From assembly GCA_030524175.1 (NCBI GenBank), contig JAUNHC010000005.1, forward strand, positions 62,001 to 126,000: a stretch of 64,000 nucleotides of DNA, given 5' to 3'. Below the pieces are notes generated by a model. It did no database searches, had not been told where the DNA came from, and was given only the letters and a program-made list of their open reading frames with translations. Source of the stretch: Eubacteriales bacterium (lineage in GTDB: Bacteria > Bacillota > Clostridia > Lachnospirales > Lachnospiraceae). Both the position numbers and the translations under genes were made by a program. This document shows, in pieces, positions 1 to 64,000 of this stretch. How positions within the stretch are numbered: position 1 is the first letter of the stretch; each line of letters starts with the position of its first letter.

Positions 1-1
1 A

Positions 2-175
2 GATTATTCCGCTGCTTTCGAAAGTGACCCGGAAGGAATCCGTACAGCTCTTAAAGAAGCTGCAAAAAATATCTGTGACTATGCCATGACTACTTATGCA
101 TTCTCTGACGTATGCGGCTCCACAGACAACATCGGCCTCGACAAGCCGGCTGTATATCCTTTCAGCGTAAACTAA
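2..175 (+). CDS. C-terminal end of a probable glycoside hydrolase family 3 enzyme (partial)
   Basis: An open frame enters the window and ends at TAA 173-175, giving 57 residues. The stretch ALKEAAKNICDYAMTTYA resembles the helix near the C-terminus of family 3 beta-glucosidases and beta-xylosidases, which usually reads like 'LREAAKRILY..AN'. The catalytic domain lies outside the window, so the family call rests on this short tail only. It is followed by a long hairpin at 239-297, consistent with the end of a transcription unit. An unrelated enzyme with a similar helical tail is possible. Confidence 0.45.
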   Translation, partial: DYSAAFESDPEGIRTALKEAAKNICDYAMTTYAFSDVCGSTDNIGLDKPAVYPFSVN

Positions 176-238
176 CAGATTAGCTGCAGATAATACACAT
201 TGTCTGCCAAACAGTTGATCACAGCATATTAAAATCGT

Positions 239-297
239 ACAGGGCCATTTCATGTGTGATAAGTTTCAAACAACCATCACACTGAAAACGGCCCTGT
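239..297. terminator. Long hairpin between convergent genes
   Basis: Arms 239-260 and 276-297 pair over about 20 bp with a few mismatches (ACAGGGCC against GGCCCTGT outermost, GTGTGAT against ATCACAC innermost) around a 15-nt loop. It sits between the end of the plus-strand glycosidase fragment and the minus-strand GGDEF-EAL gene, so it probably terminates both. Neither side has a strong T-run. Confidence 0.55.
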
Positions 298-346
298 ATC
301 TGATTTTCCATTGGAAATCTGTCTGCTGTATCAGTTATCAGAACAG

Positions 347-3067
347 TCACACAGCATATTTCTTCTCATAATCCTCAGCAGGTATAGGTCTGCTGAACAA
401 AAATCCCTGTACAGTTTTAACATTACATTTTTTCAAAATATCCAGTTGTTCCTCAGTCTCCACTCCCTCAGCAACCAGCTTCATCCCTAAAATACCGCAC
501 ACATTTACAGTTGTTTCCACTAATATCCTGGCTTTTGGATTCGCTACGATATCACTTATCAAGCTTCTGTCAATTTTTAAAACATCAAATTCAGCTTTCG
601 ATAAAAGCACTAAATTAGAACACTCTATACCAAAATCATCCAGGGCAACTTTAAATCCTGCCTTTTTAATTTCATGTATCCTGGTTATTAAAGTATCTAA
701 ATCTGCTGAGTCATTGTTTTCAATGATCTCAATCTCTAAAAGCTCTTTTGTGATTTTATGTTTATTGCTGATATCCGTTATCTTCTTCACAAACTTCACA
801 TCCATAAATGTATTCCGTGAAAAATTGCATGACACAGGCAGAACTTTCTTTCCCTGCATCTCCCATCTATGGAGTATTCTGCACACCTCTTCAAATACAT
901 AATAATCAAGTTTGCTTATAAAATTAGACTCCTCTAATAATGAAATAAACTTATCCGGCGTATAAATAACACCGTCCTCATCCTCATATCGGATTAAGGC
1001 TTCTGAACCCACCGCCAGATCCTTTTCCACATCAATTTTAGCCTGCATATAGACTTTGAAATTACTGTTTGCCATTTTATCCATCAGCACATCAGGGTTT
1101 TGTAAGAAACGCAGCAGCTCGTTATTATGTCTGTAACGATTTGTAACAGGATGTTTTTGATAAAATTTCTTTTTGTCTTCGTACATAAGCTCATCGGCAG
1201 TTTTTATAATATTGGTAATATTACTGCAATTTTCATCCCATTTAGAACCCACAGCCGCCTGGCACTCACTGTTCCTGAAATTATTTTTCAATTTCCGGAC
1301 TTCGTCATTGAAGGCATCCTCGCTGATGTTTTCATATATAATTACAAATTCATCACCGCCTATACGGTAAAGCGCATCTGAAACAGAACTGTTTTTCATA
1401 ATTTCCGCACATGTTTTCAGTAACCTGTCACCTGCATCATGACCAAAACGGTCATTTGTTTCCTTCAGACCATTGACATCCAAGTAAACAACACCGATAG
1501 AATTATGTTTGTTTTTAATACTTGCAGTGTCCTGAATAAAACAATTTCTATTATAAAATGAAGTTAACTTATCTAAATGACTTAATTCAAACAGATTTTT
1601 CTCATCTTCATTTCTCTGCATGGCCAAAGCGATAAAATACTGCACTGTCTGCAGAAAAGGTATTGCCACATGGGACATATTCTGTTCATGGTTGTCTAAA
1701 CCTATACAGCCCCTCAGCTCCCCGTCTCTTTCCAATGGAATCCATATTAAATTTTTTATACTTTGCCGCTTCAGCAGGCTGTATCCAGAAGGCGATACCG
1801 TCTTTATATCTTCAATATCATCAATAATGACACATTCATGTCTCTCAAGAAGTTTAATCCACTCCTGGTAATCAACCAGGGGTACATCCTGCAGGTTGTC
1901 AATTTGTGGTATGATCCCCTCCTTACACCACTCTGCAATATTGGAAAAACGGTCATTTTTAAGAATAAGTACATAAGTACGTTCAGCAGAAAACAGGTTC
2001 CCGATCTGTTTCAGTACATTCGTAATAGCCGCATTAACATCGTGGTTATGATACAGTTCCCGAACACATTCCAGACGAATATTGTCTCTTTCCAGTCTCT
2101 TTTTAAGTTCTATTTTTTCATTGTTTGACTCAGTGATATCAAAGGCGATTTCCATTCTTGCTATACGTCCGTCCCACTGGATCAGACGGTCTTTTAGTAA
2201 GTAATGTTTTTTAAGCACAGGGTTTGTATATTCCCAAGAATGTGTCTTATCTACTTCCAAAACCGGATTCGTACAAAAAGAACAAGGGGCATCAAAGTTT
2301 TGGACTACTTCATAACACTTCAACCCTTTTAGATCATCATCAATGTTAAAAATTCTTTTACCTGCTTCATTTACAAACAATAGCTCATATGTATCCATAT
2401 CTGCCACATACATCATCTCTGATATTTCATTCAATGGTGCAAGAAGCTCCTGCATACATCTTGTAAGATGTTCACTCTTCCGTTTATTTTCATTCTCAGC
2501 CGCTATCAATTGCTTACGGCGTTTTTCCTGATAAAAGTAGATGACCACATAAGCTATTATCATGAAAAAGAAGGTAATATTCATTATCCTTAGTGTACTT
2601 CTGGCCTTCTGCACAGTCTCCTCTGTGTAACTTTCAGCCGCAAATACAGCCTTATCCGCAAGGACAAAATAATTCTCACTCATTTCATATAATGTCTCTT
2701 TAGGCGAACCTGCTCTATAACGGTATATTTCTTCTTTGATATCCGTCCAGTCCTGCTTCATCTCCAATAATAATCCTTGGAACTCATCACATTGAAGTTT
2801 AACAAGATTATATTCCGTACTTCCGTTTACAAGCCCGGATAAAATATTATCCAGTTGTTCCACCAGCTTGTCATCAGGCTCATTATTCAGTTCTTTTTTG
2901 ATCAGTCTCTGTGTCGCTCCCCGGACAATACCGATATAATTTATGATTCTCGCGTTCCCGTTGAGATTCTCTATTGAGCTGATTGATACAAAAACAGTTG
3001 AAATCAAAGCAATACACAGAACTGCCGGAATAAGTGCTCTGGCTAATTTTAACAGTTGATTTTTCAT
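347..3067 (-). CDS. Membrane GGDEF-EAL cyclic-di-GMP protein with PAS and GAF domains
   Basis: A 906-residue sensor that probably makes and/or degrades cyclic di-GMP. Seen in order: TM helix at about 10-32, an extracellular helical segment of about 130 residues, a second TM at about 161-181, a PAS-like region with a CSFC pair, a GAF-like region (about 335-490), a GGDEF domain with intact RIGGDEF, and an EAL domain with GSEALIR, LDDFG, LKIDR, VAEGVET and TVQGF. All main EAL catalytic positions look intact, so phosphodiesterase activity is likely. The inhibitory I-site that normally reads RxxD before GGDEF reads SVSD here, so product inhibition is probably lost. The gene stands alone. Its signal is unknown; the Cys pair in the PAS region could bind a metal or sense redox state (inference). 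Confidence 0.9.
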   Translation of the reverse strand: MKNQLLKLARALIPAVLCIALISTVFVSISSIENLNGNARIINYIGIVRGATQRLIKKELNNEPDDKLVEQLDNILSGLVNGSTEYNLVKLQCDEFQGLLLEMKQDWTDIKEEIYRYRAGSPKETLYEMSENYFVLADKAVFAAESYTEETVQKARSTLRIMNITFFFMIIAYVVIYFYQEKRRKQLIAAENENKRKSEHLTRCMQELLAPLNEISEMMYVADMDTYELLFVNEAGKRIFNIDDDLKGLKCYEVVQNFDAPCSFCTNPVLEVDKTHSWEYTNPVLKKHYLLKDRLIQWDGRIARMEIAFDITESNNEKIELKKRLERDNIRLECVRELYHNHDVNAAITNVLKQIGNLFSAERTYVLILKNDRFSNIAEWCKEGIIPQIDNLQDVPLVDYQEWIKLLERHECVIIDDIEDIKTVSPSGYSLLKRQSIKNLIWIPLERDGELRGCIGLDNHEQNMSHVAIPFLQTVQYFIALAMQRNEDEKNLFELSHLDKLTSFYNRNCFIQDTASIKNKHNSIGVVYLDVNGLKETNDRFGHDAGDRLLKTCAEIMKNSSVSDALYRIGGDEFVIIYENISEDAFNDEVRKLKNNFRNSECQAAVGSKWDENCSNITNIIKTADELMYEDKKKFYQKHPVTNRYRHNNELLRFLQNPDVLMDKMANSNFKVYMQAKIDVEKDLAVGSEALIRYEDEDGVIYTPDKFISLLEESNFISKLDYYVFEEVCRILHRWEMQGKKVLPVSCNFSRNTFMDVKFVKKITDISNKHKITKELLEIEIIENNDSADLDTLITRIHEIKKAGFKVALDDFGIECSNLVLLSKAEFDVLKIDRSLISDIVANPKARILVETTVNVCGILGMKLVAEGVETEEQLDILKKCNVKTVQGFLFSRPIPAEDYEKKYAV

Positions 3068-3297
3068 GCCACCTTGCTCCTTGTATATTTTCTAAATTAT
3101 ACCATTTTTCTACGATAAAAGATACTTAATAAGAGCAAGATAATGACTTAATTTTCAACTGAAGTAAAAAAAATATGTGCATCGTTATAGTTAAATAATG
3201 GAAAGCTACTGCTTGACAGGCTGCAAGAATCTGGATATGGTAATGTATAATAAGAGGACGCATTCAGCGGACCGCATTTTACTAAGGAGGCAATGTT

Positions 3298-4653
3298 TTG
3301 GACTACTCAATTTACCAGCTTTTATGGTTTTTCTTACTTTATTCATTTATCGGCTGGGTTATGGGCACTGCTGCAGCGGCTGTGCGCGAAAAGAAATTTG
3401 TGGATGTGGGTTTCCTGTTCGGCCCCTACTGCCCTGCTTACGGAATCGGAGCTGTGGCTTTCGCCATATTTCTCCCTGAGCTTCGCAACAGTCTGTTCTT
3501 TCTGTTTGCAGGCGGGGTTATCCTGTCATTTATCATAACCCTCTCCACAGGATTTATATTGGAAAGAATTTTTCACCGCAAATGGTGGGATTATTCCCGA
3601 AAGAAGTTTCAGTTCGGCGGTTATGTAAATCTTCCTTATTCCGTGGTATGGGGTATCTCAGCAGTTGTATGTATATCTCTGATAAATCCTTTTCTTGGAC
3701 AGGCGATTTCCTTTGTACCTACCCAGTTTGGAAAAATCCTGCTGATCATACTGTACGCAGTTGTAGGCATTGATTTCGCCGGGACTGTCACAGGTGTGGC
3801 CGCTGTACGTTCCCGCCTGAAAAAAGCCTCGCTCATCACCAATGTTTCCGAAAACCTTCAGAAGACAGCAGATTCCATGGGGGAAGGACTGGCCGGATGG
3901 GTTCAGAAGCACATGGCCAAGGCTTATCCAAATTTGGAGGCCCAGAAACTTCTTGCCGCACAGCAGGAAAAGGAACGCCTGTTGGAAGAAGCCCGGGAAA
4001 AAGCCGGGGTCTTCGCAGTGGGCTGTTCTTTTTATAAACTGACAGCCCTGTTTTTCCTCGGTGCCTTCCTGGGAGATATCACAGAAACTATCTTCTGCCT
4101 TGCAACCACCGGACGCCTTATGAGCCGCAGCAGTGTAGTCTATGGGCCATTCAGTATTGTCTGGGGGCTGGGCTGTGTACTTTTGACGGCAATCCTGTAC
4201 CAATACCGTAATCGGAGTGACAGCTATATTTTCATCTTCGGAACTGTACTGGGCGGTGCCTATGAATACATATGCAGTGTTTTTACAGAGCTTGTTTTCG
4301 GCACTGTATTCTGGGATTACAGCGATATCCCCTTTAATCTGGGGGGCAGGATCAATCTTTTATATTGCTTTTTCTGGGGAATCGCGGCTGTCATCTGGCT
4401 TAAGGTGCTGTATCCCCGGCTGTCTGCATTGATTGAGAAACTGCCGAAAAAAGCAGGAATCATCATCACCTGGATCATGATCATTTTCATGGTTTTCAAT
4501 GTGATCATGTCAGGGCTTGCACTTAACCGGTATACCCAGAGACATAGCACAGAGCAGAGTCCCGCAGACACAGTCAGCGAATTTCTGGACAGCCATTTCC
4601 CGGATGAGCGGATGAAACGGATCTATCCTAACGCAATCCTTGTGGATTCCTGA
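3298..4653 (+). CDS. Duplicated CmpB-like membrane protein (putative ABC transporter permease family)
   Basis: A 451-residue integral membrane protein of the family annotated 'putative ABC transporter permease' (CmpB-like). The family module occurs twice: residues 1-150 contain FIGWVMGTAAAAVR and VGFLFGPYCPAYGIG, and residues about 245-400 contain FLGDITETIFCLATTGR and SSVVYGPFSIVWGLG. A charged, probably coiled-coil cytoplasmic linker (about 180-240) separates the halves, and another TM lies near the C-terminus. The start is TTG at 3298, chosen because AAGGAGG at 3284-3290 is spaced 7 nt from it. No ATPase gene adjoins, so the transporter role is only a family label. The 3' end overlaps the convergent acetyltransferase gene by about 26 nt. 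Confidence 0.8.
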   Translation: MDYSIYQLLWFFLLYSFIGWVMGTAAAAVREKKFVDVGFLFGPYCPAYGIGAVAFAIFLPELRNSLFFLFAGGVILSFIITLSTGFILERIFHRKWWDYSRKKFQFGGYVNLPYSVVWGISAVVCISLINPFLGQAISFVPTQFGKILLIILYAVVGIDFAGTVTGVAAVRSRLKKASLITNVSENLQKTADSMGEGLAGWVQKHMAKAYPNLEAQKLLAAQQEKERLLEEAREKAGVFAVGCSFYKLTALFFLGAFLGDITETIFCLATTGRLMSRSSVVYGPFSIVWGLGCVLLTAILYQYRNRSDSYIFIFGTVLGGAYEYICSVFTELVFGTVFWDYSDIPFNLGGRINLLYCFFWGIAAVIWLKVLYPRLSALIEKLPKKAGIIITWIMIIFMVFNVIMSGLALNRYTQRHSTEQSPADTVSEFLDSHFPDERMKRIYPNAILVDS

Positions 4654-5125
4654 TTTCTTCACCGGGTAATTCCATCTCATCCTTCATCTGTACAAAACCA
4701 TACTTTATATACAGGGGCCTGCCCATGGACGTTGCTTCCAATGAAACCGCATGAATTCCACGGGCATGAGCTTCCTGCACAAGCAAATCCAGAACCTTCA
4801 TGGCAATACCTTTTCGTCTGTAGGAAGGCGCTGTAAACATGTTCATAACATATGCCTTACGCCCTGTCTTATTATGATAGGTCGGCATCACCTGATAAAA
4901 GCTGATGCCGCCGCTGCCGGCAATCTTCCCATTATCCTTTACCAGATAAGCAACATGCGTATCCTGTTCAAAGCAGTTTTTATAATATTCGTAAGATGCT
5001 TTTCTCACATCCTCCATATCCACATTTTCATCCAGGTTATTGGCTGCTCTCAAAACTTCAACTCTAACTTCCGTCAATAAATCTATATCATCTATCCCTG
5101 CTTTGTAAAAAATAAGATTTTCCAC
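4628..5125 (-). CDS. GNAT family N-acetyltransferase
   Basis: 165 residues with the GNAT fold: the acetyl-CoA binding segment APSYRRKGIAMKVLDLLV (the R/Q-x-x-G-x-A pattern reads RRKGIA), preceded by the strand KAYVMNMFT and followed by HAVSLEATSMGRPLYIKYGF. The start is GTG at 5125, supported by AAGGAG about 8 nt upstream. The substrate cannot be told from sequence; small-molecule or antibiotic acetylation is typical of the family. It overlaps the 3' end of the convergent CmpB-like gene. Confidence 0.9.
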   Translation of the reverse strand: MENLIFYKAGIDDIDLLTEVRVEVLRAANNLDENVDMEDVRKASYEYYKNCFEQDTHVAYLVKDNGKIAGSGGISFYQVMPTYHNKTGRKAYVMNMFTAPSYRRKGIAMKVLDLLVQEAHARGIHAVSLEATSMGRPLYIKYGFVQMKDEMELPGEEIRNPQGLR

Positions 5126-5318
5126 TTTATACTCCTTATCCTTTGGATAGCCTTTCGGTTTCCATGTACCATTTATTTGTTCTAATTTTACAGCGCTGTT
5201 ACGCCCATTACAGCATATTGGGCGTTAAGGTTGGTAATTGGAGTTATTATAGCATAGCTCGCTGGGTTCATTCAAGGAAGCAGCGGATGTGGAGGGATTC
5301 CCCGGAAAGTTGTCGAAC

Positions 5319-5556
5319 GGGGAGGAGAAGGAAACCTGGTGCGGGTCTATCGCTTGCGGCGGACATATCTAGGCTTTCAGTTGTCGCTTGGGGACGGAAA
5401 AGGCGTGCGGCAACTCGCAGCGTTTGCTGATGCAAACGCTGCTCAGACAGGCCTTACTCCGTGCCGGGGCACGGCTTTTCCTGATCGTTCCAACTGAAAG
5501 CCAAGATCTGTCTCGTCCTCGCTCAAAGCCCCGCACCAGGTTTCCTTCTCCTCCCC
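5319..5556. repeat. Long imperfect palindrome (element A)
   Basis: The outer arms 5319-5345 and 5530-5556 are perfect reverse complements over 27 nt. Moving inward, 5371-5383 (AGGCTTTCAGTTG) pairs with about 5491-5502, and 5396-5408 pairs with 5469-5481 with one mismatch. The centre is a hairpin CAGCGTTTGC-tga-TGCAAACGCTG at about 5418-5440. The whole unit can fold as one long stem with bulges, as a transcript or as extruded DNA. No transposase or obvious target duplication was seen. It could be a non-autonomous mobile element or a dispersed structured repeat. Confidence 0.75.
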
Positions 5557-5706
5557 TTCCTCTACGTTTTCACCCCTTTGAAGCGTATATATTTTATGGC
5601 GGATGTTATTATTATAAAAATAACGCAATAAAAGATTCGCGGACATTATTAGAACTTACGGTTACTTTCCAGGGTGTGTTTTAAAATTGCTTTCGACAAG
5701 ATGTGC

Positions 5707-5958
5707 GTCACAATTTGTGGGAGATTTGGCTCCGATGAGGGAGGCGTAGCGGGCTACGCTGACCGAATTGGAGCCAAATATACCGCAAAGTGGGGCGTGC
5801 AGATTGTCGGAATGAATTTTCAAACACACTCTAGCGTCACGATTTGTGGAGGATTTGTCTTTGATGAAGGAGACGCAGTGGGCCGCTCTGGCCGAATTGG
5901 AGGCAAATATACCGCAAAGTGGGGCATACGTATTACCGGAATGATTTTTCAAACGCTT
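5707..5958 (+). repeat. Tandem pair of about 120-nt structured repeats (element B)
   Basis: Copy 1 (about 5707-5825) and copy 2 (about 5835-5958) align along their full length, sharing GAATTGGAG, CAAATATACCGCAAAGTGGGGC and GGAATGA.TTTTCAAAC (split motifs). In copy 1, 5724-5733 pairs perfectly with 5770-5779 and encloses the hairpin GCGTAGC-GG-GCTACGC at 5744-5759. In copy 2 the same outer helix (5853-5862 with 5899-5908) is kept, but three positions become G-U pairs if read as plus-strand RNA. That favours a plus-strand RNA structure over a minus-strand protein frame. Confidence 0.65.
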
Positions 5959-5987
5959 TTTAGTACACTGCCGCCTTGAAACGTCAG

Positions 5988-6278
5988 CTTTCGTGTGAGG
6001 CTGGAGCTGGGGCGGGGTGGGAGAAAAAGGGCGGCGGTGCTTTGAATAAGCATTTGGAATCACTTAGCGGGTGAGGCGGACTGCGCCGAGGTGATTTTGT
6101 GCATCAGGCACAAAATCAAGGGAGCCCTGTTTGAGCGAAATTCTCATCAGAGAATTTCGCGAGTTGGCGACCGCTCCGACAAAACAGTCCGACTCAGCCG
6201 CTTAGTGATTCCATGCGAAACGAACGTACCGCCGCCCTTTTTCTCCCACCCCGCCCCAGCTCCAGCCTCACACGAAAG
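5988..6278. repeat. Cruciform-like element with perfect 51-bp inverted arms (element C)
   Basis: The arms 5988-6038 and 6228-6278 are exact reverse complements over 51 nt. Just inside, 6055-6070 pairs with 6198-6213 and 6072-6082 with 6186-6196, each with one mismatch. The centre holds two perfect hairpins, GATTTTGTGC/GCACAAAATC at 6093-6117 and GCGAAATTCTC/GAGAATTTCGC at 6135-6160. The result is a long stem closing a multibranch loop with two arms. A 51-bp perfect match implies recent origin or active maintenance. No gene is encoded inside. Confidence 0.8.
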
Positions 6279-6308
6279 CGTCCCAAACTTCTCCCCCTTA
6301 TATTTTTA

Positions 6309-6358
6309 ACAACAAAAAAAGATTGATGCCAATGCATTACACATAAACACCAATCCTT
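6309..6358 (-). terminator. Terminator-like hairpin after the GHL6 glycosidase operon
   Basis: On the minus strand, GGATTGGTG pairs with CATCAATCT through one or two wobble pairs, followed by a run of T (the plus strand shows AAAAAAA at about 6313-6320). It lies just downstream of the minus-strand glycosidase stop at 6377. Confidence 0.55.
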
Positions 6359-6376
6359 TTATTTACAAACTCCTGA

Positions 6377-8389
6377 TCATTCTTCTTCCCGGTATGTCAT
6401 CCCCTTCGGTTCACACTCAAACACCACCATCTGATGGCATTCCATCTGCGGCACCTGCCAGTTCACTGCGCCGTCCTCTTCTGTGAAGCTGATTTCTTCC
6501 ATCTGGGGTGCCAGATAAACCTTCGTCACCTTCCCGGGAACCCTGATGCTTCCCTTGACCTGGTGCAAAGGTACAATATCCTCAATAGCCTCCACCAGTT
6601 TTTCTTCCCCGTAAATATTGAAATGCCCCCGTAAAGTGGTATGGGCAAAAAGAAGATGGGCCACATATCTGTTTTCCTGTTTTTGTCTTGTGAGTGTCAG
6701 GACTCCCCTGTCCGGCAGCGCCGCCCTTGCAGAGTGTGCTCCTGCCAGAAGATATTCAAGGGCTTCTGCAATAAGACGTTTTGCCTGAAGGGAACCGATT
6801 TTCCCGTATTCAGCAAATATATTCCAGCCTATATACACAGTATTGCCAGTCCTGATAACAGCGGGATACATTTGGCTGTCATCATCCGGCGTATGCTGAT
6901 GGGAAGAAAAGTGTGAGATATCCCGGTTAAAGTATGGATCTTTGCTTTTCCCAGTAACGGTACCAAACGTAGGGGAAATCCTGAAGTTCTGTTCGTAGAT
7001 AACTTCGGCTTCTTTCCCGTCTGGGAACACACAGTAGTTAGGTCTGAACCTTCCTTCTCCCTCATAAGCAGCACCTACCTCAACGGCAAAGCTGTCAGTG
7101 TTTTTCCAAAGGCCGCTCTGTCCGCTTAACAACAGTTTTCCCCCTTGGTCCAGATAAGCCTGGAGCTGTTTGCTTAAGGTTTCATCCACGCGGATCGTAT
7201 CCGGAAGGATGAGAACCTGGAATCTGGAGAAATCCACTTCCAGATCAATAAATGTATATAAATACTTGCCTTCCAGAAGCACCCTGTTTGCACCGATATC
7301 ACCGTCGTAAACAGTATCTCTGGTAGCTGTGCCCAGAGACACTGCTTCCTGGCTGAGCACAGCCACATCACAGATATTTTCAGCGCTGCGGCACCAAGGT
7401 TCCTTCTGCTCTACTTCACTGTAAGCCTCTCCGATAATACGGTAAGTCTTCTCATTCATCCATCCGTTGGGATGAAGCTGATCACCGATAGAACATTTTG
7501 CTCCAAATGCCAGAGACAGTCCGGCTTCATATCTCAGGGCATTGGGATGTTTGAACCCGCCGAACTCTCCCCAGGTAGTATGGAACTTTCCTGTCATTCC
7601 CAAGTATTCCATATCCAGATTCATCACATAAGCTGCAGACATGGGAAAATGGTCATACCCCCAGCCTCCTGTGGGGAGGCTTTCAAGCTCCAGATGACTG
7701 TTTCCGCGGGCCAAATCTCTTCTTCCTCTTGTAATGTGTCCTCCGTTATGAAAAATAGTACAGTCAGGATCATATTTATGTACCGTCCGGGCAACCTTGT
7801 CCACATAATTGGCATAGGTGATCTCAGCCTGCTCCATCACTGCTGCCTCATCCCGGAAATCCTTTCCCCGGGACTTTATTGATTTTCTGCAACGGGCACA
7901 CACGCAGGGCGTTACAGCAGAAATATCCAGAAAAATGCCCTGCGGTTTATATTTTTCCATAACCTCTTCTATCTCCAGGAGCAGTTTGTCCAAGTAAGGA
8001 GTGTTATAACACATTCTGTGATATCCCGGCACTGTGAAATCCCTTGTGTCGCAAAGGGTTTCGTCAGACTTACGAATCAGCCAGTCAGAATGCTCTGATG
8101 CCATGCGCTCATCGAAACCTGCGGAGAGATACACCGGAGCCTTCACACCAATTTCTCTGCATGCCTCAAGTTCCTCTTTCAGCAAGTCAAAATCAAGACT
8201 AGGGTGAATGGCATTTACTTTGCTGGGATAATAAGACCATCCGTGATGGCATTTTGCAAAAACAGTGATTGAATTTACATGCCCTGTTTTCAGGGCATCC
8301 TGGAACTGCTTTTTATTGAATTCAGAACCGATTCCCGGAACATATTCCGAGGTGTGAAAATCCAGGTGTACCTGGCGATATGGCATCAT
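6377..8389 (-). CDS. GHL6-type glycoside hydrolase with beta-galactosidase trimerisation domain
   Basis: A 670-residue cytoplasmic enzyme (no signal peptide). Residues 1-340 form a TIM-barrel-like domain of the hypothetical glycosyl hydrolase 6 type: HLDFHTSEY at the start, AKCHHGWSYYPSK, GIFLDISAVTPCVCARCRKS and HTTWGEFGGFKHPN. Residues about 360-540 resemble the beta-galactosidase trimerisation (glutamine amidotransferase-like) domain, with VAVLSQEAV, LILPDTIRVDE and YLDQGGKLLLSG. It is the last gene of an operon with two CUT1 permeases and a solute-binding protein, so it probably acts on an imported oligosaccharide. The Cys-rich CVCARC stretch is notable and may bind metal. The substrate is unknown. 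ATG 8389 has AGGAGG about 11 nt upstream. Confidence 0.75.
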   Translation of the reverse strand: MMPYRQVHLDFHTSEYVPGIGSEFNKKQFQDALKTGHVNSITVFAKCHHGWSYYPSKVNAIHPSLDFDLLKEELEACREIGVKAPVYLSAGFDERMASEHSDWLIRKSDETLCDTRDFTVPGYHRMCYNTPYLDKLLLEIEEVMEKYKPQGIFLDISAVTPCVCARCRKSIKSRGKDFRDEAAVMEQAEITYANYVDKVARTVHKYDPDCTIFHNGGHITRGRRDLARGNSHLELESLPTGGWGYDHFPMSAAYVMNLDMEYLGMTGKFHTTWGEFGGFKHPNALRYEAGLSLAFGAKCSIGDQLHPNGWMNEKTYRIIGEAYSEVEQKEPWCRSAENICDVAVLSQEAVSLGTATRDTVYDGDIGANRVLLEGKYLYTFIDLEVDFSRFQVLILPDTIRVDETLSKQLQAYLDQGGKLLLSGQSGLWKNTDSFAVEVGAAYEGEGRFRPNYCVFPDGKEAEVIYEQNFRISPTFGTVTGKSKDPYFNRDISHFSSHQHTPDDDSQMYPAVIRTGNTVYIGWNIFAEYGKIGSLQAKRLIAEALEYLLAGAHSARAALPDRGVLTLTRQKQENRYVAHLLFAHTTLRGHFNIYGEEKLVEAIEDIVPLHQVKGSIRVPGKVTKVYLAPQMEEISFTEEDGAVNWQVPQMECHQMVVFECEPKGMTYREEE

Positions 8390-8420
8390 ATGTAAAAATC
8401 CTCCTTTTTTCTGGGTGTAC

Positions 8421-9245
8421 TTAACCCTTCACTGCCCCTGCCGTGGCACCTGCCACCACATATTTCTGGCAGAGCAGATACAGGATCGTAATAGGCAAAG
8501 CTGTCAGTACCAAGTCGGCAAACACGTAATTCCAGTTGCTGGAATACTGTCCGAAGAAATTATATACGGTAAGGGGCATGGTCCATTTGGAAGCTGAATT
8601 AAAGAAATACAAGGGTACCATAAACTCATTCCACGCTCCCATGGCAGTTGTCACCACCACTGTAGCCATTATCGGCTTCAGCAGGGGGAAAATAATACTG
8701 AAAAACATCCGAAGGGGTGAAGCCCCGTCAATAAAGGCTGCCTCATCCAGCTCTTTCGGAACATTTTTTATAAATCCGGACAATGTAAAAATTGTCCAGG
8801 GCATCTGCAAAGCCGCCTCTACACAGATAACTCCTACAAAGGTTCCCGTCAGATTGAGCATCTGAAGAAGTCCATAGGTAGTGACGATCTGTATGGGGGC
8901 AATCATCCCCAGCAGGAACAGATAATACACAAAGCTTGTAAACCGGCACTTTTTTCTTGACACTACAAAGGCATTGAGACTTCCTGCAACCACTACAAAA
9001 GCAGTCACTGCCAGTGTGATGATCATGCTGTTCATAAACGCCTGCCCCATGTTTCCCTTGTCAATAACTACAGAAAAGTTTTCAAAATGCCAGGAGGAAG
9101 GAAGGGCAAGATTAAATGCCTGGGCCTCCGGGGCATCTTTAAAGGAGCCTAATATTACGATCAAAAGGGGACAGATGATCACCAGTGAACTTATAAGAGC
9201 AACCAAAGTTAAAGCAGCACTCCCTAATGTTTTCTTTTTCATCAC
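8421..9245 (-). CDS. Carbohydrate ABC transporter permease, CUT1 MalG-type
   Basis: 274 residues with six predicted TM helices, the inner-membrane half of a sugar importer. The EAA loop that docks the ATPase reads DEAAFIDGASPLRMFF at about residues 180-195. No ATPase is encoded here, so the transporter presumably uses a shared MsmK/UgpC-type ATPase made elsewhere, as is common for CUT1 systems in Firmicutes. The start overlaps the stop of the upstream permease by 4 nt, showing coupled translation, and the glycosidase follows 31 nt downstream. Confidence 0.95.
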   Translation of the reverse strand: MMKKKTLGSAALTLVALISSLVIICPLLIVILGSFKDAPEAQAFNLALPSSWHFENFSVVIDKGNMGQAFMNSMIITLAVTAFVVVAGSLNAFVVSRKKCRFTSFVYYLFLLGMIAPIQIVTTYGLLQMLNLTGTFVGVICVEAALQMPWTIFTLSGFIKNVPKELDEAAFIDGASPLRMFFSIIFPLLKPIMATVVVTTAMGAWNEFMVPLYFFNSASKWTMPLTVYNFFGQYSSNWNYVFADLVLTALPITILYLLCQKYVVAGATAGAVKG

Positions 9246-10117
9246 ATCTCCACCTCCCGCTTTGTAAGTCCCTTATTTACAACGACAGCGATCACCGCGA
9301 TCATAAGGAAGAGAAGAAGGCTCATGGCAGAAGAACGCCCCAGGCTGCCCTTGCTGAATTCCTTATAAATATATGTATTCAAAACCTGGGTCGCATTTCC
9401 CGGACCTCCGTTTGTCATCACATAAACCTGCTCAAATACCTTGAAGCCTCCAATGGTATTCATTGTGATAACCACAGTAAACGCCGGCGCCAGCAGAGGC
9501 AGAGTGATATTTTTAAACTGCTGCCATTTCGTAGCTCCGTCAATGGTAGCCGCCTCATAATAATCGCTGGAAATCCCCTGAAGTCCTGCCAGATAGATAG
9601 CCATTGCAAAACCGCTCCACTTCCATATCTGTACAAAGATGATACACCACATGGCACTCTGCCCGTCTCCCAGCCAGTCATGCACAAGCCCTGATAAACC
9701 TATAGCGGTAAGGATTTGGTTGAGTATTCCCCCGTCCAGTTTAAATACAGCTTTGAACATGATCCCTACAACGATCAGACTCAGAACCGCAGGTAAATAA
9801 AATACTGTTCTGAAAAAGGCTTTCCCTTTCACAGCCGAGTTGAGGAGTAATGCAAGGAGAAGACCCAGAACCACAATGCCCACCATTGTCACAACAGCGA
9901 AAAGCACAGTATTTTTTAAAGCCAGCAGGAAATAATCATCCTGGAATAACCGGGCGAAATTTTTTAATCCTACAAATTTCGGACTGTCGATCCGCTTGAT
10001 ATTCCAGTTGGAAAAACTCATAACAAAACTGGCTCCGATAGGAATACAATAAAAAATAAAAAACGCAATAATTGCCGGATAGGTAAAATAGTTAGGATAA
10101 AACTTTTTTTGATTCAC
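9242..10117 (-). CDS. Carbohydrate ABC transporter permease, CUT1 MalF-type
   Basis: About 291 residues with six TM helices and the EAA loop YYEAATIDGATKWQQF. It pairs with the downstream MalG-type subunit. I chose GTG at 10117 (protein starting VNQKKFYP) because GGAGGG lies just before it; an in-frame ATG at 10147 would add ten residues but has no good ribosome site. It lies about 155 bp downstream of the solute-binding protein gene, in the same direction. Confidence 0.93.
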   Translation of the reverse strand: MNQKKFYPNYFTYPAIIAFFIFYCIPIGASFVMSFSNWNIKRIDSPKFVGLKNFARLFQDDYFLLALKNTVLFAVVTMVGIVVLGLLLALLLNSAVKGKAFFRTVFYLPAVLSLIVVGIMFKAVFKLDGGILNQILTAIGLSGLVHDWLGDGQSAMWCIIFVQIWKWSGFAMAIYLAGLQGISSDYYEAATIDGATKWQQFKNITLPLLAPAFTVVITMNTIGGFKVFEQVYVMTNGGPGNATQVLNTYIYKEFSKGSLGRSSAMSLLLFLMIAVIAVVVNKGLTKREVEM

Positions 10118-10273
10118 AATTCCCTCCATTCTATGCATGTTTCGCATCCTGATAATAAGAAACTACCGGTTTACATGCCCTGCCATGAAAAAGGTGCCAT
10201 AGTCACTACAGCACCTTTCCATACAATCTTACTTCTTTTACTGCAGGCATGCGTAATCACACATAAGCTGCAA

Positions 10274-11593
10274 TTATTCAAACGCTTCGAAGCCCTGCTG
10301 TTCCATATAGTCCTCATAAACAAACTGGAAGTCTTCCCATACGGATTCCGCATCCTTCTCTCCGGCTGCTGCTTCCACATAGAAATTCCAAAGGTCATTA
10401 AAGCATCCGTTTGCATCTGCAAGCTGTCCGTTCAATTCATATACATAATTTCCTGTTGTGATATATTTATCTACAATACTCTGTACACAGGCTGTGGCTT
10501 CACCGCCGTCTACATCATTGAAAGCCGGATATCCCGGATTTTCCGCATAGTATAACTCCTGGTATTTCGGCTGTGACCATACCTGGAGGAATGCTTTGGC
10601 TGCATCCACCTGACTTCCTGCCTTTGGTACGAACAATCCCTGTACATAGTTTCCTGTAGGCAGCACCGGCTTATCACCGAAAGGAATCACGAAAGAACCA
10701 AGCTCTACTTCAGGATGATTTTTGGAAAAGTCAGTTGCCCACTGATCTACGGTCAGATACATAGCAGCTTTTCCGGAAGCCATGATCTCTGCTGCGTCAT
10801 CATATCCAATAGATAAATTGTCTTCATTTACATATCCCTCTGTGTAAAGGTCTATATATCTCTGGAGCACATCTGTTGCTTCCGGTATCTCTGACCAGGT
10901 GATCTCGTTATTCAACAGTTTCTCATAAGTTTCTCCTGCTTTGTCACCCAGCATGATAGGGATTCCGCCTGTCATGAAAATCTGTGTTTCCCAATTGTCC
11001 TTATTTGTCTGCAGGAATGGAGCTGCCTCAGATTTCTCTTTTATTGTCTTTAAAATATCAAGAAATTCCTCATAATTCTGCGGTTCCGGATCTGTGATCC
11101 CGCAGGATTCCAGCAATGCTTTGTTATAGTAAACCACCTGGTATCCTGAAGAAGACTCTTTAGGAAGGGCATACATCTTGCCGTCTTTTGGGTCTTTCAG
11201 CATATCCGGGTTTACGAGACGGCTCACCCATGATTCCCCGCTTAAATCTTCACAATATTCGTAAACATTCATAGTCGCATTCTGTGAAGGATAATTCTGT
11301 TCCAGCACATCCGGAACTTCCCCGGTGGACAGCTTTAAGTTTGTCATGGATGTATACTGGTCATCAGGAACCACCTGGAAATCCACCTTGCATCCGTAAT
11401 CTGCTTCAATGGCGTCCGCCATAGTCTGATATGCGTCAAAGAACTTTGACTGGCTGGTCATAAAAGAAATGGTCTTTCCGTCCAGTACGCTGAAATCCTC
11501 TGCTTCACCTGCGTGTACTGTCAGCCCCATGCCGCATACCATTGACGCTGCCAATGCCATACTGATAATTGATTTTGCACAATTTCTCTTCAT
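10274..11593 (-). CDS. Extracellular solute-binding protein for carbohydrate import (CUT1)
   Basis: 439 residues: N-terminal signal peptide (KSIISMALAASMVCGMG, then VHAGEAED), then a family 1 sugar-binding protein fold with DGKTISFMTSQ, TGEVPDVLEQ, YALPKESSSGYQVVYYNK and AAMYLTVDQW. No clear lipobox is present: the only early Cys follows Val and a type I cleavage after VHA looks more likely, which is unusual for a Gram-positive binding protein. It is the first gene of the importer-glycosidase operon and is divergent from the histidine kinase, which probably controls it. AAGGAGG precedes the ATG. Confidence 0.93.
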   Translation of the reverse strand: MKRNCAKSIISMALAASMVCGMGLTVHAGEAEDFSVLDGKTISFMTSQSKFFDAYQTMADAIEADYGCKVDFQVVPDDQYTSMTNLKLSTGEVPDVLEQNYPSQNATMNVYEYCEDLSGESWVSRLVNPDMLKDPKDGKMYALPKESSSGYQVVYYNKALLESCGITDPEPQNYEEFLDILKTIKEKSEAAPFLQTNKDNWETQIFMTGGIPIMLGDKAGETYEKLLNNEITWSEIPEATDVLQRYIDLYTEGYVNEDNLSIGYDDAAEIMASGKAAMYLTVDQWATDFSKNHPEVELGSFVIPFGDKPVLPTGNYVQGLFVPKAGSQVDAAKAFLQVWSQPKYQELYYAENPGYPAFNDVDGGEATACVQSIVDKYITTGNYVYELNGQLADANGCFNDLWNFYVEAAAGEKDAESVWEDFQFVYEDYMEQQGFEAFE

Positions 11594-11699
11594 TGTTCTT
11601 CCTCCTTGTTTTTGTTTAAGATGTAATTATTGTAGCTTCTTTTTCTTAATTCAGAAATGGAAGATTTAAGGTAAAAACATGGAAGATTTTAGCATTGTG

Positions 11700-11727
11700 T
11701 TGTATTTTCCCTTGTATTTGATATAAT
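11700..11727 (+). promoter_or_regulatory. Promoter of the histidine kinase/response regulator pair
   Basis: TTGTAT (11700-11705), a 16-nt spacer and TATAAT (11722-11727) lie 35 nt before the kinase ATG. The divergent binding-protein promoter must lie in the same 169-bp gap. Confidence 0.6.
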
Positions 11728-11762
11728 GCAATCATTCTACGGAGAACAGTGAGGTATTGACT

Positions 11763-13547
11763 ATGCAGCTTCCTTTCCAGAAAAAATTATTCCTGTCTAT
11801 CTCTGCCTGTATGGCAGTATTGATGCTTGTATGTATCATGGGCTTTTCCTTCTATACATATAATAATCTTTATCACCAATCCTTAAGCAGCCTGCATCAG
11901 CTCAGCGAACGCACCGGCTCTGAGGTAAAAACCTTGTTTGAAAATATGGACGCACTGGCCCTTTACGCGTCCACCAACCCGGAAATCTGCTCCGCCTTCT
12001 CCGCAGCCAGGACAGAAGGCTTCTCCAACTTAGACCTGAGCCGAAAGACTGTCCAGACCCTGACCTCCATTTCTATCCCCAACAGTGCCTCCCATTACAG
12101 GATTTCTCTCTACAATGAGAACGGGAACTTCACCTCTGTGGGGATTCCCTATAAGCAGAAGTGGACCATGGAGAAGCTGGCTTCCCAGGATTACCGGCAA
12201 TGGTATGAAGAACTTCCTGTGATTGAAAACGGGCCTTCCTTCTACGGCTTTCATCCCGATTACTGGAGTGACAGCCAGGATCTGTACTTGTCTCTTTTCC
12301 GGGAAATTTTCGGCATTACTTCCACTCTCAAGGCAAATGCGCTTATTGAAGTCCAGTGTCCTCTGGGACGAGTGAAAGATATTCTTGATTTTGACGATAC
12401 CAGCTATTCCAGTTACCTGTTCGACCAGGCCGGAAATCTTGTTTATCCCCTGCAGGATGATAAGCTCTCCGCCAGCCTCTATGAAGCATGCAAGGCAAAT
12501 CCCCAGGGTTATGTGTCCCAGTATTCTCATCTTTTCTACAGCGGAACTGATGTACGAAACGGATATCACCTGATTCTTACCCAGTCCCAAAAACATATAT
12601 GGGGTATTATCCTCCCTCAGATTCTGGCTGTGCTTTTCCTGGGATTTGCTGCGCTGGTCATTTTTGTAGTGGTATTATTCTACGTGACCAAGCACGCCAC
12701 CAGACCCCTTCAGGAACTAACCTCCTCTGTAAAGCAGGTTTCCATTTCCAACCTGTCACTGGAGCTGGATTTTTCCGATTACCCTGACGAAATATGTGGT
12801 CTTAACAAAGCCTTTGAAAAAATGTTCCAGCGCCTGCGGCAGTCCATGGATGAAATCGTGCGCATCCAGGCCTGCGAAATGCGCGCTAATATGGTGGCAC
12901 TTCAGTCACAGATGGATCCTCATTTTCTGTACAACACCCTCACTGTGATCAAAGCCTTTTCCAGAGAAAAGAATAACGCGCAGATCAATCTCACCTGTGA
13001 TTATCTGGTAAAAATGCTTCGCTATATATCCTCATATAATGAACATAATGTTTCCCTGAAGCAGGAGCCGGCACACACGGAAAATTACCTTAACCTAATG
13101 AAAATCCGCTATGAGGATCAGTTTTCCTATACATTTTCCATAGATTCCACTGTAAACACCGAAGCCCTGATGGTGCCCCGCCTGACTCTTCAGCCTTTGG
13201 TGGAAAATTGTTTCCAGCACGGCTTCAAGACAGTTGCGCCTCCATGGACCATTCACGTGCGGTTCTGGCTGGAAGAGCTTCAATGGTATGTAAGTGTAAC
13301 CGACAATGGTGCCGGCTTCTCTCCGGAAAGCGAACAGGAGCTGCTGGATAAAATCGAAGAATTTCTATCTCATCCTTCAGATTCCATCACTTCCATGAAA
13401 ATCGGGGGAATGGGATTGGTTAACACAGTAGCCCGCCTGAAGCTTAAATATAAAAACCAAATATCCTTTAAGATTCTTAATCTGCCTGAAGGCGGTTCCA
13501 CAGTTATTTTAGGAGGTGTATTAGAAGATGAATATCTTTGTGATTGA
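11763..13547 (+). CDS. Sensor histidine kinase, YesM type
   Basis: 594 residues. TM1 at about 12-32, an extracellular sensor domain of about 250 residues, TM2 at about 283-305, then a HAMP-like linker and a HisKA_7TM-independent 'His_kinase' domain with the phospho-acceptor motif QSQMDPHFLYNTL, followed by an HATPase_c domain with PLVENCFQHGF, DNGAGFSPE and GGMGLVN. It probably senses an extracellular sugar or its binding protein and phosphorylates the next gene's product. The start is ATG 11763, with GAGGT 7 nt upstream; a TTG at 11757 is too close to that site. The 3' end overlaps the regulator by 20 nt. Confidence 0.93.
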   Translation: MQLPFQKKLFLSISACMAVLMLVCIMGFSFYTYNNLYHQSLSSLHQLSERTGSEVKTLFENMDALALYASTNPEICSAFSAARTEGFSNLDLSRKTVQTLTSISIPNSASHYRISLYNENGNFTSVGIPYKQKWTMEKLASQDYRQWYEELPVIENGPSFYGFHPDYWSDSQDLYLSLFREIFGITSTLKANALIEVQCPLGRVKDILDFDDTSYSSYLFDQAGNLVYPLQDDKLSASLYEACKANPQGYVSQYSHLFYSGTDVRNGYHLILTQSQKHIWGIILPQILAVLFLGFAALVIFVVVLFYVTKHATRPLQELTSSVKQVSISNLSLELDFSDYPDEICGLNKAFEKMFQRLRQSMDEIVRIQACEMRANMVALQSQMDPHFLYNTLTVIKAFSREKNNAQINLTCDYLVKMLRYISSYNEHNVSLKQEPAHTENYLNLMKIRYEDQFSYTFSIDSTVNTEALMVPRLTLQPLVENCFQHGFKTVAPPWTIHVRFWLEELQWYVSVTDNGAGFSPESEQELLDKIEEFLSHPSDSITSMKIGGMGLVNTVARLKLKYKNQISFKILNLPEGGSTVILGGVLEDEYLCD

Positions 13548-15048
13548 AGATGAACCCCCAATTCTCCGGGAAATCATTGCTGTGATCCAGTCCTTTGACG
13601 AAAATTATAAGATTATCGGAAAAGCTCAGAACGGACAGGAGGCAATGGATTTTTTAACCGCCAGCGGCGAACTGGTGGATGTGATGATTACTGATATCCA
13701 GATTCCGGTGTTAAGCGGTCTGGACCTTATCGCCTACACCCACCAGCATCTTCCCCATATCCTATGCATTATCCTCACGGGCTTCAGCAGCTTTGACTAT
13801 GCGCACAAGGCAATACGCTATAATGTTTTTGATTACCTGCTCAAGCCAATAGACGAAAATGAACTGCACAGACAATTAAAAAAAGCATATGCCCAGAAAT
13901 GTGTAGACTACATCCGGAACCGCCCGGAGGATACACCGGAAGACTCCATCGACAAGCCCCGGACAGATACCGGCTGCCAGCTTGCCCTTCTCTCATTAGG
14001 TTCATTCCCCATGTTTGCTTCTCTTTATAATGAATTATTCCCTGAACTGTGGAAAGAACTGGACCTGCACGCTCTGTTTGAAAAATATCCTGACTTACAG
14101 GAGAATTACTGGATCATTGACGGCCTGACCCTGGGAGAAAAAATCATCCTGTATATGGTACCCGACACCTGTGACTCCACCTGCGTCAAAAGTCTCCCTA
14201 ATCTTCTGGAGCCTCTCCTTGCCGGCCCGCCAGTCATCACAATGGCTGTTGATACACGCTTTTTAGGGATACGCAATATCCACCAATCTATTTTGGATCT
14301 CCGAAGCTTTATAAACAGGCAGGCACGGTTAGAGACATCACAATTATTGTTTTATACAAAAGAAAATCTTACTCCTGCCCCGGAGCCGGATTACCAGAAA
14401 TTCCATTCTTATTGTCAAAGGCTTTCCAGTCTCTTTGTCCAGAAAAGTGTACCGCTCTTCGAGGCAGAGTTAAAAAATTATGTTAAAGCAATACAATCCG
14501 ATAACCTGACTACTGCATGTGTGTACCGGCTTTTACAGGACTTGTTCCACTCCTGCCTGCAGGCTGTTGATGACACCCTGGCAGAGCCTCAACTTAATAT
14601 CCAGTACACAGTAGGAGATGTATTGATGCTCTCCGACAGCTACAAAGCTCTCACTGACAACCTGCTGTCTATCTTCGCCTCTCTGTTTGAAAACATGCTC
14701 AAGCTTGAGTCAGTTCCCAGGGAAAGGTCAAAAATTTTATTAAAGATAGACACCTACATGAAAGAGCATTTTACTGAGCCCATCAGCACAAAATCCGTTG
14801 CAGAGCTTTTTGGATTTACACCGGCTTACCTGAGCAAAATTTTCAGGGAATATAAATCTGTAACTCCGGCGGATTACATCATCGGCCTTCGGATAAACAA
14901 AGCCAAAGAGCTTCTCCGGGCCGATTCCAAATGCAAGATCAAAGAAATCGCCGCCTTTGTAGGATACGAAGATTCCTTATATTTCAGTAAGGTTTTCAAA
15001 AAAGCCACAGGCATGTCACCCAGACAGTTTATAGAAGATACCCTTTAA
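13528..15048 (+). CDS. Response regulator with AraC-type DNA-binding domain, YesN type
   Basis: 506 residues. The receiver domain spans 1-120 with the acidic pair EDE at the start, phospho-acceptor Asp in MITDIQIPVLSG, and the conserved Lys in YLLKPID. A middle region of about 270 residues has no family I recognise. The C-terminal AraC domain (about 405-505) has two helix-turn-helix segments: TKSVAELFGFTPAYLSKIF and IKEIAAFVGYEDSLYFSKVF. It is translationally coupled to the kinase (20-nt overlap, AGGAGGTG 10 nt before the ATG). It likely activates the divergent importer-glycosidase operon. Confidence 0.95.
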   Translation: MNIFVIEDEPPILREIIAVIQSFDENYKIIGKAQNGQEAMDFLTASGELVDVMITDIQIPVLSGLDLIAYTHQHLPHILCIILTGFSSFDYAHKAIRYNVFDYLLKPIDENELHRQLKKAYAQKCVDYIRNRPEDTPEDSIDKPRTDTGCQLALLSLGSFPMFASLYNELFPELWKELDLHALFEKYPDLQENYWIIDGLTLGEKIILYMVPDTCDSTCVKSLPNLLEPLLAGPPVITMAVDTRFLGIRNIHQSILDLRSFINRQARLETSQLLFYTKENLTPAPEPDYQKFHSYCQRLSSLFVQKSVPLFEAELKNYVKAIQSDNLTTACVYRLLQDLFHSCLQAVDDTLAEPQLNIQYTVGDVLMLSDSYKALTDNLLSIFASLFENMLKLESVPRERSKILLKIDTYMKEHFTEPISTKSVAELFGFTPAYLSKIFREYKSVTPADYIIGLRINKAKELLRADSKCKIKEIAAFVGYEDSLYFSKVFKKATGMSPRQFIEDTL

Positions 15049-15354
15049 CAGCTCACAAGCCGTCCTGAACCGTTATGGTCCTTCATGATACGTCACGTTA
15101 ATGTCCACCGGCAAGCGTGTTACTGGACACGAAGTAAACCTTACACTATTCACAAATTATTCACAGATAAATCCAAATCTGATATTGACATGCATTATAA
15201 TAGGTGTTATATTACATATAGAACAAAAGAGAAGCTGATTCCTCAGATGTTCTGATCGTTACAACAACACCTCGGATTTCTCCGATAGTGCTGAAGGAAA
15301 TAATAGTTATAATGTTATGGCTGTTCAGCCACATGTAAGAAAGGAGAATGACTT
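15049..15354. other. Intergenic leader of the Hsp20 gene
   Basis: 306 bp. The first part shows only an imperfect repeat near TCCACCGG...TACTGGA (about 15102-15127). The Hsp20 promoter is at 15185-15213 and leaves a 5' leader of about 135 nt. I saw no CIRCE operator and no clear thermometer hairpin. Confidence 0.6.
15185..15213 (+). promoter_or_regulatory. Strong sigma-A promoter of the Hsp20 gene
   Basis: TTGACA (15185-15190), a 17-nt spacer and TATATT (15208-15213). Spacing and hexamers match the vegetative consensus well. Confidence 0.75.
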
Positions 15355-15804
15355 ATGATGATGCCTAGTATTTTTGGAGAAGATTTATTTGACGAATGGA
15401 TGGATCTACCTTTCGACAGAGAATTTTTCGGAAAACGGAATCCTCTTTACGGAAAACATGCAAAAAACATGATGAAAACAGACGTAAGAGAGACTGACAG
15501 CACCTATGAAGTAGATATGGATCTGCCAGGTTTTAAGAAAGACGAGATCAATGTTCAGTTAAAGGACGGATATCTCACCATCACCGCATCCAAAGGCCTG
15601 GACAAAGACGAGACAGACAAGAAAGGTAATTTTATCCGCCGGGAGCGTTACGCAGGCAGCATGAGCAGAAGCTTTTATATCGGTGCCTCCATAACTGACG
15701 ATGATGTCCATGCCAAATATGAAGACGGAATCCTTAAACTTATAGTTCCCAAGAAAGAAACCAAAACAATTGAAGAAAACGGCTATATAGAAATCGAAGG
15801 CTAG
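15355..15804 (+). CDS. Hsp20/alpha-crystallin family small heat-shock protein
   Basis: 149 residues, the usual length. It is an ATP-independent holdase that keeps unfolding proteins soluble in the cytoplasm. The alpha-crystallin domain covers about 42-140: TDVRETDSTYEVDMDLPGF, LKDGYLTITA, then the FIRRERYAGSMSRSFYIG strand and the closing YEDGILKLIVPK, where the usual GVL motif reads GIL. The short MMMPSIFGEDLFDEWMDLPF N-terminal arm is typical. AAGGAG at 15341-15346 supports ATG 15355. It is a single-gene unit between its own promoter and terminator. Confidence 0.97.
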   Translation: MMMPSIFGEDLFDEWMDLPFDREFFGKRNPLYGKHAKNMMKTDVRETDSTYEVDMDLPGFKKDEINVQLKDGYLTITASKGLDKDETDKKGNFIRRERYAGSMSRSFYIGASITDDDVHAKYEDGILKLIVPKKETKTIEENGYIEIEG

Positions 15805-15842
15805 AGTGTGGTTGAAAATTGCTCTAAGGGCAGTCGTACAGT

Positions 15843-15877
15843 CAGGAATCCTGTAAATCAGGGTTCCTGTTTTTTTA
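15843..15877 (+). terminator. Rho-independent terminator of the Hsp20 gene
   Basis: CAGGAATCCTG (15843-15853) and CAGGGTTCCTG (15859-15869) form the stem with a TAAAT loop, followed by eight T residues. Confidence 0.85.
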
Positions 15878-15904
15878 TTTCCTATTTTGTGCACACACAA
15901 TTTT

Positions 15905-15961
15905 CCTGCTCACATAACTTTCTTGCTCACTTAATTTTCTTGCTCGCATAATTTTCTTGCC
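15905..15961. repeat. Short tandem repeat, 17-bp period
   Basis: A unit close to TGCTCACATAATTTTCT recurs with exact 17-bp spacing (TGC at 15907, 15924, 15941 and 15958), about 3.3 copies. It ends directly against the -35 box of the asparaginase promoter. Confidence 0.75.
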
Positions 15962-15990
15962 TTGACGCTCTCTCTGCCCCTTGTTATACT
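15962..15990 (+). promoter_or_regulatory. Promoter of the asparaginase gene
   Basis: TTGACG (15962-15967), a 17-nt spacer and TATACT (15985-15990). The tandem repeat abuts its upstream edge. Confidence 0.7.
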
Positions 15991-16056
15991 GACTAAAAAT
16001 ATATATTTACTGAACCGCAAATGTGCAGCTCTGGATTATTCGGGAAAGGATATACT

Positions 16057-17058
16057 ATGAAAAAAATACTGCTTATCGCAACAGGCGGAACAATTGCATC
16101 AAAATATACAGAAGACGGTTTGTCTCCTCAGCTTACGGCAGAAGAGCTTCTTTCCTATGTTCCCGCAGCCCGGGATTTCTGTTCTGTTGATGCCGTGCAG
16201 CATTTAAGCCTGGACAGCACAAATGTAAATGTCTCCCATTGGCTTTCTCTTGCAGAACTGATAGAAAAGAAATACGAATACTATGACGGTTTTGTTATCT
16301 GCCACGGAACAGATACCATGGCTTATACTGCTGCTGCACTCTCCTATCTGATCCAGAATAACCGCAAGCCGGTTGTCATAACCGGCTCACAAAAGCCCAT
16401 TGACCTGGCTGTCACTGATGCAAAAACTAATCTTCTGGACAGCCTTCGGTTTGCATCCCACCCACACGCCCATAGTGTATCCATTGTATTCGGGGGCAAA
16501 GTGATTGCCGGCACAAGGGCAAAAAAAGAATTTTCCAAAAGCTACAACGCCTTTTCCAGCATCAATTATCCTAATATTGCCACTATCCATGATGAAAAGA
16601 TCATTTTCTACATTGACGATAAAGAACAGTGTACAAAATCTCTGAAGTTTTATCATAATATGAACCAGCGTATCTTTCTTCTGAAGCTTATTCCCGGTAT
16701 TGATGGAAATATACTGGATATTTTATATGATTCTTATGACGGACTGATCCTGGAATCCTTCGGTGTAGGCGGCCTTCCCAATTACGGGGATGACAGCTTT
16801 TTGGATGCCCTGAATCAGTGGATTTCCGGCGGAAAGCTTGTGACTATGGCTACCCAGGTCACACATGAAGGCAGCGATATGACCGTCTATCAGGTTGGAA
16901 AAATCATTAAAGAACGCTTCCGAATCCTCGAATCCTACGACATGACTCTGGAAGCCTCTGTCACTAAGATGATGTGGGCCTTGGGCCAGTCCAAAGATGT
17001 GGCGAAATGCAGGGAACTGTTTTATACAACTATCAATCATGACCTCCTATTTATCTGA
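16057..17058 (+). CDS. ansA: Asparaginase, type I-like (cytoplasmic)
   Basis: 333 residues; hydrolyses L-asparagine to aspartate and ammonia. The N-terminal catalytic Thr motif is ATGGTIASK, the second motif is HGTDTMAYTAAAL with the Thr-Asp pair, and TGSQKPIDL follows. GGLPN and TQVTHEGSD are in the C-terminal domain. No signal peptide, so cytoplasmic. The start is ATG 16057, with GAAAGGA just upstream; an in-frame ATG at 16021 would add 12 residues before the conserved KKILLIATGGT and has no ribosome site. Archaeal-type GatD and tetrameric type II enzymes share these motifs, so the exact subtype is inferred. Confidence 0.9.
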   Translation: MKKILLIATGGTIASKYTEDGLSPQLTAEELLSYVPAARDFCSVDAVQHLSLDSTNVNVSHWLSLAELIEKKYEYYDGFVICHGTDTMAYTAAALSYLIQNNRKPVVITGSQKPIDLAVTDAKTNLLDSLRFASHPHAHSVSIVFGGKVIAGTRAKKEFSKSYNAFSSINYPNIATIHDEKIIFYIDDKEQCTKSLKFYHNMNQRIFLLKLIPGIDGNILDILYDSYDGLILESFGVGGLPNYGDDSFLDALNQWISGGKLVTMATQVTHEGSDMTVYQVGKIIKERFRILESYDMTLEASVTKMMWALGQSKDVAKCRELFYTTINHDLLFI

Positions 17059-17170
17059 TAATTCAAAAATAAAGTGTGAAAATTCCATATTTTCCTTCCA
17101 TTAGCCCAGGCATTAATGGTATAATAATACTACTCAAAGAGACCAAGCAAAAGGCAAAGGAGGTTATCTT

Positions 17171-17812
17171 ATGGAATCAAGAATGTTCAAGATTTATGCA
17201 CGCAGCGATGAGCGTATCCAATTGAAAATTATTCCGGGACATTTCGCAACACCTCAGTCCCACATTACTCATTTTCTGGATATGACTACAATGAAGGCCC
17301 GCTGCTCAGAAGCCCAGCGTATCGCCCGGGCACTTTCCGTTAACTACGAAACCTCTATCCCCATTGACACTATCATCTGTATGGACGGTCTGGAAGTGGT
17401 AGGGGCATATCTGGCAGAGGAACTCACTCAGGCCGGAGTCCTTTCCATGAACGCCCATCAGACTATTTACGTCACCTCCCCGGAATATAACAGTGTGGGG
17501 CAGATGATTTTCAGGGAAAATATACAGATGATGATTCAGGGAAAAAACATTTTAATTCTCAACGGTTCGGTCACTACCGGCGAAACACTGATGCGTGCAA
17601 TCGAAAGCATCCTGTATTACGGCGGAAAAATACGGGGAATTGCAGCTATCTTCAGCGCTGTAAACAAAATTGCCGACATGCCTGTTCACTCAATCTTCAC
17701 CCAGCAGGATATCCCCGATTACGGAACATACAAGATCCACGACTGCCCCATGTGCAAAAACAGGCAGAAGCTGGACGCCATTGTTAACAGTTATGGGTAC
17801 GCTAAATTGTAA
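17171..17812 (+). CDS. Phosphoribosyltransferase-like protein with a degenerate PRPP motif
   Basis: 213 residues resembling type I phosphoribosyltransferases such as orotate phosphoribosyltransferase. The segment ILILNGSVTTGETLMRAIE sits where the PRPP-binding loop should be, but the two acidic residues (normally DD) read Asn-Gly; the codons are AAC GGT. The early PIDTIICMDGLEVVGAYLAEEL segment and a C-terminal HDCPMCKNRQKLD with a CPMC pair are also seen. Catalysis is therefore doubtful; it may be a binding or regulatory homologue. A TATAAT at 17120-17125 and AAAGGAGG before the ATG support expression. The small next gene follows after 20 nt. Confidence 0.65.
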   Translation: MESRMFKIYARSDERIQLKIIPGHFATPQSHITHFLDMTTMKARCSEAQRIARALSVNYETSIPIDTIICMDGLEVVGAYLAEELTQAGVLSMNAHQTIYVTSPEYNSVGQMIFRENIQMMIQGKNILILNGSVTTGETLMRAIESILYYGGKIRGIAAIFSAVNKIADMPVHSIFTQQDIPDYGTYKIHDCPMCKNRQKLDAIVNSYGYAKL

Positions 17813-17832
17813 ACCGTAAGGAGGTTGTTTCC

Positions 17833-18027
17833 ATGTTTCTGGAAGAATACGATGAAGAGCTTCATATGAAGACAATACAAAATGAGAGCAGGGAGGATGA
17901 ACGTGAACGAATCAACTGTCTCAATGAACACCTTATTAAAGACGATCGTATAGAAGAACTGGCCCGCTCTTGTAAAGACAGGAACCTTCAGGAGGCGCTT
18001 TTGAAGGAGTATCACCTAAACAGGTAG
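17833..18027 (+). CDS. Small charged protein resembling the C-terminal tail of Rpn/PD-(D/E)XK transposase-like proteins
   Basis: 64 residues, highly charged and helical. The order 'EEYDEELHMK, ESREDERERINCLNEHLI, DRIEELARSCKDRNLQEALL, KEY' resembles the C-terminal helical tail of Rpn-family nuclease proteins common in Lachnospiraceae. The nuclease domain is absent and no remnant lies upstream, where the phosphoribosyltransferase-like gene ends 20 nt away. AAGGAGG at 17818-17824 supports a genuine start at ATG 17833. It may be an independent small protein or a transplanted tail. Confidence 0.55.
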   Translation: MFLEEYDEELHMKTIQNESREDERERINCLNEHLIKDDRIEELARSCKDRNLQEALLKEYHLNR

Positions 18028-18033
18028 CCACGC

Positions 18034-18079
18034 AAAAAAGTGTACAGGTCCCCTCTTATGCCGGACTTGTACACTTTAT
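18034..18079. terminator. Hairpin terminator, probably bidirectional
   Basis: AAAGTGTACAGGTCC (within 18034-18051) pairs with GGACTTGTACACTTT (18063-18077) with one G-U pair, flanked by A-run and T-run. It lies between the small plus-strand gene and the convergent YibE/F gene. Confidence 0.75.
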
Positions 18080-18166
18080 GTGTCATTGCATTGTTGTGCA
18101 TCAGCTTTCCTCTTCTCATCTTACGCATCAAGAGAAACCTTATGCATCGAAGAGAAGCAGACGCAG

Positions 18167-19297
18167 CTATGCCGTCTGATTTTTTTTCTTTGCAAGCAGC
18201 AAACCGCTTGTCAGGGCTGTAAACGGAGCCACCGTCACAAGCCCAAAGCTGCCCACCACTGTGTCAAGGATTTCTGCGGACACGTACTTATAATTCAGAA
18301 TATTATCAATTGGCGTCCCCTGAGCCATAAAGGTCATCAGCAGGGCAATATAACCGCCGGAATAGGCAAGCAGCAGCGTGGTCGTCATTGTGCCCATAGC
18401 TGCCCTTCCCACATTCATCCCAGATCTGGCCGCTTCTCTCCAGCCAATATCCGGTTTCTTCTCAATCACTTCATTTACTGCCGAGGTGATATCCACTGCC
18501 AGATCCATCATGGCGCCGGATGCTCCGATAAAAATCCCGCTCATAAAAATTTTAGTCAGATTTAAATCCTGATAGCCGGAGTATAAAAGGCTTTCAGAAT
18601 AAGACATCACTGCTCCGTGGATTTTAAATGCATCTGTAAAAATACAGCCAATAATACAGGTAACGACCACACCCAGCAATGCCCCGCCGCTAGCTGCAAT
18701 GGTCTTTCTGCTCCATCCGTATACGAGAAAAATGATCAGCACTGTCAGAAATGCTGTGATCAAAATCCCGCACCAGATAGGGTTCACCCCTCTCAAATAT
18801 GCAGGGACCATGATCTTCCATATAGCCAGAACTGTGATCACAAAGGAATAGACTGCCCGAAGCCCTGTTTTCCCAGCAAAAAGTACAAGCAGTACCACAA
18901 ACATACCGGCCAGGATCAGTTCCTTGTCAATGCGGTAATGGTCTGTCATAGTCACAGATCTAATCTCATCCCCGCTGTAGCTGATAACTACATAAGCTAT
19001 ATCCCCCTCCTGGAAAATCTTATCACTTTCAAGAGAACCGCTTAGCATATTGACTGCCTTGGTCTCCTGTCCCTTGAACTTCCCTTCCAGCACCTTCACC
19101 TGACAATACTGCTCACCGGACTGGATGATTCCTGAGGATTTCACGGTGCTCTCATCTGTCTCCAGAATCTCAGCCTTTACTCTGTCAGTTCCTTTATAAA
19201 TAACAGCATCCTCATAGCCCGTAGGAAGGGCCATGAGGATGGCAATAAGCAGGATAGCCAATAAAGATACCGAACTCTTTTTCAGCTTTTGTATCAT
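18167..19297 (-). CDS. YibE/F family membrane protein
   Basis: 376 residues. An N-terminal TM (about 10-28) is followed by an extracellular domain of about 90 residues, then about seven TM helices with GASGAMMDLAVDITSAVNE and GRAAMGTMTTTLLLAYSGG, hallmarks of the YibE/F family. The biochemical role is unknown. It starts 1 nt after the alkaline phosphatase stop (TAATATG), so the two are co-transcribed and may be functionally linked. Confidence 0.88.
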   Translation of the reverse strand: MIQKLKKSSVSLLAILLIAILMALPTGYEDAVIYKGTDRVKAEILETDESTVKSSGIIQSGEQYCQVKVLEGKFKGQETKAVNMLSGSLESDKIFQEGDIAYVVISYSGDEIRSVTMTDHYRIDKELILAGMFVVLLVLFAGKTGLRAVYSFVITVLAIWKIMVPAYLRGVNPIWCGILITAFLTVLIIFLVYGWSRKTIAASGGALLGVVVTCIIGCIFTDAFKIHGAVMSYSESLLYSGYQDLNLTKIFMSGIFIGASGAMMDLAVDITSAVNEVIEKKPDIGWREAARSGMNVGRAAMGTMTTTLLLAYSGGYIALLMTFMAQGTPIDNILNYKYVSAEILDTVVGSFGLVTVAPFTALTSGLLLAKKKNQTA

Positions 19298-19298
19298 A

Positions 19299-20876
19299 TT
19301 AGTTAACTCCTGTCAGAGCAGCCACTTTGTTGAAAATATCTGTATTGTCATAATAACCCACGAACTCATCCTGGCCTGCACCCATTGCGAATACTTCCAC
19401 AGGAAGTCCTGTATGTGCATAAGATGCAAAATTGATTCCTGACTTATTGTTTAATATATGTGTTATGGTAACAGTAAGAGGCTCATAGCTTCCGTAAAGA
19501 AGATATTCTTCCTGTCCAAATTCCTCTTCTTCTCCAGTACGTGTCATAGTCTCATCGTAAGCTGTTTTTAATTTCTCATACTCATAGTCTGTCATAACCA
19601 GAGAACCTGTATCCTCAGATTCCGGATGCTGGTCTACACTGTCCGCCTGGGCTGCTGCCTCTTCTTCTCCGTTTGGCGCCTGAAGGCCGAAGAGTTCTGT
19701 GATGTCTGCCATTACAGTGTCGAAATCAGTCTTGTTCTCTTTGTAAGCAGACACATAATCAGAATCATATTTAGCATAGGAAATTTTCTGGCTGTTCAGG
19801 TTAGTGAGGAAGGTATCATAATCTGTCCCTGCGAAACCGATAGTCAGACCACCTGTCTCATGGTCACCAGTCACAAGGATCAAGGTCTCATCCGGATGTT
19901 CATTATAGAACTCCATAGCCTTTCCCACTGCATCATCCAGTGCTACCGTATCCGTAATAGTTGCAGCGGCGTCGTTGGCATGACATGCCCAGTCAATCTT
20001 TCCGCCTTCTACCATCATAAAAAAGCCGTTGTCATTATCCAGAACTTCAATGCCCTTTTCCACGTAATCTGCAAGTCCCCATTCTCCTTCTTCCAGATCC
20101 ATGGCATAGCTCATTGCGTCCTCATCTGCTAATGTCTCATCAATTACAATTGCTTTTCCGGAATCTGCTGTCAGCGCTTCTGCCTCTGCCTGGGTTTTTA
20201 CAACCTTGTAGCCCGCTTCTTCTGCAAGTTCGTAAAGGTCTTTCTTGTCTCCCTCATCCCCTGTGGTCTTCTTCAGCCCGCCGCCTGCAAAATAATCAAA
20301 CTCACTGGCAATCAGTTCTTCTCCGATTTCATAGTAGCTGTTTCTGGATGCCTGATGTGCATAGAAAGCAGCGGGAGTTGCATGATTCAAGTTAACAGAT
20401 GAGAGAACCCCGATTTTGTAGCCAAGCTGGTCTTTCAGCTTCTCTGCGATGGTCTCATAAGGTGTCTGCATTGTCTCATCCATGTTGATCGTTCCGCTGT
20501 AAGTCTTATGTCCTGTAGAAATAGATGTGGCAGTGGATGCTGAATCAGGACAGAATGATGTACTGTCATATGTCTGGGCAGACCCAGCAACAGGGAAAGA
20601 CATCATGTTTAAATTGTTTTTGCTGGTAAGGATTTCATCTCCGTCATCTTCCATGGCACTGAGATAATAATTTGTGGTCTGAATCTGGGGATAGCTCATT
20701 CCGTCGCCGATAAACAGGAAGATATATTTAGGGGTGGCTGCAGTACCGGGATCACTGGTATCTCCTTCTGCCTCTACGTTTTCTGTCTCTGCTGCCATTA
20801 CTGCCTGCACCGGAACTGTGCATGGCGCGATCATTGCTGCTGCAAGTAATAATGCACTGATTTTTTTTGCTCTCAT
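19299..20876 (-). CDS. Secreted alkaline phosphatase
   Basis: 525 residues. A signal peptide (RAKKISALLLAAAMIAP, then VMAAET) directs export. The catalytic features of the PhoA family are present: metal Asp in FIGDGMSYPQ, nucleophile Ser in CPDSASTATSISTGHK, MMVEGGKIDWACHANDA, and GDHETGGLTIG. It releases phosphate from monoesters outside the cell, with zinc and magnesium. A middle insertion rich in Glu and Gln (around APNGEEEAAAQADS) is unusual. The start is ATG 20876, with AAGGAGAC upstream, rather than the in-frame ATG at 20954. A TATAAT on the minus strand at 20945-20940 may be the -10 box. No Pho box could be confirmed. Confidence 0.93.
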   Translation of the reverse strand: MRAKKISALLLAAAMIAPCTVPVQAVMAAETENVEAEGDTSDPGTAATPKYIFLFIGDGMSYPQIQTTNYYLSAMEDDGDEILTSKNNLNMMSFPVAGSAQTYDSTSFCPDSASTATSISTGHKTYSGTINMDETMQTPYETIAEKLKDQLGYKIGVLSSVNLNHATPAAFYAHQASRNSYYEIGEELIASEFDYFAGGGLKKTTGDEGDKKDLYELAEEAGYKVVKTQAEAEALTADSGKAIVIDETLADEDAMSYAMDLEEGEWGLADYVEKGIEVLDNDNGFFMMVEGGKIDWACHANDAAATITDTVALDDAVGKAMEFYNEHPDETLILVTGDHETGGLTIGFAGTDYDTFLTNLNSQKISYAKYDSDYVSAYKENKTDFDTVMADITELFGLQAPNGEEEAAAQADSVDQHPESEDTGSLVMTDYEYEKLKTAYDETMTRTGEEEEFGQEEYLLYGSYEPLTVTITHILNNKSGINFASYAHTGLPVEVFAMGAGQDEFVGYYDNTDIFNKVAALTGVN

Positions 20877-21039
20877 AACAATGTCTCCTTCTTTTCGTCT
20901 TTTCATTTTTATGGATCTGAGATTTGTTTTGACGAGCTTATTATAGCAGTACAATATTAAATGCGATTTCCTGTTTTGCTAAATTCAGGTAAAACTTTCA
21001 GCAGGTGCATTTAACAAAACGTAATGCTATGCCGGCCAG

Positions 21040-24000
21040 TTAAAATATTAAAGACTGCTGCTCCATCACCTGGATCTGTGATAATACCATTGTCTCCGGT
21101 TCACTGCCCCTCATGTGGTCTGCTTTCAGATACTGCATCCCGTTCCTTAAACTTGCCGTAATGAGGTTCAGCACATAAATATTGTCAAAGCGGTTATAAA
21201 TAGATTCCCCTCCAAGACCGGTAAGACAGATGAGCTGCGTATTTGTCTTCCTGGCGATATCCATCAGCGGCTTCAGCAGGTGGGAAGCATTTGTCTGGGC
21301 AAAAGGATTGTCCATTACCAACACCTTACCCTCATTGCGGTCTCCAAAAATATCCGTGTCGTCTTTCCTCATATAGTACAGAAGGCTTGAAAGGATTACA
21401 AAGGCTGACAGGAAACCTTCACCGCCTGAATTTCTGGCTACCTCTGCCCAGGTTATGGGATATTCCCTCTGCTCTTCTATTTTATAGAGACGGATCTGTA
21501 CGTTCCCTATACCCACTATGGTGTCATAAAGATTCCGCGTTGTTATCTGTGTGCCAAAATATTCCTGGGCATTTTCGTTCTGCCGGAAAATACTGATCCC
21601 CTTCTGTGTCACCTGATCTATGAAGTCCTGCAGCCGGATGCGGTAAAGGCTCTCATTTTCCTCCCACTCCGGAATCTGGATTTTAAGCATCTTTACAGGC
21701 CGCTCACGTATAGTTATAGTAGAATTATGATCAATTTTTCCAAGGTTTTGGTGAACCTCTTTAATATAGTCCTCCAGAATCTCCACAATTTTATTTTTTT
21801 CCTTCTCTACCATGGATATGTCAACCTCAAGCTTCTCCATCAGGCTGTCATAAGACTGTATGGTAGTATTCAGCTGAAGGATCACCTGATCGGCATCATT
21901 TGTCAGCTCCAGCATGGCTTCCAGCGGTTTTTTATAGAAATCCTCCTGAAACACATCTATACGGACCAGTTGGTTCAGCACATGGACCAGCTGTTCCTTG
22001 GCAGCTTGTCTGTCCCTGCCTCTCTGATTATAATCCCGGATTAGTATACCTTTAAAATTTCTCAGTTCCTGGCTTGTCATATCTTCAATATTCTGCTCCC
22101 AGACAACCGGCTTCTGCATTTTAAGCTCTGTATATTCACATAACGCTGTAAGGTTTTCATCATAGCTCTGCAAATGCATTTTAAGCTTATCTGCCCTTTT
22201 GTTTATTTCGTTTTCCTGAAAAAGAAGCTGGTTCTTCCTGGAATCAAAATCCTGACTTTGTATTTCCGCTTTGGGCAAAGGTTCTTCCTGTCCGCACTCC
22301 CGGCGCATTTTTTCCTTGCGCTCCAGGATCTGCTGGCTGATGACAGCGATTTTCTTATCCTCATCATTCCAGAGCATCTTTTTACCTTCTATTTGATTGC
22401 GCCTGTCCTCAAGAAGGATTTCCTGATGTGACTCCTCCTTACGGTTATACCGGATATTCATCCACTCCTCCGGCCTCAGACCATATTTCACTTTCAGATG
22501 CTTAAGCTCATCCTCTGAGTCTCCGCTGCGTCTGGCAGCCTTTCTCTCCTGTTCCTCCAGCTCATGAAGCTCCTGGGACATAGCAGAGGTGATGGCCTGA
22601 TACCTGGCTTCCATTTCCTGTATCTCCCGTTCCTGTTCCCCGTTCCCGTCACCCTCCGGCAAAGATACTTCTTCATATGTCTGGTAACGCCGAAGGCCGT
22701 CACGCAAGGTGAGATACTCCATTTCCAGGCCGTCACGCTCTGATTCCAGGCTTCTGCACAACTCCTGCAGCTTTTCATAACGGCTCTGGGAAATACCTTC
22801 CTTTTCTTTCAGCTTTTCTGTGTCCCTGATACAACGCTCCAATTCCTTCCTGCAGGCAAGATAGTCTTCATACTCCTTACACAGCTGGCTGAAATCCTCC
22901 AGTCTGCGTCTCTGCCCCTCGATTTCCCGGACAGCCTTATTGATATCCTCCTCAAGATTGGAAATGTCCTTTTCCAGTTCAGCCATCTGTTGAGACAAAT
23001 TCCTGAATTCTTCATCAAGTCTTGTCATTTCCAAGGCTGTTTCTTCCAGAGAATTTTCCAGGGCTTCATACCGCGCCTTGGACACCTCTTGGTTCTTGAT
23101 AAGCTCCTGACGCTGAAAATATTCTCTGTATTCCGTCTGTCTTATACTGACTGCTTCCTGCTTTTTCTTTATCTGCCTTGCCTTTTCTGCTACAAGAACG
23201 GCAAGCTTTTCTTCGTCCAAAAGGTTTTCATTGAACAACACATAAAAGCTTACGCCGGAAAAGCTGAGTACACGGTCCTTCTTCCCGGCACCTGCACCCT
23301 CCAATTGTTCCCGCACGATGATGGGAATGGGAAATGAAGTATAGACATCGCTTATATTAAGGGACAGTTTCTCCAGCTCCTTGGCTGACAATATCAGCGC
23401 ATAGGGAAGAAAGGGGTGTTTGTCCACCAGCTTCTGGTTTTCCCCGGGGGTATTACCGTTTTTATTCAGCCACTCCATGCCGAATACCACATGGATACCC
23501 AGATTCTCAAGTTCAGACTCAAATTCCTCCGGCAGTTCCAGAACTCTTCCCTGTGTCAGGCGGCTGTATTCCTTTTGGAGCTCGTCCTCTTCCTTCTCAA
23601 GGCTTCTGCGGATGCCAGCAATCTCAAGAAGTTTCTTTTCTGATGCCTGAAGGATTATATCATTGTGAAATAAGTCCTGTTTGTCAAGGCCTAAATATCT
23701 TAAGACCACCTCACGTTCTTCCAGCTCTCCGTCATACTTTTCTTTAAGCTGCCGGTTTTTCTCCTGTTCTGCTTTTTTATGTATTTGCTCTGCCCTCAGG
23801 TCATCCAGGTTTCTCTTAAGCTGTCTGTGGCGCTCACGGCTGCTGTCCAGCATTTTCTTCCTGCTGGTACGCTCCCGCACACTTCTTTCCAGCTCCTGCT
23901 CATAGGACTGCTGAGTGATCTCCATAAATCCCGGCTCGTATTCACCCAGAATATTGCGGAGAAATTTCTCTTCATACCGGGAATTATATCTTTCTTCTCT

Positions 24001-25458
24001 CTGACCATAGGTTTCTGTCTTTGACCGCAATTCTCCCTGACGTCCTGCTTTTTCCAGGATTTCCTTCTGGAAAAGCAAGATTTTTTCCTTTTCCTGTTCA
24101 AGGTCTGCTGTTGTCTGACGAATTTTCTCTCTGCATTCCTCTTCCCGGTGTCTGTTATCCTTAACGGCCTCCTGATAATGACACTTCAGCATATATCCCA
24201 GACGTTTTCTCTCCGGCTCCAGGTTTTTATCCTTTTGTCTGCAGACCAGGAGTTTCTGGCGCAGCACCTCCAGCTCCTTCTTGTCCTCATCTGCGATTCC
24301 CTGCTGCTTTGCGCAGGCCAGCAGATGAATCTTCTTCTCTATGGACTCTGCCTCACGTTCCAGGTTATCTTGCTCCATGGCGATCATTTCCCGGTTGCTG
24401 CTGTGATACCGTTCCTTATCCTCAAGGTCATAAATTTCTCCGGAAAGCTTTTCGTATTCCACCCTTGCAATAGCCTGGCGTATTGCCTCAGCCTCATTTA
24501 CCACTGCCGTATGCTCTCCTGTTGTCTTCTCCCACAGGCGGTTCAGTTCAGCGATGAAATTCACCACCATATTTTCCTGTTCCGTCTCCTGTATTGCTGC
24601 CTCCTGATAAATCCCGGCCTTTTCCTGGATTCTGGAAGCCTCTTCTTTGAAATAACGGATGGTATCACGACGTTTTATTTTCGATTCATTGTCCTTATAT
24701 TGCCCTACATACTTCTCCAGAATGGTCTGGAATTCCTTCATACGGTTTCTGTCTTTATTCAGCTTGCTCTCAACAGATTCCAGGAACCACTTCTCCACCA
24801 GCCCTTTCTCATCCTTGCAGTCCGCAAACAAGTCGGAAAGCCCGGATTCCTTAAGATTGATTTTCTTGATTATGGTCTCCCACTCTTTATAATGGATCTG
24901 ATACTCCTTAAGCTTGTCAAAATACTGCCTGGACTGGGCCGCATTTACCATGTCATAATAAAAGAACTTCATGCTTCTGTCCCGTTTAAAGGTTTCAAAC
25001 AGCTGGCGGCAGGCAGAGAAATTTTTAAGCACTATTTCCTTTTTTCCTTTTTCAACAACAGGAAGATTCTGAATGTCCCCCAGACATGGTTCCTGGTATT
25101 CGCTGACGAAATTAACCATTTCCAGATTTTCGGAGGTCTGGTCACTTGTATCCTGACTTCTGCGGACCATCATCCCTGTCAGCACATACCCGGCCCCCTG
25201 GTCCAACACCCACTCCACCATGATAAAAGATGGCTTATTGGTAGTAAAATAGCTTTCAAAGGGTCTGTCCTTGGCATCTCTGTACCGTTTATGCACAAAG
25301 GGCGCTGTCATCATCTGCACCAGCACAGACTTCCCGCCTCCGTTGCGCAGAGACAAAAGCGTGCTCTCTCCGTTTAGATGAAATATTTCATCGCTGATCC
25401 GTATGGCATTATTATTGTAATTTAAATTGATGAGACGCAGGGCGTTTATTTTACTCAT
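21040..25458 (-). CDS. jetC: Wadjet JetC, SMC/MukB-like ATPase (type III)
   Basis: 1472 residues, the motor of the Wadjet anti-plasmid complex, which extrudes DNA loops and senses small circular DNA. The N-terminal head carries a Walker A loop in LRNGGGKSVLVQMM (about residues 36-50). About 1000 residues of Glu/Lys/Arg-rich coiled coil follow, interrupted near the middle by a globular hinge-like region (about 590-730). The C-terminal head has the ABC signature ARNSGGEGFLSAF and a Walker B strand KVLVMDNPFAQ, where Asn follows the Asp in place of the usual catalytic Glu. The start overlaps the jetB stop by 8 nt (ATGAGTAA). SbcC or MukB are alternatives, but neighbours and the N-terminal LRLINLNYNN favour JetC. 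Confidence 0.92.
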   Translation of the reverse strand: MSKINALRLINLNYNNNAIRISDEIFHLNGESTLLSLRNGGGKSVLVQMMTAPFVHKRYRDAKDRPFESYFTTNKPSFIMVEWVLDQGAGYVLTGMMVRRSQDTSDQTSENLEMVNFVSEYQEPCLGDIQNLPVVEKGKKEIVLKNFSACRQLFETFKRDRSMKFFYYDMVNAAQSRQYFDKLKEYQIHYKEWETIIKKINLKESGLSDLFADCKDEKGLVEKWFLESVESKLNKDRNRMKEFQTILEKYVGQYKDNESKIKRRDTIRYFKEEASRIQEKAGIYQEAAIQETEQENMVVNFIAELNRLWEKTTGEHTAVVNEAEAIRQAIARVEYEKLSGEIYDLEDKERYHSSNREMIAMEQDNLEREAESIEKKIHLLACAKQQGIADEDKKELEVLRQKLLVCRQKDKNLEPERKRLGYMLKCHYQEAVKDNRHREEECREKIRQTTADLEQEKEKILLFQKEILEKAGRQGELRSKTETYGQREERYNSRYEEKFLRNILGEYEPGFMEITQQSYEQELERSVRERTSRKKMLDSSRERHRQLKRNLDDLRAEQIHKKAEQEKNRQLKEKYDGELEEREVVLRYLGLDKQDLFHNDIILQASEKKLLEIAGIRRSLEKEEDELQKEYSRLTQGRVLELPEEFESELENLGIHVVFGMEWLNKNGNTPGENQKLVDKHPFLPYALILSAKELEKLSLNISDVYTSFPIPIIVREQLEGAGAGKKDRVLSFSGVSFYVLFNENLLDEEKLAVLVAEKARQIKKKQEAVSIRQTEYREYFQRQELIKNQEVSKARYEALENSLEETALEMTRLDEEFRNLSQQMAELEKDISNLEEDINKAVREIEGQRRRLEDFSQLCKEYEDYLACRKELERCIRDTEKLKEKEGISQSRYEKLQELCRSLESERDGLEMEYLTLRDGLRRYQTYEEVSLPEGDGNGEQEREIQEMEARYQAITSAMSQELHELEEQERKAARRSGDSEDELKHLKVKYGLRPEEWMNIRYNRKEESHQEILLEDRRNQIEGKKMLWNDEDKKIAVISQQILERKEKMRRECGQEEPLPKAEIQSQDFDSRKNQLLFQENEINKRADKLKMHLQSYDENLTALCEYTELKMQKPVVWEQNIEDMTSQELRNFKGILIRDYNQRGRDRQAAKEQLVHVLNQLVRIDVFQEDFYKKPLEAMLELTNDADQVILQLNTTIQSYDSLMEKLEVDISMVEKEKNKIVEILEDYIKEVHQNLGKIDHNSTITIRERPVKMLKIQIPEWEENESLYRIRLQDFIDQVTQKGISIFRQNENAQEYFGTQITTRNLYDTIVGIGNVQIRLYKIEEQREYPITWAEVARNSGGEGFLSAFVILSSLLYYMRKDDTDIFGDRNEGKVLVMDNPFAQTNASHLLKPLMDIARKTNTQLICLTGLGGESIYNRFDNIYVLNLITASLRNGMQYLKADHMRGSEPETMVLSQIQVMEQQSLIF

Positions 25459-26164
25459 TTTCAGTTACCCCCAATACACGCAGGACTCTCTGGTAATTAT
25501 TCTGGTTCAGAAGATTCCAGTCCATGAAATTATCCAGCTTCTTCGTGGTCTTGATCATTTCATCCTGCTCCACATAGTCAACTAATCCCTGCTTCTGAAG
25601 GAAAATAAGGATATGGTGGAGAAATCCTTCCTTTGTTGTCTTTGCCCTGGAACCCTTCTCATCAGAACGCAAAGCCTCGTATGCTTCAAGCATATTGGAA
25701 AAGGCGATCCCCTGGTTTTCTCCGCTCTCCCCGATGCTCTCCGCCCCTTCCTTCAGCCGCTGTGAGATACAGTTCTGCAGCTCGCCTACACGCATGTACT
25801 CCCTGGCCTTACTGCTGCTTCCCTGTCCGTCATAGAATTCCACCAGTAAAGTGAGAATGACAAACTGGGACAAATAATAATCTTTATCTGTGGCATTTGA
25901 CTTACAAAGGGTTGCCTTAAGCTGCACCTTGGAAAATCCCAGAAAATTATTCTCTTCCCTGGGAATGAGATAGATCACATTCCCGTAACGCTCAATATTA
26001 CTGCCGGCAATATCCCCCTGGGATTTCACCAGGTTCTGGACACTCTCCTGTTCCGTATATGCCTTATACATCAGAGGCTCATCCTCTTCCCTCAGCTCAT
26101 GGTTCTCAAGAAGAAAATAAAATATTTCCTGGCTGCTTCTGATTTCCTCTAATTCATATGCCAT
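25451..26164 (-). CDS. jetB: Wadjet JetB-like accessory subunit (DUF6063-type)
   Basis: 237 residues, mostly helical and winged-helix-like, in the position of the MukE/KITE-like subunit of Wadjet. Seen: MAYELEEIRSSQEIFYFL at the start, VIYLIPREENNFLGFSKVQL, YYLSQFVILTLLVEFYDG and a C-terminal LDNFMDWNLLNQNNYQRVL. It is expected to bind the kleisin-like JetA and bridge the JetC heads. The jetA stop lies 6 nt upstream and jetC overlaps by 8 nt, so the three are translationally coupled. The subunit identity rests mainly on order and size. Confidence 0.85.
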   Translation of the reverse strand: MAYELEEIRSSQEIFYFLLENHELREEDEPLMYKAYTEQESVQNLVKSQGDIAGSNIERYGNVIYLIPREENNFLGFSKVQLKATLCKSNATDKDYYLSQFVILTLLVEFYDGQGSSSKAREYMRVGELQNCISQRLKEGAESIGESGENQGIAFSNMLEAYEALRSDEKGSRAKTTKEGFLHHILIFLQKQGLVDYVEQDEMIKTTKKLDNFMDWNLLNQNNYQRVLRVLGVTENE

Positions 26165-26170
26165 TTTCTC

Positions 26171-27790
26171 TCACTCCTCCCGGATGATCCGTATCAGTAC
26201 ATTAGAACAGCGAATAGTCTTTTTTTCTCCCGCTTCTGTACACACATCTTGAAAAATCACTGTACTTCCGTCTTCTATGCGGTATGTCTCAATTCTTTGT
26301 ATTTTAGAAATATCTTTGCTTTCATCCAGCAGCTCCAGTATCATTTCGTTGAGCTGAAACTCTCCGGGCTGATCCTGTATATATTCACTTCGTTCTTTTT
26401 GAAGCTGCCGGATATCAATCTCTTTATTTTTTATAAGCTCCACCATGATTTCCTTGAAAATTTCCGTATTAGGAACCAGCACTGCTTTTTCATCCGGGAA
26501 CTCATCGGCTCTTTTCCCCAGATCCTTCAGAGTTATCTCACCCTTTTCCCCGGCACAGGCAAGCACATACCCCAGACTCTGTCTGTACCGCACTAATTTT
26601 TCTCTGCGAAGACGTTCCTGCTCCTCCTGCCACTCTTCCTCATCGAAATCCAGAGTTTCCTCCATATCCTCCTCAGTGTTATTCTTCACCGGAGACTGGA
26701 ATTGGAATGCTTTATTAAGATTATAAGTCTTCTCCACATCCTGGTTAAATAAAGGACGCAGAAAATAATCAAGCCGTGAAATTGCTTCCGGATTTCCCAG
26801 AATCTTATCATACAGTTCAGTCCGTAAAGGAAATCTTTTAATAAGAGACATCTGAGACAGTTCTTCAAGCTCCCTGGTATACAAAGCTTTCAGATCAAAA
26901 TGACTGTTAAGGATTTTTTGGTGTTCATCAATGGTCCTGTTAAGATAAGATTCAATAATACGGAGATGTTCAAGCTTTTCCTCGTCCTTAGGGCTGAGGC
27001 GCTTCACATTGATATTTGTATCCTCCAGCTCTTTTGCCCTGTTCTTCACCATTTCCCGGTAGTTTTGGAACTTCTGCTTTGTGTCACTGATGGTGTCAAG
27101 ATTCTCCACAAGAATCTCCTCGTAATCTTTCACAGAATAATTAAGGGCATTTCTGCGGATTTTACCCATGGCCTCCTGAATTTTCTGCAGCTGGATCCGC
27201 AGAAGATTGAACACATTCTTGATCTCGTCCACAGCTTTATCATAACTCTGCTTCTCCAAATGCATCTGGAAAATCATTTCATGGATGGTAAGCTTCATGT
27301 TGTTCTCTATTTCCAAGGTGGACAAGAGCAGATTATAACCATCATCTGTAAGATAATAGGAGGTACGCTTAACCTCCATGTCCACATAAACAACTTTATT
27401 TGCCACATAACTGATATTCATGATCTGATATGCCTTCTGGCTGAAATCAAAACCATCGAAATACATGGCCTTACCTTCATTTGAAAGAATATTGTTGATA
27501 ATAAAATCTCCAAGCTGCCTGCATTCATCGTAGGTCATATTTTTCTCAAAATATTGGACATTGAGGTCATCTATGTACGCTCCGATGTCATCCATGGTAC
27601 AATTCTCCTCTTTTAAGGATTGCTCCATAACGTACAGCATCACAGCAAAAATCAGATTGATCTGCTCATCGGACTTCATGATCCCATACTGCTTCCAGGT
27701 GGTTTTTTGTATGCTGTTCTGGATCAGCATTGCATTCAGGCCAACATTTTTCATTCTTTTCGGGAAGTTTTTCAAGAATTCATACTGCAT
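26171..27790 (-). CDS. jetA: Wadjet JetA, kleisin-like subunit
   Basis: 539 residues. The N-terminal part (MQYEFLKNFPKRMKNVGLN, about 1-190) has a winged-helix-like character with LTDDGYNLLLSTLEIENN. The middle is a long helical stretch (190-330). An acidic linker rich in Glu and Asp (about 385-410) leads to a C-terminal domain ending SNVLIRIIREE. This order is typical of JetA family proteins, the kleisin that links the JetC heads and JetB. It starts 40 nt after jetD. No enzymatic motif is seen or expected. Confidence 0.88.
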   Translation of the reverse strand: MQYEFLKNFPKRMKNVGLNAMLIQNSIQKTTWKQYGIMKSDEQINLIFAVMLYVMEQSLKEENCTMDDIGAYIDDLNVQYFEKNMTYDECRQLGDFIINNILSNEGKAMYFDGFDFSQKAYQIMNISYVANKVVYVDMEVKRTSYYLTDDGYNLLLSTLEIENNMKLTIHEMIFQMHLEKQSYDKAVDEIKNVFNLLRIQLQKIQEAMGKIRRNALNYSVKDYEEILVENLDTISDTKQKFQNYREMVKNRAKELEDTNINVKRLSPKDEEKLEHLRIIESYLNRTIDEHQKILNSHFDLKALYTRELEELSQMSLIKRFPLRTELYDKILGNPEAISRLDYFLRPLFNQDVEKTYNLNKAFQFQSPVKNNTEEDMEETLDFDEEEWQEEQERLRREKLVRYRQSLGYVLACAGEKGEITLKDLGKRADEFPDEKAVLVPNTEIFKEIMVELIKNKEIDIRQLQKERSEYIQDQPGEFQLNEMILELLDESKDISKIQRIETYRIEDGSTVIFQDVCTEAGEKKTIRCSNVLIRIIREE

Positions 27791-27830
27791 CTTTATATTC
27801 CTTTTCTCTCCTGCCGGATAAGCGGCACAG

Positions 27831-28817
27831 TTAAAAATCTGTGATATTCAGAATCTCCTGAGGGATATATCTGTCCTGTTCCAGAATGTCTTTCATATAT
27901 TGTACTGTATCCCGGTCAAAATAAGAAAAGAACAATTCCCGGATATTTCGGTTCTGCTGTTCCTTGGTTTTTGGCAGATTCATTATAGTATAGGGTACCG
28001 CCTTGTCCAGCATAGCCTTGTATCCCGGCAGGAAGGGACGGATTTCCCATTCTGCGGAAAAAAGATCCGCAAGTTTTTCATAAATACCGATTCCCTCATA
28101 GTCCAAATCCCCGAAATAATATATCTGGTTTTCAGGTTCCTTCATATACGGTTCCACACACAGGGAAAAATCCTGAAAGGAACGGACAATACCTTTCCCT
28201 GCGCCATAGATCAGTGTACCGGTTCCGGTTCCCAGAATGGTGTCATTTCCCTCCAGAAGATGGCAGCGCATACTGTAGAAGGTATCCTTGTTTTCCAGGA
28301 TCAGCAGCTTCTGGGGAACCTCCCTTGTATGTGAATAATAGGCCAATGGCTCTGTGGTGCTATAGGTGTTAAGAAAGCACTCATCCAGCCCGCATCTTTT
28401 CAGAATGCGCCTGCCCTGCTCCCTTGTGAGAAACTTCTCTCTGCCCCAGATTTCAAAGCTCCGCTCATTCAGGGATTCCCGGCTGTCAAGCTTATGGCGG
28501 TTATGTCTTAAGTATTCGTTGAGCATCAGCACCCAATGCCTGTCCTGCTCATAAATATCCAAGTGCCTGAGATAGAAATCAACGGAAAGAACCGGCAGGA
28601 GACTGAATTTCAATTCCTGTTCCAGAAGGGTGTAATCCTTAGCCTCCTCCAGAACCCAGTATTCACGGTATAATGACGGAGACTTGCCGTTTGTTCCCGA
28701 TGCCTTCACAGGCTTGATCCTGCTGTCCTGGATCTGTCGGAGCACAAGCTCATATTGCTCTTGATAGCTTAAGTACTTATGTTGATTTAACAATTTTTCC
28801 AGTGAAATACGTTTCAA
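27831..28817 (-). CDS. jetD: Wadjet JetD, TOPRIM nuclease subunit
   Basis: 328 residues. The C-terminal half is a topoisomerase VI-like TOPRIM domain: catalytic Glu in KLLILENKDTFYSM and the metal-binding DxD in YYFGDLDYEGIGIYEKLA. The N-terminal half (about 1-150) has a winged-helix-like fold. JetD cuts plasmid DNA once the JetABC complex has recognised a small closed circle (established for Wadjet). The start is TTG 28817, supported by AGGAGG at 28831-28826 with 8-nt spacing. It is the first jet gene, 18 nt after the galactose-binding-like lipoprotein gene, with no room for a separate promoter. At 328 residues it is at the short end for the family. Confidence 0.92.
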   Translation of the reverse strand: MKRISLEKLLNQHKYLSYQEQYELVLRQIQDSRIKPVKASGTNGKSPSLYREYWVLEEAKDYTLLEQELKFSLLPVLSVDFYLRHLDIYEQDRHWVLMLNEYLRHNRHKLDSRESLNERSFEIWGREKFLTREQGRRILKRCGLDECFLNTYSTTEPLAYYSHTREVPQKLLILENKDTFYSMRCHLLEGNDTILGTGTGTLIYGAGKGIVRSFQDFSLCVEPYMKEPENQIYYFGDLDYEGIGIYEKLADLFSAEWEIRPFLPGYKAMLDKAVPYTIMNLPKTKEQQNRNIRELFFSYFDRDTVQYMKDILEQDRYIPQEILNITDF

Positions 28818-28835
28818 TACAGGAACCTCCTAATT

Positions 28836-29933
28836 TCACATCAGCTCCATCCGTATCTCTGCCAGATTGTCCCTGGTAATGATTTTATATGGAAGCCGGA
28901 TGTATTTGCCGTCCAGAAGTTCAAACTCTTTGGGAAGTTTAGTCCCATTGGCTATGGAGTATGCCAGTTCCAGCATACCTTCCGCCTGTCCCTTTGCATC
29001 GTTGAGTACGGTCCCCAGAAGCTCACCGTTCTCCACCGCATCCAGTCCCACTGAGGTACCGTCAACGCCCAGCACTGCAGGCCATTTATCAGAACCGGAG
29101 TCAATGCCGGATGCTTTCAGTGCATCCACGGCCCCCAATGCCATATCATCATTGTTTGCCAGAACCACTTCAATATCATTGCCGAATTGTTCTATGAACT
29201 GCTTCATCTTATTGGCAGCCTGGTCGCGGTTCCAGTTTGCGATCTCATCTGTGAGCTTCTTCACCATATAGCCTCTGTCTGTGATCTCATTGATAACGGA
29301 CATGCTGCGGACCATGGAATCATTATGCCCGGCTTCGCCCTCCAGCATGACATACTGCAGGATACCATCGCCGTTTTTATCTATCTTCGAGAAATTCTTT
29401 TTACATTCTTCCACAAGGATCTGCCCCTGCATCTTTCCGGATTCAAAGGCATCGGCACCTACATAGTACAGCTTGTCCCAGCGCTCCAGGTCCTCTTTCA
29501 CCAGCTCACGGTTAAAAAAAATAACCGGCACATCACTGCTTTTGGCTTTGTCAATGATGGTGGATGCATCTGTGCGGTCCACAAGATTGATGCAGGCAAT
29601 ATCAAAGCCGTCCTCTATAAAGTCATCCATCTGGTCATTCTGTACCATCTGGCTGTTATTGGCATTCTGTAACTCCAAAGTAATGGTTATGCCTAATTCT
29701 TTTTCCTTCTGCTTGGCATAAGACTGCAGGTAGGAAACAAGCTCTGACACAAATGTGTCGTACTGATCATACATGCTGATCCCTATTTTCAGCGACTTGT
29801 TTTTTTCATCATGACTGCCGCCTGTCCCGCAGCCTGTAAGCAGCAGGGCTGCTGCAGTCCCAAGGGCTGCAATTTTTATTCCGGCATTTTTTCTTCGCAC
29901 CATTCCGTAATGTCCCCTACAAAACCTCTTCAT
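28836..29933 (-). CDS. Galactose/glucose-binding-protein-like lipoprotein
   Basis: 365 residues. The signal peptide ends in a good lipobox, LLTGCGTGG, so it is membrane-anchored. The rest is an MglB-like periplasmic-binding fold: LKIGISMYDQYDTF, VPVIFFNRE, DKLYYVGADAFESG, a calcium-loop-like DKNGDGILQ, NNDDMALGAVDAL and GVDGTSVG. It resembles the MglB encoded at 46684-47763, so galactose or glucose is the likely ligand. With the preceding genes it forms a sensor operon; it may present sugar to the sensor rather than to a permease. The start ATG 29933 has GGAGAG upstream. Confidence 0.88.
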   Translation of the reverse strand: MKRFCRGHYGMVRRKNAGIKIAALGTAAALLLTGCGTGGSHDEKNKSLKIGISMYDQYDTFVSELVSYLQSYAKQKEKELGITITLELQNANNSQMVQNDQMDDFIEDGFDIACINLVDRTDASTIIDKAKSSDVPVIFFNRELVKEDLERWDKLYYVGADAFESGKMQGQILVEECKKNFSKIDKNGDGILQYVMLEGEAGHNDSMVRSMSVINEITDRGYMVKKLTDEIANWNRDQAANKMKQFIEQFGNDIEVVLANNDDMALGAVDALKASGIDSGSDKWPAVLGVDGTSVGLDAVENGELLGTVLNDAKGQAEGMLELAYSIANGTKLPKEFELLDGKYIRLPYKIITRDNLAEIRMELM

Positions 29934-29947
29934 ATTTCTCTCCTGCC

Positions 29948-30946
29948 TTAAATGCTGGGGAATAGCAAACGCTCATTCTCCGATTCATACAGCGTCTCTC
30001 TTGTAACAAGCTTGTATTTAATAGCAAACTGCTCATCGATCCAGCCCTTCTTGTCCTTATGCACCAACGCCTGGATTCCCAGATACCCCATGTTAAACTC
30101 ATTCTGATATACAAGTGCCCACAGCTTCTCATTATCCAGGTCATTTACTGTCTGGGCGGTATTGCCGATTCCATAGACTCTGATCCCAACCCCATGAGGC
30201 TCAAATAAAGAGCGTTTGCTCTCCCAGGCTGCCGCTGCCTCTTCTGTAGCGTATTTATCCAGCGCAGCCATATACCGTCCGCTGTTGTTAAACGAGGTTC
30301 CTATGAGGAGCCGCAGACTGAAGTCCCCCTTCTGGCGGAAAATATTCTGAATCCTGATATTCTCCCCGGATTCCTCCAGGGCATCCACAAGCCCCTCATA
30401 TCTCTGCTGTACACTGTCACGTTCCATATACTCCGTGACAACCGTAACCAGTCTGTACTTCTCATTAAGGTTATCCTGCTTTATATCTTCTGCAATCTTA
30501 TTTCCCAGCGCCTGGCCCATCTTATAGTTATCAGCGGTAATGTTTACGTAGTTGTCTCCTGCACCTGTCTCCACTGCAATAAGCGGTACCTGAATATGCT
30601 TCTCCCCAAGCAGCGTCTCCACCTCAGCACTGTCCACAGCAGCGAAGAGGATCCCTGAACTTCCTGCATTGACTTCACGTTCTATAAGGCTTACCTGGTC
30701 TTCAGCCGTATCATTCTCACCCATTGTGAAATAATTTACCTTGACCTTAAAGTCTTCCTCTGCCTGTCTGATCCCCTCATAAAGAGTCGCCCATTCATTG
30801 TCTTTGTGCTGGTAAAGGACTACGGAATAGAAATCTGTAACCTTGTCCGGTGCCTCCCGCACAACGCCGTAATAATAAGAAATACCCAGCATCACCAGGA
30901 CAGCAAAGATGACGATCCATATTTTCCAGCGTATTTGCTTTAACAT
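29948..30946 (-). CDS. Membrane-anchored sugar-binding sensor protein (XylFII-like role)
   Basis: 332 residues: one N-terminal TM helix (about 8-27, WIVIFAVLVMLGISYYYG) without cleavage site or lipobox, then a periplasmic-binding-protein fold of the LacI/RbsB class with VNYFTMGENDTAEDQ, SSGILFAAVDSAEV, VPLIAVETGAGDNYVNI and AGDNYV-type features. In Clostridium beijerinckii a comparable protein, XylFII, associates with a LytS kinase to sense xylose; I infer an analogous sensor role. Its start codon shares one base with the kinase stop (TAATG), showing tight coupling. The ligand is unknown but galactose-like is plausible from the next gene. Confidence 0.82.
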   Translation of the reverse strand: MLKQIRWKIWIVIFAVLVMLGISYYYGVVREAPDKVTDFYSVVLYQHKDNEWATLYEGIRQAEEDFKVKVNYFTMGENDTAEDQVSLIEREVNAGSSGILFAAVDSAEVETLLGEKHIQVPLIAVETGAGDNYVNITADNYKMGQALGNKIAEDIKQDNLNEKYRLVTVVTEYMERDSVQQRYEGLVDALEESGENIRIQNIFRQKGDFSLRLLIGTSFNNSGRYMAALDKYATEEAAAAWESKRSLFEPHGVGIRVYGIGNTAQTVNDLDNEKLWALVYQNEFNMGYLGIQALVHKDKKGWIDEQFAIKYKLVTRETLYESENERLLFPSI

Positions 30947-32745
30947 TATGCCCCCTCCTTATGCTCCTGCGCCACCTCTTCTGTCATAGGGAGATGGATA
31001 CGCACCATAGTTCCCTCATCGGGCTCACTGATGATTTCCAGACCATATTCCTTACCGAAGTAGAGCTGGATCCTCTGGTGGACATTCCGAAGGCCGATCC
31101 CGGAACCTTTGCTGCGCACTCTGGTGTCATCGGTAAGAAGACTCTCCACCTGTTCTTCCGGCATACCAAGACCGTTATCCTCCACTTCAATAAACAAGTC
31201 CCGGTCTTTGGTATATGCACGGATATGGATCTCCCCCTCACCGTCCATATATTCCATCCCATAATAGATGGCATTTTCCACTAATGGCTGGATGATCAAT
31301 TTGATCGTCTTATATTTTTCAATGCCTTCCTCTATCTCGAAATAAGAAGTGAATTTATTTTTATACCTGAATTTCTGTATTTCCAGATAATTCTTTGCAT
31401 GGTGTAGTTCCTCACCTACAGTGATAATATTTTTCCCCTTGGATAGACTGATCCTGAACAGGCTGCCAAGGGCCTGAACCATAGAAATAGCATCCTCATA
31501 CTTCTCTGATTCTACCATCCACATAATAGAATCCAGTGTGTTATACAGGAAATGGGGATTGATCTGGGACTGCAGGGCATCCAGTTCACTTTTCCGCTTC
31601 TGCTCCTGCTCGCGTACAATATCATCTGTAAGCTCACGAAGCTGTTCTACCATGGAACGTACAGTCTCACCCAAATGCTGTATCTCAGGAGAGCCTCCAA
31701 TATAAATCTGAGGCTCTTTATCTACCCCGATTCCCTGAAGGGAATCCTCCAGCCTCTTCAGGGGCTTTACGATCCTCACCGCCACGAACTGGTTGGCAAA
31801 AATCATAAGGAGAATGGACAGAAAGATAATGATCACAGCCATCATCCTTGTACGGTTAAAGTTCTGGAAAAAATTATCCATAGGTGTCACGCTGACGATT
31901 TTCCAGCCCGTATACCCTACAGCTTTCACCACAACCATCCTGTCCTCGCCTTCAAACTCCTCTTTATAAGCACCGTCGTCATATTTACTTGCCGCCAGGT
32001 TATTCTCCTGAAGCATGTTTGAGAAAATAAGATTCTGCTTCGGATGATAAATGATTTTTCCGTCGCTGTTAATGAGATAAACGTACCCCATCTCCTGGTT
32101 GTTAACCTTGGTAAAAAGCTGCCGGATACCGCTGAAATCCATATCTACAAGCAGTATTCCGCCGGACATTTTTCCGCTGCTGGTAAGCTCGACTCCGCGG
32201 CTGAGGGAAATCACCCAGTAATAACGGTTATTGCTGCTTTCAAATATATTCTGGACATGAAGATCAGAAAAATGGAGATTCTCCATCTTGTCCACCGCAC
32301 TGGAAAACCAGCTCTGGGCCGTAATATCCGTATCATCCTTAAGATAACCCACCGGTGCGGACCCGATAAGCTCTCCCTCCTCAGTAAAACAGGCAAGGCT
32401 TACAAGACTGTCCTTATATACCTCATACAGAAGGTTCAATTCCTGGCTCATACTGCTCTCATCCAGGTCTATATTTTTGATGACATTATAATACATGGCA
32501 TCAGAAATCCGCATCATATTGCGCAGGTAAGTATTCAGATTGATCTCCACCTGGTTTAAAAGCTGCTTGCTGTCATTGATAATGATCTCCTCAGAGGCCT
32601 TCCCGTAGCTCTGGAAGAGGAACACCCCGATAAATCCCATTCCCACGATGGCCACCAGGGTAAATGACACTGAGATCATAAACTGCATTCCCCGGTTGCT
32701 CACAGCGGATAATAGCTGCTGCCATTTCTTCTTCAAATATTTCAT
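30946..32745 (-). CDS. Sensor histidine kinase, YesM type with Cache-like domain
   Basis: 599 residues. TM1 at about 22-44, a double-Cache-like extracellular domain (about 50-295, with SWFSSAVDK and GYVYLINSDGKIIYHP), TM2 at about 300-320, HAMP, then the His_kinase motif QSQINPHFLYNTLDS and an HATPase domain with QPLVENAIYYGM, EDNGLGMPEE and GSGIGLRNVHQR. It phosphorylates the response regulator just upstream in the operon. The start is ATG 32745 with AGGAAG 5 nt upstream; GTG at 32751 is the alternative. It overlaps the sensor protein gene by one base. Confidence 0.95.
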   Translation of the reverse strand: MKYLKKKWQQLLSAVSNRGMQFMISVSFTLVAIVGMGFIGVFLFQSYGKASEEIIINDSKQLLNQVEINLNTYLRNMMRISDAMYYNVIKNIDLDESSMSQELNLLYEVYKDSLVSLACFTEEGELIGSAPVGYLKDDTDITAQSWFSSAVDKMENLHFSDLHVQNIFESSNNRYYWVISLSRGVELTSSGKMSGGILLVDMDFSGIRQLFTKVNNQEMGYVYLINSDGKIIYHPKQNLIFSNMLQENNLAASKYDDGAYKEEFEGEDRMVVVKAVGYTGWKIVSVTPMDNFFQNFNRTRMMAVIIIFLSILLMIFANQFVAVRIVKPLKRLEDSLQGIGVDKEPQIYIGGSPEIQHLGETVRSMVEQLRELTDDIVREQEQKRKSELDALQSQINPHFLYNTLDSIMWMVESEKYEDAISMVQALGSLFRISLSKGKNIITVGEELHHAKNYLEIQKFRYKNKFTSYFEIEEGIEKYKTIKLIIQPLVENAIYYGMEYMDGEGEIHIRAYTKDRDLFIEVEDNGLGMPEEQVESLLTDDTRVRSKGSGIGLRNVHQRIQLYFGKEYGLEIISEPDEGTMVRIHLPMTEEVAQEHKEGA

Positions 32746-32754
32746 AAACACTTC

Positions 32755-34380
32755 CTAGCTTTCTCTCGCTCTCTCCTGTGCCTGAAGGTTAGCCCTGTAT
32801 TTAGACGGGGATATCCCATACTGCTTCTTAAAAACATAGCTGAAATAATTGGGCTCTGTATATCCCACTGCCTCTGCAATAATATACGTCTTATCTTCTG
32901 TGGTGCGAAGGAGCTCCACCGCATGTTCCAGACGGATTTTCGTCAGATATGCCACGAAGCTTAATCCCACCTCTTTCTTAAAGATAGTGGAAAAGTATGC
33001 CGCACTTACATTCAAATGGCGGCACAATGTATCCGCTGACAGATCATTCTCCTTATAATGGTCTTCTATAAAAGTTTTTGCCTGTTCTGTCAGCTTCATA
33101 GTAGAATCCGTACGCTCATGGCGCAAGGTATGACGCAGATTCGTACACACATCCTGAAGCCAGTGTTCCAGTTCATCCACTGAAATATACTTGTAAAGCT
33201 CCTGCCAGGGAATGTCACTGTCCCCAAAAATCTGCTTCGTCCTAAGCTTATAGGAACGGCCGATCTTCATCAGCTCAGTGAGAAGCTCCATACACAGAAG
33301 CTGATACTGGTTAGGCGTAATAGACAGATTCCTGATACTCTCCATAAACTGTTTGATCGCCGCATTCGTCTCATCCCTGTCACCCAGCTTAACCGCACGC
33401 ATCAGATTCTGAAAATCATATTCCATAAGGGAAACAGATTCCTGTGGACTTGGCTCGATGTCATGGATATAAAGCACTTGGCTTCCGCTCATGATAGTGC
33501 GGTATTCCATGGCATTTCTGGCTTCCTGGTAAGAGGTGGTGAGATGGTCCATCTTGTCACATATCTGTCCAACAGCAGCAGTGACCTGCGCCTTCAGCAC
33601 ACGTGTCCCCATCTTACACACCTGGTCAAGATGATATAGGACTTTATCCATATCATTCCTGTCCTCCAGCATGAACAGAAGTATCACCTCATCAAGATAA
33701 ACTGTACTGTAAAATCCAATACGCTCCTTCAGATAATCCTGTGCCATCTCCTTCAGCGATAAAGTAAGAAGCTGCTGAGTATTGCCGTTAGCCTCTTTAG
33801 CGTTTATATCTGCATAAAGCAGAGCCACTACATAATAAGGAGATTCCAGATGCATCTCATAGGTATCCAGCATATTCTTAGCCCTGTCACCTGTAACCTT
33901 CCCCTCCAGCATACCCATGACAAGCTGCTCCTGCATAGCCGGAAGACTCTTCTTGTAATATTCTGAAAGCTTGCTCAAATTCCGGTGCTCACTGAATTCC
34001 TGGTCCAGCTTCTCCTTAATCTTACGGAAAACATTTTCCATATCCTTTGCACTGATAGGCTTAAGAAGATATTCCTCCGCCTCCAGATGCACCGCCTCCC
34101 TGGCAAATTCAAAATCATCAAAACCAGAATAAATAACCACCTTCATATTCCTGTAATTCTGCTTCAGCTTCCGGCAAAGAGTCAGCCCGTCCATATAAGG
34201 CATCTTAATATCAGTCATCACCACATCTATGTGGAGCTGCTCCGCCATCTCAAGAGCCTCCTGCCCATTCTCCGCCGTCCCCGCCAAACAAAACCCCATA
34301 GCTTCCCAATCAATTTTCCGTTTCATTGCCAGCAGCACATCCGCCTCATCATCCACCAATAATATATTATACAGCTCCAT
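32755..34380 (-). CDS. Response regulator with AraC-type DNA-binding domain, YesN type
   Basis: 541 residues. Receiver domain 1-120: DDEADVLLAM, phospho-acceptor in VVMTDIKMPYMDGL, Lys in YLLKPIS. A central region of about 290 residues follows. The C-terminal AraC domain has SADTLCRHLNVSAAYFSTIF and IIAEAVGYTEPNYFSYVFKK. It is the first gene of the sensor operon that runs on into jetDABC. Likely targets are sugar-import genes such as mglBAC, and it may also control its own operon, which would put Wadjet under the same control (inference). Confidence 0.95.
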   Translation of the reverse strand: MELYNILLVDDEADVLLAMKRKIDWEAMGFCLAGTAENGQEALEMAEQLHIDVVMTDIKMPYMDGLTLCRKLKQNYRNMKVVIYSGFDDFEFAREAVHLEAEEYLLKPISAKDMENVFRKIKEKLDQEFSEHRNLSKLSEYYKKSLPAMQEQLVMGMLEGKVTGDRAKNMLDTYEMHLESPYYVVALLYADINAKEANGNTQQLLTLSLKEMAQDYLKERIGFYSTVYLDEVILLFMLEDRNDMDKVLYHLDQVCKMGTRVLKAQVTAAVGQICDKMDHLTTSYQEARNAMEYRTIMSGSQVLYIHDIEPSPQESVSLMEYDFQNLMRAVKLGDRDETNAAIKQFMESIRNLSITPNQYQLLCMELLTELMKIGRSYKLRTKQIFGDSDIPWQELYKYISVDELEHWLQDVCTNLRHTLRHERTDSTMKLTEQAKTFIEDHYKENDLSADTLCRHLNVSAAYFSTIFKKEVGLSFVAYLTKIRLEHAVELLRTTEDKTYIIAEAVGYTEPNYFSYVFKKQYGISPSKYRANLQAQERARES

Positions 34381-34719
34381 TACGTCTTCCTTCCTATCAT
34401 CCCTATTCTAAATCCCGCACACCCCCTGCCCCAGCAGCGCCGATATACTTTATTGTACCAAATCATCGCCCCAGTGACTACCCCCGGCATTAAGAACTTA
34501 CAAAATAAATACAAAAAAAGCAGCTCCCGCTGCTTCTTTTATCCTCATCCCCTCCCGTCGGACCACCCGTGCGCCCAACGGGCCGCACCCAAAAGAAGCA
34601 GCCCCCGCTGCTTCTTTTATCCTCATCCCCTCCCGTCGGACCACCCAGCGTGCCCAACAGGGGGAGTTTGAGGGGGACATGCGGGCTTCGCAACTCCGAG
34701 CTTGTCCCCCTCAAGGTCT
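34381..34719. other. Intergenic region with terminators and repeat R1
   Basis: 339 bp between the aldolase stop and the response regulator start. It holds the R1 repeat with two terminators (34517-34723). The rest, 34381-34510, should contain the promoter of the sensor operon; minus-strand TACAAT near 34458 is a possible -10 box but no convincing -35 box was found. Confidence 0.55.
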
Positions 34720-34723
34720 TCAA
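34517..34723 (-). repeat. Terminator-rich repeat R1 (left copy)
   Basis: Read on the minus strand it begins with a stem TTGAGGGGGACA/TGTCCCCCTCAA just after the aldolase stop, then two rho-independent terminators: AAAAGAAGCAGC/GCTGCTTCTTTT at 34591-34618 (12-bp perfect stem) and AGCAGC/GCTGCT at 34517-34540. The 90 bp at 34634-34723 match 43989-44078 with only two mismatches, in the same orientation. The aldolase stop codon lies inside the repeat. Confidence 0.85.
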
Positions 34724-35565
34724 AACCTACACAACTCCATCTTCTTCCTCAAATACTCCATCAATTTTCCCTGTACAAACTTAGGCATATCAAACACATT
34801 CCCTTTATCCTTATATGTCTCACAGTATTCTTTAATACTGTCATAATTCAACTGGAAGAACTCAGTTCCCACATTAAATTTATTGATACCCTTTGTAAAT
34901 GCAATTTCCAGCTGATCATTGGGAATCCCGCTTCCTCCGTGGAGCACAAGGGGTACGTCCGTAGCCTCATTGATCTCAGACAATCTTTCCAGATCTAATT
35001 TAGGAGTTTCCAGGTATACACCGTGGGCACTGCCTATTGCCACTGCAACAGAGTCCACTTGTGTCTCTTCACAGAATGCTGCTGCCACTTCCGGCTTCGT
35101 ATACATATCCAGCTTGTCCTGGTCAGAATCCTTGGCAAATCCTACCCGGCCCAGCTCTGCTTCAACATCCACGTCAAAGGCATGTGCAATCTCCACTACC
35201 CTCTTGGTCAGCTTGATGTTTTCTTCCACAGAAAGCATAGAACCATCGATCATTACAGAACTGAATCCGGCCTTAATAGCTTTCATAATATAGTTGATGT
35301 CACTGCTGTGGTCCAGATGAAGACCGATGGGAACCTTTACATTGGCCGCAAGGCTTTTCACCGCAGCCGCGAAAGCTGCTGGGTCTGCTGCGTTATTCAG
35401 ATGATGATGCTCAGGATAAAGCATTATGATCACAGGTTTCTGCAGTTCCTCCGCCACTGTAATGACAGAATAGATCATATTGTAGTCTGTACAGTTAAAT
35501 GCAATTACTGATGTATTGGCCTCATCTGCCATTCTTAAAATATCTTTTACCTTAGTTAATGCCAT
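34720..35565 (-). CDS. Class II ketose-bisphosphate aldolase
   Basis: 281 residues, zinc-dependent aldolase of the FbaA/GatY/KbaY family, which cleaves a ketose 1,6-bisphosphate (or similar) to dihydroxyacetone phosphate and an aldehyde. Seen: zinc and catalytic residues in GLHLDHSSD, MIDGSMLSVEEN, VEAELGRVG, AIGSAHGVY, PLVLHGGSGIP and FNVGTEFF. The spacing resembles tagatose-bisphosphate aldolases. It is the last gene of an eight-gene operon after two DhaK/DhaL pairs, which suggests that it cleaves the phosphorylated product of those kinases. The true substrate cannot be read from sequence. Confidence 0.9.
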   Translation of the reverse strand: MALTKVKDILRMADEANTSVIAFNCTDYNMIYSVITVAEELQKPVIIMLYPEHHHLNNAADPAAFAAAVKSLAANVKVPIGLHLDHSSDINYIMKAIKAGFSSVMIDGSMLSVEENIKLTKRVVEIAHAFDVDVEAELGRVGFAKDSDQDKLDMYTKPEVAAAFCEETQVDSVAVAIGSAHGVYLETPKLDLERLSEINEATDVPLVLHGGSGIPNDQLEIAFTKGINKFNVGTEFFQLNYDSIKEYCETYKDKGNVFDMPKFVQGKLMEYLRKKMELCRF

Positions 35566-35629
35566 GATATGTATCCTCTCTTTATCTTTATTTTAATGTT
35601 GGTCTCAAAATATATTTAAATCCTTGTGC

Positions 35630-36259
35630 CTACAGATTTCTCTGCGCAGAAATAGAAATAGCCTTAAAAATAAGCATACCTACTGTAGCCCCTCCATCCA
35701 CCTCACCGATGGTTTTGTCACCGTAGTAAGCGATTCTGCCGTGTTTCCCTTTCATAGTCTTTGTCAGCTCCATACCCTCATATGCAGCCTGATATGCTTG
35801 CTCAAATACATCCGGCTCACCGCTCTTCTCTAACAAGATGCGCACACCGGGAATCAGACTGTCCAGGATTGTCTTATCTCCCGGACGGGATTTTGCCTTA
35901 TCCATGATCATCTGTATGCCGGCATCCATTGCCTGTGCCATCTCCGACAGGCCAGCTTCTGTTTTCCCTTTAAGGACCTTTGCCATTCCCATAAACCCAA
36001 ATGACATGATCGTGCCCAAAGTAGACGGAGCCGCTTCATTAAACTCAGATGAACAATTCTTCAGAAGCTTACCCAGATCATCCTCCTGTGCTGTCTCCAA
36101 ATACTGTGCCACCTTCTTAAATCCCTGGCTCATGGAGATACCCAGGTCGCCGTCCCCGAATCTGGCATCCAGAGAGACCAGATAATCTGCATTCTCGTCC
36201 ATAACTGCGCTGATTTCTCCAAGCACATTCTTTAATTCTTCTCTTTTCATTGGTATCAT
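35630..36259 (-). CDS. dhaL: DhaL-type kinase subunit (pair 1)
   Basis: 209 residues, the nucleotide-binding half of a dihydroxyacetone-type kinase. The Mg-binding Asp cluster reads LDARFGDGDLGISM; the His usually following (GDGDHG) is Leu here. Other DhaL features: APSTLGTIMSFGFMGMAK and the C-terminal GRIAYYGDKTIGEVDGGA. It probably works with the DhaK encoded just upstream. There is no phosphoryl-carrier DhaM gene in the window, so ATP is the expected donor. An alternative start three codons in (ATG 36250) is possible. Confidence 0.88.
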   Translation of the reverse strand: MIPMKREELKNVLGEISAVMDENADYLVSLDARFGDGDLGISMSQGFKKVAQYLETAQEDDLGKLLKNCSSEFNEAAPSTLGTIMSFGFMGMAKVLKGKTEAGLSEMAQAMDAGIQMIMDKAKSRPGDKTILDSLIPGVRILLEKSGEPDVFEQAYQAAYEGMELTKTMKGKHGRIAYYGDKTIGEVDGGATVGMLIFKAISISAQRNL

Positions 36260-36366
36260 CCCCTTTCTCCCTGATTTATTAGCCCTGGTTTTTTACCGAT
36301 GTTGGGGTCATAAGGTACTTTCCCCGCTGATGCCTGGGGAATTCCCCGCACATGGTGACCCTGGCA

Positions 36367-37374
36367 TCATTTATTGCTGTTGGTATAAAACGGTGTATTG
36401 GCAGGCTTTCTGAGATATCCTTTCAGCCTGTCATTCAGCTTAAAGATGGTCACGGATGCACCTGCCATCTCCATGGAGGTTGCAAATTCCCCGATGTGGG
36501 GCATGTAGATAGAAACACCCATATCCTCAAGCCGTCCTGATATCCTGCGGTAAAGTATAAACTGCTCCTCCAGGGGAGTCGCCCCCAGACCGTTCACCAT
36601 CACCGAGACCTCATCTCCTGGTACCAGCGGCATATCCTCCAGCAGCTTATCAAGAACACGGTCAGCAATTTCGTCTGCCTTCATCATACTGCAGACCTCA
36701 ATCCCCGGCTCCCCGTGAATACCCATTCCCAGTTCAAGCTCATTCTCACCGATTTCAAAGGTTGCCTTGCCAACCTCAGGGACAATACAGGGAGACAAGG
36801 CTACTCCCATAGTCCTGATATTGTCCAGAGCTTCCTGGGTCACCTCTGCCACCTCTCTCAGGGACAACATTTCATCTGCAGCAGCTCCGGCAATCTTGAA
36901 GGCATATACCATTCCCGCCACACCCCGGCGCATATCCATCTCCGCCTTGGGTCTGGAGGCTACATCATCCTTCACCAGAACCTGCATTGTCTGCACATCA
37001 TCAAAATCTGCGTTTTCACAGGCCATCTGAAAATTCATTACATCTCCGCCGTAATTTCCGTACAGACAAAGAACTCCGCTGCCATGGTCTGCTGCCTTGA
37101 TCATTTCTTCCATCTTCTTAGCGGAAGGAGAAGCAAATACATTTCCTACGGCACAGCCGTCCAGCATCCCCTCACCCACGTATCCCAGAAAAACAGGGAG
37201 ATGTCCGCTTCCGCCGGCTGTCACAATCCCCACCTTTCCAGGTTTTACCGGCGTATTCCGCATAAGGATCCTCTTCTGTTCGTCCAGGACCTTTACCTTG
37301 TCCTTGTAGGCTGCCAGAATGCCATCCATCACCTCCGGCACAAAATCCTGAGGCTCATTTATAATCTTTCTCAT
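36367..37374 (-). CDS. dhaK: DhaK-type kinase substrate-binding subunit (pair 1, canonical residues)
   Basis: 335 residues. It holds the ketone substrate for phosphorylation. The residues known from E. coli DhaK are kept: His in GGSGHLPVFLGYVGEGM, Asp in GNYGGDVMNF and the covalent-binding His in GMGIHGEPGIE. It is therefore a plausible active dihydroxyacetone or short ketose kinase subunit. The start ATG 37374 was chosen because GGAGGAAGG precedes it and family homologues begin at MRKIINEP; it overlaps dhaL of pair 2 by 20 nt. Confidence 0.92.
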   Translation of the reverse strand: MRKIINEPQDFVPEVMDGILAAYKDKVKVLDEQKRILMRNTPVKPGKVGIVTAGGSGHLPVFLGYVGEGMLDGCAVGNVFASPSAKKMEEMIKAADHGSGVLCLYGNYGGDVMNFQMACENADFDDVQTMQVLVKDDVASRPKAEMDMRRGVAGMVYAFKIAGAAADEMLSLREVAEVTQEALDNIRTMGVALSPCIVPEVGKATFEIGENELELGMGIHGEPGIEVCSMMKADEIADRVLDKLLEDMPLVPGDEVSVMVNGLGATPLEEQFILYRRISGRLEDMGVSIYMPHIGEFATSMEMAGASVTIFKLNDRLKGYLRKPANTPFYTNSNK

Positions 37375-38029
37375 GTCCTTCCTCCATTTCTTCCAACAAA
37401 CGGATTTCTTGTGCAAACGCTTTAAAAATGAGACTGGTAGATATCGCTCCCGGGTCCGGGTAACCTATGGTAGCTTCCTGAAAATTCTTGGATCTTCCTA
37501 CCCTGGACTGCATGTTTTTGCTGGCCTCCACACCTTCCAGTGCAGCTTCATAGGCCATACCGAAGGCTGCCCCCAAATCTTTGTGCTGTGCAGCTGCCTT
37601 CTTCAGAGACAGCACCGCAGGATAAAGGGCGTCCAGCATTGTTTTCTGCCCCGGTTTTGCTTTTCCTCGTTTTTCTATGGCAGCCTCTCCCACCTCAAAA
37701 TACTTAGCAAGCTGGTCAAGATTCACCTGTTCTCCGTGGGGGATGTCGTCCAGCCCTCCGAAAAATAAGGTACAGAAAATGACTCCGGATGCCCCTCCCA
37801 TACTTTTCAGTAATTCCATACCAACCTCTCCGCAGAGGCAGTTCACATCCGTGTACACCTTCCGGTCCAGCATTTTCCAGAGGGCTGTGAACCCCCGTTT
37901 CATCCCTGTTCCGTGGTCACCGTCACCTATAATATTATCTATCTCTGTGAGATACGGTTCGTTTTCTATAATTGTCTCTGCCACACGCCTGAAAATCCTC
38001 TGCAGCTGAGATATCTTTAACTGTTTCAT
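37355..38029 (-). CDS. dhaL: DhaL-type kinase subunit (pair 2)
   Basis: 224 residues. The Asp cluster is fully canonical: IDNIIGDGDHGTGMKRGF. MGGASGVIFCTLFFGG and GRSKNFQEATIGYPDPGA are the other DhaL signatures. It sits between the two dhaK genes and overlaps the canonical one by 20 nt, while the atypical DhaK is encoded 56 nt upstream, so it could serve either or both. The expected nucleotide is ATP because no DhaM is seen. Confidence 0.9.
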   Translation of the reverse strand: MKQLKISQLQRIFRRVAETIIENEPYLTEIDNIIGDGDHGTGMKRGFTALWKMLDRKVYTDVNCLCGEVGMELLKSMGGASGVIFCTLFFGGLDDIPHGEQVNLDQLAKYFEVGEAAIEKRGKAKPGQKTMLDALYPAVLSLKKAAAQHKDLGAAFGMAYEAALEGVEASKNMQSRVGRSKNFQEATIGYPDPGAISTSLIFKAFAQEIRLLEEMEEGHEKDYK

Positions 38030-38085
38030 AAATCACCTCTTACTTATGTACGTGTATACCCCATCCCGGCTCTGGCCCGGCTGCT

Positions 38086-39045
38086 TTAAATGGTGAAATC
38101 ATATCCCTTCACCGGCCTGAGATAAGGCTCGAGCTGCGTATCATAAGCCATGACACTCACAATACATCCGTTTGTCTCAAAAGCATCAAAATAGCTGCCC
38201 ACAGTACAGCTTCCCGCCTTATATCCCCGGCGGACAAGCTCTCTGTTCAAGGCATTTACCATTACATAGCCTTCCAGATATGACATTTTTTTCATCCGGT
38301 TAACCATGATATGGAATTTATCCTCTGCTTTATAAGTCTCCAGCTCCGGAAGAAGATAATCCAGAATGTTTGCCGCTGTATGGTCAGCAGAGATAAATCT
38401 CTCCCTGCCGGCAGGAGGCTCGCCGGAGAATCCGTTTCCATATTCCACTGCACCGTCTTCTTCCGAACAGCACACTGCTATAGTTCTCAGACGTGCGTTC
38501 GCCTTTTCTACAATCTCCGCCATCTCTTCAAGACCTGCTCCCTGGTCGGCGAGAGCTGCGGCTATTTTAAGCAGAATTCCAATCCCTGTCATTCCGCCCC
38601 GCTTTTCTTTCCCTTCGCCTTTTGCACTGCATACATTGTCGCTTACATAGCACACATAAGAAGGGATATCTTCACGGGAAAGCAGTTCCCGGGCCATATC
38701 GTTATTCAGGTAATCCCCTGAATAATTGTTGGTCAGAATAAATATTCCTTTTCCTTCCTGTATCTCTTTTCCTGTCTGGTATATAAGCCAGGCATTGGGA
38801 GCACAGTTAAAATCTCCGTGCACCATAGCGTCTGCAAGTCCTTCTCCTACTACCCCGGGGAAAAGAGGCCCCCAGCCGCCTCCTCCATTGACCATGATCC
38901 GGACCTTTTCCGGCTTACGGCATTTCTTCACAAGGGCGTAGCTGTACTCATTTTCAATGCGTTCATATTCCCCTGGCTGGGCTAACAGCAGGCCTTTCAG
39001 CATTTCATCCAAAGCCGTTTCAATAGAATTGAGCAATTTCATCAT
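38086..39045 (-). CDS. Atypical DhaK homologue lacking both active-site histidines (pair 2)
   Basis: 319 residues, somewhat shorter than DhaK. The general fold signatures are present (VVGEGLADAMVHGDFNCAPN, NNYSGDYLNNDMA), including the Asp of the NYxGD motif. But the first active-site His (GGSGH in family members) is Trp in NGGGGWGPLFPG, and the covalent substrate-binding His (GIHGEPG) is Ser in GNGFSGEPP. I checked both in the DNA (TGG near 38877 and TCC near 38431, minus strand). It therefore cannot form the usual hemiaminal with a ketone. It may bind a different substrate or act as a partner or sensor subunit. Confidence 0.85.
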   Translation of the reverse strand: MMKLLNSIETALDEMLKGLLLAQPGEYERIENEYSYALVKKCRKPEKVRIMVNGGGGWGPLFPGVVGEGLADAMVHGDFNCAPNAWLIYQTGKEIQEGKGIFILTNNYSGDYLNNDMARELLSREDIPSYVCYVSDNVCSAKGEGKEKRGGMTGIGILLKIAAALADQGAGLEEMAEIVEKANARLRTIAVCCSEEDGAVEYGNGFSGEPPAGRERFISADHTAANILDYLLPELETYKAEDKFHIMVNRMKKMSYLEGYVMVNALNRELVRRGYKAGSCTVGSYFDAFETNGCIVSVMAYDTQLEPYLRPVKGYDFTI

Positions 39046-39056
39046 TCATCACCTGC

Positions 39057-40037
39057 TTAATTTTTCTCACGTTTCTGTGCCATATCAACGATAACCGCCA
39101 GAAGGATGATCAGTCCCATGATTACCTTCTGCCAATAAGAGGAAATCTGCATTAAGTTCATACCATTATTGATAATAGCGATAATGGCACAACCGATCAT
39201 GGCGCGGAGCACAGAGCCGATACCTCCTAAGAAGCTGGTACCTCCCAGAACCGTGGCAGCGATAGCATACATTTCATAAGCATCACAGGCTGCCGGCTGG
39301 CCGTTATTTAACTTGGAAGTTACACATACGCCTCCAAGTGCCGCCATAATTGAGCAGATGATATGCGCACGTATTTTCACCCAGTCCACATTGATTCCGC
39401 TTAAATGTGCAACCTTTTCATTACTTCCCACTGCAAACACGTGACGGCCGAAAACTGTCTTCGTGAGCAGGATATGCATGAGTACCACGATAATAATTGT
39501 AAAAATTGTGATGATAGGAATAATTCCTAAAGGCACTGATTCCGTCTTCAGCAGACGTCCTGCCCCCAGCCATGCAAAACTGTCAGGAAGTCCGTATACA
39601 GGCTGTCCGTCTGTGATAACATAAGCCAGCCCTCTTGCCATGGTCATCATTGCCAGGGTTGCGATCATTGCCACAACCTTAAACTTGGCAATCATAATTC
39701 CATTAAACAAACCGCAGATTCCACCGATCAGCACGGCACTGCCAATCTGGATCAAAAGAATGATCACCAGCGGAGCGTCAGGGAACTTCAATCCCAGGTA
39801 AGCTGCAAAAATTCCCGCAAATGCAGCCACTGAGCCTATACTGATATCAATTCCTCCAGTGATGATGACATAGGTAATACCAACGCACAGCAGCGCATTG
39901 ATGGACATCTGTGCAGTAATATTGATTATATTTGTAGGAGTTAAAAATGTTTTATTTGCTATGCCAAAGAATATGATTAGTATGAACAGAACAATCACTA
40001 CAGCATTCTTCTTTGACCATTGTTTCAATTTCTCCAT
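39057..40037 (-). CDS. Ribose-type sugar ABC transporter permease (RbsC family)
   Basis: 326 residues, 8-10 TM helices. Family features: GITYVIITGGIDISIGSVAAF, MMTMARGLAYVITDGQPV and GTSFLGGIGSVLRAMIGC (split motifs). It forms the channel with the RbsA-like ATPase encoded 76 nt upstream; dhaK of pair 2 follows after 11 nt. The imported substrate is probably what the downstream kinases phosphorylate. Confidence 0.95.
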   Translation of the reverse strand: MEKLKQWSKKNAVVIVLFILIIFFGIANKTFLTPTNIINITAQMSINALLCVGITYVIITGGIDISIGSVAAFAGIFAAYLGLKFPDAPLVIILLIQIGSAVLIGGICGLFNGIMIAKFKVVAMIATLAMMTMARGLAYVITDGQPVYGLPDSFAWLGAGRLLKTESVPLGIIPIITIFTIIIVVLMHILLTKTVFGRHVFAVGSNEKVAHLSGINVDWVKIRAHIICSIMAALGGVCVTSKLNNGQPAACDAYEMYAIAATVLGGTSFLGGIGSVLRAMIGCAIIAIINNGMNLMQISSYWQKVIMGLIILLAVIVDMAQKREKN

Positions 40038-40113
40038 AGCTACTTCCCCTTTAACATTCGTTATATATGGATTGCGGCTGCCCGGGGAAACTCCCCTCTG
40101 TCAGCCCCAAGGC

Positions 40114-41637
40114 TCACGCTTCACTCTGTATGCTTGCAAGCTGCATGATTCTGTACTCTGTTGCCTCATCTTTCGCTAATTCTCCGCATTTCACACCTTC
40201 ACGCATGACCATCACACGGTCGGATACTCCCAGGATCTCCGGCAGCTCCGAGGAAACCATGACAATACAGCCGCCCTCTTCCACAAAAGCATTCATCAAT
40301 CCATAGAATTCTGCTTTTGCATTTACATCAATACCTCTTGTGGGTTCGTCTAAAATCAGTATCTCTGACTGCGCCACCAGCCATTTTGCCAGTATGACCT
40401 TCTGCTGGTTACCGCCGGAAAGATTTTTGATCAATGTGTTCATACCCGGAGCTTTAATCTTCAGTTTCCCGAAGTATTCATCGCACACCTCTTTCTCCCA
40501 CTTAGGATTGACAAAACCGCCCTTGCGTTTCGTCCTTTTAAGGCTTGGAAGAACAACATTATTTTTAATGGAAGCTTCCAGCATAAGTCCGGTACGGCGC
40601 CTGTCCTCTGTCACAAATCCGATTTTATGTGCAATGGCATCCTTTGGTGACCTGAAATGCACTTCTTCTCCTTTTACATATACAGACCCGGATGTCTTTC
40701 TCCTGTCTGCAAATATTGTCTCCATAAGCTCAGTACGCTTTGCTCCCACCAGTCCTGCAACTCCCAGGATTTCCCCCTGATAGGCTGAAAAAGAAATGTT
40801 ACGGAATACACCGTCCACAGTGAGATTCTCTACCCTGAGCATTTCCTTTTTTCTTGTGTGTTCCTGCTGGTTATAGTAATCAGATATTTCACGGCCTACC
40901 ATGTTTGCCACTATTTCCGCTTCTGTGATATCCTTAAACAGCGAACTCTTCACAAACTGCCCGTCCCTTAATATGGTCACCCTGTCCGCAATGACCGGAA
41001 GCTCCTTTAAACGGTGAGTGATATAAATGATCGCAACATTATTCTTCTTTAACAGTTCTACCTGCTTAAACAGGGCATCAATTTCACTTTCAGACAGTGA
41101 TGAAGTAGGTTCATCCATGATGACAAGCTTGGAGTTTCTGGTGATAACCTTGGCAATCTCTATCATCTGCTGCTGAGCAGCAGAGAGCTCTCCTGCAATA
41201 TCCGTAGATTTAATATCCACTCCCATAAACTCAAGGGCCTTCTGTGCATCCTGCTCCATCTTCTTTCTGTTGAGGATAAACCCTTTCTTCCCTGCTGACG
41301 GCTCACGCCCTACATAAATATTCTCCGCAACCGAAAGCTCATTAGCAATACTCAGCTCCTGGTGGATGACCGATATACCGCAGTCCAACGCCTCCCCAGG
41401 GTTTTTGTAATGCTTTTCCTGATTTTCAAAAATCACCTTTCCCTCTGTAGGTGTATATACTCCTGATATGATTTTGATCAGCGTGGATTTACCTGCACCG
41501 TTCTCTCCCAGCAAGGCATGGACCTCTCCCGGATAAAAATCAATTGATATATCCGTGAGAGCCTTTACCCCCGGGAAAACCTTTGAAATATTCTTCACCT
41601 GTAGGATTGGCTGATTTCCCTTTTCTTTATTATCCAT
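40114..41637 (-). CDS. Ribose-type sugar ABC transporter ATPase (RbsA family)
   Basis: 507 residues, two fused nucleotide-binding domains. The first is complete: Walker A GENGAGKSTLIK, signature LSAAQQQMIEIAK, Walker B LVIMDEPTSSLS. The second has the usual degenerate Walker A (GLVGAKRTELME) but a normal signature LSGGNQQKVILAKWL and Walker B ILILDEPTRGID. This is the normal CUT2 arrangement. It powers import through the RbsC-like permease. Confidence 0.95.
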   Translation of the reverse strand: MDNKEKGNQPILQVKNISKVFPGVKALTDISIDFYPGEVHALLGENGAGKSTLIKIISGVYTPTEGKVIFENQEKHYKNPGEALDCGISVIHQELSIANELSVAENIYVGREPSAGKKGFILNRKKMEQDAQKALEFMGVDIKSTDIAGELSAAQQQMIEIAKVITRNSKLVIMDEPTSSLSESEIDALFKQVELLKKNNVAIIYITHRLKELPVIADRVTILRDGQFVKSSLFKDITEAEIVANMVGREISDYYNQQEHTRKKEMLRVENLTVDGVFRNISFSAYQGEILGVAGLVGAKRTELMETIFADRRKTSGSVYVKGEEVHFRSPKDAIAHKIGFVTEDRRRTGLMLEASIKNNVVLPSLKRTKRKGGFVNPKWEKEVCDEYFGKLKIKAPGMNTLIKNLSGGNQQKVILAKWLVAQSEILILDEPTRGIDVNAKAEFYGLMNAFVEEGGCIVMVSSELPEILGVSDRVMVMREGVKCGELAKDEATEYRIMQLASIQSEA

Positions 41638-41661
41638 ATGCTATCCCGCTCACTTTTTAAT

Positions 41662-41712
41662 AGAATGGGACCGCCGCCAGTCCCGGTATGTACTTTGCAG
41701 CGATCCCATTCT
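41662..41712. promoter_or_regulatory. Hairpin between the rbsB-like and rbsA-like genes
   Basis: AGAATGGGA (41662-41670) pairs with TCCCATTCT (41704-41712) around a GC-rich loop. There is no T-run on the transcribed strand, so it more likely protects the 3' end of the binding-protein mRNA than terminates it. Confidence 0.5.
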
Positions 41713-41744
41713 TATTTCATTGCTACGTTTCTATAGTTCTGTGT

Positions 41745-42710
41745 TTATTTCAGGCCTTCTTCCACAATATAGTCATAGTCGATGATGTATGGGTCAATAG
41801 GAATCTGCTCTGCGTCAACCTTGCCTTCTGTCAGATATTTGTTGATCTGCTCAACAATAGTAGCACCGATGAGAGGCGGATTCTGGGATACTTCAGATAC
41901 CCACCATTTTCCGTCTCCATCTTTAGCATAGATGGCATCAATTGCTTCCGGATTTCCGTCGTATCCGATGATCAAGGTACTGGCACCTGCTGATTTAATA
42001 GAGGCAAGCGCGCCGGAAGCAGCCGGGTCACCAGCACAGAAGATTGCATCCAGGTCGGGAGCAGCAGTCAGCCAGTCCTGAACAAGAGATGCCGCCACGT
42101 TGGCATCACCCTGATAGTTACCGTTGAATTTCACTTCAATATTATCAATCTTCTCCATTTCGGACATAAATCCATTTTCTCTGTCCAGACATGCAGCGGA
42201 AGCAGGGTTTCCGATGAATCCCACAGTGCCGCCTTCTTCCCCAAGTAAATCCTGTACTGCCTGTGCGCCCAATTCTCCGCCCTTCACGTTATCTGTACCT
42301 ACATGGCAGACAATACAATCAACTGTGTCACAGCCTGAGTCAAAGGTAAACACAGGAATTCCTGCTGCATCTGCTGCCTTGATGGCCGGGCCTACTCCCG
42401 CTGCATCTACAGTCGCCAGCGCAATAGCATCCACCTTCATGGCTACCAGATTCTCAATATGGTTTGACTGAATGTTGGCATCCAGCTCGCCGTCATAGCA
42501 GAGAGCTTCAATTCCCAATTCCTCACATTTCTCTTTAATGGCTTCCTCGATGAGATTATAAAAAACATGCTCTCTGGAACCTACGATAAACCCTACCTGA
42601 TAAGATTCCTCAGCCCCGCCTTCGGCCTCCCCATGCACCACTGCCGGAACCGCCATCGTTGTAGCTGCCAATGCAGCACTTAGGATAATCCCCATCATTC
42701 TTTTTTTCAT
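41745..42710 (-). CDS. Ribose-type sugar-binding protein (RbsB family)
   Basis: 321 residues. Signal peptide KRMMGIILSAALAATTMAV with a type I site near VVHGEA; there is no lipobox Cys, which is unusual in a Gram-positive. The fold signatures are YQVGFIVGSREHVFYNL, DAIALATVDAAGVGPAI, GIPVFTFDSG, GTDNVKGGELG and FCAGDPAASGALASI. It captures the sugar or polyol for the RbsAC-like transporter. First gene of the operon; its promoter overlaps a palindromic operator at 42776-42790. Confidence 0.93.
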   Translation of the reverse strand: MKKRMMGIILSAALAATTMAVPAVVHGEAEGGAEESYQVGFIVGSREHVFYNLIEEAIKEKCEELGIEALCYDGELDANIQSNHIENLVAMKVDAIALATVDAAGVGPAIKAADAAGIPVFTFDSGCDTVDCIVCHVGTDNVKGGELGAQAVQDLLGEEGGTVGFIGNPASAACLDRENGFMSEMEKIDNIEVKFNGNYQGDANVAASLVQDWLTAAPDLDAIFCAGDPAASGALASIKSAGASTLIIGYDGNPEAIDAIYAKDGDGKWWVSEVSQNPPLIGATIVEQINKYLTEGKVDAEQIPIDPYIIDYDYIVEEGLK

Positions 42711-43042
42711 TTTGTTTCCTCCTTTTCTTTTTTGTTTGTTTTTATTCGTTGTTCTTGTTTGAGTGACTTAAGTTTAGAACATTTTGTTCTGAATGTCAAT
42801 TATTTTTACCCCATCATTTTGTTTTTGTAAGTAATAGACAAAAAAGATGTTTTACATTTGTTTGTTATTTTTCTTTTTAATTTATGTTTTTTTATCTTTT
42901 TTATTTTTTTCACAAATATATGTGTGCGACTTTTGTAGTTTTACCCATTTCTTTTTTATTGGATTTTGATAAAATAAAGAAAAGTCAGAAAGACAACATG
43001 ATGTCAAAGCAGAAAACCTTACAGCGTAGAAATGGAGAGTAT
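42711..43042. other. Divergent control region between rbsB-like and deoR-like genes
   Basis: 332 bp, very AT-rich. Besides the promoter/operator at 42771-42799, it has recurring TTTGTTT motifs (near 42731 and 42858), a common theme of DeoR-family operators. A plus-strand open frame runs through it into deoR but has no ribosome site before 43032. Confidence 0.6.
42771..42799 (-). promoter_or_regulatory. Promoter of the rbs-dha operon with operator in the spacer
   Basis: On the minus strand: TTGACA (42799-42794), a 17-nt spacer and TAAACT (42776-42771). A perfect palindrome AGAACA-ttt-TGTTCT (42776-42790) fills most of the spacer, where a bound repressor would block RNA polymerase. The DeoR-type protein encoded divergently is the obvious candidate ligand. 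Confidence 0.7.
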
Positions 43043-43831
43043 ATGTTAGCCCAGGAACGCAGAGATAAAATTATCGAATTGGTAAACACGGATAAAATTG
43101 TTAAAGTAAGCGAACTCAGTGAATTGTTTTCTACCACAGAAGTCACCATACGACGTGACCTGGACGAACTCCAGGCACAGAAGAAAATATGCAGGATCCA
43201 CGGCGGTGCGATCCCCCTTAAATCAGCCAGCAAAAGCCTCACCCGGGAAGAGCTTTCAATCCGCTGTCCCGCAGAAAAAAAGATGATAGCCCAGTGCGCC
43301 TATCATTACATAGAAGACAACGATGCCATACTGCTGGATGCCTCCACAACAGCTCTGGAACTGGTCCACCTGATCATAGAAGGCACGAAAAAGAACCTCA
43401 CCGTTGTCACAAACTCCTTCAAAGCAATCACCCTCCTCCAGACACGCCCCGATATAGACCTGTTCCACATAGGCGGCCAAGTAAGGCGTGATATGGACAG
43501 CACCTTCGGCGCCCTGGCCGAAACCCTCCTGAAAAACATCCGGGTAGACAAATGCTTCCTGGGAACAACAGGAATCGATATCCATTTCGGCTACTCCGAC
43601 CCAAACTTCAATGACAGCTCCATCAAGAAAGGAATGATCTCCGCTGCCAAACAGAAATTCATCATAGCCGACCACACAAAATTCAACGACTCCTACATCG
43701 GCAAATTCGCAGACTTCTCCGGCGCTATCGACTACCTCATCACCGACCGCCTCCCCACCGGCCTTGACCGCGAATACATAGAAGCCAACGTAAACCTAAT
43801 CCTAGCCCAAGACCAAAATCCCCCATCCTAA
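43043..43831 (+). CDS. DeoR/GlpR family transcriptional regulator
   Basis: 262 residues. The N-terminal helix-turn-helix has VKVSELSELFSTTEVTIRRDLDEL, then the family hinge RIHGGAI. The C-terminal sugar-phosphate sensing domain has ILLDASTTALEL, LTVVTNS, GGQVRRDMDSTFG, and the FLGTTGID and IADHTKF motifs. Such repressors respond to a phosphorylated intermediate of the pathway they control, here probably the kinase product. The start is ATG 43043, with GGAGAG just upstream. It is divergent from the rbs-dha operon. Confidence 0.93.
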   Translation: MLAQERRDKIIELVNTDKIVKVSELSELFSTTEVTIRRDLDELQAQKKICRIHGGAIPLKSASKSLTREELSIRCPAEKKMIAQCAYHYIEDNDAILLDASTTALELVHLIIEGTKKNLTVVTNSFKAITLLQTRPDIDLFHIGGQVRRDMDSTFGALAETLLKNIRVDKCFLGTTGIDIHFGYSDPNFNDSSIKKGMISAAKQKFIIADHTKFNDSYIGKFADFSGAIDYLITDRLPTGLDREYIEANVNLILAQDQNPPS

Positions 43832-43866
43832 ATAATCCCCCAGTGCGCCCACCGGGCGCACAAAAA

Positions 43867-44078
43867 AGAAGCAGCCACCGCTGCTTCTCTTATCTCACCC
43901 ATCCCTACCGTCGAACCACCCAGTGCGCCCATCAGGCCGTACAAAAAGAAGCAGCCCCCGCTGCTTCTCTTATCTCATCCATCCCTACCGTCGGACCACC
44001 CAGCGTGCCCAACAGGGGGAGTTTGAGGGGGACATGCGGGCTTCGCAACTCCGAGCCTGTCCCCCTCAAGGTCCTCAA
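43867..44078 (-). repeat. Terminator-rich repeat R2 (right copy)
   Basis: Same architecture and orientation as R1: the stem with GGGGGACA next to the mglC stop, then two terminators with AGAAGCAGC/GCTGCTTCT stems at 43947-43968 and 43867-43888, each followed by T-runs on the minus strand. The 90 bp 43989-44078 match R1 with two mismatches. It ends 4 nt before the mglC stop codon and probably also terminates deoR from the other side. Confidence 0.85.
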
Positions 44079-44082
44079 GGTT

Positions 44083-45072
44083 TTATTTCTTAGCAATATA
44101 CTTCCTAATATCCAACGCAATCGCCACAACGATAACAATACCCTGTGCAATATACTGATAGTTCGTATTCAATCCCATAAACTGCATGGCTGATTTCAAA
44201 AGCTCGAATACTGCAACACCGATGATAACACCGGAAACCTTACCGATACCACCATTTACAGATACACCGCCGATAGTACATGCCGCAATTGCCTCCAGCT
44301 CGTAACCCATTCCCATGTTAACACTGGTACCGCCGGACTTGCCGCCCAGGAGGAAACCTGCGATAGCATACATACAAGCTGCTGTTATGTAGATGATGAT
44401 TTTTGTCTTTTTAACATTAACACCGGAAACCTCAGCTGCAACTTCATTGCCGCCGATTGCATACATATATTTTCCGTGACGGGTGTAATTATATACAAAC
44501 CAGAAAATTGCTGCAGCTATGATCAAATAAATAAACAGCAGAGGAATCGGTCCAACCTTACCCTGTGTTACGCTGATATAATCTGCACGGTATCCGCCGA
44601 TCGGAACAGAATTAGTTACAACAAGTGCAATACCATAAACAATAAGCTGCATACCAAGAGTTCCGATAAATGCAGGTACATTCAGATAAGATACTACAAT
44701 ACCGTTAATAAGGCCAAAAATAGAGCAGATAGCCATAACGATCAGAAGAACCACCCATACATTCAACTGTGGAAAATTCGCCCAGATTTTACCGGGTGCA
44801 TCCGGCTTCTGAAGCATTATACCTGCAAGGCAGGCACTTAAACCAACTGCACGTCCTGCGGAAAGGTCCGTACCTTTCGTAATCAGACAGCCGCTGACAC
44901 CGAGTGCGATAATTACACGGGGGGCCGCATTAATTGCCAGATTCATCAGGTTTCTGAAGCTACGGAATGTAGGTACAGTAATACTTACATAAAGTACAAG
45001 AATCATCAGTAATACAATGATACCATTATTTATCAACAAATTCTTAATATCTATTTTTTTTGTTTTGTCCAT
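44083..45072 (-). CDS. mglC: Galactose/methyl-galactoside ABC transporter permease
   Basis: About 329 residues, 8-10 TM helices: ALGVSGCLITKGTDLSAGR, VPAFIGTLGMQLIVYGIAL, YAIGGNEVAAEVSGVNVKK and GYELEAIAACTIGGVSVNGG (given in part) are typical of MglC. The start is ATG 45072, with AAGGAGGAG before it, rather than GTG 45090, which lies in the ribosome site. It is the last gene of mglBAC; mglA ends 18 nt upstream. Confidence 0.93.
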   Translation of the reverse strand: MDKTKKIDIKNLLINNGIIVLLMILVLYVSITVPTFRSFRNLMNLAINAAPRVIIALGVSGCLITKGTDLSAGRAVGLSACLAGIMLQKPDAPGKIWANFPQLNVWVVLLIVMAICSIFGLINGIVVSYLNVPAFIGTLGMQLIVYGIALVVTNSVPIGGYRADYISVTQGKVGPIPLLFIYLIIAAAIFWFVYNYTRHGKYMYAIGGNEVAAEVSGVNVKKTKIIIYITAACMYAIAGFLLGGKSGGTSVNMGMGYELEAIAACTIGGVSVNGGIGKVSGVIIGVAVFELLKSAMQFMGLNTNYQYIAQGIVIVVAIALDIRKYIAKK

Positions 45073-45090
45073 TCTTTTCTCCTCCTTCAC

Positions 45091-46596
45091 TTAGAACTGC
45101 GTAGCATAATGCATGATATTTTCCTGGGTAGCTTCTTCTCCGGACACTTCCCCGGTAATCTTGCCATTACACATAACCATGATACGGTTGGAAACACCTA
45201 TCAGCTCAGGCATTTCTGAAGATATCATAATAATTCCCTTACCCTGCTTTGCGAGATTAATCATAATCTGGTATATTTCATACTTTGCACCCACATCAAT
45301 ACCACGTGTAGGCTCATCCATGATTAATACATCAGGATTGTTGGCAAGCCAGCGTGAAATAATTACCTTCTGCTGATTACCTCCTGACAACGCCTGGATT
45401 AAGGTTTTGCTGCTTGGAGTCTTGATACTCAGTTTTGCCACATTATCCTGAACCAGCTCTTCGATTTTTTTCTTATCCAGTTTAATACCGGCTTCCAGAT
45501 ATTGATCCAGTGAGGCAAGAGCAACGTTATCTGCAATGGAAAGACAACCTAAAATACCAGAACCACGGCGGTCCTCAGTGATCATACCGATACCGTTTCT
45601 AATAGCGTCTTGCGGCCGTTTGATATCAATCTTGGCACCGTTAAGTTTCACTTCACCGCTGACTGTATGACGGATACCGAAAATCGCCTCCATAAGTTCT
45701 GTACGCTGTGCACCTACAAGGCCGCCAAAACCAAGTATTTCACCTTTTTTAAGTTTGAAGGAACAGTTTTTGAAAGAGTTTGCATGGATACTGGTAAAAT
45801 CATTTATCTCCAGAAGAACATCCCCTGGCTCATTGTCCAGAGGCGGATAAATGTTTGTCAGCTCACGTCCAACCATCTGCTTCACAATTTCATCGTCACT
45901 GATATCTTTCATCTTCCATGATCCTACAAAAGCACCATCTCGCATTATTGTAATGTCATCGGAAATTCTTCGAAGCTCTGCCATCTTGTGGGAAATAAAT
46001 ACAAAGGAAACCCCTCTGTCACGCAAATCACGGACAATAGCAAATAAAGCTTCTACTTCATTATCTGTAAGTGAGGAGGTCGGTTCATCCAGAATGATCA
46101 GTCTTGCTTCCTGGGAAACCGCTTTGGCAATTTCTACTGACTGCATCTGGGAAATAGACAACTCTCCTAATTTTCGTTTAGGGTCAAAGGGCATTTTTAC
46201 ATTTTCCAGCCATCTCTTTGCTTCTTCATTCATGGTCCTATGGTCAATAACTTTAAGAGGCCCTATTGACTTTGTCGGATAACGTCCCAAATACATGTTT
46301 TCCGCAATAGTACGTGCCGGTACCGGCTGCAGTTCCTGATGCACCATGGCAAGACCTTTATGTAATGCCTCATCAGGATTGCCTATATTGACTTTTTCTC
46401 CATCTACAAAGACTTCTCCCTCGTCCATGTGATAGATACCAAACAGGCATTTCATGAGGGTAGACTTACCTGCACCGTTTTCCCCCATGAGGGCGTGGAC
46501 TGTTCCGGGACGTACTTTTAAGTTTACTTTGTCCAGCGCCTTGACACCCGGGAAGCTCTTGCTTACACCGCGCATCTCCAATCTATATTCTGCCAT
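45091..46596 (-). CDS. mglA: Galactose/methyl-galactoside ABC transporter ATPase
   Basis: 501 residues, two fused ATPase domains. First: Walker A GENGAGKSTLMK, signature LSISQMQSVEIAK, Walker B LIILDEPTSSLT. Second: degenerate GLVGAQRTELME, then LSGGNQQKVIISRWL and VLIMDEPTRGID. It drives import through MglC. The start is ATG 46596 with GGAGAG upstream; an in-frame ATG at 46662 would start inside the mglB-mglA hairpin. Close relative of the RbsA-like protein at 40114. Confidence 0.94.
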   Translation of the reverse strand: MAEYRLEMRGVSKSFPGVKALDKVNLKVRPGTVHALMGENGAGKSTLMKCLFGIYHMDEGEVFVDGEKVNIGNPDEALHKGLAMVHQELQPVPARTIAENMYLGRYPTKSIGPLKVIDHRTMNEEAKRWLENVKMPFDPKRKLGELSISQMQSVEIAKAVSQEARLIILDEPTSSLTDNEVEALFAIVRDLRDRGVSFVFISHKMAELRRISDDITIMRDGAFVGSWKMKDISDDEIVKQMVGRELTNIYPPLDNEPGDVLLEINDFTSIHANSFKNCSFKLKKGEILGFGGLVGAQRTELMEAIFGIRHTVSGEVKLNGAKIDIKRPQDAIRNGIGMITEDRRGSGILGCLSIADNVALASLDQYLEAGIKLDKKKIEELVQDNVAKLSIKTPSSKTLIQALSGGNQQKVIISRWLANNPDVLIMDEPTRGIDVGAKYEIYQIMINLAKQGKGIIMISSEMPELIGVSNRIMVMCNGKITGEVSGEEATQENIMHYATQF

Positions 46597-46619
46597 CCCA
46601 CTCTCTCCTTTCCATTTCT

Positions 46620-46652
46620 CAAAAATTGGGTGTGCCCCTTTCGACACACCCA
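46620..46652 (-). terminator. Attenuator-type terminator between mglB and mglA
   Basis: On the minus strand GGGTGTG (46651-46645) pairs with CACACCC (46634-46628) across a 10-nt loop, followed by AATTTTTG. A weak terminator here would let most transcripts stop after mglB, giving more binding protein than transporter. Confidence 0.75.
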
Positions 46653-46683
46653 ACATTATCATTTTTTTATTACCTGAACCTGA

Positions 46684-47763
46684 TTATTTAATCTTTTCAA
46701 GAATTTCTGCTGCGTTGTCTGCTGTAACTTTTACATAGTCAACCATGTTTACAGGAGCAACATCTTCGCCTTTAAGATATTTAACTGCCATCTGAGCTGC
46801 TGTCTGAGCCTGGCTGAAGTGATCGTTAAATACTGTACCAGTCATATTTCCGTCAATGATGTTCTGAACAGCATCTGTAAGAGCATCAACACCTACTAAG
46901 TAGATATCTTCGTTGATTGTTCTGCCTGCTGCCTGGATTGCCTGTAATGCACCAAGAGCCATAGCATCATTGTTACAGAAAACAACTTCTACCTGATCGC
47001 CGAACTGTGTCAGAGCGTCCTGTACGATCTGCTGGCCTTTTGCCTGATCCCAGTCACCTCTCTGAAGTAACAGTTCCTCAACTTCTACGCCTGCATCTGT
47101 CAAAGCTTTAACAGAGAATTCAGTTCTGTACTGAGCATCAATGTTCTCCGGGTCACCCTGAACCATGATATAGGAAACTTTGCCGTCGCCGTTGATATCG
47201 CCTTTGTTTTCAGTTTCGAGAATTTCTTCGCCCTGGAAAGTACCGGACTGTCTTGCATCTGCGCCTACATATGTAGCTTTGATTCCGTCTGCTTCCCATC
47301 TGTCGGACTCTGTTTCATCCGGCTGACGGTTGATATAAACTACAGGGATTCCGGCTTCATTACAAATATCAGTGATCTGCGGAGCGGAAGAAGACTGAAC
47401 CAGGTTAAGGATCATAACGTCAACTTCGTCTGTGATGAAGTTGTTGATCTGGTTTGTCTGCTCTGCCTGGTCATTTTTACCATCCTGTACAATGATGTTT
47501 TTCTCATTGAATCCAAGGTCTTCGGTCAGATAACGAACTAATTCTGTGCGGTACAGAGTCATGAAGTTATCAGCAAACTGATAAATACTGATACCAATCT
47601 TAGTATTCTCAAGGTCTACTCCCTCAAGATCAACTGCTGCTGCATCATCTGCAGGAGCTTCTGCCTCTGCTGCGTCATCTGCTGCAAATACAGTTGCAGT
47701 ACCTGCCATTGTTGTTACGCCCATTGCCACACAAAGTAATCCGGCCAAAAATTTTCTCTTCAT
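46684..47763 (-). CDS. mglB: Galactose/glucose-binding protein
   Basis: 359 residues. Signal peptide KRKFLAGLLCVAMGVTTMAG with a type I site at VFAADDA; no lipobox. Then an acidic Ala/Asp/Glu linker and the MglB fold: TKIGISIYQFADNFM, IPVVYINRQPDE, ATYVGADARQSG, calcium-loop DINGDGKVS, NNDAMALGALQAI and GVDALTDA. It binds galactose or glucose outside the cell and feeds MglAC. AGGAGG lies upstream of the ATG. It resembles the lipoprotein at 28836-29933. Confidence 0.94.
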   Translation of the reverse strand: MKRKFLAGLLCVAMGVTTMAGTATVFAADDAAEAEAPADDAAAVDLEGVDLENTKIGISIYQFADNFMTLYRTELVRYLTEDLGFNEKNIIVQDGKNDQAEQTNQINNFITDEVDVMILNLVQSSSAPQITDICNEAGIPVVYINRQPDETESDRWEADGIKATYVGADARQSGTFQGEEILETENKGDINGDGKVSYIMVQGDPENIDAQYRTEFSVKALTDAGVEVEELLLQRGDWDQAKGQQIVQDALTQFGDQVEVVFCNNDAMALGALQAIQAAGRTINEDIYLVGVDALTDAVQNIIDGNMTGTVFNDHFSQAQTAAQMAVKYLKGEDVAPVNMVDYVKVTADNAAEILEKIK

Positions 47764-48106
47764 TAAAATTCGTCCTCCTTTTTTTGCGGCTCTTCTGTCC
47801 GCTTCATGTTTTATATTCTATCAATTCCTTTTTAGAAAGAAAATATAAAATTTTTCTGTCCACCTATAAATTTCTTAACGCTTTTGATATTTTTTCACAG
47901 TTTTTCTTTTCAAAATTATACATATTGCACATACCCTAAAGGCCGCTTCCCGGTTTATTATTATTTTTCTTTGATTTTTATAACCACCATACGCCCTTGT
48001 GTACTCTTGCCCCTTCTTATTTTCTGGGCTATAATAGGAATACCAGAGCGTGTATGAAACTTCATTCCGACTAGCTCTGTACCGCAGCACCCTTGGAGGA
48101 AAACTT
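47764..48106. other. Divergent intergenic region, mglB and DUF4317 gene
   Basis: 343 bp, AT-rich near mglB. The plus-strand promoter at 48007-48035 is clear. For mglB I saw AT-rich candidate -10 boxes (TATAAA near 47815 on the minus strand) but no convincing pair of hexamers. No riboswitch-like structure was noticed. Confidence 0.5.
48007..48035 (+). promoter_or_regulatory. Promoter of the DUF4317-HAD gene pair
   Basis: TTGCCC (48007-48012), a 17-nt spacer and TATAAT (48030-48035), giving a leader of about 65 nt before ATG 48107. Confidence 0.65.
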
Positions 48107-49270
48107 ATGAATAAAAAAGAAATAACCGAGATAAAAAAGCAATTCAAACCTGAAAGCTGTGCCATCACGCGCATATGCGGCTGTTATGTAGATGCTGAAA
48201 AGAATAAAAAAACGGAATTAAAAGAAGCCTTTCTTTCCCTTTCCGAAGAAGAAATGTTCAAATATTTTGATATTTTCCGCAAAACCCTCTCCGGCACCAT
48301 CGGAAAAAACCTGATCAACATGGAATTTCCTCTGGAGCAGGAAAGCGAAGGGGGCACTCAGGAGTTTCTGCTGAAGCTGCGCAACAGCAAGCTCACAGAC
48401 GACGCACTGGTAGAAAGTTTTTATGATAAAATAATAGAAAACTATGATTATGGGGAAAACTATTATATCATCCTGATCCACGCAGTTTACGATATCCCGG
48501 GCAAATCCTCAGACGGGCAGGAAATGTTCGATGCATCCGATGAGATATACGAACATATCCTCTGCAGTATCTGCCCCGTAAAACTGTCAAAGGCAGGGTT
48601 ATGCTATAATGCCGAGACAAACAGTATCAGTGACCGTATCAGAGACTGGATCGTGGAAATGCCTGACCTTGGATTCCTCTTCCCCCTCTTCAACGACAGG
48701 AGCACAGACATCCACGGTGTCCTTTATTACTCCAAAAATGCCGAAGAGCTTCGAACTTCCTTTGTGGATGAAATATTTGGCTGCAATCCGCCCCTTTCGG
48801 CAGGCGGCCAGCGGGATTCCTTTAATGCTCTGGTAGAAGAGACCCTGGGAGACTCCTGCAAATATGACACTGTAATAAATATCCATGAGAAACTTAATGA
48901 ACTTATAGAGGCCCAGAAGGACGAACCTGAACCTGTGGTTCTGACAAAGTCTGAGGTGAAGCGGCTGTTTGAAGAAAGCGGTGTGGAGGATGAGAAGCTG
49001 GAAACCTTTGACCAGCAGTACGAAGTCACCGCGGGGGAAAAATCTTCTCTGGTAGCCTCCAACATTACAAACACGAAACGCTTTGAGATCAAGACTCCCG
49101 ATGTTGTGATCCATGTGGACCCGGAACGGGCAGACCTGGTGGAGACCAGAGTTATTGACGGCCGGAAATGCCTTATCATCCCTATGGAGGACAATGTGGA
49201 AGTGAACGGTATCAGAGTACATATGAATGAACAGAACAGCTTTAATGAAGAGGAGACTTTTGATGAATAG
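48107..49270 (+). CDS. DUF4317 family protein
   Basis: 387 residues, cytoplasmic, no TM. The N-terminus NKKEITEIKKQFKPE and TRICGCYVDAEKNK is the hallmark of DUF4317, a family of unknown function frequent in Clostridia. A C-terminal part (VVLTKSEVKRLFEESGVED, then RFEIKTPDVVIHVDPERAD) is acidic and includes a nucleoid-like strand pattern I cannot assign. The start ATG 48107 has GGAGG upstream; a longer frame from 48050 lacks a ribosome site. It overlaps the HAD gene by 8 nt. Confidence 0.88.
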   Translation: MNKKEITEIKKQFKPESCAITRICGCYVDAEKNKKTELKEAFLSLSEEEMFKYFDIFRKTLSGTIGKNLINMEFPLEQESEGGTQEFLLKLRNSKLTDDALVESFYDKIIENYDYGENYYIILIHAVYDIPGKSSDGQEMFDASDEIYEHILCSICPVKLSKAGLCYNAETNSISDRIRDWIVEMPDLGFLFPLFNDRSTDIHGVLYYSKNAEELRTSFVDEIFGCNPPLSAGGQRDSFNALVEETLGDSCKYDTVINIHEKLNELIEAQKDEPEPVVLTKSEVKRLFEESGVEDEKLETFDQQYEVTAGEKSSLVASNITNTKRFEIKTPDVVIHVDPERADLVETRVIDGRKCLIIPMEDNVEVNGIRVHMNEQNSFNEEETFDE

Positions 49271-50072
49271 TGATAAGAAAATATTATTTTTTGATATAGA
49301 CGGTACATTGCTGACTCCCCATCCCTTCACCGTTCCCGACAGTGCAAAACGTGCTCTTACCAAAGCCAGGGAACAAGGACACCTGGCCTTCATCAACTCC
49401 GGACGGACCATGGCCATGATTCCCCGGGAAATTAAAGAGCTGGGATTTGACGGATATGTGTGCGGATGCGGCAGCCAGATTTATATGGACGGACAGCTCC
49501 TTTACTCCAGTACCATTCCCAATGAACTCTGCCGGGAAACTATAAAAACAGTACGTCAATGCAAAGTTGCTGCCTTTTTTGAGTGCAGTGACAAGATTCT
49601 ATATGACGGTTGTGCAACTGCCCAGTCCTCTGTTATTGAGAGGCTAAAACAAACAGTTTCCGTAGAAGATCTGTCCCTGTACGATCCGCAGAAAGAAAAG
49701 ACTTATACTTTTGACAAATTCCTTGCTTTTCTCCAGCCGGAATCTGACGGGGAATCCTTTAAGGCATTCTGTGAGGAAAACTTCGTATATTTCGACCATG
49801 GAAACCATACCTACGAAGTAACACAAAAGGGCTGCAGCAAAGCTACAGGAATACGTTTCCTTCTCCATCATCTGGGACTTCCTCTTGAGAGCAGTTATGC
49901 CTTCGGAGACAGCACCAATGACCTGCCAATGCTCAAATATGCGGGAAACAGTATAGCCATGGGCAATGCCATGGATGAAATTCTACCCTACTGCACTTAT
50001 CAGACAACGGATATCACTGACAATGGTATTTATAATGCCCTGTCACACTTCGGACTGATGGGCCAGGGGTGA
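49263..50072 (+). CDS. HAD superfamily Cof-type phosphatase
   Basis: 269 residues. Motif I FFDIDGTLL (nucleophile Asp and acid/base Asp), motif II NSGRT, motif III Lys in TQKGCSKATG and motif IV AFGDSTNDLPML. The large C2-type cap between motifs II and III marks the Cof/YidA subgroup, which dephosphorylates sugar phosphates and similar metabolites. The start ATG 49263 has AGGAG 7 nt upstream and overlaps the end of the DUF4317 gene by 8 nt, so the two are coupled. Confidence 0.93.
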   Translation: MNSDKKILFFDIDGTLLTPHPFTVPDSAKRALTKAREQGHLAFINSGRTMAMIPREIKELGFDGYVCGCGSQIYMDGQLLYSSTIPNELCRETIKTVRQCKVAAFFECSDKILYDGCATAQSSVIERLKQTVSVEDLSLYDPQKEKTYTFDKFLAFLQPESDGESFKAFCEENFVYFDHGNHTYEVTQKGCSKATGIRFLLHHLGLPLESSYAFGDSTNDLPMLKYAGNSIAMGNAMDEILPYCTYQTTDITDNGIYNALSHFGLMGQG

Positions 50073-50356
50073 TTTTAAGCTGTATAGCCTGAACAGGGAT
50101 TCTGCCAACAGCCATAAGCCACAGCAGTTTCTCTTGGTATACAGAATTAGGCCTTAAATTTTGTGAATTATTCCGCCAGACAAATTCTATGTATTTTGTT
50201 CTATTCCAGGCAGTTGTGTAGTATAATATAAAGTGGTTCTGTCCTGTGTTCCAGTACAAGCATACTGGCCAGATTATATTAAATCTGTACACTGGCAGCC
50301 CCTTTATCCGGGCTGTGACACAACTTCGGAACAAATAATTCCAATGGTGATAATAC

Positions 50357-51439
50357 ATGAATATTGTAAACAAAATAAAAAATACTGTATTCATAAACAG
50401 TTGTACCAGATGTACACCTCATTACTTTACCTTGGTCATGCAATGGTCCTATTGGCTTATAATACTGTATTTTTTCTGCTATATTATCTTTACTGTGTAC
50501 TTTGGCCTATCCATATATGGCGCTATTATAACTCCCTGGATACTGGCAGCCATCGTGTCTTTACATTTTATACGGCGTTTTCCCGGCCGGCGCCATCTGT
50601 TTCTTTATACCATCCTGCTTTTAAGCTGGCTGATATTTTTTGTGATCAATTTCGGATGGGACTGCGGAGGCCAGCATTTTATCATGCCTCTTATGGTCAT
50701 TGTCTTTTTTTCTATATATGATACCATCCCCCGGAAGCTGTTGTTCCTGGGAATCCTTTTTGCATTAAGGCTGTATTTATTTTTTTATTGTATGAACCAT
50801 ACTCCCATTATCCAGTTGTCTGCTGTATCCAATGCTGTGCTCCAGATAATGAATACTTCTTTTATTTTTATACATATGGCTGTGGTCTGTCTGATTTTCA
50901 GCACAAATATTCAAAATGCAGAAAAACAGCTTATGATCTACAACCAGGAGCTTCAGAAACAAGCTTGCACAGACCCTCTTACCACTCTCCATAACAGAAG
51001 GTACATGATGGATCTGTTGGAAAACCAAACCTCTGTAAAGCCTCATGACAGGTTTTGTGTTGCACTGGGGGATATTGATTTATTTAAAAAGATAAACGAC
51101 ACCCGGGGACATAATTTCGGTGACTTGGTTCTTAGGGAACTGGCTGAATTATTTAAAGATTCAGTCAAAGACAAAGGGTATGTGTGCAGATGGGGCGGTG
51201 AAGAATTTTTCTTTTTCCTTCCTGATATGAATCTTGACCAGGCAAGCGAGTTTATAAACAGTTTGAATATCGCGGTGTCCAAACTCCCCATTCACGACAA
51301 CGGCGATCCTATCCATGTGACCATGACCTTCGGGGTGGAAGAATATGATTACCAATCCAGTCTCACCAATTTGATAAAAAGTGCAGATGACAAACTGTAT
51401 TATGGTAAAAAACACGGAAGAAACCGTGTTATTTTCTAA
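50357..51439 (+). CDS. Membrane diguanylate cyclase (GGEEF)
   Basis: 360 residues. About six TM helices in the first 190 residues form a membrane sensor of unknown ligand. A short coiled coil (AEKQLMIYNQELQKQ) leads to a GGDEF domain with DPLTTLHNRRYM, GDIDLFKKINDTRGHNFGD and the active-site RWGGEEFFFF. No RxxD inhibitory site is present (the region reads VKDKGYVCRWGG). It synthesises cyclic di-GMP. A TATAAT at 50222-50227 may be its -10 box. It is transcribed alone and ends against the prsA terminator. Confidence 0.92.
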   Translation: MNIVNKIKNTVFINSCTRCTPHYFTLVMQWSYWLIILYFFCYIIFTVYFGLSIYGAIITPWILAAIVSLHFIRRFPGRRHLFLYTILLLSWLIFFVINFGWDCGGQHFIMPLMVIVFFSIYDTIPRKLLFLGILFALRLYLFFYCMNHTPIIQLSAVSNAVLQIMNTSFIFIHMAVVCLIFSTNIQNAEKQLMIYNQELQKQACTDPLTTLHNRRYMMDLLENQTSVKPHDRFCVALGDIDLFKKINDTRGHNFGDLVLRELAELFKDSVKDKGYVCRWGGEEFFFFLPDMNLDQASEFINSLNIAVSKLPIHDNGDPIHVTMTFGVEEYDYQSSLTNLIKSADDKLYYGKKHGRNRVIF

Positions 51440-51443
51440 ACAG

Positions 51444-51477
51444 ACAGGGCATGTCCAACTTACCGGACATGCCCTGT
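51444..51477. terminator. Bidirectional terminator, diguanylate cyclase and prsA
   Basis: ACAGGGCATGTCC (51444-51456) and GGACATGCCCTGT (51465-51477) form a perfect 13-bp stem with an 8-nt loop between two convergent genes. Confidence 0.85.
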
Positions 51478-51490
51478 TTCTCACTGATCA

Positions 51491-52765
51491 TTACTCTGCA
51501 TCATCAGTATTTTCTGTTGTACTGTTATCCTCTGCATCTGCACCAGTGTTGTCTGATGTGTTGTCATCGGTGTTTTCTGCTGTATCTTCCTCTGTGTCAG
51601 CGCCATCTGTATCGCCGCCTTCGTTCTCAGCATCCGCGTTTTCTGCGTCTTCCTCAGCAGCATCTTCCGTTCCTGCCGTGGTTTCCTCCTGCGGTGTTTC
51701 CTCTGTACTTTCAGGAGCAGCCAGAGTAAAGGTGTGGGTATCAGTGATCTTCAAAGTTTTCAGTACCTTATCCTCAACCTTGATGTCAGCTTCATCCATC
51801 CATTTATCTGTAGTCTCTGTATAGAACTCATTCTCTTTCGTTGATTTAAGAGAAGCTTTCTTGGACTCAGTTGCATCCTCATCCAGTTCTTTGTCAAGTC
51901 TTACAATATAATAGCTGGTGTCTGTCTCTATCAATTCAGGAGAAACTTCTCCCTCCTTCAGTTCTCTTAAGGCTGTGATCACCTGCTCCGGATATGCGGA
52001 AGAGCTTGCATCCTCGTCTTCGCTCTCATTTGTAGTGAAAGTTCCTTCCAGGGCTGTGTAGCTTTCATCCACTTCTTTTGCTGTCTCAGACATATCGGCT
52101 GAGGGATCTTCTTTTACCTTATCAAGAATTTCCTGGGCCTGCTCTTTCTTTTTCGCAATATCTTCCTCTGTCAGTTCTTCACCGCTGGTGGATACGCTGA
52201 CATAGGTAAAGGCAGACTGCTGTGCCTCTTCATCTGTGATTTCCACATTTGCCTCAGCCACTATGGCATCATGCACTCTCTCCCGGTAAGTCTCCAATTC
52301 AAGAAGTGTCTTCACCTGGTCCTCAGTCACTGCCAGAGCTTCTAAAGCTTCTTCATTATTTGCCGCCATAAAAGCTGCTGCTGCATCAGCGATCGCGGTC
52401 TGATCCTCTTCTGTGACCTCCACATTGTAATCACCGGCTTTTTCCTTAAGAATATACATAAGCTCTATCTGCTCAAGAACCTGCTTTACTGCCTGGTCAC
52501 CGTAAGTTTCCCCTGACTCCTCATCAACTTCCTGGTCCCAGATCCCTGCCGCTGCACCTCCCATAAGGCTCTTATACATAGCATCTGTCTGAGCCTGCTG
52601 CTGCCGTGCTGCCAAGCTTACAACCCCCATAGGGATTTCTGTACCGTCAACCGTTGCTACTGTCTTTGTACCATCTAATTTTTTGTCTCCGCATCCCGTA
52701 AGCATTCCTGCGGCCATCACTCCGGCCAGGGCTGCTACGGCTGTCCTTTTAGCTATTTCTCTCAT
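51491..52765 (-). CDS. prsA: PrsA/SurA-like foldase lipoprotein with long acidic tail
   Basis: 424 residues. Lipobox AAGMLTGCGDKK anchors it outside the membrane. The N-terminal SurA-like helical region has GTKTVATVDGTEIPMGV, and a parvulin-like domain seems to occupy about 190-315 (TNESEDED, LRELKEGEVSPELIETDTSY, YYIVRLDKEL in part). It helps exported proteins fold. The last 75 residues or so are almost only Glu, Asp, Thr, Asn and Ala, an unusual acidic tail. The start ATG 52765 has GGAGG upstream. It follows mfd, the usual order in Clostridia. Confidence 0.85.
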   Translation of the reverse strand: MREIAKRTAVAALAGVMAAGMLTGCGDKKLDGTKTVATVDGTEIPMGVVSLAARQQQAQTDAMYKSLMGGAAAGIWDQEVDEESGETYGDQAVKQVLEQIELMYILKEKAGDYNVEVTEEDQTAIADAAAAFMAANNEEALEALAVTEDQVKTLLELETYRERVHDAIVAEANVEITDEEAQQSAFTYVSVSTSGEELTEEDIAKKKEQAQEILDKVKEDPSADMSETAKEVDESYTALEGTFTTNESEDEDASSSAYPEQVITALRELKEGEVSPELIETDTSYYIVRLDKELDEDATESKKASLKSTKENEFYTETTDKWMDEADIKVEDKVLKTLKITDTHTFTLAAPESTEETPQEETTAGTEDAAEEDAENADAENEGGDTDGADTEEDTAENTDDNTSDNTGADAEDNSTTENTDDAE

Positions 52766-52946
52766 TTCTTCCTCCATTGTTACCCTATTTCATTTGTCCG
52801 GGCAGAAAAATGTCTGCTCAGACTATATTAGTAAATAGTATAAACTTTTTTTGTGTTTTGAGCAAGATAATTCGGGAAAATACAAAATATTTCACAGATT
52901 CCACATAAAACAATTCAACAAGCCTGAACTGTTGCAATCCCACACA

Positions 52947-55900
52947 CTACTCTTCCACCAGTTCCAGCAGTTCTCCCGCAAATTCGGTCAACGCACTGAT
53001 TATATTTCCCTGGTATTCCAACAGGAATTTCGGTTCCTGCTCTGCCTTAAACTGCAGGCCTCTGCGGTACTTTTCCATAAGTTTTGGGATTCCTGCAGGA
53101 TTAAGCCTTGCCTTCTCATACAGGGTGATGCGGACTTCTTTTCCCATCTGTTTTATCTCTGTCACATATGCCTGATGAGCCAAAGCTTTCAGCCTGGCAA
53201 TTGCCAGAAGGTTTAAAACAGCCTTTCCCGGCTCACCGAAACGGTCCAGAAGTTCTTCCAGCATATCATCGTAATCCTGCTGTGTCTCTATCCCTGCAAT
53301 ACGTTTATAGATGTCCAGCTTCTGGAATTCATTTCCGATATAGGAATCCGGAATAAATGCATCCATGTACAAATCTATGGTAGTCTCAAAGTCTTCCATG
53401 GTGTGGATTCCTCTGGCCTCCTTGACGGCTTCGCTTAACATTTTACAGTACAGATCATAACCAACCGCATTCATGTGTCCGTGCTGCTGGGCTCCCAGAA
53501 GGTTTCCTGCTCCTCTAAGCTCCAGATCCCGCATGGCGATCTTGAACCCGCTGCCTAAATCTGTATACTCCCTGATTGCAGCCAGACGTTTCTCCGCAGT
53601 TTCTTTCAGCATCATATTGGTGCGGTACATAAGAAAGGCATAGGCCGTTCTGTTTGACCGCCCGATCCGCCCGCGGAGCTGATAAAGCTGAGAAAGCCCG
53701 TACCTGTCTGAGTCGTGGATGATCATAGTGTTTACATTGGAAATATCCAGCCCTGTCTCAATGATCGTGGTGGAAACTAAAACATCAATGTCCCCGTTGA
53801 TAAACCCGAACATTACATTTTCAAGCTCTCTTTCACTCATCTGTCCGTGGGCAAAATCCACTCTTGCATCCGGGACGAGTTTAGATATTTTAAGAGCAAC
53901 CTCAGCAATATCGTTTACCCGGTTATACACATAATAAACCTGTCCGCCCCTGCGCATTTCACGGTTTATGGCCTCCCGCACCGTCTCCTCATCATATTCC
54001 ATCACATAGGTCTGAATGGGCATACGGTCCATAGGCGGTTCCTCCAGCACACTCATATCCCGGATACCGATAAGGCTCATATGAAGGGTTCTGGGAATGG
54101 GTGTGGCTGTCAGTGTGAGCACATCCACATCCTTTTTCAACTGTTTGATTTTTTCCTTATGGGCCACGCCAAAACGCTGCTCTTCGTCAATGATCAGAAG
54201 CCCCAGATTCTTATACTGTACATCCTTAGAAAGGACACGATGGGTGCCAATTACAATATCCACCTGTCCTTTTTTCAGATCCTCAATGGTTTTCCTCTGC
54301 TGGGCAGCCGTGCGGAAACGGCACAGAAGCTCCACTCTCACCGGAAACTCCTTCATACGCTGGACAAAGGTATTATAATGCTGCTGGGCAAGAATAGTAG
54401 TAGGTACAAGGTAAACTACCTGACGGCTCTCCTGTACAGCCTTAAAAGCCGCACGCAGGGCAACCTCTGTCTTCCCGTATCCCACGTCACCGCACACAAG
54501 ACGGTCCATGATCTTCTTACTCTCCATATCACGCTTGGCATCCTCAATGGCTGTAAGCTGGTCCTCTGTCTCCTCGTAAGGGAACATTTCCTCAAACTCT
54601 CTCTGCCATACTGTGTCCGGGCCGCAGACATAGCCTTCCTTTTCCTGGCGGACAGCGTACAGCTCCACCAGTTCTTTGGCAATATTCCGTACAGCACCCC
54701 GCACCCGGCTCTTTGTCTTGTTCCACTCCTGGGTGCCCAGCTTGTTAAGCTTGGGCGCTTTCTCCGTATCGCCTCCGGCATATTTCTGCAGAGCATCCAG
54801 CTGTGTTGCCAGGATATAAAGGTTACTGCTTCCCCGGTACTCAATCTTAATATAATCCTTGACGATTTTGTCTACTTCCACCTTTTCAATACCGCGGTAA
54901 ATTCCAAGGCCGTGTTTTTCATGGACAACAAAATCTCCGATGGACAACTCGGAAAAATCCTGGATACGCTGCCCGTTATACGTCTTTTTCTTCTTCTTTT
55001 TCTTCTGCTCCTGACCGAAAATATCTGATTCGGTCATCACGGCAAATTTCACCAACGGATATTCAAAGCCTTTTTTTGCATGGCCGTAGACAACCATGAT
55101 CTCCCCCGGCAGGATCACACGGTCATAATCCTGCCCGAAAAAAGCATTGAGACCCTCATTCTGCAGATCCTTTGCCAGCCGCTCCGCCCTTGTCCTGGAA
55201 CCACACAGCAGGGCAATCTGATACCCTTGCTTCTTATACTGGGTCAAATCCTTCACCAACAGTTCGAAACTGCTGTTATATGAATTGACTGATTTTACAG
55301 TCAGATTGAATTTGTCTGTGATCTTCCAACCGGACTGCCTGGGTTCCAAAGCACACAGAGCCGTACAGTTGCGCTTATTCAGACCGCTCTGAAGGGCATC
55401 AAACCCGCAAAGCCATTGCTGGGGAAGATTCTGCTCTCCTTTTTCTTCCCTGTGCAGGCGACTCTGACGGTACTCCTCCTCGATCCCCTGCCCTTTTTCT
55501 GACAGATGGTTGGGTTCGTCAAGGAAAATCATCGTTTTATCTTTGGGGAAATACTGAAGAAAGGATACCATATCCTTTTCTCCCAGTTTCTCAGCAGCAG
55601 GATAAATGGTTATTTCATCCAGATTCTCCAGGGAACGCTGGCTCTCCGCGTCAAAGCTTCTCACGGAATCTATCTCATCTCCCCACAGCTCAATCCTCCA
55701 CGGATTCTCTTCTGTGAGAGAGTAAATATCAATAATTCCTCCGCGGATGGAGAACTGACCCGGCATTTCCACCTGTCCCACACGCTCATAGCCCATCTCC
55801 ACAAGGCTCTTTTTCAATGCCTCCAGATCCATGGGGCTGTCATTTTTAAATCGAAGAAGGCTCTTCCTGATACTCTCAAGGGGCATGAGGAAATCCATAC

Positions 55901-56264
55901 AGCCGTCCACACTGGTCACCACCGTGACCTCCTCCTGTTCAAGAAGGGCTTTGATCACTCTCATCCGCTGGCGGATCAAAAGATTACCATGAATATCTGC
56001 CTGAAAGAACAGCAAGTCCTTGGCAGGATAATATAAGACAGATTTATCATAAAAGCGGTAATCCTCATAAAGCTCCTTGGCCCGCCTCTCATCCTCCGCC
56101 AGGATCAAACGGCATGGAAAAAGCCCGGAAAGCCCATACATCATATGAGCTTTCTGGGACTCGATACATCCGGTTATCTGTATAACGCCTTGATTTTTTT
56201 TACTGCTCTTCCATATTTCTTCAAACTCTGCAAGATTATGCAGAGGCTGCAAAAAAGTTTTCAT
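52947..56264 (-). CDS. mfd: Transcription-repair coupling factor Mfd
   Basis: 1105 residues, slightly shorter than B. subtilis or E. coli Mfd. It removes stalled RNA polymerase at DNA lesions and recruits UvrA. Seen: UvrB-like N-terminal part (FFQADIHGNLLIRQRMR, YERVGQVEMPGQFSIRGG), a Lys-rich linker (seven Lys in a row), the RNA-polymerase-interacting domain (GDFVVHEKHGLGIYRG), Walker A CGDVGYGKTEVA, the DEEQ box LIIDEEQRFGV, LTLTATPIPRTLHMSL, and QLRGRIGRSNRTAYA, followed by the C-terminal D7 part. No frameshift is seen. It lies between pth and prsA. Confidence 0.97.
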   Translation of the reverse strand: MKTFLQPLHNLAEFEEIWKSSKKNQGVIQITGCIESQKAHMMYGLSGLFPCRLILAEDERRAKELYEDYRFYDKSVLYYPAKDLLFFQADIHGNLLIRQRMRVIKALLEQEEVTVVTSVDGCMDFLMPLESIRKSLLRFKNDSPMDLEALKKSLVEMGYERVGQVEMPGQFSIRGGIIDIYSLTEENPWRIELWGDEIDSVRSFDAESQRSLENLDEITIYPAAEKLGEKDMVSFLQYFPKDKTMIFLDEPNHLSEKGQGIEEEYRQSRLHREEKGEQNLPQQWLCGFDALQSGLNKRNCTALCALEPRQSGWKITDKFNLTVKSVNSYNSSFELLVKDLTQYKKQGYQIALLCGSRTRAERLAKDLQNEGLNAFFGQDYDRVILPGEIMVVYGHAKKGFEYPLVKFAVMTESDIFGQEQKKKKKKKTYNGQRIQDFSELSIGDFVVHEKHGLGIYRGIEKVEVDKIVKDYIKIEYRGSSNLYILATQLDALQKYAGGDTEKAPKLNKLGTQEWNKTKSRVRGAVRNIAKELVELYAVRQEKEGYVCGPDTVWQREFEEMFPYEETEDQLTAIEDAKRDMESKKIMDRLVCGDVGYGKTEVALRAAFKAVQESRQVVYLVPTTILAQQHYNTFVQRMKEFPVRVELLCRFRTAAQQRKTIEDLKKGQVDIVIGTHRVLSKDVQYKNLGLLIIDEEQRFGVAHKEKIKQLKKDVDVLTLTATPIPRTLHMSLIGIRDMSVLEEPPMDRMPIQTYVMEYDEETVREAINREMRRGGQVYYVYNRVNDIAEVALKISKLVPDARVDFAHGQMSERELENVMFGFINGDIDVLVSTTIIETGLDISNVNTMIIHDSDRYGLSQLYQLRGRIGRSNRTAYAFLMYRTNMMLKETAEKRLAAIREYTDLGSGFKIAMRDLELRGAGNLLGAQQHGHMNAVGYDLYCKMLSEAVKEARGIHTMEDFETTIDLYMDAFIPDSYIGNEFQKLDIYKRIAGIETQQDYDDMLEELLDRFGEPGKAVLNLLAIARLKALAHQAYVTEIKQMGKEVRITLYEKARLNPAGIPKLMEKYRRGLQFKAEQEPKFLLEYQGNIISALTEFAGELLELVEE

Positions 56265-56364
56265 AGAAACCTCTCAGTCTTAAAATAATACAGTCCCGGC
56301 CAACACTGGTCTGCACAGTCCCTTTCCCTTGCACGGCCCTGACAGGATAACTGCCGCAGAAATC

Positions 56365-56973
56365 TCATACTGTCCCGGTATCAGAGGACTGCGTTTTGGG
56401 ATTTGCCGGCTTACGGTTGTATTCATTCATTGCTGTATCCGCACCTCTTGAAATTATAGTCTCCACAGCATCTCCGGCTCTGCTGATGGTCTCATCCACC
56501 AGCTTTCTGTCACTGTCTGTAAAACGGCTGAGCACATGATCAGCCAGATCCCATCCTTTAGGTTTTGCACCTACGCCTACTTTAATACGCAGAAATTTGT
56601 CTGTGCCCAGCTGACGGATAATATCCTTGATCCCATTATGCCCGCCTGCACTTCCCTGCTTGCGGATGCGGAGCTGGCCCGGGTCCAGGTCGATATCATC
56701 GTAAATAACTATCATCTCTGTCTCAGGGTCTATTTTAAAATAATTCGCCATGTCCCGCACTGGTCCGCCGCTTAAATTCATAAAGGAAAGAGGCTTCATG
56801 AGTATCACCTTCTCACCGCCTATGATCCCTTTTCCGTACATGGCATTAAACTTTACCCCGCCCTGAGGAACCCGGTGTTTCTCCACCAGGTAATCAATGG
56901 TATCAAAGCCCATGTTGTGCCGGGTAGCCTCGTACTGTCTTCCGGGGTTGCCTAAACCAACTATTAAATACAT
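56365..56973 (-). CDS. pth: Peptidyl-tRNA hydrolase
   Basis: 202 residues. It recycles tRNA from dropped-off peptidyl-tRNA. Conserved residues: Asn in VGLGNPGRQYEATRHNMGF, the catalytic His in the same stretch, MKPLSFMNLSG, the Asp in IVIYDDIDLDPG and GSAGGHNGIKDII. The C-terminal 15 residues or so are a polar extension. It lies 100 bp upstream of mfd in the same direction and 13 bp after the CobW-DUF1980 gene. Confidence 0.97.
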   Translation of the reverse strand: MYLIVGLGNPGRQYEATRHNMGFDTIDYLVEKHRVPQGGVKFNAMYGKGIIGGEKVILMKPLSFMNLSGGPVRDMANYFKIDPETEMIVIYDDIDLDPGQLRIRKQGSAGGHNGIKDIIRQLGTDKFLRIKVGVGAKPKGWDLADHVLSRFTDSDRKLVDETISRAGDAVETIISRGADTAMNEYNRKPANPKTQSSDTGTV

Positions 56974-56986
56974 ATGCTCTCCTCAC

Positions 56987-57937
56987 CTAATTAAAGTACA
57001 CCATCTCTTCTTCTAAGGGTTCACAAGGCTCTATGTGTTCCGCATAGAGCACGATCCCGTCGCCCTGGTATTCCATCCTTCTCTCAAAAGCAACCTTCGC
57101 AGTGACATCCACCCATTGGCCTTCCGCAAGCTTGGGGGCATAAGCACTTTTCGTCACATACCCAAGGAATGTGGTGTCGTCGGCACAGCAGGTCATAGCT
57201 GTACGTCCCGGCACAAAAAATTTGCTTCCCATTCCCTTTGGCTTAAGAGCCCGGCCTTTAAAGTGTACGGTTTTCCCCACGTAAGTTTCCGGGTTATCCA
57301 TAGCATCCACAAACCAGATGCCGTAATCCTCCGGCAGAATATCTATGACGTCAGCATTTACATCAAAAGGCATCTCATCCTGGAAAATATCATCCAATTC
57401 GCCTTCCTCATCTTCAAAAATGATCTCAGCCCGCTGGTTTGCCACCTTGATCCCTCTGCGGTAGGAAGGAAGAGGATCTCCCTTTTTGCAGCGGTTAAAA
57501 ACTACCATATCGGCATTCCGCACCATATCCATGAAAATAGATTTCATATTTGCCATAAATATCTGGAAGGTACTGGCATCCACACAGGTGATACGCTGCT
57601 CAATACCCCATCCTTCCGGCATCTTCATCTGTTCTAACTTGCTTACCAGCCACATGCCGTTATATTCAATGATCACACGTTCCGGCTGGTGGATAATATC
57701 CAATGAAGCAAGCCTTTCAGGAGTCAGATCTTCCTCCTTTTCTATTACTTCAATAACCGTGTTTGCCGCCTCCATGGCTTCCAGATCATATTCTGCTTCC
57801 CCTTCCTCGCAGAGAATAAGCAAAGTCTTACCGTCAATAAAAAAATAATCCTGCTGAATGGTAAAATTGAGAAATGAAGTTTTGCCGCTTTCCAAAAAGC
57901 CGCTGATCAAATATATGGGAACTCTGATTTCGTCCAT
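56987..57937 (-). CDS. CobW-type GTPase fused to a DUF1980/YcgQ-like domain
   Basis: 316 residues. The first 180 resemble the COG0523 G domain: P-loop GFLESGKTSFLN and the base-recognition strand MVVFNRCKKGD. The usual metal motif CxCC after the G domain's first part is absent. The last 110 residues (GKTVHFKGRALKPKG, FVPGRTAMTCCADDTTFLG, GQWVDVTAKVAF) resemble the TIGR03943/DUF1980 domain, whose partners usually include a permease and CobW. Here both functions are fused and the TM part is missing. A metal-related role is inferred. It sits next to a full CobW protein across a structured element. Confidence 0.72.
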   Translation of the reverse strand: MDEIRVPIYLISGFLESGKTSFLNFTIQQDYFFIDGKTLLILCEEGEAEYDLEAMEAANTVIEVIEKEEDLTPERLASLDIIHQPERVIIEYNGMWLVSKLEQMKMPEGWGIEQRITCVDASTFQIFMANMKSIFMDMVRNADMVVFNRCKKGDPLPSYRRGIKVANQRAEIIFEDEEGELDDIFQDEMPFDVNADVIDILPEDYGIWFVDAMDNPETYVGKTVHFKGRALKPKGMGSKFFVPGRTAMTCCADDTTFLGYVTKSAYAPKLAEGQWVDVTAKVAFERRMEYQGDGIVLYAEHIEPCEPLEEEMVYFN

Positions 57938-57968
57938 AATGTCCTTCCCTTCTGTTTTATGATAAGCC

Positions 57969-58112
57969 GTAACTATTCAGTACCTTCATAGTTACCGCTC
58001 CGCGATGCACAGAAATGATGCAGAATGCATCATTTCGCGCTTGTATGCCTCGGTATTTTCATGCATAAATGCATGAAAACACCTCGCGGAATACTGCCTG
58101 CCGAATAGTTAC
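57969..58112. repeat. Cloverleaf-like structured element
   Basis: The outer arms GTAACTATTC (57969-57978) and GAATAGTTAC (58103-58112) pair perfectly; TCCGCGA (57999-58005) pairs with TCGCGGA (58084-58090). Between them are two perfect hairpins, 58012-58036 (GAAATGATGCA arm) and 58056-58079 (TTTTCATGCA arm). ATAGTTAC occurs a second time at 57988-57995, so the left arm has two competing partners. The right arm covers the stop codon of the cobW gene. Confidence 0.75.
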
Positions 58113-59149
58113 AATAAGCCAAACAATGAAGCCAGTTTATCTTCCGCAAGGTCAGCTCCGATCACACATAAACGCCCTGTATACTCAGGTGAACCGGTAC
58201 GGATTTCTGTTTCTCCAGGTACCATGTCAAAGTAGATCCAAGTGCCGTCCTCTGCCGGAAGCATACCCTTCGCCCGCAGAATAGTACCGTAATCCCCGGA
58301 CACACTAAGCTCATCCAAAGCCTTCTCCAGTACCTCTCTGCTGTATTTCTTTACAGTCTCACGTCCCCAGCTTGTAAACACCTCGTCTGCATGATGATGG
58401 TGATGATCATGACCGCAGCCGCACTCCTCATGATCGTGGTGGTGATGATCATGTCCATGGCCGCATTCTTCATGATCGTGGTGGTGCTCATGTGCATGCA
58501 CATGGCCGCATTCCGGGCATACTTCTTCCTCCAGCATTTCTTCCTCCAGAGACACCGGATGCTCCATCACTTCCAGCAGTTTCTTACCATCCAGTTTCTC
58601 AACAGGGGTTGTTATGATCACAGCCTTTTTATTAATGCCCCTCAAAAGCTCCATTGCCTCTGCAGCTTTCTTCTCATCCACAATATCTGTGCGGCTCATA
58701 ATAACAGCCCCGGCATATTCTACCTGATTGTTGAAAAACTCACCAAAGTTTCTCATATACATCCTGCACTTTTTCGCATCCACTACTGTGGTATAGCTGT
58801 TCAGTACAAGATCTGCCTCCTCTGCCACATCCTGCACAGCCTTGATAACATCGGAAAGTTTGCCTACGCCTGACGGCTCAATAAGAATCCTGTCAGGATG
58901 GTATTTTTCAACTACCTCTTTAAGAGAGGCACCGAAATCCCCTACCAGAGAACAGCAGATACATCCGGAATTCATCTCCCGGATTTCAATTCCTGCCTCC
59001 TTAAGAAAACCTCCGTCGATTCCAATCTCTCCGAATTCATTTTCAATCAGGACCACCTGCTCGTCCGCAAATGCTTCCTTGAGAAGCTTTTTTATCAGGG
59101 TTGTTTTGCCGGCTCCCAGAAAGCCGGAGATAATATCAATCTTAGCCAT
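58109..59149 (-). CDS. CobW/COG0523 GTPase with His-rich metal loop
   Basis: 346 residues. P-loop SGFLGAGKTTLIKK, the switch stretch VLIENEFGEIGIDGG, the CxCC metal site NSGCICCSLVGDF, and a His/Cys/Asp-rich segment of about 50 residues (CPECGHVHAHEHHHDH at its start). The C-terminal CobW domain has RAKGMLPAEDGTW and VIGADL. Such proteins deliver zinc, cobalt or nickel to client enzymes using GTP. The long His loop suggests metal storage or sensing. No Zur-type box could be confirmed. It follows the small protein's gene after a hairpin. Confidence 0.9.
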   Translation of the reverse strand: MAKIDIISGFLGAGKTTLIKKLLKEAFADEQVVLIENEFGEIGIDGGFLKEAGIEIREMNSGCICCSLVGDFGASLKEVVEKYHPDRILIEPSGVGKLSDVIKAVQDVAEEADLVLNSYTTVVDAKKCRMYMRNFGEFFNNQVEYAGAVIMSRTDIVDEKKAAEAMELLRGINKKAVIITTPVEKLDGKKLLEVMEHPVSLEEEMLEEEVCPECGHVHAHEHHHDHEECGHGHDHHHHDHEECGCGHDHHHHHADEVFTSWGRETVKKYSREVLEKALDELSVSGDYGTILRAKGMLPAEDGTWIYFDMVPGETEIRTGSPEYTGRLCVIGADLAEDKLASLFGLL

Positions 59150-59246
59150 ATCTGACTGCTCCTTTCAAATGTCAAATTTATATAACGTAATTTGACCAGG
59201 AAGTGCTTATACCCCCTGGTTCAACTGCTTTTATTCATCTGAATAC

Positions 59247-59271
59247 GGGGACATGACCCCGTCATGTCCCC
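59247..59271. repeat. Perfect 11-bp stem hairpin
   Basis: GGGGACATGAC (59247-59257), a 3-nt loop CCC, then GTCATGTCCCC (59261-59271). There is no adjacent T-run, so a classic terminator is doubtful. It lies between the small gene and cobW, both on the minus strand. Confidence 0.65.
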
Positions 59272-59309
59272 GATTCCTCTAATGTAATAATGCCTCAACA
59301 GCAAAATGA

Positions 59310-59543
59310 TCAACCATTGATCATAAAGTTCATTAATTTATCAATGTCTTCCTTCTCATAAGCAACGATTTCCAGTTCCGGAATCTCTCCGCCGGAGAAA
59401 ATGTTAGCCAGAGATACATACTGGGATAATTTAGATTTCAGGTTTAATCTGTCTCCCTCACCTGTTACTAATTCTACTTTGCCTGCACAGCTGTCAATTA
59501 CCTGAAAAAATTTGTCTACATCTTTAATATTGGATACTTTCAT
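59310..59543 (-). CDS. Small protein of unknown function
   Basis: 77 residues: MKVSNIKDVDKFFQVIDSC at the start, then KVELVTGEGDRLNLKSKL and ELEIVAYEKEDIDKLMNFM. No TM, no signal, no family I recognise with certainty; the pattern of a small alpha/beta domain is plausible. ATG 59543 is preceded by AAGGAG, and the reading has an ordinary codon pattern, so it is a genuine gene. An in-frame start 24 nt earlier exists but lies before the ribosome site. Confidence 0.75.
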   Translation of the reverse strand: MKVSNIKDVDKFFQVIDSCAGKVELVTGEGDRLNLKSKLSQYVSLANIFSGGEIPELEIVAYEKEDIDKLMNFMING

Positions 59544-59738
59544 GTTAATTCTCCTTTCAACATGCAATCATTAATTCAAATCAATTCCTGTTTTCGCGCT
59601 CATTATAACCCAAGTTTCCAGAAATTGCAATTGTTTCTTATCCTAAATATTTCTTATAAATATAAGATTTTTTATACGTTTTCCCTACCGGAGAGCAAAC
59701 TTCCGGCATTACGTCCTGATAAATACCCGGACAGACTG

Positions 59739-61622
59739 TTAAAACAGGAAAATTGCCACTCCATATGCAGGAAGAGGGTAGGCAAAAGAGAACTTGCGGT
59801 CATCGCACTCTTTTTTCTCTGCCTTATAAATTTTCGGCACAGTCATGCCTGTCTCGTCCATGATAAGCTTATACTGCTTCTTCCGCGGAACGCCCACACG
59901 GTAATCCTCCCTGGCAACAGGAGTAAAATTGCAGACCACAAGAAGGTTATTCCGTTTCGTAGGAGAGTGGCGTACAAAGCTTAATATGCTGCGGTCCCCG
60001 TCATTGCTGTTGATCCACTCAAAGCCTTCTTTTTCATTGTCCATGGCATGCAATGCAGGGTATTTCTTGTAGAGATGGATCAGGGTCCTCACATACTCCT
60101 GCAGATGCCTGTGGGCATCTTCGCCAAGAAGATACCAGTCCAGCTCACGCTCCTCGCTCCACTCTCTAAGCTGCCCGAAATCCTGCCCCATAAACAGAAG
60201 TTTTTTGCCAGGGTGGCAGAACATAAATGCATAACCAAGCTTTAGATTTTTAAATTTGTCATCCAGGTCTCCCGGCATCTTGTTCAGCATAGAGCATTTC
60301 AGATGCACTACCTCATCATGGGAAAGCACAAGAACATATTTTTCACTGTAAGCATATACCATGGAAAACACTATTTTGTGATGGTTGAATTTACGGAAAA
60401 AGGGATCCAGCTTCATATACTCCAGGAAATCGTTCATCCAGCCCATATTCCATTTCAGGGAAAATCCAAGTCCGTCCTCCTCTGCCTTGCCGGTAACCAT
60501 GGGCCATGCCGTTGACTCCTCTGCAATCATCAGTGAACCATGATTTCTTCCCAGGACAACCGTATTCAGGTGTTTAAAGAATTCAATCGCCTCCAGATTC
60601 TTGTTTTCCCCGTATTTATTGGCAACCCATTCACCGTCCTTTTTACCGTAATCCAGGTAAAGCATAGATGCCACCGCATCCACGCGCAGACCGTCCACAT
60701 GGCACTCTTCCACCCAGAACAATGCATTGGCAATAAGGAAATTCTTTACCTCCGGGCGTCCGTAATTGTATATCTTTGTGCCCCAGTCAGGATGTTCTCC
60801 CTGTCTGGGATCGGCATGTTCATACAGAGCAGTTCCGTCGAAATTAGCCAGCCCATGTGCATCCTTAGGGAAATGAGCCGGAACCCAGTCAAGAATTACG
60901 CCGATTTTCTGACGGTGCAGATAATCCACCAGATACTTAAAATCCTGAGGTGTGCCGTAACGGGAGGTAGGTGCATAATACCCGGTCACCTGATATCCCC
61001 AGGAGCCGTCAAAGGGATGCTCCGCTATCCCCATCAGTTCCACATGAGTATATCCCATCTCTTTCACATAATGTGCCAGCTCGTGTGCAAATTCCCGGTA
61101 ATTATAGAATCCTTCCTCATTGTCTTCCTCAGATTCGTGTTTTCTCCAGGAACCGGGATGAACCTCGTAAATTGCCATGGCATCAACTTTTTCATCGAAA
61201 GTCTCCCTGTTTTTCATCCAGGTGTCATCCTTCCACTGATAATCTGTAATATCAGTGATCCTTGACGCTGTCCCCGGACGTCTCTCCGCCTCATTGGCAT
61301 AGGGGTCTGCTTTATAAAGCTCTTCACCGTTTATCCCCTTGATAAAAAACTTATACAACTGGCCAATCTTAGCCCCTGGCACAAAAACTTCGTAAACACC
61401 GATCGGGCCTGCCTTTGTCATGGGATTTGCCTCTGTATCCCACTGGTTAAATTCACCGATTACAGAAACCGACTGGGCATTGGGAGCCCAAACCGCAAAG
61501 TATACACCTTTTCTCCTGCGGTATGTTGTTGGATGAGCCCCAAGTTTACGGTATATATCATAATGTGTGCCCTCGCCGAACAAATATTGATCCAAATCTG
61601 TGAATTTTAATCTCTCTCCCAT
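59739..61622 (-). CDS. glgB: 1,4-alpha-glucan branching enzyme
   Basis: 627 residues. It makes alpha-1,6 branches in glycogen. N-terminal CBM48-like domain (about 15-110, FAVWAPNAQSVSVIGEFNQW), then the GH13 barrel with catalytic Asp in GLRVDAVASMLYLDYG, Glu in LMIAEESTAWPMV and Asp in LVLSHDEVVH; a C-terminal beta domain ends the protein. The start is ATG 61622, with GGGAGG upstream; a longer frame to 61706 is not supported. It follows an alpha-amylase family gene, a frequent pairing in glycogen use. Confidence 0.96.
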   Translation of the reverse strand: MGERLKFTDLDQYLFGEGTHYDIYRKLGAHPTTYRRRKGVYFAVWAPNAQSVSVIGEFNQWDTEANPMTKAGPIGVYEVFVPGAKIGQLYKFFIKGINGEELYKADPYANEAERRPGTASRITDITDYQWKDDTWMKNRETFDEKVDAMAIYEVHPGSWRKHESEEDNEEGFYNYREFAHELAHYVKEMGYTHVELMGIAEHPFDGSWGYQVTGYYAPTSRYGTPQDFKYLVDYLHRQKIGVILDWVPAHFPKDAHGLANFDGTALYEHADPRQGEHPDWGTKIYNYGRPEVKNFLIANALFWVEECHVDGLRVDAVASMLYLDYGKKDGEWVANKYGENKNLEAIEFFKHLNTVVLGRNHGSLMIAEESTAWPMVTGKAEEDGLGFSLKWNMGWMNDFLEYMKLDPFFRKFNHHKIVFSMVYAYSEKYVLVLSHDEVVHLKCSMLNKMPGDLDDKFKNLKLGYAFMFCHPGKKLLFMGQDFGQLREWSEERELDWYLLGEDAHRHLQEYVRTLIHLYKKYPALHAMDNEKEGFEWINSNDGDRSILSFVRHSPTKRNNLLVVCNFTPVAREDYRVGVPRKKQYKLIMDETGMTVPKIYKAEKKECDDRKFSFAYPLPAYGVAIFLF

Positions 61623-61736
61623 CTGAAGTACCTCCCTAATTTCAATCCACAAGGATTGTCTTGGCGATTCCTCTCCCGTCTGTAGAGAAAGGGAGAATCC
61701 CCGCATATATTGATAACACTTTTATATAAATATCAG

Positions 61737-63083
61737 CTATCCGATCGCTATGATCTGACTTTCATTGGGAAGTAACTTGATATGCAGCATATTATCCTGC
61801 ACACTTACAGCTACCCCGTCAATGAGACTCTCACATTTGGATGCCGCAATGGGCATACGGATGTTGAGCTCCGCCTCATTTTCATCATTATTTACCGCCA
61901 CAATAACGCCTTCATCCCCCATGATCCTGGCAAATGCATACTGGCGGTTTGTAAGCAGCAGCTCCTGATAAGCCCCATTTGACAAAGCCGGCTGCTCTTT
62001 GTGAATACGCCCCAGCGTACGGACCCACTCCAAAAGCTTAGGATCCTCAGCAGCCTCTTCCTCCAAATTCACAGAAGGACGCAGCGGGTCATCATTTGCG
62101 CCCTCTTTTTTCCCTTTGATCCCCCACTCTGAGCCATAATAAATGGATGGGATTCCCGGAAGGGTGAACAGAAGTGTATACACCGGATAAATATGTCCGG
62201 GAACCTGAAGCTTGGATGCAATCCTGTCCACATCATGATTGTCCACAAAAGAATACAGCTTCATACCTCTGTAAATACCGCCGTTCTGATCAAACTCTCT
62301 GCGGATAGTATGGGCGATCTCAAAATAATTGTGGTCATTGTGACCGGAATACAAGCCCTTATGCAGTTCATAATTTGTTACACTGTCCAGCATTTCCGGC
62401 TTTACATACCGGCTGTAATCCCCATGGATCACCTCGCCCATAAGCCAGAAATCTTCCTTTTTGTCCCTTGTATAACGGCGCATTTCTTCCATGAAAGAAA
62501 ATTCCAGACAATCTGCGCAGTCCAGACGGATACCGTCAATATCAAACTCATCGATCCAAAAGCCGATCACATCAAGAAGATATTCCCGAACCTTCGGCTC
62601 CCAGAAATTCAGGTTGACCAGCTCATAGCAATTCCTCCACGCCTCATATCCAAAACCGTCATTATAGGGCGTGTTCCATCCAAAATTAATTCCCTTATAC
62701 CAACTGCAGTAGGGAGAATTCTCCCTGTTCTTCTGAATATCCTGAAAAGCGAAAAACTCACGGCCTGTATGGTTAAACACCCCGTCAACCACCACCTTGA
62801 TTCCCCGCTCATGTGCTTCGTCCACAAAATGCCTGAAATCCTCATTGTCCCCCAGCCTTCTGTCCACCAGCTTATAATCCCTGGTGTCATAACCATGGGA
62901 TGTGGACTCAAATAAAGGCCCGATATAAATTGCGGTGCAGCCAAGGGAATCTATATGCGGCAGCCATTTCTCCAGCTCATCAAAACGATGCGTCACCTCT
63001 GTCTGCTCATTCCTTCTTGGTGCACCTGTCATCCCAATAGGATACATGTGATAAAATACTGCCTCTTCAAACCATCTGCCCAA
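61737..63083 (-). CDS. GH13 alpha-amylase family glucanotransferase or hydrolase
   Basis: 448 residues, no signal peptide, so cytoplasmic. The four GH13 regions are present: VVDGVFNHTG, GIRLDCADCLEF (nucleophile Asp), WLMGEVIHGD (acid/base Glu) and SFVDNHDVDRIAS. The catalytic triad is intact. The protein is short, without a starch-binding domain, and probably acts on maltodextrins or glycogen fragments with the adjacent branching enzyme. Its exact specificity cannot be read here. The promoter is at 63158-63186 on the minus strand. Confidence 0.93.
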   Translation of the reverse strand: MGRWFEEAVFYHMYPIGMTGAPRRNEQTEVTHRFDELEKWLPHIDSLGCTAIYIGPLFESTSHGYDTRDYKLVDRRLGDNEDFRHFVDEAHERGIKVVVDGVFNHTGREFFAFQDIQKNRENSPYCSWYKGINFGWNTPYNDGFGYEAWRNCYELVNLNFWEPKVREYLLDVIGFWIDEFDIDGIRLDCADCLEFSFMEEMRRYTRDKKEDFWLMGEVIHGDYSRYVKPEMLDSVTNYELHKGLYSGHNDHNYFEIAHTIRREFDQNGGIYRGMKLYSFVDNHDVDRIASKLQVPGHIYPVYTLLFTLPGIPSIYYGSEWGIKGKKEGANDDPLRPSVNLEEEAAEDPKLLEWVRTLGRIHKEQPALSNGAYQELLLTNRQYAFARIMGDEGVIVAVNNDENEAELNIRMPIAASKCESLIDGVAVSVQDNMLHIKLLPNESQIIAIG

Positions 63084-63157
63084 TACGTTGTCCTCCTGAA
63101 TTCCGCCTGAAAGTCCCCTATGAACGGCAACTGACTTTCAGTCATTCTATACTTTTT

Positions 63158-63186
63158 ATTATACCAACGCCCACTCTCTCCGTCAA
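63158..63186 (-). promoter_or_regulatory. Promoter of the GH13 gene
   Basis: On the minus strand: TTGACG (63186-63181), a 17-nt spacer and TATAAT (63163-63158), about 75 nt before the start at 63083. Confidence 0.75.
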
Positions 63187-63309
63187 TTAAAATTGAGGTA
63201 ACAGAAGAAAGAATACTGGCCGTTATTGTTCTCTGGTAATATCCACGTTACCGGGCACGGAGTGTACAATAACTGCTGACCCCGCACAGAACCTTTATAC
63301 CAAATAATA

Positions 63310-63354
63310 AAAGAGGATAACCTTGCTGTTGTCTTTCAGTAAGTTATCCTCTTT
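63310..63354 (-). terminator. Terminator after the polysaccharide deacetylase gene
   Basis: AAAGAGGATAAC (63310-63321) pairs with GTTATCCTCTTT (63343-63354) over 12 bp, followed on the minus strand by TTATTATTT. Confidence 0.75.
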
Positions 63355-63413
63355 GCATTTAACTGTCTCTTAGGAAACCGGATATTAATTATTATGCGTA
63401 TTTCCCGTTTTTT

Positions 63414-64000
63414 TTACTCACCGTCACTGTAGTCGTCGCTGCCTTCACCGTCATCGAAACCACTGTTGTCTTCTTCACCGTCAGTGTAGCCGTCGTCACC
63501 ATTGTCATCACCGTCAGTGATATCGGTTCCGTCTGTATCCGTGACGCTTCCGTCATCAATACCGGAAGTGCCGTCACTTACGTTTCCTTCATATCCTGCA
63601 ACCTCTCCTCTTCCAAGAGTGCTGTCCCAGAAGTCAACATAAGATGCGTTCTGAAGTGTCACACCCTTTGCCTCAGCCAGTTCACTTACCGTAACCAGCT
63701 TATAGCCTTGAGCAACCAGATCAGGTATGATCCTCAGCGCAGCGTTGACCGACGGCTCATGGATATCATGCATCAGAATAATGGATCCATCCGTCAAATC
63801 TCCGTTCATAACAGCATTGTAGTCAGCATCAGCATCCAGAGTATCCCAGTCTCGGGTATCCAGTGACCACATAAAGAACGGTTTATCGACAGTGTCAATA
63901 ATATCCTGATTATAAGCACCATACGGTGCCCGGGCAACACTTGCAGGCTGTCCGCAGGCCTGGATCAATGCATTATCTGTATCCTCAAACTGCTTGGCCA
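63414..64000 (-). CDS. Polysaccharide deacetylase family protein, C-terminal part (cut by window end)
   Basis: The frame runs out of the window at 64000, so only the last 195 residues are visible. The NodB-type end is clear: ARAPYGAYNQDII, MWSLDTRDWDT, GSIILMHDIHEPSVNAAL and GYKLVTVSELAEAKG, including the catalytic-motif His in LMHDIHE. These enzymes remove acetyl groups from peptidoglycan or similar glycans outside the cell. The last 60 residues or so are an Asp/Gly-rich tail (GNVSDGTSG..., ending SDGE) with no known domain. It likely has an N-terminal signal or TM outside the window. Confidence 0.9.
   Translation of the reverse strand, partial: AKQFEDTDNALIQACGQPASVARAPYGAYNQDIIDTVDKPFFMWSLDTRDWDTLDADADYNAVMNGDLTDGSIILMHDIHEPSVNAALRIIPDLVAQGYKLVTVSELAEAKGVTLQNASYVDFWDSTLGRGEVAGYEGNVSDGTSGIDDGSVTDTDGTDITDGDDNGDDGYTDGEEDNSGFDDGEGSDDYSDGE

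Follow-up and report, generated by a model that had tools for sequence, protein, structure and literature searches.

The locus encodes a sugar importer, two DhaK/DhaL pairs and a class II aldolase

The locus lies in a 64,000-nucleotide stretch of DNA from a gut-type Lachnospiraceae bacterium, analysed as a whole and hereafter called the window. Nine genes are present, each with an open full-length frame among the ORFs of the window. The operon genes are co-oriented on the minus strand, with a largest internal gap of 107 bases. In order of transcription, they encode a CUT2-type sugar-binding protein (41745..42710; Pfam Peripla_BP_4), the ATPase of a sugar ABC importer with two ABC domains (40114..41637; RbsA/AraG-like according to family models), an RbsC-like importer permease (39057..40037; also from family models), DhaK2 (38086..39045), DhaL2 (37355..38029), DhaK1 (36367..37374), DhaL1 (35630..36259) and a class II aldolase (34720..35565). 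A divergent gene on the plus strand (43043..43831) encodes a DeoR-family regulator with HTH_DeoR and DeoRC domains, which presumably senses a sugar phosphate. All genes of the original prediction were thus found intact and in the order it gave. Its proposal of a co-oriented catabolic operon is also supported. The same gene order is seen again in other genera and phyla; this recurrence shows that the arrangement is not due to chance. Strains with related operons include Blautia schinkii DSM 10518 (locus L041) and Muricomes intestini DSM 29489 (locus L045). No plasmid-borne copy of the operon was found in PLSDB at megablast sensitivity.

Two gene starts were revised. The dhaK1 gene most likely starts at ATG 37374 rather than at the listed TTG 37416; GGAGG precedes this ATG, and the last 20 bases of dhaL2 then fall within dhaK1. 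The DeoR gene most likely starts at 43043 and not at 42884, as suggested by a best family match that starts at residue 54.

A promoter-like site (TTGACA-17-TAAACT, 10 of 12 positions; 42771..42799, minus strand) directly precedes the binding-protein gene. It is one of the two best-scoring sites of the region, the other being inside dhaK2; the total of 19 such sites is close to what shuffling gives on average (14.9, sd 4.2). Downstream, a terminator-like hairpin of 14 pairs (34511..34542, minus strand) lies 3' of the aldolase gene. Another, of 7 pairs, lies between the binding protein and ATPase genes, and belongs to a kind found 16 times, compared with an average of 7.5 (sd 2.9) after shuffling. 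The inverted repeat AGAACA-AAA-TGTTCT sits inside the promoter-like site. It was considered as a conserved operator and rejected: being absent from seven relatives, it gives no evidence of one.

The two DhaK proteins differ in their active sites

Known dihydroxyacetone (DHA) kinases hold a small ketone through a covalent bond to a histidine, and known DhaK enzymes need His56. DhaK2 matches Dak1 (191 bits; gathering threshold 31.4) and falls below the DhaK equivalog TIGR02363 (172.2 bits; curated cut-off 406). In E. coli numbering, it carries Trp for His56 and Ser for His218, and retains Asp109. Without these histidines, it cannot bind a ketone covalently as known DhaK does, and the loss of His56 could mean that it is non-catalytic. 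In a tree of the DhaK rows from our scan, DhaK2 belongs to a single branch of 31 rows (support 100/100), all of which have Ser218 and Asp109 and none of which has His56. The loop beside position 218 is deleted, together with the change to Ser, in 31/31 clade rows versus 0/44 other rows, and both histidines are present in all 44. The Ser218 and the adjacent deletion suggest a wider, non-covalent sugar site.

Among 27 other DhaK frames from 27 loci in genomes of the family, His218 is present in 26 and His56 in 25, one frame being cut before His56. Histidine loss is not unique to the DhaK2 clade: the DhaK of locus L021, outside the clade and with no loop deletion, has Asn at both positions. By eye, this L021 gene has a DeoR-type gene on one side and a DhaL gene on the other, and a PfkB-like frame comes after it.

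DhaL2 is a canonical ATP-binding subunit, with three Asp and the GGASG motif intact and 162.9 bits for TIGR02365, above the curated cut-off of 138.3. DhaK1 retains His56, Asp109 and His218 and is predicted to be a triose kinase subunit, although its 366.7 bits are below the TIGR02363 equivalog cut-off (406). Its partner DhaL1 matches Dak2 and keeps the three Asp, with PSTLG in place of GGASG and 129.5 bits for TIGR02365, under the cut-off. The two kinases had been presented as being of one kind, which must be revised, as DhaK2 is in the histidine-less clade and DhaK1 has both histidines. Neither the missing histidines of DhaK2 nor the missing GGASG of DhaL1 figured in the original prediction. 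Its statement that no DhaM is present agrees with the absence of TIGR02364 matches in the genome (90.7% complete), for which a control search matched in 3 of 14 known genomes. ATP rather than PEP is therefore the likely phosphate donor.

DhaK2, DhaL2 and the aldolase form a conserved core

A DhaL gene lies beside the DhaK2-type gene in 25 of the 28 scan loci. An aldolase of the same clade as that of the window, called here the MLxP clade, is found beside it in 24/28, versus 0/33 loci with an ordinary DhaK only; in three of the four DhaK2 loci lacking the aldolase, the sequence ends less than 1 kb from DhaK2. DhaK1 and DhaL1 adjoin DhaK2 in only five of the 28. Nearby DhaK1 is missing from 19 of the 24 loci with DhaK2 and the aldolase, so the "two kinases" of the window are better described as a core plus an option, DhaK1-DhaL1 being by these comparisons an optional add-on. 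It is also missing from 19 of the 25 loci with DhaK2 and DhaL2 and, as the DhaL2 motifs are kept, DhaK2-DhaL2 should be a working kinase. Relatives of DhaK1-DhaL1 occupy varied loci (threonate-like, HPS/PHI-like and FucA-like, with families assigned by eye), and triokinase is therefore just one option for this pair. A PfkB-type kinase is also present in five DhaK2 loci (L037, L052, L053, L063 and, by eye, L060). It is a possible ketose kinase there, which would leave another step to DhaK2-DhaL2.

The aldolase (PF01116) has the metal His, catalytic Asp, HGGSG and NxxTE motifs; the metal, catalytic and C1-phosphate residues are all retained. It had been predicted to be a ketose-bisphosphate aldolase, and it does score above that subfamily model (TIGR00167; 240.4 bits versus 215.6), with no listed equivalog cut-off reached. 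The specific label is weakened by the replacement of the S/T-x-G loop, which is assigned to the distal phosphate in bisphosphate aldolases. In the alignment, the window protein has MLYPEH where GatY/KbaY have GTPGTF; the loop reads ML[YLD]P, and none of the operon-linked aldolases compared has S/T-x-G.

Elsewhere, the MLxP clade adjoins PfkB kinases (L131, L136 and L139) or FucI-like isomerases (L136; L139 below the cut-off). In other loci it accompanies an ADP_PFK_GK-like kinase and D-lyxose isomerase, for which L132 and L133, respectively, were tested. Across loci, the aldolase thus seems to stay constant while the kinases swap. A second class II aldolase, of less than 45% identity, occurs in 6/24 scan loci that pair DhaK2 with the aldolase and in 5/6 loci of the L132 group; in such loci, cleavage may fall to an enzyme other than the MLxP aldolase. 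D-psicose 3-epimerase was rejected as a marker of the pathway, since it was seen next to the aldolase in L044 only, where it scores 431 bits against a cut-off of 300 and lies 43 bases downstream of the aldolase gene. In L044 itself, this neighbour speaks for a ketose route. Four genes above the same cut-off are present in the genome of the window, two on contig C64 and one each on C77 and C39, with none on the operon contig C50.

The importer probably takes a sugar larger than ribose

The binding protein scores below the RbsB equivalog cut-off (116.4 versus 337 bits) and differs from RbsB at 9 of 14 ribose-contact positions. A control, E. coli AlsB, differs at 7 of the same 14, so this difference is weak if taken alone. 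The pocket is nearly invariant across 23 rows (21 distinct). It retains RbsB Asp89, Arg141, Asp215 and Gln235, with Gly replacing Phe164 and Asn190 and Ser or Cys replacing Arg90; the ligand of a conserved pocket with these changes is probably a sugar larger than ribose. A ribose system is thus unlikely, given the missed cut-off and the different residues, in keeping with the original prediction, which ribose binding would have contradicted.

A candidate ketose 1-phosphate pathway

From the gene content and order, the residue changes, the clades and the conserved linkage, we infer which reactions take place, in which order the kinases act and what class of substrate is used, as follows. The CUT2 importer would take up a free ketose, and DhaK2-DhaL2, with DhaK2 as the predicted sugar-binding subunit, would use ATP to phosphorylate its C1 hydroxyl with no covalent bond between protein and sugar. 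The aldolase, as a predicted ketose 1-phosphate aldolase, would then split the product into dihydroxyacetone phosphate and an aldehyde that carries no phosphate (glyceraldehyde if the sugar is a hexulose), and DhaK1-DhaL1, with its normal DhaK1 active site, would phosphorylate the released triose. An intermediate of the pathway may relieve DeoR. We give this self-contained route a nearly even chance. Its substrate is most likely a ketohexose; it may also be a pentulose, a heptulose or a ketohexose with substituents.

More broadly, and somewhat more tentatively, DhaK2-DhaL2 may represent a branch of DHA kinases that phosphorylates whole C5-C7 ketoses non-covalently (a DhaKL ketokinase), in a bacterial fructolysis-like pathway of Lachnospiraceae, other Clostridia, Christensenella and Synergistota; the window version would have two DhaKL enzymes, one before and one after the aldolase. 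If so, this histidine-less clade, linked as it is to an ATP-binding DhaL and to an aldolase, would be a case of the DhaK fold acting on larger sugars. It would also give a function to genes annotated "dihydroxyacetone kinase" or "fructose-bisphosphate aldolase" and account for the possible use of uncommon ketoses by some gut bacteria.

The kinase roles could also be reversed, with DhaK1-DhaL1 (PfkB in relatives) making the ketose phosphate and DhaK2-DhaL2 phosphorylating a cleavage product such as a tetrose or glycolaldehyde. The substrates of known DhaKL enzymes have three or four carbons (C3-C4), which counts for this reading, as do the PfkB genes adjoining DhaK2-DhaL2 in the five loci above. 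The L-erythrulose 1-kinase LerK, named in PMC10733421, points the same way. However, the short-ketone site is kept in DhaK1 and not in DhaK2, most DhaK2-aldolase loci have no DhaK1 alongside, and in L056 no sugar kinase besides DhaK2-DhaL2 was recognised by eye among the ORFs listed for the 12 kb of sequence covered there, so that we consider the reversal rather unlikely. DhaK2 might instead be a sensor or regulatory subunit resembling DhaQ, a known non-kinase paralogue of DhaK, with DhaK1 and either DhaL1 or DhaL2 as the only kinase. The loss of both catalytic histidines is consistent with this, but DhaK2 is far below the DhaQ coactivator model (TIGR02362; 112.5 bits, curated cut-off 413), Asp109 is kept throughout the clade, DhaK2-DhaL2 mostly occurs with no adjacent DhaK1 and the operon already has a DeoR regulator, all of which makes such a role quite improbable. 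Sequential phosphorylation to a ketose bisphosphate followed by cleavage, which the two kinases, the TIGR00167 score and the PfkB kinases next to some DhaK2-DhaL2 loci would favor, is very unlikely given the missing distal-phosphate loop and the many loci pairing the aldolase with DhaK2-DhaL2 alone. Of the phosphorylation schemes originally predicted, two steps before cleavage is thus the less likely, and one step before and one after fits better.

Comparison with known pathways

Our literature search met no description of the operon or of a histidine-less DhaK, in line with its having been predicted to be undescribed, but the known papers on tetritol, apiose and the DhaK mechanism did not surface in it either. 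The tetritol and apiose pathways (LerK/DerK and AplK) likewise have gene clusters for sugar catabolism that include a DhaKL-type kinase. They run through isomerases or dehydrogenases; the operon has neither, as had been noted originally. E. coli DhaKLM and the ATP-dependent Citrobacter DHA kinase share the Dak1 and Dak2 fold families and the DhaK1 active site with the operon, whereas DhaK2 lacks His56 and His218 and there is no DhaM. The tagatose-bisphosphate aldolases GatY/KbaY share the Pfam F_bP_aldolase family and the metal and catalytic residues; the operon aldolase differs in its separate clade, its replaced loop and the lack of a GatZ-type partner encoded nearby in the operon.

Mammalian fructolysis (ketohexokinase, aldolase B and triokinase/TKFC) follows the same logic of a kinase, a ketose 1-phosphate aldolase and a DhaKL-type triokinase, but the operon would already use a DhaKL relative as its first kinase, and its aldolase belongs to class II. 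PMC6429413 describes human triokinase as phosphorylating D-glyceraldehyde and DHA. E. coli YdjH/YdjI (an octuluronate kinase and a 1-phosphate aldolase) likewise combine a kinase and a class II aldolase with a regulator gene nearby; we take the regulator to be of DeoR type and YdjH to be a PfkB-type kinase. That locus differs in having putative dehydrogenases and no ABC importer, and the YdjI loop reads FGTGF where the operon aldolase has MLYP.

Organization of the operon

The operon lies on contig C50 of a genome of 5.95 Mb in 119 contigs. The importer, two DhaKL pairs, class II aldolase and DeoR regulator of the original prediction were all found in the window. The genes for the binding protein, ATPase, permease, DhaK2, DhaL2, DhaK1, DhaL1 and aldolase follow in this order on the minus strand, with the DeoR gene divergent from them. 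DhaK1 and DhaL1 (K1L1) form a pair with an ordinary DhaK, and DhaK2 and DhaL2 (K2L2) a pair with a histidine-less DhaK. The predicted absence of DhaM agrees with a TIGR02364 search of this genome, which gave no matches. No intergenic gap exceeds 107 bases, and there is a 20-base overlap between dhaL2 and dhaK1. A promoter-like site was found upstream of the binding-protein gene, such sites being hardly more frequent across the operon region than in shuffled sequence. A terminator-like hairpin of 14 pairs lies downstream of the aldolase gene, and a weaker hairpin 3' of the binding-protein gene. Judged from the sequence, a single transcript is plausible. The gene families are already known; in the literature searched, which lay largely outside subscription journals, no description of either this operon or a DhaK lacking the histidines was found.

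DhaK2 forms a histidine-less clade

DhaK1 carries His56, Asp109 and His218 (E. coli numbering), positions at which DhaK2 has Trp, Asp and Ser. We aligned 75 DhaK rows from the window, the scan loci and loci L034-L037, counting duplicates once. All 31 DhaK2-type rows have Ser218, Asp109 and a deletion adjoining the His218 motif. His56 is replaced in every one of them, by Asn in 11, Arg in 5, Tyr in 5, Asp in 4, Trp in 2, Cys in 2, Lys in 1 and Gly in 1. The 44 other rows all retain both histidines and lack the deletion. In a tree of 80 rows, which carried a long-branch warning, the 31 DhaK2-type rows fall on one side of a branch with support 100/100. A DhaK from another genome of the family (L021, 1471-2508) has Asn at both histidine positions, lacks the deletion and lies outside this clade. 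By its sequence it lost the histidines in a further event apart from the clade, and it counts against a simple rule tying their loss to DhaK2. By eye, a DeoR-type gene lies on one side of it and a DhaL gene on the other, and a PfkB-like frame follows. In locus L037 (7687-10328), a single DhaL and the aldolase accompany a tandem pair of histidine-less DhaK genes that differ from each other. DhaL2 is canonical in its motifs; DhaL1 keeps the three Asp, with PSTLG replacing GGASG.

DhaK2 is linked to DhaL2, an aldolase and an importer

A contig scan with a four-row DhaK2 alignment yielded 61 loci, which tblastn sorted into 28 with a DhaK2-type gene and 33 with ordinary DhaK only. An aldolase of at least 45% identity was found nearby on the same strand in 24 of the 28 and in 0 of the 33, which as off-target catches of the scan provide a contrast rather than a random sample. 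DhaL2 is near DhaK2 in 25/28 loci. The sequence ends less than 1 kb from DhaK2 in L065, L067 and L043; L072 genuinely lacks both DhaL2 and the aldolase nearby. A binding protein (at least 40% identity) is near DhaK2 in 19/28 loci. As for the other nine, five have a CUT1-type importer by eye (L042, L048-L051), two begin within importer genes (L053, L054), in L072 the binding protein is encoded on the opposite strand, and no importer was seen beside DhaK2 in L047. Besides the window, a complete DhaK1-DhaL1 pair adjoins DhaK2 in 5/28 loci (L041, L042, L044, L046, L047), and L043 breaks off inside DhaK1. These counts define a core of importer, K2, L2 and aldolase, with K1L1 optional.

In the trees, the window groups closest to Blautia schinkii DSM 10518 (L041). 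The core is uncommon: at a strict limit of E 1e-70, it occurs in 2 of the 392 genomes searched in this order, one of them the window's own. Taxon labels of scan loci show it in Christensenella and Synergistota as well. A second histidine-less DhaK/DhaL/aldolase set in the same genome (L034, contig C51) is accompanied by an importer that looks CUT1-type by eye, an Aldolase_II-family gene and a kinase resembling rhamnulokinase, whose 258 bits fall short of the cut-off of 528. By eye, Schaedlerella (L049) and Blautia schinkii (L050) have comparable clusters.

The aldolase clade is paired with different kinases

The window aldolase keeps the metal and catalytic residues. In place of the GTPGTF loop of GatY/KbaY, by which bisphosphate aldolases presumably hold the distal phosphate, the window enzyme and all DhaK2-linked relatives compared have ML[YLD]P. 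The ML[YLD]P aldolases make up a single clade of 36 rows (SH-aLRT 100) in a quick 56-row tree, which gave a long-branch warning; one member, L131, has a frame that starts upstream. PMC10101011 describes GatY, KbaY and FbaA assayed on bisphosphates.

Clade members without DhaK2 are paired with other kinases: PfkB in L131, L136 and L139, and an ADP_PFK_GK-type kinase adjoining the aldolase in L132-L135, L137 and L138 (profile-tested in L132, the rest by eye). That the kinase varies while the aldolase stays constant suggests that the aldolase acts on the kinase product, a reading weakened by second class II aldolases in 5 of the latter six loci and in 6 of the 24 scan loci with DhaK2 and the aldolase. 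A D-lyxose isomerase is also present in four of the six (assigned by test in L133 and by eye in the other three). FucI-like isomerases occur in L136 and, below the Pfam cut-off, in L139; since they weakly resemble sulfoquinovose isomerase (97 and 89 bits against a cut-off of 700), sulfonated ketoses are also possible substrates.

Candidate substrates and pathway

The binding protein differs from RbsB at 9 of 14 positions that we take to be ribose contacts. Asn13 is replaced by His, Arg90 by Ser or Cys, and Phe164 and Asn190 by Gly. The E. coli allose binder AlsB differs at 7 of the same 14, so the difference count alone says little. Stronger is the conservation of the pocket pattern in all 23 rows (21 distinct), where three positions vary, each between two letters. 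The pocket appears to be larger than one for ribose.

In L044, a D-psicose 3-epimerase gene (431 bits, cut-off 300) lies 43 bases 3' of the aldolase gene, followed by a LacAB_rpiB-family gene. A protein of 406-435 residues beside the operon in L042 (17480-18700) and L045 (3866-5173) gave no Pfam match up to E 0.1 and weakly resembles mannose-6-phosphate isomerase structures (E 2.5e-4). PfkB-type kinases occur in L052 and L053 (below equivalog cut-offs), L037 and L063 (Pfam) and L060 (by eye). Together, these neighbours point to free ketoses rather than to any single sugar. The window's genome has four D-psicose 3-epimerase genes above the curated cut-off (contigs C64, C77 and C39), three of them adjoining sugar ABC importer genes of CUT2-like appearance.

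We propose that the importer would take up a ketose, K2L2 would phosphorylate it at C1, the aldolase would cleave the product to DHAP and an aldehyde, and K1L1 would phosphorylate the triose. The model for the final step is human triokinase, itself a DhaKL enzyme, which acts on D-glyceraldehyde as a kinase and holds the triose covalently at His221 (PMC6429413). What speaks most against this scheme is the presence of PfkB genes and of second aldolases at some K2 loci.

Genomic surroundings

Direct repeats of about 215 bases (34513-34723 and 43863-44078, 88.6% identical) bracket the whole operon and DeoR block, which may have been gained or lost as a unit. No further copy of nearly full length was found in the genome; other contigs carry partial copies (31-101 bases), some of them in inverted pairs. 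In Blautia schinkii, locus L041 has one partial copy only, 3' of the mgl-type permease. By gene families read by eye, the operon is flanked by a galactose/methyl-galactoside-like importer and a sensor set of two binding-protein-like proteins, a histidine kinase and a response regulator (28836-34380 and 44083-47763), on opposite sides as if the operon had been inserted between them. A Wadjet-type defence system (JetC, JetB, JetA and JetD of type 3) occupies 21040-28817, the best PADLOC matches spanning nearly the full length of each gene.
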